In this document: piece after piece, positions 1-29,477 of the stretch | How the letters are laid out: each line of letters begins with the position of its first letter | Position numbering within the stretch: position 1 is the stretch's first letter | IMG/VR virus record: IMGVR_UViG_3300028228_000165 | Location: 1 to 29,477 of that record | Reading direction: 5' to 3' (one strand) | Source: a virus | Length of the DNA: 29,477 bases | The notes under the pieces: model-generated | The model's input: the letters and a program-made list of their open reading frames with translations, nothing else | Told to the model about the DNA's origin: nothing | The model's database searches: none | Made by a program: the position numbers and the translations under genes

Positions 1-2
1 TT

Positions 3-128
3 ACTGAGGTTGTGTATACCCGCATTAGGGGTCGCCAGATGGCGTTTAAGATCAGCTCCTCAGGGGTAGGAACGGCTTGGCAGTTGGGCGCTACTCGAAT
101 CGACATGCGTTCCGATGGGCGTCGCTAA
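3..128 (+). CDS. C-terminal end of a phage structural protein (5' end outside window)
   Basis: The frame is open from the window edge and stops with TAA at 126-128, leaving the last 41 residues. They end in RQMAFKISSSGVGTAWQLGA followed by a short Arg/Asp-rich tail. This kind of ending (a Gly/Trp-Gln-Leu-Gly turn, then an ArgIleAsp strand and an Asp-Gly-Arg-Arg end) resembles C-termini of podovirus head-tail or DNA-stabilisation proteins such as the P22 gp10 family. That match is from memory and rests on few residues. The stop overlaps the next start in TAATG, so the two genes are probably translated together. It could be another beta-rich tail protein. Confidence 0.5.
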   Translation, partial: TEVVYTRIRGRQMAFKISSSGVGTAWQLGATRIDMRSDGRR

Positions 129-478
129 TGGCTAACATTCTTACTTCAGGTCAGACTCTTGCGCGGACGGTTGCGCCTCGGTTACCTACGGCACCGGGTG
201 CCTATGATCGTCAGTTTATGGAGCAGCTCAATAACATCCTGCGCCTGTACTTTAACCAGCTAGATAACATTCTGGGGCAGATGAGCGCAGACTCGACGGT
301 TATCCCCCCAACAACGGTATTTACGGTCGCAGCGCTACCTAGTGCGGCTACTTCTGGCGCTGGGTCTAGGTCTTTTGTGTCCGACGCAGCGAGTCCTACG
401 TTTGGCGCTACCGTTGCGGGTAGTGGGGCTGCGACCGTCCCTGTGTACTCTGATGGGACTAACTGGAAAGTTGGATAA
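128..478 (+). CDS. Small phage structural protein (hypothetical)
   Basis: This 116-residue protein begins at the ATG fused to the previous stop (TAATG, 126-130). An in-frame ATG at 77 would lie inside the preceding gene and is not needed. The N-terminal half (about residues 15-55) holds a Pro-rich entry and an amphipathic stretch (RQFMEQLNNILRLYFNQLDN). The C-terminal third is Gly/Ala/Thr/Ser-rich and ends in YSDGTNWKVG, an ending seen repeatedly in phage structural proteins beside tail genes. No catalytic motif or membrane segment is visible. Its place between structural genes suggests a virion or tail-associated role. The 42 bases after it contain no clear terminator. Confidence 0.7.
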   Translation: MANILTSGQTLARTVAPRLPTAPGAYDRQFMEQLNNILRLYFNQLDNILGQMSADSTVIPPTTVFTVAALPSAATSGAGSRSFVSDAASPTFGATVAGSGAATVPVYSDGTNWKVG

Positions 479-520
479 CCCCCGCTTCCCATTTGTACTT
501 TGACATACTAAAATATACCT

Positions 521-2152
521 ATGAACAACCTACACCCAATTGCGCAGTCTGTCCAGTCACAAGGTCGCGGCGAAGATACTCAACTGGTGCACATGACCCC
601 CGGCGAAGTGCAAGGCTTGCAGGCACTAGCTAAGGCGCATGGCGGCTCCCTAACAATTAACCCCGAGACGGGTCTGGTCGAAGCAGGCTTCCTAAAGTCC
701 ATTCTCCCTACGATTGCTGGTGTTGGGTTGTCTATGATGGGCGTTCCACCCCCGCTGGCTGCGGGTATTGTGGGCCTTGGTACTACTGCGCTGAGCGGTG
801 GTGATCTGAGTAAAGGTTTAATGGCGGGTATCGGCGCGTATGGTGGAGCAGGTCTAGGTCAGAGTCTGGGATTGGGCGCCGCAGCTTCGGTTTCAGGGGC
901 TCCAGCGGTTAACGCTTCCGTACAAGCCGCGAATACAGGGTTGGCTACGCAAGGGGCTTCGGGTCTTGGAACTTCCGCCGCACAAAGCGCGGCAACAAAC
1001 AACTTTTTGACTCAATCGGGTATGACTGGGTTACCACAGGCCAGTTTGGCTCCGCAGGGTCTAGGCGCTATTCCTCAAACCGTTACACCTATGGCTACCT
1101 CGGCAATGAGTAAGCTGGCAACACCGGGTTTCTACGGTGACAACGCTTTAAATATCGGTGCCGCTATTTCACCAATGCTGTTCCAAGAGCCCAAGACTCA
1201 ATCTGCTCCTGTAGACAATGAGCAGTACCAATACACATACAACCCCGGCAAGACATCTAGAGAAGACTTAGATGCGCAACGTTTGGCCAATCCGGGCGGC
1301 GAACTGCGGTATTTCACACCTTCTTATCAAGGGCCAAATAAAGTTCGGGTTGCGCAAGGTGGCCTGCTTAGTCTAGCTGAAGGCGGTATGCCAGAAGAGT
1401 ACACGTTCGATCCCGTAACTCAGAAGTACACTAAGAAGCCCGGTGTTGCGCCCACAGCCCCTATAGCAGCAGTTACGCCTATCGGCATCGACGCGTCTGG
1501 TGGGTATGAGTCAACCATGTCCGCTCCGAATTCTAGTTATTCGGGTCCCGGCCTTATGAGTATGGCCCTTGGCAATTTTGGGCAGTCTCCAGCTCCTGTT
1601 GATAGCAGCGAACAATCGTTCACCCCAGCGGCGGCGGCACAAGCAGAACAAGCCGCAAATATTAACTCGTCTCCTGACGTAGGTGTGGGGGGCCCAAGCG
1701 GCAGCGGCGGCGGTTTTAGTGGCGCGGACGCGGATGGGGGTTTCGGCCCCTCTTCCCCCGGGGGTATGGCCGCCGGTGGACTTATGGGTTTAGCTGCTGG
1801 CGGTATGGCTAAGGGAGGTTTTGTTGTCCCCGCCGACGTTGTTAGCGCCTTGGGTAACGGTAGTACTGATGCGGGTTTACGCTCGCTGAAAGCTAAATTT
1901 GGCGCGGTTAAGCATATCAAAGGTAAAGGCGACGGCCTGAGCGACTCGATTAATACTAGCATTGACGGTAAACAGCCCGCCCGTGTTGCTGATGGTGAAG
2001 CGTATATCGACCCTAAGACCGTTGCTATTATCGGCAAGGGCGACCCTAAGAAAGGCGCTCAAAAGTTATACGCTATGATGGATAAAATTCGCGGTCAAGC
2101 GCATGGTAAAACCACTCAGCAACGTAAAGTAGACCCCCGTAAAGTCGTGTAA
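521..2152 (+). CDS. Gly/Ala-rich virion protein of unknown function
   Basis: A 543-residue protein. Residues about 65-115 are a hydrophobic Gly/Ala-rich stretch that could insert in or contact a membrane. The middle is low-complexity Gly/Ser/Ala/Pro with recurring GG-hydrophobic-LA-x-GGM units (GGLLSLAEGGM, then GGLMGLAAGGMAKGG). The C-terminal 110 residues are more ordered: GGFVVPADVVSALGNGS, then GDGLSDSINTSIDGKQPARV, then DPKTVAIIGKGDPKKGAQKL and a basic tail. This C-terminal type occurs at the ends of many phage virion proteins; its function is unknown to me. It contains two similar segments and may be a duplication. No Shine-Dalgarno sequence is visible before the ATG, and the upstream 20 bases are AT-rich. 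It ends one base into the next ATG. Confidence 0.75.
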   Translation: MNNLHPIAQSVQSQGRGEDTQLVHMTPGEVQGLQALAKAHGGSLTINPETGLVEAGFLKSILPTIAGVGLSMMGVPPPLAAGIVGLGTTALSGGDLSKGLMAGIGAYGGAGLGQSLGLGAAASVSGAPAVNASVQAANTGLATQGASGLGTSAAQSAATNNFLTQSGMTGLPQASLAPQGLGAIPQTVTPMATSAMSKLATPGFYGDNALNIGAAISPMLFQEPKTQSAPVDNEQYQYTYNPGKTSREDLDAQRLANPGGELRYFTPSYQGPNKVRVAQGGLLSLAEGGMPEEYTFDPVTQKYTKKPGVAPTAPIAAVTPIGIDASGGYESTMSAPNSSYSGPGLMSMALGNFGQSPAPVDSSEQSFTPAAAAQAEQAANINSSPDVGVGGPSGSGGGFSGADADGGFGPSSPGGMAAGGLMGLAAGGMAKGGFVVPADVVSALGNGSTDAGLRSLKAKFGAVKHIKGKGDGLSDSINTSIDGKQPARVADGEAYIDPKTVAIIGKGDPKKGAQKLYAMMDKIRGQAHGKTTQQRKVDPRKVV

Positions 2153-2556
2153 TGCAAGTTCAACGCGTAGACATCTCGCACGTAAACCAAGTTTGGCCCA
2201 TGGTCGAGCAGTTTGTTGCGAACGCACTTGAGCACTCCTGCGGGGACTATACGATCGAACAAGCCAAAACGCTTGTGATTATGGGGCACTGGACTCTAAT
2301 AGTCGCGGTCGATGATGCTGGCGTTCAGGGCGCAGCTACGGTATCATTCAGTAATCGCCCAAATGACAGGGTAGCGTTTATCACGACTATTGGCGGCAAA
2401 CTAATATCTAGCGCAGATACTTTTGTCCAGCTTAAACAAGTTCTTGCATCTACTGGTGCTACATATATTGAAGGTGCGGCGCGTGAATCCATTGCCCGCT
2501 TATGGTCTCGGTATGGTTTTGCCGAGAAGTACCGAATCGTTGGAGTAAAAATATGA
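2152..2556 (+). CDS. GNAT-like acetyltransferase-fold protein
   Basis: A 134-residue protein. The layout fits a short GNAT fold: an N-terminal helix pair (residues about 10-45), strands around WTLIVAVDDAGVQGAATVSF (about 47-65), a strand and helix near residues 78-105, and the end segment ESIARLWSRYGFAEKYRIVG, where an acetyltransferase places its last helix and strand. The usual acetyl-CoA loop (Q/R-x-x-G-x-G/A) is not clear, so activity is uncertain. Small GNAT-like proteins are found among virion genes of several podovirus-like phages. The ATG shares one base with the previous stop, and its own stop overlaps the next start as ATGA, so translational coupling on both sides is likely. Confidence 0.6.
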   Translation: MQVQRVDISHVNQVWPMVEQFVANALEHSCGDYTIEQAKTLVIMGHWTLIVAVDDAGVQGAATVSFSNRPNDRVAFITTIGGKLISSADTFVQLKQVLASTGATYIEGAARESIARLWSRYGFAEKYRIVGVKI

Positions 2557-5159
2557 GTATGTCTCGTCGTGATCTATATGCCATGGGTGAGCCTTTTGGC
2601 GATTCTGCTACGCAGCACAAAGTTGGGGGCGGTCGTATTTATGGCGGTGGCGGCTCTGGCGGTGGCGGTGGCGGTCAAACAAGTACGCAAATACAGGATG
2701 TACCCGATTGGGCCAAGCCCTACGCCAAAGAAGGTCTCGGTAAAGCCGCTGCGCTAACGGACATCACCCAAAACCCGTACCAAACGTACGACCAGTCTCG
2801 GCAAGCGGGTTTTACTGACCTGCAGAATCAAGCCTTTACTGGCGCTCAGAACGCCGCTCCCTCCGCGGCTATGGGCACTGCTGCAAATATGGCTGGTACT
2901 GCGGGCTTAGGCGCGCTTAATGCCGGGGCAAACTTTAACCCCTACCAGACGGGTCAGTTCGGCGGTCAAACCGCTCAGAACTACATGAACCCCTACATGC
3001 AAAATGTGGTGGACATCCAGCAACGCGAAGCGCAGCGAACCGCGGACATTGCCGGTACTGGGCGGAATGCGCAGGCTGTTAAATCCGGTGCGTTTGGTGG
3101 TTCTCGCCAAGCTATTATGGACGCCGAGGCTAACCGCAACTTGTCCACCCAGATGGGCGACATCCAAGCGCAAGGGCTAAACCAAGCGTACAACCAAGGT
3201 CAGCAGCAGTTCAACACTGAGCAGCAACTTCGCGAGCAGTCAAATCAGTTTGGTAATAGCTTAGGTATGCAGGGCTTTCAGACGGCGCTTACCGGCGCGG
3301 GGCAACTATCTAACATAGGCCAGCAAACATTCGGCCAAGAGATGGACATTAACAAGCTGCAGCAGCAATATGGTACGCAGCAGCAGGCGTTTGACCAGCA
3401 GGGTAAGGACAACAACTATCAGGACTTCCTGAACCAACAACGCTACCCATATCAACAGCTAGAGTTTATGAACTCCATGCTGCGCGGCACCCCAATGGGC
3501 ACTGTGCAGTCTATGTATGCGCCACCTCCAAGTCAGTTATCTCAAGTCGCCGGTCTTGGCGCTACCGCGTACGGTATAAGTAGAATGGCTGAGGGCGGGG
3601 CCGTTAAAGGTTACGCAGTTGGCGGCGGTATTACTGGCCTGCTAAACGACTCACAGTTGCAGCAGCGTACTCAGATGCCGACCGTATCTACGCTGGGTAG
3701 GATGGCCGCACAAGACGAGATGCAAGACCGTGCACAGATGCGGTCTGGTTCTGCACAACAAGCCCCCCAAGATGGGCAACCCTCGGTAGCTGACGAATAC
3801 ATGATGTCTCGTGGTGTCGCAAGCCTACCCACTGGAGAGATGGACTTCGCTGGCGGCGGTATCTTGGCATTTGCGGCGGGCGACGTAATTCCCGGCCCTG
3901 CTAACCCCGATCCTCGACGCGGCGCAAACTACCCTCAGTACGGGCGCATGCCTAGTCCCCCTATGTCAGCCGCGGAGCGTGCCGAGTTTGAGCGCAAGAA
4001 AGAAATGGGCGGTCTCGGCCTCGCATACGAGTACTTGAGTAATATCGGTAGAGACGACGGTCAAGTACGCCGCGACGCAATAGGCAAAGAGGCCGCTAGC
4101 GAAGAGATGACTAAGCCATACAACGACAGTCAGAGATTTGCAAACCAAGCCGCTGCTAACCAGCCGGGCGTAACAGGACAAGCCGAACAAGGCGCTCCCC
4201 CTGCGGATACTGGTGGGAAAACAGGTCAAGGCGGAGCTGGCATAGGCGCTCCCCGTGCGATGGGTAAAGACGGCTTTGTAGATATGTTTAAAGCGCCTTC
4301 CGGTACTTTTGATGCAATGCGAACTGAGCAGGGCAACGTAAATAAAGCTAAAGAAGATGTAGCTAATAAAAGCCGTGCATCCCTTGAAAAAGATCAAAAA
4401 GAAATGGGTGAGTATGGTACTGAGCGTGAGGCTAAGCTCAAAGACCAAGAAGCTGGGTTGGCAGGGCTGGAGAAGCGTAACCAAAGCATGGCGTTCATCG
4501 AGGCGGGTCTGGCAATAATGTCTGGCAACTCCGCTAATGCCTTTGAGAACATCGGTAAAGGCGCGCTGATTGGTACCAAGGCGTACAAAGAAGGCATGGA
4601 CAAGATCGACACCAAGCGTACTAAGCTGGACGAGGCGTTCATGAACCTGTACGACATACGTCGCGGTGAGACGGTTGCCAACAAGAAAGAGTTGCGTGCG
4701 GCGGAAACCGCATTTGAGTCCGCTAAAGTTGATAGCGCTCAAGCCTTGGCCAACATTACCGGCGAGGAGACTAAAAACAACCTGACGAGCTTCTCCAAAG
4801 GTATTGACGCGTACCTTACGAGCAAGCAGAGTGCATTGGACAACGCCTCACGCGAGCGGATTGCGGCGAGCAGCGACGATGCAACAATAGCTGCCGCGCA
4901 ATACAAAGCTAACACGTTGACGGAGTACCAGAAATCGCAACTCCGTAACCAAGCGGCGACTGAAGTAGATAAAATGCTTGCGAAAAACATTCAGCTTCAG
5001 ATGCAAGCCGCAAACGACCCGTCTATTCGAGATGGTATGATCGACAAAGCATATAGAGAACGTATAAACGCGGCAGGGGGCGATAGTGGACAAGGAGTGC
5101 CTACTGGCACTACAATACGTAGGATAGACCCCGCGACTGGTAAATTAGCGACGAACTAA
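2553..5159 (+). CDS. Gln/Gly-rich internal virion or DNA-ejection-type protein
   Basis: An 868-residue protein starting at the ATG in ATGA (2553), with GGAG 7 bases upstream. Residues about 22-42 form a Gly-rich linker. Residues about 125-330 are Gln/Asn-rich and helical, with a NPYMQNVVDIQQREAQRTAD block and Gly-Ala-Phe-Gly-Gly-Ser-Arg-Gln, a pattern widespread in phage structural proteins of unknown function. Around residues 345-370 and 430-445 are hydrophobic Gly-rich motifs (MAEGGAVKGYAVGGG, FAGGGILAFAAGD) like those in the 543-residue protein upstream. The C-terminal half (about 580-840) is charged and helical, probably coiled coil. Composition, size and position before the 2202-residue gene suggest a virion-internal protein ejected with DNA. 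I see no enzyme motif. Confidence 0.65.
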   Translation: MSMSRRDLYAMGEPFGDSATQHKVGGGRIYGGGGSGGGGGGQTSTQIQDVPDWAKPYAKEGLGKAAALTDITQNPYQTYDQSRQAGFTDLQNQAFTGAQNAAPSAAMGTAANMAGTAGLGALNAGANFNPYQTGQFGGQTAQNYMNPYMQNVVDIQQREAQRTADIAGTGRNAQAVKSGAFGGSRQAIMDAEANRNLSTQMGDIQAQGLNQAYNQGQQQFNTEQQLREQSNQFGNSLGMQGFQTALTGAGQLSNIGQQTFGQEMDINKLQQQYGTQQQAFDQQGKDNNYQDFLNQQRYPYQQLEFMNSMLRGTPMGTVQSMYAPPPSQLSQVAGLGATAYGISRMAEGGAVKGYAVGGGITGLLNDSQLQQRTQMPTVSTLGRMAAQDEMQDRAQMRSGSAQQAPQDGQPSVADEYMMSRGVASLPTGEMDFAGGGILAFAAGDVIPGPANPDPRRGANYPQYGRMPSPPMSAAERAEFERKKEMGGLGLAYEYLSNIGRDDGQVRRDAIGKEAASEEMTKPYNDSQRFANQAAANQPGVTGQAEQGAPPADTGGKTGQGGAGIGAPRAMGKDGFVDMFKAPSGTFDAMRTEQGNVNKAKEDVANKSRASLEKDQKEMGEYGTEREAKLKDQEAGLAGLEKRNQSMAFIEAGLAIMSGNSANAFENIGKGALIGTKAYKEGMDKIDTKRTKLDEAFMNLYDIRRGETVANKKELRAAETAFESAKVDSAQALANITGEETKNNLTSFSKGIDAYLTSKQSALDNASRERIAASSDDATIAAAQYKANTLTEYQKSQLRNQAATEVDKMLAKNIQLQMQAANDPSIRDGMIDKAYRERINAAGGDSGQGVPTGTTIRRIDPATGKLATN

Positions 5160-5169
5160 AGGCGCTTCC

Positions 5170-5204
5170 GGAGGGGTCATTACCACGAAAGTGAGACCCC
5201 AATG
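5170..5204 (+). promoter_or_regulatory. Ribosome-binding site with possible spacer hairpin before the 2202-residue gene
   Basis: GGAGG at 5170-5174 is the only strong Shine-Dalgarno match, but it lies 27 bases from the ATG at 5202. Between them is a perfect 6-bp inverted repeat, GGGGTC (5173-5178) and GACCCC (5195-5200), with a 16-base loop. If the hairpin forms it would shorten the effective distance, although two Gs of the site are shared with the stem. A weaker alternative, GTGAG at 5191-5195, sits at normal spacing but in the loop and the start of the right arm. No T-run follows, so this is not a terminator. Confidence 0.45.
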
Positions 5205-8200
5205 GCGATTTATGTAGAACTTCTTGACGGCAGCTACGCCGAGTTTGCAGACGGTACGTCTGACGATCAAATAAACGCCGCCGTACAAGAGTTCTCTAGT
5301 AGGCCGCCCGCGCAACCAGAGATACCGCAGGAAGACCGTGAAGGTTTCGGTGCTGCAGCGGCAGCATCCATGGCGCGTATGGAGGGGGAACGGGCTCTTG
5401 CTAAAGGCAAGGCGGGCCTAATCAGTGAAGAAGAAGCGATGCGCGTATACAACGCGCAAAAAGCTGAGGCCGATCGGCTCTTCACTCCTACAGACGACAC
5501 TTTCTCGTTTCGCAATCTTAAAGAGCTGGCCGGTGGCTCCCTGCCGTATATGGCGGCCCCAGTTGCTGCAGGCGTTGCGGGCTCAGTTGCCGGATCAGTT
5601 ATACCGGGGGTAGGTACGGCGCTTGGTGGTATTGGTGCATCCTTTGCTGCCTCTGCAGCACAATTCTCTGGCTCCAACTTGGCACGCCAGATCGACGAAG
5701 GTAAATCTTTCCAAGAAGCCTCTGGCGCTAAAGCCCTTGCAGGCGCACTTCCTATGGCGGCGTTAGACACGTTCGCACTGGGTAAAATTCCCGGCGTTCG
5801 CCAAATTCTAGGCCGCGCTGGTATTGAGGTGTCTGAAGGTGCCGCCGCAGCTATTGCCCGTAAGGGTGTCGCCAATGCCGCAATAGATTACACAACGGCT
5901 ACTGGTAAAGCCCTGACATACGAAGGCGCAACTGAAGCCGGACAGCAGTTTATCGAGCGCCTGCAGGCCGGACTAAATATTGGTGATGAAGCCGCACGTG
6001 GCGAGTACTTTGACAGCTTTATTGGCGGTGCTATATTGGGCGGCGCCATTGCTCCTGCGGGTCGATTCTTAGAACGCCGTGGGGCTCAGAAAGATGTTGA
6101 GAATAAAGCCGCAAAAGAGGAAAGCGAAACTCTGCAGGATCAAGTCCTTGCGGGACAGGCCGAAGAAGAAGCGGTAATCGCTGCGCAGGATATTGACCCC
6201 GATGCTTCTGTTGATGATCTACTGCGGGAGCAAGCGACCTTACGTAATTCCGGAGAAACGGACCCGGTAACCAGAGCGCGCTTAGCGGCTCTCAACGCGG
6301 TAATTCGTCCCCAACTAGCGGGTGATGTAGAAGCCCTTCGCGCCCAAACTACGGCGGAGCAGGACGTTGCCTTGCAGGAGCAGACCGCGCAGGATGATAA
6401 CGATGCTAGGGCTCGGGCCAGCGCGTTTTCTACCGCGGAAGAAGATATATTTGGTAATCTGGTATCTCCTGCCGCAGCGCTATCCACGGAGCCTGAAGTC
6501 GAGGCCGCATCTACTCCGGCGGCAATGCGGCGTAGCCGTCAAGAGGCAAAAGACGCGGGTCAGATAGAGCTGCCACTACGCCGCACACCGGCTGGTCGGC
6601 CAACAACTACTCCTATCCCCGAAACGCCGTCAACGACTCCCCTGCCTGAAGGGGCGCTATCCCTACAAGACATTAAGGACACGAATGTCCCAATGAAAAC
6701 CTCAAAGGGCTGGTTCGAGGCGAACGTAGTAGGGAAAACCCCAGAGGAAGTACAGGCGCTGGTTACTGCGGACCCAACCCTGATTGTCGGACCCGGACAG
6801 CGCGCCAAAGTACTGCGTGAGATACTAGCACCTATACCCCCCGCATTTAAAGAGGCCCCACGTGACATTATCCTTGCAGAACCGGGACTTACCGATGGAC
6901 CCGCAGCTACCGAACCTACCGTTTCTGAGCGAGCAACAGATGAGTCAAGCTTGGGCCTACCTGATGTCGCCGCTCCCATTGCTGACCCCACCGGAGAGCC
7001 TGCAGCATCTGAACAGTCGGGAGTGGTCAGTACTGGACTACCTGCTGGAGATGGAGATGCAAAGCCTAAACGAAGCCGCGTACGTACACTAAAACCTGTC
7101 CGCGCCGAAGACATAGTTGCCGGAAACGAGCTTAATAAATGGCGCACGACCCGCGCCCGCGTAACAACCCCCGGCGCAATGGTTGGTAATACCGAGGTAG
7201 AGGCGTTCCTGCATGCGATAGACACTCAAGATGGTGCGGGTGCGCAGATAGCCCTTGACGACATAGCGCGAGTCCTACGTAGCCTGCCTAAAAGCGGGGA
7301 TCAAGCTGCGCGTGCGTTTGTTACGTACATGAATAAGCAGACCGATGGAGGGTTTGACGGCCCGTTGAACAATGCGTTTAACCGTATTAGGGAAACTCCT
7401 AGTGCTTCGGCTCCTATAGCTGAGACAGAGTCGCAAGAGCGCACGCGCCGTAAGGCCCCAGTAGATAAGAAGTATCTCGAGCCGGTACGTATAACTAAAG
7501 ACAATAGGGTTGTGCGTAGTAGCCAGCGCTTGCTTGTCCCTATGGGTGACGACGTTGCTAAGAAGTACCTGATGGAGCGCGGGCTTAATGCGGCGGAACG
7601 TAAGCTCGATGAGATAGATGCGGCACCAAAACGCGATACCCCCCAAGTTGGTCAGCAGGAGCTAGACTTCACCGCGCCTGTACAGGAGGCCAAGAAGCCC
7701 AAACCCGTAGAGGCTAAGAAAGCGGAAGTCAAAGTTGAGCCAAAAGCCAAACCCGCTAAGGTAGAGACCAAGACCAAATACCGTGTCACCTACGACGGTA
7801 AACCCGCAACAGTAACTATCGTCCGCACTACCGAAGACCCGACAAAAATTGACTACGTTACGGTCAAAGTAGATGGTGAAAAGTATGCGTGGGTTAATTT
7901 AGGTAAGCAGGGGGTTGTCAGCGACGAGAAGATGCTCAATAACTTGATCGATACGGATATTATTGACGCCATAGGCGCGTTAGACTCGCCTATACAAAAA
8001 AATTCTACGGGCGTAGAGGCTGCGAAACCTACGGTGCAGCCGTGGATGGATGACATCGCGTCGCAATTTAACGGTGGTGCTAGAGTCGTTCCTGTGTCTG
8101 ATACGCTAGCCGTAGCCGTAGTCCAGTCAGCAGGAACAGACAACATAATTATTGGCGCTAAACACAAACCAACTGCCAACGACCCTAACAACTTTACCTA

Positions 8201-11200
8201 CACTACGCAAGATTTATCTGCAGGGATTCCTAAGAGCTTTACAGCCGAAGAGACCGCCCTGATAACAGATGCGCATGCTAAGTTAGTTAAAGAGCGCGCT
8301 GACTTAGACGCTAAATACCCAGATGGAAAGTTTAGCGCTACGGACTCAAACGTAAAAGCCACTCCTGCAATGGAGCCCTACGCAAAGTTTGTAGAGGGAC
8401 TGCTAAAGCAGTTGGGGCTAAGCGATCAACGCATCATACTAATCGCCAGCGGAGAAACGCGCTCTAACCCATTAGCGTATGGCCTGACCCCCAGCATGGA
8501 GTGGTTTGATTCAAAACTAGGCGCAGAAACTCAGGGAACGCATCGTGCACGCCTTAGTAAGCCCGGGGTCAGCGGAATTACCCTTAACCCCTCCGTGCTA
8601 GCTACTGGCGATCGCCAGCTAATTATTGAAACTATTGCGCACGAGTTGGGGCACATGATCGAGCATCGTGCGTTGGCGTCTGCCTCTCCGGAGGTCCGCG
8701 CAGGTCTACAGAAAGCGCACGAAGCGTGGCTCCGCCAACAAAAAGGCAAGACCGCCAAAGAGTTAGTAGAAGCGCTACGTAACCGCAAGATGGCGGAGTC
8801 TGGCATTAACGCCATGTCGTTCGCGCAGCAAGCAGATTCGGTAGACACCCCCGCTAGCCGGGAAATGGAAATACATGTCGACTACCTCAAATCGTTTAGC
8901 GAGTGGTTTGCGGATAACGTATCCCGCTGGACGACTACAAACGAGAAACCAGTTGGGTTGGTCGAGAAGTTCTTTGCAGACCTAGCGAAGCAGTTACGCA
9001 AACTAGCTAGTATCGTTACCGGTAAGCGCTTTATGCCCGACCGCGCAGTAGCCAAGTTTCTGGACGAGATGGGGGCAATGGACTTCACTAGCGTTAACTC
9101 GGCGTTGAGCGGTCGAGTCGAAAACTTCGCTAGGAGTACGCCTATTGATGCTATCGTGGCGTCAAGTGAAATGGCTCAGGTGCCGCCCGGCCCAATGACG
9201 CGCGCTGTGAAAATGATGATCGAAGCCTTTAGCGCTACCGCAGGGATTGACTTTGTGGATAAGTTTCGCACGTTGACTGTTGACGCTGCTGCCTCCGCGG
9301 AACGACGCTTAAATGTATTGTTTGATGGGGCCGTACGCTCCTCCAAAGGTATCTTAAACCCGATGGGGCTATACCGCCAAGCTCAGGACACCAGCAAGCT
9401 CTTGCTGGATTGGTTCATTGACGGCGCCCTCGCGAAGGACAAACTGACCGGCACTTACCGTACTGTCAAAGGCGCGCACTCAATGAACGAGGTGCTGACT
9501 ATGGTGAAAGCATGGGGTACGGCCAACGGGTACAAGTTCGAAGAGGCATACAACACGCTCTCTAAAGTGTTTGAGGCTAAACGGCTGGACTCTCTACGTA
9601 AAGAAAACGTCATCCTTAAGAGTAACGGCGAGACCCAGTACGGCATAAACGCGTTATCCAAAAAACGCGAACAGCAGGGAGTTAGCAAAGATAAGCAAAT
9701 TGACGAGATGTTGGCGTTTGCTGAGAAACATAAGAAAGCGGTTGACGCGATTCAAACTGCTATGGACAGCGTTCGTTTCGGCCTAATCGACGGCATGGTA
9801 TCTACTGGCCGGTTATCTGCGGCGGACGGTGTTAACTGGAAGAAGAACTCCAACTACATTCCTTTTGAGCGCATGTCCGAGTACGACGACATGTTTCGTA
9901 CGCAAAAAAGTACGGGTAAGGGGATTTCTCAACTTAAAAAACTACCCGAGTTCCTTGGCTCAGAAACTCGTGAAGTCGGCAATACTTTCGACAACTTTGT
10001 AAAGACTTCTGGGTGGATGATTGAGCAGACTATAAAGCAAGACGCCAACCTTTCTACCCTTAAGATGCTGGAGCGCTTAGGTCAAGCTACTCGTCATCGG
10101 GCTAAAGGCCGCATATCAGACTCAAAACTCGTGCCCGCGTTCGACAAGGGCGAGAAGATTTACTACGAGTTGCCTTCTCGCTGGGATGTCATGGCGTTTA
10201 AAGACCTCGCACCGCCAAAAGGCGCGTTGGTTAACTTCCTGTCCAGCTTCTCTAACGTCCTGCGTACAACTATTACGTCCATGCCTCCGTTCGCGGTTCG
10301 ACAAGTTGTAAACGACATCCAGCGTGCGTTCGCTACGTCGGGCGTGGAGCAGCCTCTAAAACTCGTGTACCCTGCCCTGCGTAACTTTTTAGTAATTAGC
10401 GGAGCTGAGTTAATGGGTAGGCGCCATCCTTCCGTACGTGAGTTTGGAAGACTGGGCGTTATAGGTGATTTTGACTTTAACACTCGCGACCCGATGAGCT
10501 CTATCCTGTACGACCTTGGCTACCAGTCTCGCGGCAAAAGTAAAAAGAAGCGTTACACCGATTGGAAGGTATTACCCGTGCGTCTGACTTGGCGGTTCGT
10601 AAAGGCAATCTACGACCAGACCATAGCCGAGAAAGGTGACACCCTGCTGGCCACTACACGTTCACGCGAGTTCATTAACTTCCGTAGGCGTGGGGCCAGT
10701 AGTGTGATGCCCGCCTTAGCAAGCACCATTCCGTTCTTTAACGCGTACCTGCAGGGTATGGACGTATTGCTTCGCGCCGCCACAGGTAAATCTGCTGCTG
10801 CGGGACTAGATAAAGCCGCTGCTAAAAAGATGTTCTATGCGAAGGTAACGCAGATGGCCGCGTTCTCAACGCTATACGCCATCATGTCTTCTGGTGAAGA
10901 CTACTACGACGAGGCGGGCCTGCAAATTCGCCACAACAACTGGATGTTACCCGGCGGAATCAAGTTTCCGGTGCCAGAGGAATTGGGCGCAATCTTTAAG
11001 GTGCCTGCGGAGATGATGGTCGAGTACTTCATGCGTAACGGCACGAAAGAAGAGATGCAGGCATCGGATGCCACCTTTACTGCGCTAAAGTATGCGTTTG
11101 CTCAATACTCCCCAATCGGCGGGCGCATGACTCCAATCCCTGCCGCCATCAAGCCCGTCATTGAGGCGGTTACAAACTACTCGTTCTTTACAGGACGCGA

Positions 11201-11810
11201 ACTGGAGGGTGTCTACCAACGCAGTCAACTTCTGCCATCACAGCGTACACGTGGTAACACCAGCGAGCTGGCACAGGCAATATCAAAGTTCACGGAGACT
11301 CTCCTTGGAGAAAACAACGCCATCTCCCCCATCATGATCGACAACACACTGCAGGGTTACTTTGGCTCTGTGGCGGGCATAATCACGATGGGTACAGACC
11401 AGTTGATAAACTCTGACCGGATGGACCGCCCCCTGCAGAAATACTGGATGCTGAGTAACTTCCTATACGACCCAATTGGTAGCCGCCGCTTAGACGAGTT
11501 CTACGAGTTGCGCAGCAAGACGTTTGGGGTAAAAGGTACGCTGGATAAACTGGCCAAGGAAGACCTCGATGCCGCAGTGAAGTTCGCGAACGAGCACATA
11601 AACGAACTGTCGCTGGCGCAAGGTATTGGCTCGGCACTAGGACAACTCTCCGACACGCGCAGGTACAAGAACTACCTAAACTCAAATATGGCGGCGCAGT
11701 CGATGAGCCAAGACGAGCGTGCGACCAGTATGGAAGAGACTCGTCGTCTGGAGCAGGGGCTGGTCGGTTGGCTACGTGAAGTTCAGGCGGATGTGAACAA
11801 GGCTAAGTAA
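5202..11810 (+). CDS. 2202-residue polyvalent virion protein with zincin and LPD38-like region
   Basis: The largest gene of the window and the last of the late operon. The N-terminus (residues 1-35) is a small beta module (YVELLDGSYAEFADGTSDDQ) common at the start of phage internal proteins. Residues about 108-150 are Gly/Ala-rich with GxxxG spacing and may span or disturb a membrane; a second such stretch lies near 270-285. Residues about 330-950 are Ala/Pro/Glu/Lys-rich linker. A zinc metalloprotease motif HELGH is at 1147-1151, with E1234 in SEWFADN as a plausible third ligand. The C-terminal half (about 1300-2150) resembles the large polyvalent protein associated domain LPD38, including PFFNAYLQGMDVLLRA. 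Such proteins are thought to be packaged and ejected with the genome. Family assignment is from recognised motifs; the protease's target is unknown. Confidence 0.75.
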   Translation: MAIYVELLDGSYAEFADGTSDDQINAAVQEFSSRPPAQPEIPQEDREGFGAAAAASMARMEGERALAKGKAGLISEEEAMRVYNAQKAEADRLFTPTDDTFSFRNLKELAGGSLPYMAAPVAAGVAGSVAGSVIPGVGTALGGIGASFAASAAQFSGSNLARQIDEGKSFQEASGAKALAGALPMAALDTFALGKIPGVRQILGRAGIEVSEGAAAAIARKGVANAAIDYTTATGKALTYEGATEAGQQFIERLQAGLNIGDEAARGEYFDSFIGGAILGGAIAPAGRFLERRGAQKDVENKAAKEESETLQDQVLAGQAEEEAVIAAQDIDPDASVDDLLREQATLRNSGETDPVTRARLAALNAVIRPQLAGDVEALRAQTTAEQDVALQEQTAQDDNDARARASAFSTAEEDIFGNLVSPAAALSTEPEVEAASTPAAMRRSRQEAKDAGQIELPLRRTPAGRPTTTPIPETPSTTPLPEGALSLQDIKDTNVPMKTSKGWFEANVVGKTPEEVQALVTADPTLIVGPGQRAKVLREILAPIPPAFKEAPRDIILAEPGLTDGPAATEPTVSERATDESSLGLPDVAAPIADPTGEPAASEQSGVVSTGLPAGDGDAKPKRSRVRTLKPVRAEDIVAGNELNKWRTTRARVTTPGAMVGNTEVEAFLHAIDTQDGAGAQIALDDIARVLRSLPKSGDQAARAFVTYMNKQTDGGFDGPLNNAFNRIRETPSASAPIAETESQERTRRKAPVDKKYLEPVRITKDNRVVRSSQRLLVPMGDDVAKKYLMERGLNAAERKLDEIDAAPKRDTPQVGQQELDFTAPVQEAKKPKPVEAKKAEVKVEPKAKPAKVETKTKYRVTYDGKPATVTIVRTTEDPTKIDYVTVKVDGEKYAWVNLGKQGVVSDEKMLNNLIDTDIIDAIGALDSPIQKNSTGVEAAKPTVQPWMDDIASQFNGGARVVPVSDTLAVAVVQSAGTDNIIIGAKHKPTANDPNNFTYTTQDLSAGIPKSFTAEETALITDAHAKLVKERADLDAKYPDGKFSATDSNVKATPAMEPYAKFVEGLLKQLGLSDQRIILIASGETRSNPLAYGLTPSMEWFDSKLGAETQGTHRARLSKPGVSGITLNPSVLATGDRQLIIETIAHELGHMIEHRALASASPEVRAGLQKAHEAWLRQQKGKTAKELVEALRNRKMAESGINAMSFAQQADSVDTPASREMEIHVDYLKSFSEWFADNVSRWTTTNEKPVGLVEKFFADLAKQLRKLASIVTGKRFMPDRAVAKFLDEMGAMDFTSVNSALSGRVENFARSTPIDAIVASSEMAQVPPGPMTRAVKMMIEAFSATAGIDFVDKFRTLTVDAAASAERRLNVLFDGAVRSSKGILNPMGLYRQAQDTSKLLLDWFIDGALAKDKLTGTYRTVKGAHSMNEVLTMVKAWGTANGYKFEEAYNTLSKVFEAKRLDSLRKENVILKSNGETQYGINALSKKREQQGVSKDKQIDEMLAFAEKHKKAVDAIQTAMDSVRFGLIDGMVSTGRLSAADGVNWKKNSNYIPFERMSEYDDMFRTQKSTGKGISQLKKLPEFLGSETREVGNTFDNFVKTSGWMIEQTIKQDANLSTLKMLERLGQATRHRAKGRISDSKLVPAFDKGEKIYYELPSRWDVMAFKDLAPPKGALVNFLSSFSNVLRTTITSMPPFAVRQVVNDIQRAFATSGVEQPLKLVYPALRNFLVISGAELMGRRHPSVREFGRLGVIGDFDFNTRDPMSSILYDLGYQSRGKSKKKRYTDWKVLPVRLTWRFVKAIYDQTIAEKGDTLLATTRSREFINFRRRGASSVMPALASTIPFFNAYLQGMDVLLRAATGKSAAAGLDKAAAKKMFYAKVTQMAAFSTLYAIMSSGEDYYDEAGLQIRHNNWMLPGGIKFPVPEELGAIFKVPAEMMVEYFMRNGTKEEMQASDATFTALKYAFAQYSPIGGRMTPIPAAIKPVIEAVTNYSFFTGRELEGVYQRSQLLPSQRTRGNTSELAQAISKFTETLLGENNAISPIMIDNTLQGYFGSVAGIITMGTDQLINSDRMDRPLQKYWMLSNFLYDPIGSRRLDEFYELRSKTFGVKGTLDKLAKEDLDAAVKFANEHINELSLAQGIGSALGQLSDTRRYKNYLNSNMAAQSMSQDERATSMEETRRLEQGLVGWLREVQADVNKAK

Positions 11811-12081
11811 CTCGCCAGACGCGCACACCATAGAGTCCGTACTCACAACGATTGCGGGTCTCTATGCGTATGCGTAGCCATCTAGTGTACGGACGTAACG
11901 CCTTGTGTACGTCCTCTGCCTGCGCCGTTGTAGGTAAGAAAAAGGACGAGCCGTGTGTCAGTCTGTCCCACATTATGTAGAAGGTCACCCCAAGTAACGG
12001 GAACACGTTAATGTCCTCGCTGGGGATGGCAGGTTTCTTAAAGGTCTTGGTCTTCGTTAAACGCCGTCGATTCGATGCCAA
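11803..12081 (-). CDS. Small conserved-looking phage protein (TTG start)
   Basis: A 92-residue protein in the - strand operon, last gene before the convergent late operon. The start is TTG at 12081, supported by GGAG six bases upstream; no suitable ATG exists before mid-protein. It therefore overlaps the primase gene's end by 44 bases. The N-terminus is basic (RRRLTKTKTFKK). The C-terminal half (GSSFFLPTTAQAEDVHKALR, then YGVRVWRV) looks like a compact alpha/beta domain, similar in feel to small phage proteins encoded next to primases. No function can be assigned. Its stop (TAG, 11803-11805) overlaps the end of the convergent 2202-residue gene by 8 bases. Confidence 0.65.
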   Translation of the reverse strand: MASNRRRLTKTKTFKKPAIPSEDINVFPLLGVTFYIMWDRLTHGSSFFLPTTAQAEDVHKALRPYTRWLRIRIETRNRCEYGLYGVRVWRVT

Positions 12082-14878
12082 TTAGTGCTCCATCAAAAAT
12101 GTAACATCTCACGGGGATACCGCTCATACTGCCTAGCGCTCCGGCCCCAAGACGAGTCAGGTGTGACTTGCCCTCATGCTTGAGGTAGTTCAGCTTGGTC
12201 AGGTTCGCTATTGCCCGTTTAACATCCACTGAGCGGCTCGAGAAGAACTTGCGAAACTCCGCCACCGGTATAGCCAGCTCATTACTTGCTGGGTCGTACC
12301 GCATCTTTAACTCCCCCTTGGGCATCATGGCAGGTCTTTGCGGCGCGCCGCCTGCTGCAGAATACGGTGCTACCAATGCGTTGTTAATATTCGCATGGAT
12401 AAACTGAGCCAACGTTTCACGTGCTACAGCCGTAGGGTCGCTTACATCGGTACTGTGAACCAATTTACGCTGGGCAATCTCTACCTGCATGGACTGGTAG
12501 ACCCGCTTGATGTCAATGCTGTGCAGACCCAACCGCTGTGAGATGAGTGCGCCCGTAAAGCAAATCGTCAGTAAGCATGAGTAGAAACGGTCACGCTGGT
12601 CTAACTTAAACTCCCGGTCAACCTTCTTCTGCATGTCAGCCAGCATCTCCATCACTTTGTCCATATTCTGGATGATGTAGTCGATGTAGACAGGGCCCGC
12701 CACACCGTAGTTCGTGCTCAGCTTAGAGAACACTGCGTCGATTTCTTCTTTGCTAGCGCCCATATACACAGGTACATCCAACTGCAGGACGCGACGTAAC
12801 TCACCATCAGACATATTCTTGTTCTGCATCAGCATGTCGATTACTGACGAGTTAGAAGAGGTGATAGTAATGTTGCACCAAGTGGTTGTGTTCTGGCGCA
12901 GAGTGTTGGACTGCGCGTTCATACGGTTCTTACCGCGCCCATCCGTCACACCATAGGCCATGTCCGACACCATCTCGGGCGTGTCGTTGCTAATCTCGTC
13001 AATCGTAGCCACGATGCTATTCAACATACCGACCAAGTGGTTCTTAGATGCCGCGGTATCCTTTGGGCGAATCAACAAATCCTCGGGGGAACCGAAGATT
13101 GAGTTAGCCACCATCTGTGCCGTTGACTTACCCGCGCCAGACTCTGCGTTGTACAAGTGAACCAGCACGCCCTTAACAACTGGGTGGTTCAGCAGCTTCA
13201 ACAAAGGTGAACCAAACCCGCAGAACAACGTGAATGCATGCGCCTCTAGCCCAACTCGGTCGTAGAAGTTGGCAATGGTTTTCCACTCTTCTAGAGTACC
13301 GGTTGGCTTGAACGCTGCCGCCATTTGTCTCGTTCCACTTGCGGGGGGAGCCAGTTTTGTACCGCTTGCGGTGTACTCAAGGTCGCCAACAACAAACCCA
13401 AGTCTGTCAGAGGTCCAACCCATCTGGTGGCGAGTCCGGTTAGCCGCGTATTGTGACTGCAGGCGGCGCAGTGATGATGCAAAGTAGGCCATAAGCTCTT
13501 GTGTATGTTTTCCATAAGTAATAACGCCGTTGCGCACTAGCAAGTCACGCAAGGTGTCGGGCTTCATGATGTCCTTGACGGAGCTGTAGAACCGGCGTAA
13601 GCCGTCCTTGCGCATGTGCAGGTTGATGCCTACCATCTCGCCTTCGCCGTCCCCATTAGTATCCGAGTCGTAAAACCGTTCAGTTAGATACAGGTCATCT
13701 CGGTATATTTCAACCTCCGTCTCGGTCTCGCCGTCAGCGGCTTTAACCTTCTTGAACACACCACCGTTCACACCACGAAAATATGGGTGGCCGTACGAGG
13801 GGACGCTAATCTCTCTAGGCGCGTGGTCCTCATCTTCTGGTGCGGCAATAGTGTATTCACCTTCCGCAGTGAGCGGAGCTTCCGCAACAGTCTTACCCAG
13901 CATCAAAGGCGTACTGACGGTCTGCTTACAACCCTCACACCCAGCGCCATAGTTCTCTTTGTACCAGCTACACAGGTACGGACCTTTAGTCTCTGCTGCC
14001 TTCTCTTCCGTGGTCGTTGGCTCGTAGTCTGGGTGCGGACTAGACAACTTGTGGATAGCAATTACGCGGTCAGAGCAACGCGTAGCGATAGACAACGCGG
14101 CACGCCACAAAGGCTCCTCTAGCGTAGTTGACTCCCGCAGTGCCCGGTCGATCTGCGCACAGCCATTACCTTTCAGGCTGAGCTTGGCCAACTTCTTAAA
14201 CGAACACTCAGGGTAGTCCCCAGCCAGTTCGCGTGATGTGTCATCCATGCCGAACATCTTTGCTGCGGATAAATCCACAGGCGGCGTAGGCAGGAGGCCT
14301 AACATTGTCTCGACATCTACAGGCTGACCCTGTGAAATGATTTGTACCGGACGGCTCTGGCCGTTCTTAAAATTAGCAGTGCCCGGCAAACGCAAAATAC
14401 GAGCCGCGTCTGTAGTCACAGAAGGGTCGGCGTGCAAAGCTTGGGTGCTACATAACTGTTTCAGGGAACGGGCCATAGGCTTCCATTCTTCAACAGTCAC
14501 ATCGCGAGTCAGCGGCCAATATACGTGCAGGCCGCCACCAGAATTTACAAGAGTAGGCGTGGGTAATCCCGTTGCCGTAATAAATGCAGAGAGCGCTTTA
14601 GCGCCGTCCGCTTGGTCGATGTAGTCTTTCTTAGGTCCGCAATCAATATCAAGGAACAAAGCGCGAAGGAACTGGACATTGGGTACTTTACGCATGCCTT
14701 GGTCATCATAAGATGCCATTGCAAAATACGCGTCTACACCCGTAGAGTTATGCCCGTCCGCAACCGCCTCGACTTCCTCAAGGGAATCGTGAAACGTCTG
14801 GTGAACCACACCACCGCGAATACCAACGGCGCAATACCTGCCACTCGTAGGTAAGATGGAGCGAAGAAAATCTGTCAC
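12038..14878 (-). CDS. AEP-type primase fused to a P-loop helicase-like ATPase
   Basis: A protein of about 946 residues. The N-terminal domain has the three archaeo-eukaryotic primase motifs: LFLDIDCG (D77, D79), SGGGLHVYW (H118), and a later Asp in TTDAARILRLPGTANFK. Cys residues near 305-317 (LCSWYKENYGAGCEGC) may bind metal. A P-loop ATPase follows: AESGAGKST (Lys at about 584) and Walker B IVATIDEIS about 40 residues later, as in phage SF3/DUF927-like primase-helicases. The C-terminus looks like a winged-helix (about 875-925). It likely makes primers and unwinds DNA at the fork. The start is not certain: GTG at 14878 has AAAGAG five bases upstream and gives MTDFLRS; GTG at 14884 adds two residues. 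A terminator hairpin lies just upstream, so expression may depend on read-through. Confidence 0.85.
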   Translation of the reverse strand: MTDFLRSILPTSGRYCAVGIRGGVVHQTFHDSLEEVEAVADGHNSTGVDAYFAMASYDDQGMRKVPNVQFLRALFLDIDCGPKKDYIDQADGAKALSAFITATGLPTPTLVNSGGGLHVYWPLTRDVTVEEWKPMARSLKQLCSTQALHADPSVTTDAARILRLPGTANFKNGQSRPVQIISQGQPVDVETMLGLLPTPPVDLSAAKMFGMDDTSRELAGDYPECSFKKLAKLSLKGNGCAQIDRALRESTTLEEPLWRAALSIATRCSDRVIAIHKLSSPHPDYEPTTTEEKAAETKGPYLCSWYKENYGAGCEGCKQTVSTPLMLGKTVAEAPLTAEGEYTIAAPEDEDHAPREISVPSYGHPYFRGVNGGVFKKVKAADGETETEVEIYRDDLYLTERFYDSDTNGDGEGEMVGINLHMRKDGLRRFYSSVKDIMKPDTLRDLLVRNGVITYGKHTQELMAYFASSLRRLQSQYAANRTRHQMGWTSDRLGFVVGDLEYTASGTKLAPPASGTRQMAAAFKPTGTLEEWKTIANFYDRVGLEAHAFTLFCGFGSPLLKLLNHPVVKGVLVHLYNAESGAGKSTAQMVANSIFGSPEDLLIRPKDTAASKNHLVGMLNSIVATIDEISNDTPEMVSDMAYGVTDGRGKNRMNAQSNTLRQNTTTWCNITITSSNSSVIDMLMQNKNMSDGELRRVLQLDVPVYMGASKEEIDAVFSKLSTNYGVAGPVYIDYIIQNMDKVMEMLADMQKKVDREFKLDQRDRFYSCLLTICFTGALISQRLGLHSIDIKRVYQSMQVEIAQRKLVHSTDVSDPTAVARETLAQFIHANINNALVAPYSAAGGAPQRPAMMPKGELKMRYDPASNELAIPVAEFRKFFSSRSVDVKRAIANLTKLNYLKHEGKSHLTRLGAGALGSMSGIPVRCYIFDGALIGIESTAFNEDQDL

Positions 14879-14902
14879 ATGCACTCTTTCAGAAAAGAGG
14901 AT

Positions 14903-14929
14903 AAAAGGGTGGCACTAGGTGCCACCCTT
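14903..14929 (-). terminator. Intrinsic terminator or attenuator before the primase gene
   Basis: A perfect 11-bp inverted repeat (14905-14915 with 14919-14929, three-base loop). In the - strand direction it is followed by TTTTATCC, the shape of a Rho-independent terminator. It lies between the HTH gene stop (14939) and the primase start (14878/14884), about 20 bases from that start. On the + strand no T-run follows. It may separate strongly expressed HTH/SSB messages from the primase, or act as an attenuator. Confidence 0.75.
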
Positions 14930-14938
14930 CGGACGACA

Positions 14939-15187
14939 TCACTTGTAGTATCGGGAAACGAATTTCTCAATAGCCGCAAGGTGAAGACGTGAGCGTGGAG
15001 CGGAACTACCGGTCAGCCAGTTGTACACGGTCGCCCGAGTAACACCCAACTTATCTGCTACGAACATCACAGGATATTCTTTTAGTAGAAGTAGCGCCGC
15101 CAAGGTTTTTACGGGCTCGGTAAGAGCCGCACGTTCCACACGCCGCAAGAAGTGGACGCTATGTCCACGCCCTGAATTAATCTTCAT
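14939..15187 (-). CDS. Small helix-turn-helix DNA-binding protein
   Basis: An 82-residue protein with a clear HTH in its C-terminal half: PVMFVADKLGVTRATVYNWL (about residues 39-58), followed by a basic stretch and a helix, as in XRE-like or bacteriophage regulators. The N-terminus is basic and amphipathic. It starts at an ATG inside the end of the SSB-like gene (11-base overlap), without a strong Shine-Dalgarno, so translational coupling is likely. It probably represses or tunes phage transcription. A candidate target is the promoter-leader region at 16519-16628 of the same operon, which holds inverted repeats; this is inference. A terminator lies just after the gene. Confidence 0.75.
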   Translation of the reverse strand: MKINSGRGHSVHFLRRVERAALTEPVKTLAALLLLKEYPVMFVADKLGVTRATVYNWLTGSSAPRSRLHLAAIEKFVSRYYK

Positions 15188-16085
15188 CGTCAGTCAACCA
15201 CTGGCTCAACACGTCCTCTGCGGCTTTGCCAACTTTCGCTGGCTCTGCTTTTTGCTTTGGACGAATAACCGGCTCGTCTTCTACATCCTCCACTGGCTCT
15301 TCCACTTTAGCTTTCTTCGCTACTACTGGAGCTTGCGTGAACGCCGCTGGTAATGCGGGTGCATTGTCTTTCTTAGGAGCAAAGCGCAATTCCAATGCCG
15401 CGCGGACATCGTCAGTTGTACTCTGAGCCTTAGCGACATTCCACTCCTGCTCACTCAACGGGCGAACTGCACGGAACTTCAACACTGGCACTGCTTCGCT
15501 TGTATCAAAACGAGCTTCGGTAACAACGCCTGTGATTGGAATACCGTGACCGGACAAGAATTTACCGTACGCTTGTAGTGGCATCTTGTCGCCATCAGGA
15601 CGACCAAACAAAGACTTAGCCGGAACCGTCAGACGGTACACATTGCCACTGATGTCGTTTTCTAATGTCACCGCGATACGTTTGCTGAATCGGCATGCAC
15701 GCGCTTTACCTTCGCCTGAACCTTCGATGTTTTGCGGGCATGTACCGCAGTTAACACTTTGGCGAGACTCGGCAGCCACTTCTTCGTTGGGCACGATACC
15801 TTCAGAAGACCAGCATGATGGGCGGATGTCCTTGCCTTCTTCGTACTTCTCAGCGTAGAACGTACGCTGTGTACCTTTACTAGTCGCGATAATGACCATA
15901 GGCATCGAACGCTCTTCGTTCTGCCCGACTTGTTCACCACCAACCATCATGCGCCATACACCACCTCTAATGGAGATGCTCTTACCGCCGGAGTTACCAG
16001 CAAGTTCGCGGGTCGCCTCATCAGCGACGTTACGGAGGTAGTCAGGGATTACTGAACCGGACTGAAACAGACTAATATTACTCAT
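15177..16085 (-). CDS. Probable single-stranded DNA-binding protein
   Basis: A 302-residue protein. Residues about 35-240 look like one beta-rich domain (IRGGVWRMMVGGEQV, MVIIATSKGTQRTFYAEKY, VYRLTVPAKSLFG, GIPITGVVTEARFD). Cys residues C91, C113, C116 and C131 could bind zinc, as in T4 gp32. A flexible Pro/Lys/Glu-rich linker ends in LSQWLTDDED, the acidic tail typical of ssDNA-binding proteins that recruit partners. It sits between a small coiled-coil gene and the primase, consistent with a replication role. The start ATG at 16085 has AAAGGAAA upstream. The assignment rests on the tail, Cys pattern and context, not on a close family match. Confidence 0.55.
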   Translation of the reverse strand: MSNISLFQSGSVIPDYLRNVADEATRELAGNSGGKSISIRGGVWRMMVGGEQVGQNEERSMPMVIIATSKGTQRTFYAEKYEEGKDIRPSCWSSEGIVPNEEVAAESRQSVNCGTCPQNIEGSGEGKARACRFSKRIAVTLENDISGNVYRLTVPAKSLFGRPDGDKMPLQAYGKFLSGHGIPITGVVTEARFDTSEAVPVLKFRAVRPLSEQEWNVAKAQSTTDDVRAALELRFAPKKDNAPALPAAFTQAPVVAKKAKVEEPVEDVEDEPVIRPKQKAEPAKVGKAAEDVLSQWLTDDED

Positions 16086-16106
16086 GGTATTTCCTTTAAA
16101 CGAGTT

Positions 16107-16499
16107 TTAATTTGCACGCGAACGAGTGACCGTAACAGCATAACGTGAGACTACGTTAGTACCTTCGGGCAGCAAGTCTGGGCGCTGGTTTATGAATTCT
16201 GCGAAAGCGGTTTGGCTGAGTCGTCTCTCAAGAAGTTCGGGTACACCGTGCTCCTTAACAAACTCATACATCCGTCCCCAGTCGCTCGTGTCATAACGGG
16301 TTTTGACCGAACGCTTGAAAGAACCGAACTCGGTCTTCCCGCCATCTTGGCCAGTATCTTTACACAACTGCAGAAGCTCTTGCTCAATTACATCGAGCTG
16401 TACCTGCAGAACATCAATTATTTTTTTAGCTTCCGTTTCGGCTTCGCGCTTTGCGTCCCGAATCTTAACGTAGGCTTTTATCAGCTTCTGTACGTCCAT
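16107..16499 (-). CDS. Small coiled-coil protein, Gam-like in layout
   Basis: A 130-residue protein. The chosen ATG (16499) is preceded by AAGGAGAAAGAGA; a frame extension upstream to 16562 would run through the structured leader and is rejected. Residues 1-45 form a charged helix, probably coiled coil (MDVQKLIKAYVKIRDAKREA and the next 25). Residues 50-130 form a compact domain with YDTSDWGRMYEFVKEHGVPE, LLERRLS and a final strand. A long helix followed by such a domain is reminiscent of phage Mu Gam-like nuclease-inhibitor proteins, but the resemblance is weak. It is the first gene after the promoter at 16628-16601 and would be made with the SSB-like protein. Confidence 0.7.
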   Translation of the reverse strand: MDVQKLIKAYVKIRDAKREAETEAKKIIDVLQVQLDVIEQELLQLCKDTGQDGGKTEFGSFKRSVKTRYDTSDWGRMYEFVKEHGVPELLERRLSQTAFAEFINQRPDLLPEGTNVVSRYAVTVTRSRAN

Positions 16500-16518
16500 T
16501 CTCTTTCTCCTTATAGGT

Positions 16519-16593
16519 ATGAGCGGGGGCTCACATAAAGCAGTGTTTTCATCCACCAACACTACGGCGCTAACCCGTATCTCCCCCGCCCAT
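16519..16593 (-). promoter_or_regulatory. Structured 5' leader, predicted three-way junction
   Basis: In the - strand RNA, AUGGGCGGGGG (16593-16583) can pair with CCCCCGCUCAU (16529-16519) over 11 bp with one G-U. Inside are two hairpins: ACGG/CCGU with a 7-base loop, and AGUGUU/AACACU with a 10-base loop (16563-16558 with 16547-16542). The closed stem starts at the expected transcription start and ends 20 bases before the ATG, just before the AAGGAG. It could be a ligand-sensing or temperature-sensing leader, an mRNA-stabilising 5' stem, or an operator in DNA form. No known riboswitch class was recognised. Confidence 0.55.
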
Positions 16594-16600
16594 GAATCAA

Positions 16601-16628
16601 ATTATACACTGTCAATCCTTTGAGTCAA
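16601..16628 (-). promoter_or_regulatory. Sigma70-type promoter
   Basis: On the - strand, TTGACT (16628-16623) and TATAAT (16606-16601) are separated by 16 bases. The -10 is a perfect consensus match and the -35 matches five of six. Transcription would start near 16594 and produce the structured leader and the Gam-like, SSB-like and HTH genes. The -35 overlaps the end of the helicase gene (stop at 16625). Confidence 0.8.
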
Positions 16629-18181
16629 GGACTTTCTATTTCTTGTTTGTAAAGTTCTACAAGGTCCATGTGCATGTCGATCTTTTGCCCCAACATAACG
16701 TACATCCGCTTCTCTACAGGCGACCCTTGCAGGTGGGTGACTGTAACCTTATTCTTCTGCCCTTGGCGGTGTGCACGCGAATTTGCTTGTAAATAAATCT
16801 CGGTGGAGCTTACTGGACCCCACCACACTACTTGGTCAGCGCGAGTCAACGTGATACCGTGCGCAGTCGCTTGCGGAACCATTAACAAGATACGCACGTT
16901 GTCTTCGGTTTGAAAGTCCTTAATAATCTCGGCTCGGTTCGGTGCTGATATTCCCCCGTGGATTGTGGCTGATGTATACCCTGCCGCACGAATCTTATCT
17001 TCCACCAACGTCAACGCGTGGCGATACGGTATAAACACCAATACCTTCTGGTCGGTTTGGTCGATCACATCCACCAGCGCCTTGAATCGGTTAGCCACAT
17101 CAAACTCCACCACGTCCCTATCGTCCGTATACACCGCCCCTTGTGAAATCTGCAGCAGCTTGTTCAGCATCGACGCGGCGTTCACTGCGGTAATCTCAGC
17201 GCCAGCGGCTAGTGCCACCATTTGCTGCTTAATGTTTGTGTAGTACTTACTCTGCTGGGGGGTCAATGGTACATCTCTAACCGAGTACAACAGGTCAGGC
17301 AGGTCTAGGCACTCTTCCTTAGTGAACCGAATCGCTGGCTGTAAGGCTTTATGTACGACGTCCTTGGAGTCCTGCTTTGGCACCCACTTGTACTGCGTAA
17401 TCTTAACCATGACTTGATCCCGAAACTTTCCATAGAACATCGGCACGGTGCTGGGGTTAACCAGCTTGGCCAGACCATACGCATCAAGCGGTGACTGAGA
17501 GGCCGGTGTGCCCGTCATAAGCCACAACCTAGTAGTTGGGTCCGTCAGCGCCGCGATCGACTTCCAGCGGTCTGTCTGCACGTTCTTAATGGCGTTGGCT
17601 TCGTCCACAATAATCAAATCAAACCCGCCCGCCTTCAACTCCTTCTCGACTACCTTCACACCGTCAAAGTTGATGATGACAAATTCGTAGTCCTTGCTGA
17701 GGACTGCCTTGCGTTGCTCCCTACTGCCCTGCGCAATAGCACATGAGCGGTGCATGACAATCTTGAACAAGTCTGAGCGCCACGCGGTATCCATAATAGA
17801 TACAGGGCAGACAACCAGTACCCGTTTGATTAGCCCCTTGTTCATCAGGTAGTCGGCAGCCCATGCCGCCGCAGCGGTCTTACCTGTACCCGCCTCGTTA
17901 AACACAAAGCAGCGGGGGTGCGTGGCTAAGAAAACCGCGGTGTCCCTCTGGTGATTGAACGGGGTGTACATACCGGGCCACTTGTACCGTCCCAGAATGG
18001 GATGAGGTACATCTTTGATGCCGAGGTTACGCAGAATCCGCATCTCGTCCAAGTCCCAATGAACCATGACTTTTGATACGCCATCGTTCTCGTCAAGGAT
18101 GTGGCTCTTAGGTATGAGCGCAGTGATTTGTGACGCCTTCCGTGTATTAAACACGAGCGCCCTGTCTTGCAGGATTTCCAT
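16625..18181 (-). CDS. SNF2-family (SF2) helicase
   Basis: A 518-residue protein with the motifs in order: FNHQ entry motif (about 75-78), Walker A EAGTGKT (K near 101), VLVVCPVS, Walker B VDEAN (about 192-196), LMTGTP, KVLVFIPYRH starting the second RecA-like domain, and SRAHRQGQKN as motif VI. This is the SNF2/DEAD-like ATPase core common in phages, used for DNA remodelling, branch migration or replication restart. DEAN replaces the more usual DEAH/DEGH. The ATG at 18181 follows GGTGG; in-frame codons further upstream (to 18247) run through a terminator hairpin and are rejected. It has no gene overlap upstream, unlike most neighbours. Confidence 0.9.
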   Translation of the reverse strand: MEILQDRALVFNTRKASQITALIPKSHILDENDGVSKVMVHWDLDEMRILRNLGIKDVPHPILGRYKWPGMYTPFNHQRDTAVFLATHPRCFVFNEAGTGKTAAAAWAADYLMNKGLIKRVLVVCPVSIMDTAWRSDLFKIVMHRSCAIAQGSREQRKAVLSKDYEFVIINFDGVKVVEKELKAGGFDLIIVDEANAIKNVQTDRWKSIAALTDPTTRLWLMTGTPASQSPLDAYGLAKLVNPSTVPMFYGKFRDQVMVKITQYKWVPKQDSKDVVHKALQPAIRFTKEECLDLPDLLYSVRDVPLTPQQSKYYTNIKQQMVALAAGAEITAVNAASMLNKLLQISQGAVYTDDRDVVEFDVANRFKALVDVIDQTDQKVLVFIPYRHALTLVEDKIRAAGYTSATIHGGISAPNRAEIIKDFQTEDNVRILLMVPQATAHGITLTRADQVVWWGPVSSTEIYLQANSRAHRQGQKNKVTVTHLQGSPVEKRMYVMLGQKIDMHMDLVELYKQEIESP

Positions 18182-18205
18182 ATACCACCAATATAACAAA
18201 CACAC

Positions 18206-18234
18206 AAAAAGGGCCCGGAAGCGAACTTCCGGGC
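18206..18234 (-). terminator. Intrinsic terminator or attenuator before the helicase gene
   Basis: A perfect 9-bp stem (18213-18221 with 18226-18234) with a UUCG loop in the - strand RNA, followed by CC and TTTTT. It lies 25 bases upstream of the helicase ATG and after the HNH gene. No promoter is visible between the hairpin and the ATG, so the helicase message must come from read-through or processing. Confidence 0.75.
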
Positions 18235-18257
18235 TAAATTCCAACAAGGATAGAACC

Positions 18258-18276
18258 GTCGGCGGAGAAGGCCGAC
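18258..18276 (-). repeat. Short inverted repeat downstream of the HNH gene
   Basis: GTCGGC (18258-18263) and GCCGAC (18271-18276) form a perfect 6-bp stem with a 7-base loop. It lies 24 bases from the terminator-like hairpin in the same 126-base gap (18182-18307). No T-run follows on either strand. It may be part of a tandem attenuator or a protein-binding site. Nothing else is seen in this gap apart from the helicase ribosome-binding site. Confidence 0.4.
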
Positions 18277-18307
18277 AACTAATCTTACCCTACCTATCGC
18301 CGCAGCG

Positions 18308-18580
18308 TTAGGATTTTTTAGTTTTAATCGCCCCTGTTTTGGTACGGGGGAAACTCCGATTGACAGTCTTACTTACAGCGCGTAGGTTACTCGCGGCGGT
18401 GGAGCCGCCCTTAGACAACGGCTTCTTATGGTCTACGTCCATGCCGTCTCCCTTGGAGACTCGGCCTTCCTTCGTCAACTGACTGCGGGCAGCGTTTCGC
18501 TTAGCGCGATTCTTCTTCTGGTCCGGTGTGCCTTGGTACTTGTCGTACTCGGCACGGTAGTCTCTTTTAGCATTAGCCAT
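18308..18580 (-). CDS. Small HNH endonuclease
   Basis: A 90-residue protein. The core is MDVDHKKPLSKGGSTAASNL followed by RAVSKTVNRS, matching the HNH pattern in which the first His comes after Asp and the Ser-Lys-Gly-Gly loop leads to an Asn; the last position is Asn rather than His. The N-terminus is Lys/Arg-rich and helical, suited to DNA binding. The ATG at 18580 overlaps the previous stop by eight bases and has only a weak ribosome-binding site; TTG at 18598 is a less likely alternative start. Small HNH proteins in phages can assist packaging or act as homing or recombination nucleases; here it stands among replication genes. Confidence 0.8.
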   Translation of the reverse strand: MANAKRDYRAEYDKYQGTPDQKKNRAKRNAARSQLTKEGRVSKGDGMDVDHKKPLSKGGSTAASNLRAVSKTVNRSFPRTKTGAIKTKKS

Positions 18581-19232
18581 GGTTTTCACAAGATTCAACT
18601 GGGCAAAATTTGCACAGCGCGGAGGAGCGAGGATTCCATACCCCGTGCGTCAATGCTGCGTTGATACCGTCCGCTCTGCCTGCCCACTTTGACAGAATCT
18701 CAGGTAGTTCTGCCCTAGTGTACTTGGCTTTAATGACATCGCCAACTACCAGAAACAGCAGTGCCCCCTTGACAACTTGGACTTCCGGGTGGTGCACAAA
18801 CGTCATGGCCGCCATCAACTCCAACTGCCCCTTGTCTGCATACTTGCTTGACTTCCCGGTCTTGTAATCCACAACAAAAGCGGTCTCCTTAGCATCATCT
18901 ACCAACAGGTAGTCTGGGACACCTCGGAACCACGCATCAGCCGCAAAGAAGTCTGTGGGGCGAAAGTTAGCGGTAATAGCCATCTTGCGTTCGCAGTACA
19001 CGATTCCTTCCATATGAGCCAGCGGCTCGGCAAACTTCTGGAACTGTGCGAACTTGGGGGGTATCGCTACCCCGTCCTGCACGTAGTCCTCGAGTGCTTT
19101 GTGTACGGCAGTACCGTACAGCGTAGCGTCAGTGTCTTTCGATTTAAACTGTTTGAGAATCCGAACCGTATGAAACCTGCGAGGGCAGCCCTCAAAATCT
19201 TTGATTGAGGAATACGAGTGCACGAGTGCCAT
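18573..19232 (-). CDS. Cas4/RecB-like PD-(D/E)XK nuclease
   Basis: A 219-residue protein with the full pattern of the Cas4/AddB nuclease group. Motifs are SYSSIKDFEGCPRRF at the N-terminus, H44 in YGTAVHKALE, D107 in VPDYLLVD, D122 and K124 in VVDYKTGK, and Q136. Cys16, Cys207, Cys210 and Cys215 (LCKFCPVESC) are positioned for a 4Fe-4S cluster. Such phage enzymes resect DNA ends during recombination or replication. It is not near any CRISPR array. It follows the polymerase gene by 39 bases and overlaps the HNH gene. The AT-rich gap before it contains TATACT but no matching -35. Confidence 0.88.
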   Translation of the reverse strand: MALVHSYSSIKDFEGCPRRFHTVRILKQFKSKDTDATLYGTAVHKALEDYVQDGVAIPPKFAQFQKFAEPLAHMEGIVYCERKMAITANFRPTDFFAADAWFRGVPDYLLVDDAKETAFVVDYKTGKSSKYADKGQLELMAAMTFVHHPEVQVVKGALLFLVVGDVIKAKYTRAELPEILSKWAGRADGINAALTHGVWNPRSSALCKFCPVESCENHG

Positions 19233-19271
19233 AGAAACAACCTGTAGTTCTTTGAGTTTTATAGTATAACG

Positions 19272-21122
19272 CTATCCACCGTAGCTATCCCCTACATCTG
19301 ATTCACACCCAAGGGGTAATCCTTTGGCCCAGCTTGGCTGCCACGACATGCACGTCTCAATGTGCGCCTTCGCTTCTTCCTCCTCCTCGCGCTTAGCCAG
19401 CGCCCCCACCGAGTCGTGTACGGTTAACGCCACCTTATACCGCTGAGCAACACGCAGCATCTGCTCGGCCACTACGCAACGGGCTACTGCTTGGGTAAAG
19501 TTTTCCACGATTTTCCCGCCGTATATGTACGTCTTGATACCCTTGGACATATACGTCCACTGGTCGCGTCCTTTCTCCTCGTCAAACGCCTTCGCTAGAC
19601 CCGGGTACTGGACAAATAGCCCACTAGGCAACGTCAGTCCTGAGCCCGGCACCGCATTGATAACGCCCGGTACATCAACCTGAAACGTCTGCCCCATGCG
19701 TAGCGCCTCCAACGCCTCGTCCGCTTTGTACCATAACTCTTTTATGCGAAAGTTCGATGCGCGGTATGTATCAATCATGCGCTTGGCTTCTTCTAACTCG
19801 ACCGTAACCCCCGCCTGCGTCTTCAAGAACGCCTGTAGCTTGTGATGCCCAACGCCAAAACCGGCACCGAGAATAACCACCTTGCCTACCTGACGCTGCT
19901 GCGTATCTATCTTCTCCCGTGGAGTGTCGTAGATTGCCTCAGCCATAATTTTGTACACGTCTTCCTTGTTAGTAAACGCCTCAATCAAGTCTGTCTGGCC
20001 AGCTAGCCACGCCAAGGTACGAGCTTCAATCTGAGCCGAGTCGCAGTCAATAAATACATAGCCTTCGGGCGCTCTGATCGCCTGCTTAATCTTCTTCGCG
20101 TTAGCCCCACGGCTCGGCAGGTTCTGCAGGTTTATCTTATCCTGACCCGACCACCGCCCGGTGTGCGCACCGTAGTACCGCAATGGAACTGGGAACGCGC
20201 CTCGGTCAGCCATATCAATAAATCGCTTGGTACGTGTCTCCTCAATGGTGGACTTGTTACCTAAACGTGCCGCAACAAGGGACTGAATACGGTCATCCTC
20301 ATGCTCCGTCAACGCCTGAAACTCCTCGTCTGTCTTGGCGAACGCGTATGTTTGCTTACCTGTGGTCGGGCTGGTTTTCATTGGCGGCTCTACACCGTAG
20401 TTCTCCAGCAGTGTTGCAAACTTCGGGTTGGACATGAGCAACTTCTTAACGTCCTCGTCCTCATCCGCTTTCAGGATTCTACGCACACTATCCAGTAGCA
20501 ATTCCTTGCGCGCCAGCACGTCATCGTAGTGGTCTATCAAGTGCTCCTTATCTAACACCAACGCAGGTTCTGTAAACATACGCAGGGTTAAGTCGATGAG
20601 CTTTAGCTCCTTCTTGGGGAACCCCATCTCCATGTAGATGTTGAACAAGCCATACGTCAGCGACACATCATTGCAGCAGTAGGAACCGTACCTCGCCAGC
20701 TCCTTCGCAGTGAAGTCATCATAGTGTTTACCCAGCGCGTTCAGAACCTCGTCGCCTTTTACCCCGATACGAAACCGCTCTGCCTGTTTAGCTAGTGAGT
20801 GCGCCCGCTCATGTGGGTACAACGCGCGAGACATACCCAGTGTGTCCGCCCATGCCATCGGCTTGATGCCGTAACGCCACGCCATGATTGCCCCATCGAA
20901 CGCGGTGTTCTGCGCCACGACCATCGCATCAGACCAATCAATACTGGCAAGGTGGGCGGCTACTTCATGCTTGGGGAACCATACTGGCGGCTCGTTGTTA
21001 ATCTGTGTCGCTACCCCAATCGTCTCGAACTGGGAAGAGCGTACGTACTCTTCGGTTGTTAATTTGGTGAGACTAAACTGTCGGTCGTAGTACGTCTCAA
21101 AGTCAATCGTTATTAGCTTCAT
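19272..21122 (-). CDS. Family A DNA polymerase with 3'-5' exonuclease
   Basis: A 616-residue replicative polymerase. The N-terminal exonuclease has TIDFET (D7, E9), QNTAFDG (D76) and YGSYCCND (D152), so proofreading looks intact. There is no 5'-3' exonuclease domain, as usual for phage enzymes. Polymerase motif A is FIDCDSAQIEAR (catalytic D361), motif B is RQVGKVVILGAGFG (R410, K414), and motif C is VHDSVG (D570). In motif B the residue matching E. coli Phe762 is Leu418, and in motif C Ser571 replaces the common Glu. The ATG at 21122 overlaps the VRR-NUC gene by 20 bases with GAGAAG upstream, so the two are coupled. It would replicate the phage genome with the AEP primase-helicase. Confidence 0.95.
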   Translation of the reverse strand: MKLITIDFETYYDRQFSLTKLTTEEYVRSSQFETIGVATQINNEPPVWFPKHEVAAHLASIDWSDAMVVAQNTAFDGAIMAWRYGIKPMAWADTLGMSRALYPHERAHSLAKQAERFRIGVKGDEVLNALGKHYDDFTAKELARYGSYCCNDVSLTYGLFNIYMEMGFPKKELKLIDLTLRMFTEPALVLDKEHLIDHYDDVLARKELLLDSVRRILKADEDEDVKKLLMSNPKFATLLENYGVEPPMKTSPTTGKQTYAFAKTDEEFQALTEHEDDRIQSLVAARLGNKSTIEETRTKRFIDMADRGAFPVPLRYYGAHTGRWSGQDKINLQNLPSRGANAKKIKQAIRAPEGYVFIDCDSAQIEARTLAWLAGQTDLIEAFTNKEDVYKIMAEAIYDTPREKIDTQQRQVGKVVILGAGFGVGHHKLQAFLKTQAGVTVELEEAKRMIDTYRASNFRIKELWYKADEALEALRMGQTFQVDVPGVINAVPGSGLTLPSGLFVQYPGLAKAFDEEKGRDQWTYMSKGIKTYIYGGKIVENFTQAVARCVVAEQMLRVAQRYKVALTVHDSVGALAKREEEEEAKAHIETCMSWQPSWAKGLPLGCESDVGDSYGG

Positions 21123-21453
21123 CTAGAATCTTCTCGTAAGGGTGATAGTTGTGCACAGCGTTATGGATGTCAGCGAGGCACGTGTGCAGGTAGTCAAGGT
21201 TCTTCTCGTTAATAACGAGGGCCAAGCCGCCAGCCTTATCAATCTTTCGCAGGCTGAGTACTTGGATACCTGTTGGTTTGTTGTAGCCAGCTTTCGCCTC
21301 GATTCCAATGAACCGTCCATCAAGGCAGGCGAGTATATCTGGGGTTCCGTTTGCTGCGTACATACCACCGATGTAGTTTACGGCGTATGCGCCAGCGTCT
21401 TTAAGCGCTTTGTGTATCTTCGCTTTTACTTTGGCTTCGGGTGTTGCGGCCAT
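21103..21453 (-). CDS. VRR-NUC domain nuclease
   Basis: A 116-residue stand-alone VRR-NUC protein, a branch of the PD-(D/E)XK nucleases. Visible motifs are an N-terminal Glu (E6) in PEAKVKAKIHKAL, GTPDILACLDG with D39, FIGIEAKAG with E52 and K54, and Q64 in the following helix. Such proteins cut branched or Holliday-type DNA in phages. The ATG follows AAAGGAGAACTC. It begins the polymerase block and is preceded by a 157-base gap (21454-21610) with several inverted repeats, the likely control site for this gene and the polymerase. Confidence 0.88.
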   Translation of the reverse strand: MAATPEAKVKAKIHKALKDAGAYAVNYIGGMYAANGTPDILACLDGRFIGIEAKAGYNKPTGIQVLSLRKIDKAGGLALVINEKNLDYLHTCLADIHNAVHNYHPYEKILDEANND

Positions 21454-21471
21454 GAGTTCTCCTTTGTTAGG

Positions 21472-21507
21472 GGTGGGGGGATATGTAGATTCGGTGCCCC
21501 CCTCACC
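21472..21507 (-). promoter_or_regulatory. GC-rich hairpin next to the VRR-NUC ribosome-binding site
   Basis: In the - strand RNA, GGU plus GGGGGG (21507-21505 and 21502-21497) can pair with CCCCCC plus ACC (21480-21472), with a two-base bulge and a 16-base loop. The AAGGAG of the VRR-NUC gene is about 10 bases further on. There is no T-run, so it is not a terminator. It may regulate translation or protect the message. Confidence 0.5.
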
Positions 21508-21521
21508 GTGTGGAGAATGGA

Positions 21522-21559
21522 GCTACTTGCAAAGATCACTGTCTATGTGGACAAGTAGC
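21522..21559 (-). repeat. Inverted repeats in the gap between DUF3310 and VRR-NUC genes
   Basis: GCTACTTG (21522-21529) and CAAGTAGC (21552-21559) form a perfect 8-bp inverted repeat with a 22-base loop. Within that loop, GTCTATGTGG (21541-21550) is also a perfect 10-bp complement of CCACATAGAC at 21614-21623, inside the end of the DUF3310 gene. The two pairings exclude each other, as in an alternative-fold switch. No promoter was recognised in this gap, and no short gene longer than nine codons. Confidence 0.45.
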
Positions 21560-21610
21560 ACCCCCAAAACATGTTCGCATCTACAAGGCTTGCATGCGTT
21601 GGGCAGATTT

Positions 21611-21868
21611 TCACCACATAGACTGAACCTCTTCTAACTTTTGCATGTAGTGTTTGGTCTTGCCTGCATCGTCTGTGCCTGCCTTACGTCCGGCGCGCAG
21701 GCTGTACTTGATGATGTTGCCCTTTAGGAACCCAACGAATTCGTCGTGCGTCAGCACCGCTTCCATTACAGCCCACGGCTGTACCGCCATCTCTGTGTAG
21801 TGCGAACCGCCGTGCTGTATATCATCGGCGCCACGGTATAAGGCGTCAGTAAGAATCTTTGTCGTCAT
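21611..21868 (-). CDS. DUF3310 protein, related to the C-terminal part of T7 gp1.7
   Basis: An 85-residue protein with the DUF3310 pattern: HGGSHYTEMAVQPWAVMEAV, then a helix leading to FLKGNIIKYSLRAGRK, a gap, and KTKHYMQKLEE. The same core is present in T7 gp1.7, a nucleotide kinase, but the family's activity in short proteins is not settled, so I infer only a link to nucleotide metabolism. The ATG at 21868 has GGAG seven bases upstream; the in-frame Met at 21904 lies deep in the previous gene and has no such site. It overlaps the preceding 48-residue gene by 23 bases. Confidence 0.8.
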   Translation of the reverse strand: MTTKILTDALYRGADDIQHGGSHYTEMAVQPWAVMEAVLTHDEFVGFLKGNIIKYSLRAGRKAGTDDAGKTKHYMQKLEEVQSMW

Positions 21869-21992
21869 GGGGGGTCTCCGGTTTGTGTGGGGTGGGTAGC
21901 GCAAGGACGCTCATTAAGGCTCGTCGCAAGATGCCGTTTTCTTCCCTTAATTCCGCTACCAAAAAATCAAGCTCGCGTTCTGTTTCAGTCAT
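21846..21992 (-). CDS. 48-residue hypothetical protein, leucine-zipper-like
   Basis: Starts at ATG 21992 after GAGG, overlapping the previous gene by eight bases. Residues 1-32 are a charged amphipathic helix (ELDFLVAELREENGILRRAL) with Leu at heptad-like spacing, so it may dimerise as a short coiled coil. The C-terminus is Pro/His/Asp-rich and probably disordered. I do not recognise it. An earlier in-frame Met at 22031 is inside the upstream gene and lacks a ribosome-binding site. Its end overlaps the DUF3310 gene start. Confidence 0.55.
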   Translation of the reverse strand: MTETERELDFLVAELREENGILRRALMSVLALPTPHKPETPHDDKDSY

Positions 21993-22227
21993 CGTCGTCG
22001 TCCTCATCGCAGTACATATCTTCGAACTCAAGGTATATAGAGGTCAAAGCGCATATGACGCTCGCCATCTCTAAATTTTCGCGCATGGCAACGTGCGCCA
22101 ATGCGGTAAGGAGGACGTTCACCTGCTCATCACCCGCTCCCGACACACCCAACGTGAGGGTGATCTTGCGGTGTGCTGACTCCCTAGCAGCGGGTGTTAC
22201 GTTTAGCTCGCGGCGGTGTCCGCTCAT
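21985..22227 (-). CDS. 80-residue hypothetical protein with acidic tail
   Basis: Starts at ATG 22227 with AAAGGG five bases upstream. The first 30 residues are basic and form strands (HRKITLTLGVSGAGDEQ); residues 33-67 form helices (VNVLLTALAHVAMRENLEMA); the end is DEDDDDD. The acidic tail could bind basic proteins or mimic DNA, but nothing in the sequence shows a partner. It follows the 30-residue membrane peptide by nine bases. No family recognised. Confidence 0.65.
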   Translation of the reverse strand: MSGHRRELNVTPAARESAHRKITLTLGVSGAGDEQVNVLLTALAHVAMRENLEMASVICALTSIYLEFEDMYCDEDDDDD

Positions 22228-22236
22228 ATAAACCCT

Positions 22237-22329
22237 TTAGTGTGTAGCCAAGGCCCACAGGAACCCTGTGGTGGCTGAAATAATCATAACCGCAATTAGC
22301 GTCAATCCGAGTCTATATACGTCAATCAT
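22237..22329 (-). CDS. 30-residue single-span membrane peptide
   Basis: ATG at 22329 is fused to the previous stop as ATGA, with AAGGAG at ideal spacing, the strongest type of start in this region. The peptide is MIDVYRLG, then a continuous hydrophobic stretch (LTLIAVMIISATTGFLWALA), then Thr-His. This is one transmembrane helix with almost no soluble part. It lies two genes downstream of the endolysin, so it could be a holin-like or lysis-accessory peptide, or simply an inner-membrane microprotein. Its length is below common gene-calling cut-offs. The role is inference; the start signal is visible. Confidence 0.6.
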   Translation of the reverse strand: MIDVYRLGLTLIAVMIISATTGFLWALATH

Positions 22330-22511
22330 GTGTTCTTCTCCTTTGGGGGTACGGGGGTCTGCGGCTTCATAGCGTCTGCATACCCACGCTCATACTCTTT
22401 GCGTAGCAGTTCTTCGGGCTCCCACGGTAAGGGCGTACCCGCGTGTTTGTATGCTTCGGCACGCCACATGGACGCGCTCAGTTTGTATCGTTCGCAGTCG
22501 TTGCAAGTCAT
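22326..22511 (-). CDS. 61-residue hypothetical protein
   Basis: Starts at ATG 22511, overlapping the endolysin stop as ATGA, with AGGAGAAAGAA upstream. The N-terminus has TCNDCERYK, a single Cys-x-x-Cys that could be half of a metal site. The middle is helical and rich in Tyr, Glu and Arg (LLRKEYERGYADAMK). The C-terminus is Pro-rich and ends PPKEKNT, where the final residues are encoded by the ribosome-binding site of the next gene. Not recognised; probably an accessory phage protein. Confidence 0.7.
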   Translation of the reverse strand: MTCNDCERYKLSASMWRAEAYKHAGTPLPWEPEELLRKEYERGYADAMKPQTPVPPKEKNT

Positions 22512-22951
22512 TTCTTTCTCCTGTGATATTTATAAAAAACATGAAACCCAATTACTTCAGTCATTTCCAACCTGCCCGCCCACTGCGGGTAAACAGCTAT
22601 TGTGTGGTAGTGCGTTGACTTTCTCGTGTTGTCCTTTAGCCTTCCCGCCATTGCCTTGGCCACAACTCTTTGCACCTTCTGCGTGTATGCCACCAGCCTT
22701 GGGTTTCTAGCCCTGTAATCGTTGGCCCAACTGAATTGCTTTTTTTGGTACACAACCCTGCAGATTGAATTAGGCCAGCGCTTACTTGCGACCCTGTTTA
22801 AGACAACGTTAGCTACCGCCCTAATACCCGCCAGACTTTCGCCACGTGCTTCGTAGTGCAGATTGTCAGCCAAGCATTTTGCCTGCTTACTGTACGGCAC
22901 GGCCATTACTGATGTTGGTAGCATCAACAAAGCCAGTAGTAACTTAAACAC
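22508..22951 (-). CDS. SleB-like cell wall hydrolase (endolysin) with signal peptide
   Basis: A 147-residue protein with the Hydrolase_2/SleB pattern: CLADNLHYEARGESLAGIRA with the catalytic Glu near residue 34, VANVVLNRV, then FSWANDYRARNP and THYHT near the end. It cleaves peptidoglycan and would lyse the host. The GTG at 22951 is chosen because the resulting N-terminus, FKLLLALLMLPTSVMA, is a good signal peptide ending in an Ala-x-Ala-like site; an AGAGG lies very close, so initiation may rely on coupling with the upstream gene (8-base overlap). Secretion by the host Sec system would make a holin less critical. An endolysin in the small-gene operon, not the late operon, is notable. Confidence 0.8.
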   Translation of the reverse strand: MFKLLLALLMLPTSVMAVPYSKQAKCLADNLHYEARGESLAGIRAVANVVLNRVASKRWPNSICRVVYQKKQFSWANDYRARNPRLVAYTQKVQRVVAKAMAGRLKDNTRKSTHYHTIAVYPQWAGRLEMTEVIGFHVFYKYHRRKK

Positions 22952-23414
22952 TGCCTCTTGCGCGCACGCCGTCGGCGCACCAGTTGGCGGCAACCATCTC
23001 AGGAGCATCGTCTGCGTGTCTGTAACGGGCCACGATTTCGTCACACACCTTTGCACACGCCTCACGCTCTGCCAACACTGCCGTTTCAATAGCCTCTTGG
23101 CTTGCCTCAATGATTGCTGCATCGTGCTTGGTAAGTATTTGCTTTATCAGTTTCAATGCGCCCTCGTGGATGCCGAGGGGAAAGTCGATTAACTTAGCCA
23201 TGATTTTTTTTCTTAGCCTAGTTTCGATGTTGATGGCAAACGTCTCAATCCGGGTCACACCATGCGGTGAACTTTTTTGCGCCCACTCCCATGCTTTGTC
23301 AATGTCGCCCTGCGTCAGCCCAACCCACTCGGGCTTGTATATTTCAGATTCAGGAATGTTTTGGGTCACAATTTTTTCTCCGTCAAACCATGTTTTTGTA
23401 ATGTGTGCGGTCAT
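22944..23414 (-). CDS. 156-residue phage accessory protein, KPxWVGLT and AEREACAK modules
   Basis: ATG at 23414 follows AAGGAGAAGAACAC. An N-terminal strand region is followed by YKPEWVGLTQGDIDKAWEWA (about residues 26-45), a module shared with three neighbours. A helical middle leads to AEREACAKVCDEIVARYRHA (about 118-137) and a VRARGSV end. The AEREACAK module recurs in the gene ending at 24017 and is widespread in phage small proteins of unknown function. Cys residues near the end are not arranged as a clear zinc site. No enzyme motif. Overlaps the previous and next genes by 4 and 8 bases. Confidence 0.7.
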   Translation of the reverse strand: MTAHITKTWFDGEKIVTQNIPESEIYKPEWVGLTQGDIDKAWEWAQKSSPHGVTRIETFAINIETRLRKKIMAKLIDFPLGIHEGALKLIKQILTKHDAAIIEASQEAIETAVLAEREACAKVCDEIVARYRHADDAPEMVAANWCADGVRARGSV

Positions 23415-23620
23415 GTGTTCTTCTCCTTGTTGTTAAAGCCGCCGTAGTGCCCGCCTAGATTTGCCGCCACCATCACTTTAATGAACTCCTGCTCGGGTGG
23501 GGTCATCTCCTTGTACGCAGAAAATTTGTTGCAAGCATCGTCCAAGGTTTTGCGCATAGCAGCGGCCAGATTCTTGGTATAGAGCTTCCCCAGTTCGGCG
23601 TACTCGTCTTCTTCAGTCAT
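23411..23620 (-). CDS. 69-residue hypothetical protein
   Basis: ATG at 23620 follows TAGGAGAAACAC and overlaps the previous stop as ATGA. The protein is acidic at the N-terminus and mostly helical (YTKNLAAAMRKTLDDACNKF, then TPPEQEFIKVMVAANLGG). It ends in NNKEKNT, again encoded by the next gene's ribosome-binding site. No family recognised; probably a small cytoplasmic accessory protein of the phage. Confidence 0.7.
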   Translation of the reverse strand: MTEEDEYAELGKLYTKNLAAAMRKTLDDACNKFSAYKEMTPPEQEFIKVMVAANLGGHYGGFNNKEKNT

Positions 23621-23850
23621 GTGTTTCTCCTATTCCACCAAAGTAACGCAGACTGTTTTGCCTCGTTGGAAATACTAATAGTTCCCTTCCCCTTTGTCCA
23701 TTTTTCATCGTCAAATTTGGGCGAACTACACCCGCAGCCGCAGGAAATATAGTAGTGCCCCGGGTAATATCCACATGAACCATCCTTGTGTTTCATTTCG
23801 GGTTGATTCCCATCAAAGGGACAGGGCTTCATAACTTCTAAATTAGTCAT
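23617..23850 (-). CDS. Lar-like zinc-ribbon protein (possible restriction alleviation)
   Basis: A 77-residue protein with the outline of the Lar restriction-alleviation family: N-terminal MKPCPFDGNQP, a middle strand GHYYISCGCGCSSPKF, and the ending EAKQSALLWWNRRNT, where the Ala-x-x-x-Trp-Asn-x-Arg motif is characteristic. In most family members the first knuckle is Cys-Pro-x-Cys; here the second Cys is Asp, so zinc binding may use CGCGC alone or be lost. Lar-type proteins modulate host type I restriction, but many phage copies have unknown roles. ATG at 23850 with AAGGAGAAGAACAC; ATGA overlaps at both ends. Confidence 0.65.
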   Translation of the reverse strand: MTNLEVMKPCPFDGNQPEMKHKDGSCGYYPGHYYISCGCGCSSPKFDDEKWTKGKGTISISNEAKQSALLWWNRRNT

Positions 23851-24020
23851 GTGTTCTTCTCCTTGAGTTTGGCTTCAATGGCGCGGGCAATACTACGGTA
23901 CAGAGTTTTGTTTGCTGCATGGTACGTAGCGATAGCGGGAAAAACCTGCTCCACCTCCTCCTCGGTTAACCCAGCCCAAGGCTTATGTCTGTATTGATTC
24001 ATGTTGTGATCGCCGCTCAT
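23847..24020 (-). CDS. 57-residue protein of the KPWxGLT family
   Basis: A short gene below usual length cut-offs. ATG at 24020 follows AAGGAGTAACAC and is fused to the previous stop; its TGA overlaps the next ATG. The protein is MSGDHNMNQYRHKPWAGLTE, an acidic helix, then a second helix ending IARAIEAKLKEKNT. It shares the Lys-Pro-Trp-x-Gly-Leu-Thr-x-Glu core and the AIEAKLKEKN end with the genes at 24256-24621 and 24618-24833, so they are paralogues or share modules. The repeated modules make it very unlikely to be a chance frame. Function unknown. Confidence 0.75.
   Translation of the reverse strand: MSGDHNMNQYRHKPWAGLTEEEVEQVFPAIATYHAANKTLYRSIARAIEAKLKEKNT
23851..23883 (-). repeat. Gene-junction direct repeat, copy 1
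   Basis: A 33-base stretch that in - strand sense encodes the shared AIEAKLKEKNT end of the 57-residue gene and, at the same time, the AAGGAGAAGAACAC ribosome-binding site of the Lar-like gene. It is nearly identical (two mismatches seen) to 24622-24654. Confidence 0.7.
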
Positions 24021-24259
24021 GTGTTACTCCTTGCCCTGATTGCTTTTGCCGCCTCATCTGCCAGTAGTTTGGCTGGAGATTGGTCATGTAAGAAACTGCC
24101 ACCTTCCAATAACTTGGCACACGCCTCCCGCTCTGCCTCAATCTCACGTTGCATATACTCAACCATAACCGTACCAAACTGGCTGGGCTGGTTCTCAGGG
24201 TCGGTGATCAGTTGCATCATTGCCTCACGCGCCTTTGCAATAACTTCTTCGCTGTTCAT
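24017..24259 (-). CDS. 80-residue phage accessory protein with AEREACAK module
   Basis: ATG at 24259 follows AAAGGAGAAGAACAA and overlaps the previous stop. Residues 1-25 are helical; EYMQREIEAEREACAKLLEG (about 34-53) is the recurrent phage helix also seen in the 156-residue gene ending at 22944; the end is ADEAAKAIRARSNT. Long charged helices suggest a coiled coil or protein-protein role. No catalytic motif. The function of the widespread module is unknown to me. Confidence 0.7.
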   Translation of the reverse strand: MNSEEVIAKAREAMMQLITDPENQPSQFGTVMVEYMQREIEAEREACAKLLEGGSFLHDQSPAKLLADEAAKAIRARSNT

Positions 24260-24621
24260 TTGTTCTTCTCCTTTAATTTGGCTTCAACAATTGCTGCGAC
24301 ATCAGCAAACGAAAAGTCATTGACGATGTACGGCACACGAGGACGCATTGAGTCGTAGTCTTCTGCTGTCAGTCCCACCCAAGGCTTCTGTTGTGGTGGT
24401 GATGTGTAGAGAGGCGTTACAGATGGGTCATCAAAAGGCTCGCCGTATTCAATCTGCTCGCATTCGTCGTCAAAATTGACGTACATCCACGCCACAGGCT
24501 TTCGCTTTTCTGCCTGTTCAATGGCTTGGCGTAGGGCTGTTATAGCACCGACATCTACTTTGTTCTTCCCAAAAATATCTTCCAGCGCACCCAGCGCGAA
24601 CTTCATTACTTCAATACTCAT
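24256..24621 (-). CDS. 121-residue phage accessory protein, PVAWMY-LYTSPP and KPWVGLT modules
   Basis: ATG at 24621 follows AAGGAGAAGAACGC. Three modules are visible: an N-terminal helix (ALRQAIEQAEKRK), a beta module RKPVAWMY ... TPLYTSPP (about residues 40-75) that is very common in phage small proteins, and KPWVGLTAEDYDSM followed by a helix ending VEAKLKEKNK. The last module is shared with neighbours at 23847-24020 and 24618-24833. The ending is encoded by the next gene's ribosome-binding site. Biological role unknown; such modules are usually found in variable accessory regions. Confidence 0.75.
   Translation of the reverse strand: MSIEVMKFALGALEDIFGKNKVDVGAITALRQAIEQAEKRKPVAWMYVNFDDECEQIEYGEPFDDPSVTPLYTSPPQQKPWVGLTAEDYDSMRPRVPYIVNDFSFADVAAIVEAKLKEKNK
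24260..24293 (-). repeat. Gene-junction direct repeat, diverged copy 3
   Basis: A diverged copy of the junction repeat, encoding the IVEAKLKEKN end of the 121-residue gene and the AAAGGAGAAGAAC ribosome-binding site of the 80-residue gene. It keeps the same reading-frame relation to both genes as copies 1 and 2. Confidence 0.6.
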
Positions 24622-24833
24622 GCGTTCTTCTCCTTGAGTTTGGCTTCAATAGCGTGAGAAAATTCCATATATTGCATTGAGTCCACTTGCGTATAAACAC
24701 TCCAGATTTCCTCATCCGTTAGCCCAACCCAAGGCTTATCTACCTGCGCTTTTGTGGCAACGTAATCAGCAAACAACTCTACCATTGACATGATACGCGG
24801 GTTAGTCCAGCCCATTTTGTATTGCTCGGTCAT
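24618..24833 (-). CDS. 71-residue protein of the KPWVGLT family
   Basis: ATG at 24833 follows AAAGGAGAACAC and overlaps the previous stop. An N-terminal helix (RIMSMVELFADYVATKAQVD) is followed by KPWVGLTDEEIWSVYTQVDS and a helix ending FSHAIEAKLKEKNA. The Lys-Pro-Trp-Val-Gly-Leu-Thr-Asp-Glu-Glu core and the end match the 57- and 121-residue neighbours, so this is the same family with a different N-terminal part. No enzyme motif or membrane segment. The last six codons double as the next ribosome-binding site. Confidence 0.75.
   Translation of the reverse strand: MTEQYKMGWTNPRIMSMVELFADYVATKAQVDKPWVGLTDEEIWSVYTQVDSMQYMEFSHAIEAKLKEKNA
24622..24654 (-). repeat. Gene-junction direct repeat, copy 2
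   Basis: A 33-base match to 23851-23883 about 770 bases away, same strand. It encodes the AIEAKLKEKNA end of the 71-residue gene and the AAGGAGAAGAACGC ribosome-binding site of the 121-residue gene. Confidence 0.7.
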
Positions 24834-25510
24834 GTGTTCTCCTTTAAGAAATAATCTTTAAAAACCGTGCCTTTAGATGCATCACCTCTCCAATTCTCTT
24901 TAACCCACCCCCTCTTCCCAGACTTATAGGTTCTCCAATGACCTCTGGCTTGATGCCTGCGTGGGCCTGCGTGCGTGCCGCCTTGGTGTTCCTGCTGGGG
25001 CTTAGAGGGCTCTACTACAACTGTATGCCAGTCATAGCTCGGCAACTTGCCTTGTTGGGCCTTTCTGCGGTTTGTGAATGTATTCCTTACCGTTGGTACA
25101 AACGCTTCAGTCCTAGTGTCCAGTGACGAATAAAACATAGCAACAATTCGGGTCATCATTGCTAGGTCTTGCGAGTCAATGGGTTTATCAACCGGCCCCA
25201 CTTTTGGCTCGCCATTATATTCAGCAAACAAAAAAGACCCGAGGGATTTATACCCCGTCGTCTTTAGTATCCAACCCGTTACTATGGTCGCGGCAGGCTC
25301 TGTAATTATCAACAACAAAAAGTCTCCGTGCGCTGTGTGGGCACACAACATTACTTTTTTGTACGGTGCTGGATGCAATAAATACCGCTTGGGGTCTGCG
25401 GCAACGTGGGGGGTTTTAATCACGCCCGTCAAATCAAACCAATGCGTTTGAGTTGGGTCAAGGCCAGCATCAACTACAAGGCTGACCATTTCCCTAATTA
25501 AAGGTGTCAT
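24830..25510 (-). CDS. 226-residue phage protein, conserved C-terminal basic module
   Basis: ATG at 25510 follows GAGGAGTAAGAC. The N-terminal 140 residues look like one alpha/beta domain (YKKVMLCAHTAHGDFLLLII, TIVTGWILKTTGYKSLGSFL, then helix around DLAMMTRIVAMFYSSLDTRT). The C-terminal 50 residues are basic and aromatic (RRHQARGHWRTYKSGKRGWV, then ENWRGDASKGTVFKDY), a module recurring at the ends of otherwise different phage proteins and probably binding nucleic acid or protein. I cannot name a function. It overlaps the next gene by 4 bases and follows the zinc-ribbon gene by 3. Confidence 0.75.
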   Translation of the reverse strand: MTPLIREMVSLVVDAGLDPTQTHWFDLTGVIKTPHVAADPKRYLLHPAPYKKVMLCAHTAHGDFLLLIITEPAATIVTGWILKTTGYKSLGSFLFAEYNGEPKVGPVDKPIDSQDLAMMTRIVAMFYSSLDTRTEAFVPTVRNTFTNRRKAQQGKLPSYDWHTVVVEPSKPQQEHQGGTHAGPRRHQARGHWRTYKSGKRGWVKENWRGDASKGTVFKDYFLKENT

Positions 25511-25513
25511 GTC

Positions 25514-25669
25514 TTACTCCTCGTCGTCTAAAAACTCTTGTCGCTCCTCAGCGGACATCTCAGCAAGGGTCTGAAAGTGGTTCTCACCGCAGCATTGAAA
25601 CCGTGCCTTCTCTTGTCCGCAGTAGCAACAGTACTGTGTACCGTCTGCCATCATCTCTTCTTGTGTCAT
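25514..25669 (-). CDS. 51-residue zinc-ribbon protein
   Basis: ATG at 25669 overlaps the previous stop as ATGA with GAGG five bases upstream; an in-frame Met at 25702 lies inside the upstream gene. The protein has YCCYCGQEKARFQCCGENHF (residues about 14-33), giving a Cys-x-x-Cys pair, a second Cys-Cys pair and a His, a compact zinc knuckle. The C-terminal end is acidic (MSAEERQEFLDDEE). Likely a small regulatory or adaptor protein. No named family recognised. Confidence 0.7.
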   Translation of the reverse strand: MTQEEMMADGTQYCCYCGQEKARFQCCGENHFQTLAEMSAEERQEFLDDEE

Positions 25670-25911
25670 GTTTGCCTCGCTACGTATTCGTGTTGGAGCC
25701 AAGCCAGCGCTCCGAGTTGTTGATAAACATCTTGATGATAGTCACACCACACCGCCATCCGCAGACCGTCGTTGGTGAAACCTGTACCGATAAACGACTG
25801 TAGTTGACCACTCTCTGCCATCTCCAGCACATTTTTAATGGCGTCGACTATATCCTGATTCGGCTTGCCGGGCTCGAGCTCGGTTCCGCTTAGAGTAACT
25901 ACGTTGGTCAT
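25666..25911 (-). CDS. 81-residue conserved phage hypothetical protein
   Basis: ATG at 25911 follows AGGAGAAGAACAT. It begins with TNVVTLSGTEL, then a helix (QDIVDAIKNVLEMAESGQLQ), a strand pair around FIGTGFTNDGLRMAVWCDYH and a final helix LGALAWLQHEYVARQ. The order helix, two strands, helix and the LQHEY ending occur in a phage hypothetical family found widely in accessory regions. No active site is apparent. The 21 bases upstream contain only its ribosome-binding site. Confidence 0.75.
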   Translation of the reverse strand: MTNVVTLSGTELEPGKPNQDIVDAIKNVLEMAESGQLQSFIGTGFTNDGLRMAVWCDYHQDVYQQLGALAWLQHEYVARQT

Positions 25912-25932
25912 ATGTTCTTCTCCTGTATGGGC

Positions 25933-26121
25933 CTACTTTAAGAACGGGACGTCGGGTGTTGTTTTGGTCAACGCCGCGTACTCAAGCAAAACTTTTTGAG
26001 CGTTTATAATTTTCCCCGCCGTGTTGTTCATTTCTGATGCGACCTTCACATCCACTACCCCAGTCTTAAGGTCGGCGAATAGTTCAGCTAGTTGCGTGGT
26101 TAGTTCAGTTATGTTTTTCAT
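25933..26121 (-). CDS. 62-residue conserved phage hypothetical protein
   Basis: ATG at 26121 is fused to the previous stop, with AAGGAAAAACTAGC upstream. It is all-helical: residues 1-25 (ITELTTQLAELFADLKTGVV), then ASEMNNTAGKIINAQKVLLE and a short YAALTKTTPDVPFL tail. The Asn-x-Ala-Gly-Lys-Ile-Ile segment and Pro-Phe-Leu ending recur in small phage proteins of unknown function, which suggests a helical hairpin, perhaps dimeric. No other information is visible. Confidence 0.72.
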   Translation of the reverse strand: MKNITELTTQLAELFADLKTGVVDVKVASEMNNTAGKIINAQKVLLEYAALTKTTPDVPFLK

Positions 26122-26714
26122 GCTAGTTTTTCCTTCAGTTCACGTTTAATTTGCGTGTATAAGCGGCGTGCCTCGACAAGCGATACAGGAATCAAATAGG
26201 TTGATGACTTGTGCCTAAATATCAACGACTTGACATACGAATCTCCCAAGTTATCGCGCTGCAACTTTGCTCGCGCTAGTATTTCCCCCGACCTATTTGC
26301 ATAGTACTTATGGTAGCGAGCGCTATCTAAGGCTCTCCCGTGTGGCGTCGCCGCATAGGTGGCTTTCTTGGCCGCAATCTGCGCGGCGTGCTTAACTCGG
26401 TACCGTTGCTTCATCTTGAACGCGGTATCTGGGTTATTGGTTCTCCACGCCTTCGTCCATGCGTTTTGTTTTTGTTTGAGCTTAGTCCGTTCTGCGGGGG
26501 TCATCTTTGCTAGACGATCTGACCTTAACTGCGCGGCCTTTGCGTTATGTTTTGCGCGTTGCTCAGGGGTTAATGGTTTATCGGTCGCGTGCCGACATTG
26601 GTTGCACTGAGCACGTAGGCGTTCTCGCGTTGTACCGTCTTTATTTACCCATCGCTTCTTACTAAACGCGGTCAGTGGTTTTGTCTCGTTGCATTTTGTA
26701 CAAACCTTAGTCAT
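26118..26714 (-). CDS. 198-residue zinc-finger, highly basic protein
   Basis: ATG at 26714 follows GAGGAGAAAGC. Residues 1-41 hold two Cys-x-x-Cys pairs (VCTKCNETKPLTAFSKK and CNQCRH), a zinc finger seen in front of HNH or other DNA-binding parts. Residues 50-150 are Lys/Arg/Ala-rich helices that should bind nucleic acid. The C-terminal NLGDSYVKSLIFRHK and the following helix (about residues 155-195) match a short module common in phage proteins. No HNH or other nuclease motif is visible, so it is better seen as a DNA- or RNA-binding protein. A remnant of a homing nuclease is an alternative. Confidence 0.7.
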   Translation of the reverse strand: MTKVCTKCNETKPLTAFSKKRWVNKDGTTRERLRAQCNQCRHATDKPLTPEQRAKHNAKAAQLRSDRLAKMTPAERTKLKQKQNAWTKAWRTNNPDTAFKMKQRYRVKHAAQIAAKKATYAATPHGRALDSARYHKYYANRSGEILARAKLQRDNLGDSYVKSLIFRHKSSTYLIPVSLVEARRLYTQIKRELKEKLA

Positions 26715-27187
26715 GCTTTCTCCTCAACCACAATTGGTGTGGCACGTTTATATTTAATCTCGTCATGCACAAGCTTGACGGCTCGTTCCATGTCTCGGAC
26801 TGTGATGACCTCAAGCTGGGCGTCGTGCAGTTCCATGGCCGTGTTGAGCGCGTCCATCTCAGCGGCTACTGGGACAAACTTGTTAGCCTCTACACCTCTA
26901 GCACCCACCGAACGCAACGCCCGCAATCCCGCATCAACAACCCCACGGTACTCTTCGCCAAACCCGAGTCGCCACAAGGACTCCATCACATTCAGCGCGT
27001 TAATCAGGGCATTGACGTCCGCCTTTGTAGCAGTGCCTTGAGCAAGTGCCGCCATCGCCATGTGGTTAACCAACCTCAAGTCAACCATAAACGAATCATG
27101 CAGGGCGACGGGGGTCATACTCTCCATGACGTATCCCATCGGGTTAATAATCACGGGCTTTGGTCGGTACTTACTACGTTTTTTCAT
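26711..27187 (-). CDS. 158-residue conserved phage helical protein
   Basis: ATG at 27187 overlaps the previous stop; its ribosome-binding site is weak, so coupling is likely. A basic N-terminus (KKRSKYRPKPVIINPMGYVM) is followed by helices with MAALAQGTATKADVNALINA, NVMESLWRLGFGEEYRGVV, FVPVAAEMDALNTAMELHD and AQLEVITVRDMERAVKLVHD. I recognise it as a frequent phage hypothetical family, with the Met-Asp-Ala-Leu-Asn-x-Ala-Met-Glu-Leu-His-Asp-Ala-Gln segment most conserved. No function is known to me. The following gene overlaps by 4 bases. Confidence 0.78.
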   Translation of the reverse strand: MKKRSKYRPKPVIINPMGYVMESMTPVALHDSFMVDLRLVNHMAMAALAQGTATKADVNALINALNVMESLWRLGFGEEYRGVVDAGLRALRSVGARGVEANKFVPVAAEMDALNTAMELHDAQLEVITVRDMERAVKLVHDEIKYKRATPIVVEEKA

Positions 27188-27366
27188 TTGACTTTCGTGT
27201 ACCTCTCGGCGTTCTTTGAGTTAACCATAGGGGGCGCGTTGCCGTTTGTGTTGGCCGACCTTACTTTGCCTCCTACCGTGCCAGACGTGCTTTTCTTGAA
27301 CGGGAGCATGTCTATCTTGAACAGGCCCGGAGTATTAAATGCGTTGGGTACTACAGGCTTAGTCAT
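27184..27366 (-). CDS. 60-residue hypothetical protein
   Basis: ATG at 27366 is fused to the previous stop, with AGGGGAAGTTGAA upstream. The sequence is low in predicted structure, rich in Asn, Thr, Gly, Pro and Lys (PNAFNTPGLFKIDMLPF, then KSTSGTVGGKVRSANTNGN). It is probably an unstructured basic peptide. No family recognised. Position between two small genes with the same stop-start fusion supports that it is translated. Confidence 0.6.
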   Translation of the reverse strand: MTKPVVPNAFNTPGLFKIDMLPFKKSTSGTVGGKVRSANTNGNAPPMVNSKNAERYTKVK

Positions 27367-27539
27367 TTCAACTTCCCCTCTCTGCCATCCTTGTAGAGCA
27401 GGGACTGCCCCATCCTACTTGGATACTTCAGGTGGTTATCCGCGCCCGGCCTCACGGCTGGCTTGGGGGGTTCGTTATAGATTCCAGCCATCTTGCTGGT
27501 TGTTGGGGCTTCTACAACTGGGGTTAGTTTTTTAGTCAT
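27363..27539 (-). CDS. 58-residue hypothetical protein
   Basis: ATG at 27539 overlaps the previous stop as ATGA; GGGGGA lies upstream. An earlier Met at 27578 lies inside the upstream gene. The protein is MTKKLTPVVEAPTTSKMAGI, then a Pro/Lys-rich stretch and DGREGKLK. It has no hydrophobic core and is probably disordered. I do not recognise it. Its end encodes the next gene's ribosome-binding site. Confidence 0.6.
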   Translation of the reverse strand: MTKKLTPVVEAPTTSKMAGIYNEPPKPAVRPGADNHLKYPSRMGQSLLYKDGREGKLK

Positions 27540-27871
27540 GAGTAGTCCCCCGTAAACACAGCCTTGATGCGCGCCCAAAGAGATAACTGCTTAGGCAACG
27601 GGCGGCCTAACCCATACTGAGTTTGTTGAAACGCCAAGTCTCCAAGCGCCTTGGTATTCATTATTGAAGTGTCAGATGTAACGACTGCGGCTGTAGCCCA
27701 CTTGGCGGCAGGCTTTTTCTTCACTGGCATTAGTAAACTACTATGGCGGTGCTTGGCGTTGTGCACGGTGTACGCAGGGATGCCTAAGTCTTTGGCAATT
27801 TGAGATGAGGGCTTGCCCGAATTGAGAGCTCGTATGATTGCACGGGTTTGTTTGGTTAGTGGTCTAGTCAT
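27536..27871 (-). CDS. 111-residue helix-turn-helix protein
   Basis: ATG at 27871 follows TAGGAGAAAAACC. The N-terminal 45 residues form a basic HTH: TKQTRAIIRALNSGKPSSQI, AKDLGIPAYTVHNAKHRH, a resolvase-like or Trp-repressor-like fold that reads DNA. The rest is a linker and a helix ending ARIKAVFTGDYS. It is probably a small phage regulator; the operator is not visible. No signal of nuclease or recombinase activity. Confidence 0.72.
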   Translation of the reverse strand: MTRPLTKQTRAIIRALNSGKPSSQIAKDLGIPAYTVHNAKHRHSSLLMPVKKKPAAKWATAAVVTSDTSIMNTKALGDLAFQQTQYGLGRPLPKQLSLWARIKAVFTGDYS

Positions 27872-27896
27872 GGTTTTTCTCCTAAAGATTTAACAA

Positions 27897-28124
27897 TTAA
27901 AACATTTCAAGTTGCGCGGGGTCTTTGGGTAAGTCACGAGCGTAGTCATCCCACGCTGCGTGTACATCAATCCCATGAGATATTGCATGCTCGACGACGG
28001 CGTACAACAGGGGTGAAAGGTTGCCTCCACTTGGCTGGATAAGATACATCTCCAGCGCACGGTCAAGTGGGGGTACGGGTACATCGTGTATCAACAAGGT
28101 ATACACATCACTGGCAATAGTCAT
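27897..28124 (-). CDS. 75-residue hypothetical protein
   Basis: ATG at 28124 overlaps the previous stop as ATGA, with GGAG eight bases upstream. The protein is compact and helical (SDVYTLLIHDVPVPPLDRAL, EMYLIQPSGGNLSPLLYAVV, EHAISHGIDVHAAWDDYARD) and ends PAQLEMF. No motif known to me. Composition is that of a normal folded protein, and the short gap to the next gene (25 bases) carries only a ribosome-binding site. Confidence 0.68.
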   Translation of the reverse strand: MTIASDVYTLLIHDVPVPPLDRALEMYLIQPSGGNLSPLLYAVVEHAISHGIDVHAAWDDYARDLPKDPAQLEMF

Positions 28125-28384
28125 TCGTCGAACTCCAAAAAGTTAATCAAGTTATAGTCTTCATCCGTTGTGAACCAACAGATAAATTCCGGTGGCGGTA
28201 AGCCCACTATACGTAGGCGGTTCCCTATACGTGCGGTGTTAATAATAGTACTAAGCCACTCCGGCCTCGTGTGTAGCAGTCGTGAGCGTTGGACGCTTGT
28301 AGCGCCCCTCTCGTTGTGCCACAGTTGTACCGTGAATAGCCCCGCACTTTCTGTGTACCGTATTTCGTACGCAGGTTTAGTCAT
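28121..28384 (-). CDS. 87-residue hypothetical protein
   Basis: ATG at 28384 overlaps the end of the 295-residue gene by eight bases with GGGGA upstream; an earlier Met at 28408 is inside that gene. The protein is beta-rich: YEIRYTESAGLFTVQLWHNE, then a helix RPEWLSTIINTARIG and LRIVGLPPPEFICWFTTDED. It could be a small phage adaptor. No family recognised. Confidence 0.66.
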   Translation of the reverse strand: MTKPAYEIRYTESAGLFTVQLWHNERGATSVQRSRLLHTRPEWLSTIINTARIGNRLRIVGLPPPEFICWFTTDEDYNLINFLEFDE

Positions 28385-29264
28385 TAAGTCCCCAGTCAAA
28401 TGCCTCAAGAATGCTATCTACTTTCTGCTTAATCTCCATACGGTGTCCTTCATGTTTACGTAACTCATCGGGCTCTACACCTTGCAACGTATCCTCCAAC
28501 TGACGCCGCGCCTTCTCCAGCGTAGGGTCTTGGGATACGTTTAGCGTAGAGAGTAATTCACACAGGTCTAACGCTCCAGTGACCATCGTGTCGTGAAACT
28601 TGCGCTTCTTGCCATCTTCATCGACCACCAATCGGTCACTGAGTCGGGTCAGGGACGCGTGTAGTCTATCCCACAAATCTTTCGTTGCCTCTTGCACACG
28701 CGCTGTCGCAGCAATCTCGTATTGTTCAATCAGTTCGCGCTGTACCTCGGTCTCAACATCCAATCGGAAGTCACCACTCGTAGGTAGAGGCATGAACGAA
28801 GTAAAGAACGCAAACTTGTGCCCGACTACATCGCGCTGTGGGTACTCATCTCTATCGAATAGTGTACCTAGTTGAAACGCTGCTTTCGCCACCAGTGTGT
28901 CATATTTATCGAGGTATGTCATTACCAACTGATAAAAATCATTCTGGTATACGTTCATCGTTTTCTTGTACTCCATCAGGGCTTTAGTCGGCAGGAGGCG
29001 TGAGCCGTTATCACTCCACGGTATTGTCAATCGGTAGTGCTCGGCGCGTGCCTTGGCTTGAAACTTAGTGATAGCGTCTAGCTCGACACAATCTGCAAAT
29101 AGATTCTTGTACACCGAGGAAGCACGCTTTGATGCGGCGTGGCTGTCTACCACCACACGCTCTTGTGTGTAGGTGTCTTTCTTGCGGCCTGAGTATACCT
29201 TGATGTTTAGGTCGACCAACATGGCCGAACGTGCGACACCTGCGATTGGGTTTGTTGTATTCAT
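28377..29264 (-). CDS. 295-residue conserved phage protein of unknown function
   Basis: ATG at 29264 follows GGAG at seven bases. The first part (MLVDLNIKVYSGRKKDTYTQ) is followed by a helical domain and the signature HYRLTIPWSDNGSRLLPTKA (about residues 76-95), then FQLGTLFDRDEYPQ (about 130-143), FMPLPTSGDFRLDVE (about 157-171) and long charged helices with coiled-coil character to the end. I recognise this as a widespread phage hypothetical family with similarity in layout to DUF3150-type proteins often paired with AAA+ and VWA proteins. No partner ATPase is in the window; it may lie upstream, past the right edge. It could have a chaperone-adaptor role, which is inference. Confidence 0.75.
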   Translation of the reverse strand: MNTTNPIAGVARSAMLVDLNIKVYSGRKKDTYTQERVVVDSHAASKRASSVYKNLFADCVELDAITKFQAKARAEHYRLTIPWSDNGSRLLPTKALMEYKKTMNVYQNDFYQLVMTYLDKYDTLVAKAAFQLGTLFDRDEYPQRDVVGHKFAFFTSFMPLPTSGDFRLDVETEVQRELIEQYEIAATARVQEATKDLWDRLHASLTRLSDRLVVDEDGKKRKFHDTMVTGALDLCELLSTLNVSQDPTLEKARRQLEDTLQGVEPDELRKHEGHRMEIKQKVDSILEAFDWGLND

Positions 29265-29288
29265 AATGATTCTCCAAAGGTTTAACGA

Positions 29289-29441
29289 TTAAATGTTTGC
29301 GTTGCGAATTGCGGTTAGTGCTTTTATTGCCTCGTACGTTTCGTCGTTAACCATGTCGCAACGTAGTAAGCCTGTCACTGGGGGGGTTACCTTATTCATG
29401 TACGACATCTCATACCCATGCGTACCTTTGCCTTTACCCAT
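29289..29441 (-). CDS. 50-residue hypothetical protein, start uncertain
   Basis: The frame is open to the window's right edge, so the gene may begin outside. The ATG at 29441 is preceded by GAAGAAGAACAC, a weakened copy of the junction ribosome-binding site used further downstream, and gives MGKGKGTHGYEMSYMNK, then TGLLRCDMVNDETYEAIKAL. ATG at 29474 is an in-frame alternative. A basic Gly-rich start and helical end; no motif recognised. It ends 24 bases before the 295-residue gene. Confidence 0.5.
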   Translation of the reverse strand: MGKGKGTHGYEMSYMNKVTPPVTGLLRCDMVNDETYEAIKALTAIRNANI

Positions 29442-29477
29442 GTGTTCTTCTTCAAGGCACTCCGCGTTGTGCATGAT

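Follow-up and report, generated by a model that had tools for sequence, protein, structure and literature searches.

The window, by which we mean the whole 29,477-nucleotide stretch of viral DNA that was analyzed (IMG/VR record IMGVR_UViG_3300028228_000165), contains a short operon on its minus strand. The first gene (16107–16499, minus strand) encodes a 130-amino-acid protein of phrog_13900. We call it Gam-like, although its match to Mu_Gam/Gp157 in Pfam is weak (21.5 bits, versus a cut-off of 27), and the PHROG name for the family is "minor head protein." The second gene (15177–16085, minus strand) encodes a conserved protein of 302 amino acids, which was our query for collecting relatives. 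This protein has no match in Pfam and matches only PHROGs of unknown function, so the label "SSB-like," which it had received in a preliminary description of this DNA, is unsupported. The third gene (14939–15187, minus strand) encodes an 82-amino-acid HTH protein with a weak match to a DNA-binding or repressor PHROG; the preliminary label for this gene (HTH-like) held up, and the Gam-like label falls below the cut-off.

After the HTH gene, and before a primase-like gene, a hairpin scan found a terminator-like hairpin (14904–14930, minus strand). In the window's own lineage this hairpin has a poor U-run, and many relatives have stronger hairpins in similar positions. Among the 39 related loci listed (identical results left out), 24 have a terminator-like hairpin of at least 10 bp after the third gene, so the transcription unit in those 24 loci is probably three genes. 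Elsewhere in the window, the plus strand encodes a protein of 2,202 amino acids that contains the large polyvalent protein domain LPD38 (5202–11810).

Upstream of the Gam-like gene is the promoter TTGACT-N16-TATAAT, which matches the consensus at 11 of 12 positions (16601–16628, minus strand) and was identified by a promoter scan and by direct reading. The −35 box is at 16628–16623 and the −10 box is at 16606–16601, with a 16-nt spacer. It ranks best of the four promoter-like sites in positions 12000–20000, a region in which shuffled sequences average 6.9 sites with at least 9 of 12 matches. From the position of the promoter, transcription is predicted to begin at 16594 or 16593. A stem of 11 bp, P1, has its first paired base at this predicted +1/+2: the 5' arm (AUGGGCGGGGG, 16593–16583, minus strand) pairs with the 3' arm (CCCCCGCUCAU, 16529–16519, minus strand), including one G·U pair. 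Both arms are evident from direct reading and supported by covariation, and the 5' arm is also supported by an arm-swap control. The 3' arm ends 6 nt before the ribosome-binding site AAGGAG (16507–16512, minus strand, by direct reading), which lies outside the element, and 19 nt before the ATG (16499). The preliminary description had noted a strong promoter with its start almost exactly at a stem, and the stem's 3' arm just before AAGGAG, and we agree on both points.

When folded as a single sequence, the window's leader is only moderately above chance (z = −2.28, with 4 of 200 shuffles equally good). Its minimum-energy fold (−32.2 kcal/mol) differs from the structure that emerges from comparison with other copies. 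In the comparative structure, P1 encloses a hairpin P2, a hypervariable insert, and a hairpin P4. P2 (UACGG-GUUAGCG-CCGUA, 16563–16579, minus strand) is supported by comparison, covariation, and a compensation test; its arms are at 16579–16575 and 16567–16563, and its loop (16574–16568) is nearly invariant among the copies found. The insert (GTGTTGGTGGATGAAAA, 16546–16562, minus strand) is 17 nt in the window, and comparisons of inserts and flanks show its hypervariability. P4 (CAC-UGCUUUAU-GUG, 16532–16545, minus strand) is supported by comparison and covariation; its arms are at 16545–16543 and 16534–16532, and its loop (16542–16535) is constant but for one C/U position, a constancy that is partly set by the search pattern itself. 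In the single-sequence prediction, the probability of P4 is 0.0 and that of P2 is 0.11–0.28, so the second hairpin of that fold is not the conserved one. In other words, of the three-way junction proposed previously, the outer 11-bp stem stands, and the two inner hairpins are replaced by P2 and P4.

The architecture of the family is P1, P2 (GG-GUUAGCG-CC), a variable insert, and P4 (CNC-UGCUUYAU-GNG). We scanned viral contigs for the two conserved blocks and obtained at least 120 stretches, and the virus contigs contain at least 138 distinct copies of the pattern. All of the collected loci together contain at least 147 distinct copies, 138 in virus loci and 9 in bacterial loci; one of the bacterial copies (L206) is a chance match according to the covariance model. 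Because the search pattern fixed both blocks, that is, most of both loops and one or both sides of the inner pairs, these positions could not reveal change. Other pairs do change. Across 128 copies, the middle pair of P4 is always paired (98 A-U, 15 G-C, 12 U-A, and 3 C-G). The third pair of P2 is standard in 127 of 128 copies, with three main types (95 C-G, 21 A-U, and 10 U-A, besides one U-G and one mismatch), and at the fourth pair of P2, 123 of 128 copies have a standard pair, of six types.

We aligned 70 sequences out of 101 de-duplicated copies. Standard pairs make up 78.6% of this alignment, as compared to 59.3% after shuffling and at most 42.7% with slid partners. The covariation score is 0.500, versus 0.175 for shuffled alignments (0/500) and at most 0.220 for slid partners. 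P1, P2, and P4 all covary strongly. For P1, the mean pairing score is 27.7 with the true arms and 16.3 with swapped arms. Also, as a prospective test, a search for P2 blocks whose last base is not C found six stretches (some of them closely related to one another), and in all six the partner was compensated, giving C-G pairs in four and U-A pairs in two. One copy of a tandem pair from Achromobacter dolens (L217) has the same compensation in P2. A pattern that demanded changes at one would-be loop-loop (kissing) pair found no stretches, which left no variation to probe there.

The window itself matches our covariance model, R1, with 70.9 bits (E = 1.1e-22; full match at 16510–16599, minus strand), and no second match was found in the window at E ≤ 10. 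This score is not independent, as a locus with an identical leader (L001) is in the seed alignment, but the window has the family pattern and the pairs by direct reading as well. We consider it close to certain that the fold and the RNA family are real. The family has no counterpart in Rfam that we could detect: a search of the whole window against Rfam 15 gave no match that reached a family's gathering threshold, the sole match to the leader alone was a CRISPR repeat with E = 4.8 (below threshold), and 16 related loci gave no matches. A literature search with the sequence blocks and related topics, which mostly did not cover subscription papers, found no description of the family, although one may be in print. 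As far as we can see, this widespread family of viral RNAs is undescribed. The suggestion that a folded RNA of no recognized class extends from the predicted +1 is thus strongly supported by the comparison and by the absence of an Rfam match.

To collect relatives, we fetched viral contigs with the 302-amino-acid gene, kept the best 80 of 329 stretches, and classified the leaders of the operon's first gene with a simple word search. Of the 80 loci, 13 carry an element resembling that of the window (8 distinct sequences), and 48 have a short leader without it (one of those listed has a small hairpin). Two leaders contain a different structured element, seven are long in some other way (of the two listed, one is a plain leader whose start is later and the other is a simple hairpin), seven loci lack such a promoter, and three are cut off. 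We also ran the covariance model on 75 of these loci (five near-duplicate carriers were left out), and the 8 matches were all to known carriers. The element thus lies where transcription begins in a leader that is otherwise plain, and its presence is optional. In other leaders of the same operon (L078–L080 and L063–L064), simple short hairpins at or near +1 replace the structured element.

We examined the promoter spacing in 132 copies, of which 33 have the best promoter scores and 99 have weaker ones. The first paired base of P1 is 6–7 nt past the −10 box in 25 of the 33, and several of the remaining best-promoter copies have an over-extended P1. The same spacing is found in 14 of the 99 copies with weaker scores. 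All 25 of the copies with a precise +1 precede genes of the Gam-like cluster, so these cases are not independent: they represent one gene setting in several phage lineages. In the leaders of Gam-like genes, the comparisons place the start of the element at the predicted +1.

More broadly, a gene on the same strand was called within 200 nt downstream for 76 of 136 copies. Gam-like genes are the commonest neighbor (31 of 76); the other families account for 9 genes or fewer each and include HTH regulators, and 22 of the 76 genes are single. The start codon is 22–52 nt after P4 in 55 of 136 copies. By a simple rule applied to 147 copies, 54 precede a ribosome site and a reading frame within 75 nt and 93 do not. 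Some copies seem to stand alone. In L225, for instance, a −10 box is followed by the element at +1, with TTTTTTT immediately after P1; L210 combines a −10 box with a hairpin after the element; and in L488 and L489 the element is followed by a terminator-like hairpin and a T-run. Other copies are in non-coding arrays or within other stems. Where neighboring modules are at most 1.5 kb apart, their strands agree in 175 of 175 pairs (overlapping matches of a single module contribute to this count).

The element usually occurs once per record. When we searched whole virus records, which may be fragments, all 30 of the records known to hold the element had exactly one copy. Among 28 records from the related-locus set, 27 lack the element and have other leaders, and the other is a known carrier with one copy. 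Two copies are found in a few other loci (L104, L119, L173, L191, L195, L144, and Achromobacter).

Only 8 of 36 pattern matches in bacteria score above 40 bits, and the rest are mostly chance. By title, these 8 contigs are from a beta proteobacterium, a Burkholderiales bacterium, Achromobacter dolens, Comamonas, Variovorax, Bordetella trematum, Curvibacter, and an Armatimonadetes bin. In a sample of 399 genomes from the order that includes Achromobacter (centre included), 2 genomes have a match above 40 bits and 3 have a marginal one at 23–25 bits. Two bacterial loci have a phage-type gene: a primase-helicase (L210) and DNA polymerase A (L205). The Curvibacter copy (L215:3276–3339, minus strand) is between gyrA and a divergent gene for a 781-amino-acid protein that has no match in Pfam. 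Searching INPHARED with blastn gave only short, chance-like matches for two element copies and no match for 701 bases around the Achromobacter copies. An association with tRNAs was considered and dropped, as ARAGORN found no tRNAs in L103 and found them in just 4 of the 38 loci given to it. A gene with an acidic tail is upstream of the element in 10 of 137 copies, but some of these are not SSB-like, and they are too few to indicate a link to SSB.

The insert between P2 and P4 has a median length of 31 nt. We compared 114 pairs of copies whose 300-nt flanks are both more than 72% identical (means of 84% and 85%). The non-identical inserts in these pairs average 61% identity, the P1 arms average 81% and 76%, and arbitrary pairs of inserts are 51% identical. 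These pairs are not independent: without rounding, there are 118 pairs from 49 copies in 14 groups, and a single group of 14 copies supplies 86 of the 118. The insert is less identical than both flanks by at least 0.10 in 9 of the 14 groups and slightly less identical in 1, and it is not below both flanks in the other 4. For example, L086 and L122 have flanks that are 94% and 96% identical and inserts that are 48% identical; for L001 and L005, the flanks are 97% and 89% identical and the inserts are 65% identical. Conversely, 85 pairs have inserts with an identity of 80% or more, and for 44 of these pairs neither flank (up to 200 nt) has a 12-mer in common. The inserts of L105 and L147 are identical at 39 of 39 positions between unrelated flanks, and the leader of L086 and the array of L119 give another such case. 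Divergence between conserved flanks, together with recurrence in unrelated flanks, indicates that the turnover of inserts is often rapid and that they move between unrelated settings by exchange.

We looked for targets of the insert. The longest antisense match to its own contig averages 8.86 nt, versus 8.71 nt for controls (91 copies, from loci of 7 kb or more), and no antisense match was found in the nearby flanks (137 copies), so we rejected the idea that the insert is antisense to its own phage. Pairing of the insert with the ribosome site that follows averages 4.08 nt, versus 4.23 nt when swapped, and 180 of 200 swaps were as good or better; a few inserts do match the following ribosome site (9 nt in L131). 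CTCCT occurs in 19 of 139 distinct inserts (2.6 expected). After clustering, the resemblance to the anti-SD tail of 16S rRNA is weak: 6 of 52 clusters have it, as compared to 1.6 expected, 2 in the reversed control, and 6 in the best of 200 shuffles. We retain this resemblance as a possible lead.

In some phages, two more RNA modules, also unclassified, sit next to the element. The second module (GGGAAAGCGGATGCTG...GCAGCGAGTACC) is found at L039:133–195, in the leader of L077, at L103:824–897, and elsewhere. It occurs in at least 120 viral stretches, with 117 distinct copies in the collected loci, and it can take the element's place at +1 of the same operon. It has an AGUA/GAA signature that we take to be sarcin-ricin-like, and the copy in L103 had no match in Rfam. 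The gene that precedes it encodes an SSB-type acidic tail in 21 of 114 copies. The third module (ACGCATGGGGAYTG...CARTCCCCAGCCGT) is found at L103:1114–1173, at L127:8117–8195, in L383 (two copies), and elsewhere, again in at least 120 viral stretches. It often lies immediately upstream of the element, on the strand that the element occupies. With one strict pattern, 5 of the 25 element-bearing records contain this module, as compared to 0 of 17 that lack the element; a looser pattern finds more.

Also, a long stretch of several hundred nt that looks non-coding bears the element as a side branch, and in some cases it includes a stem formed by AGCCGTTA...TAACGGCTTTTTT. Examples are at about 8735–9305 in L104 (minus strand), 3150–3720 in L173, and 3670–4070 in L119. 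The stretch in L104 had no match above chance in Rfam. Beside the array in L104 is a sub-threshold match to Betaproteobacteria_toxic_sRNA (9524–9596, minus strand; 21.8 bits, with a cut-off of 50), and by eye, L173 contains a similar sequence.

What might the element do? Comparative analysis shows the fold and its conservation, the usual single copy per record, the optional presence, and the recurrence of inserts. We favor the view that the leader is a small phage RNA that is produced as the 5'-terminal part of an early message and acts mainly as an RNA in its own right, in trans, but we give this role somewhat less than an even chance. The usual single copy, the variety of settings, the stand-alone forms, the constant loops, and the changeable insert all suggest an RNA that acts as itself. 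A strong early promoter with the element at the first base would yield an abundant RNA with an intact 5' end. This RNA would be released by cleavage after P1, or else ended by a terminator in the stand-alone copies. A partner from the host or the phage would recognize the constant loops as a scaffold, and the insert would vary according to the target or the host. At +1, P1 might also shield the 5' end of the message. Because all 25 of the precise +1 cases precede Gam-like genes, the case for action in trans is slightly weaker than it would otherwise be.

The main rival is protection of the 5' end in cis, which we consider possible but less probable: the stem would seal the end of the early message against removal of pyrophosphate and entry of RNase E, and the core would be merely a compact fold. 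The start at +1 suits this explanation equally well, since 25 of the 33 best-promoter copies have a P1 that starts at the predicted +1, in each case ahead of a Gam-like gene. Also, the ribosome site in the window is left free, and the same locus can have at +1 the element, another structure (L039 and L077), a plain hairpin (L078–L080), or nothing. On the other hand, a generic cap would not need constant loops, many copies are in arrays or other stems, one copy per record would be odd for a general stabilizer, and the element is missing from the short leaders of 48 of the 80 relatives. The preliminary description had proposed that the leader may control the Gam-like, SSB-like, and HTH genes in cis. 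Those 48 short leaders argue against this, as do the copies before other genes or before no callable gene; also, ribosome-site sequestration does not exceed the swapped controls, and we found no terminator switch linked to the element. In its favor, 31 of the 76 called downstream genes are Gam-like, a frequency that speaks for some role in cis, as the setting is not random. A riboswitch that senses a metabolite or a protein and controls translation or termination of the downstream genes seems quite unlikely. The element's conserved junction and loops, combined with an arm that varies, do look aptamer-like, and the element is in a leader whose downstream gene is frequently Gam-like. But it has no Rfam match, the insert is no more complementary to the ribosome site than swapped inserts are, the short distance from P4 to the start codon in 55 of 136 copies leaves little room for a terminator, and the remaining downstream genes are unrelated or were not found. 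The pairing comparison led us to reject a riboswitch that sequesters the ribosome site.

Antitermination in cis, with the RNA acting on RNA polymerase to override downstream terminators as put sites do, is very improbable. It would fit with early operons, with the position at +1, and with the terminator-like hairpin downstream in the window. However, most of the 24 loci with hairpins of at least 10 bp lack the element. L001–L006 have the hairpin after the third gene, but it is absent or below that strength in carriers L061, L072, L074, and L076, and stand-alone copies precede terminator-like sequence. Because the terminator-like hairpins at this locus are independent of the element, we rejected put-like antitermination. 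We also disfavor a feature of the DNA itself, either an operator for the HTH protein (the alternative in the preliminary description) or a small mobile palindrome with no role as RNA, and give it very little chance. Optional presence and exchange between contexts would be expected of such a feature. But all three stems have compensatory changes while the loops are constant, neighboring modules share a strand, and leaders of Gam-like genes start at +1. As for the operator, relatives do not share a conserved palindrome: the stems change freely in sequence from one copy to the next yet remain paired, and a DNA repeat bound by a protein would not need to preserve pairing as its sequence changes.

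Several known systems resemble the element in part. The put sites of phage HK022 are RNAs that act on RNA polymerase in cis to override terminators. Like them, the element is a structured RNA near early promoters, but it is not tied to downstream terminators, and it is also found in arrays and before terminator-like sequence. The C4 antisense RNA of P1/P7-type phages and the CI RNA of P4 are structured RNAs encoded in phage leaders. The element is likewise leader-encoded and possibly carries a variable specificity, but it has no Rfam match, and we found no complementary target in its own contig or nearby flanks. The 5' stem of the ompA mRNA is a 5'-terminal stabilizing stem-loop that lies at or within a few nt of +1, and in the window, P1 begins at 16593, with the start predicted from the promoter; the ribosome site is free as well. 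In contrast to the ompA stem, the element has constant loops and a three-part junction, and it occurs beyond the 5' ends of mRNAs. Work on stabilization by the ompA stem is among that cited in PMC3997798. The small RNAs ipeX and DicF, as treated in the review PMC12197685, come from phages or prophages and are processed from longer transcripts. To that extent, the element is similar, as a phage RNA from a longer message, and if it acts in trans its action would be similar too. It differs from small RNAs of this type, as they are presented there, by its conserved junction fold, its usual single copy, and its exchangeable hypervariable insert.

Phage-encoded structured RNAs are a known kind, but as far as we can see, this family, with its cassette-like insert, is new. 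It has very strong comparative support (at least 138 copies) and no Rfam match. A constant frame, an exchanged hypervariable insert, a usual single copy, and an optional position make an unusual combination. We speculate, as a long shot, that the RNA is a scaffold with a constant frame and a swapped specificity segment: a programmable or host-tuned weapon or shield with a dedicated partner. If so, there would usually be one cassette per genome, which would be passed between phages by recombination via the short constant sequences that flank it. The family raises a testable question: what does a phage gain from swapping the insert?
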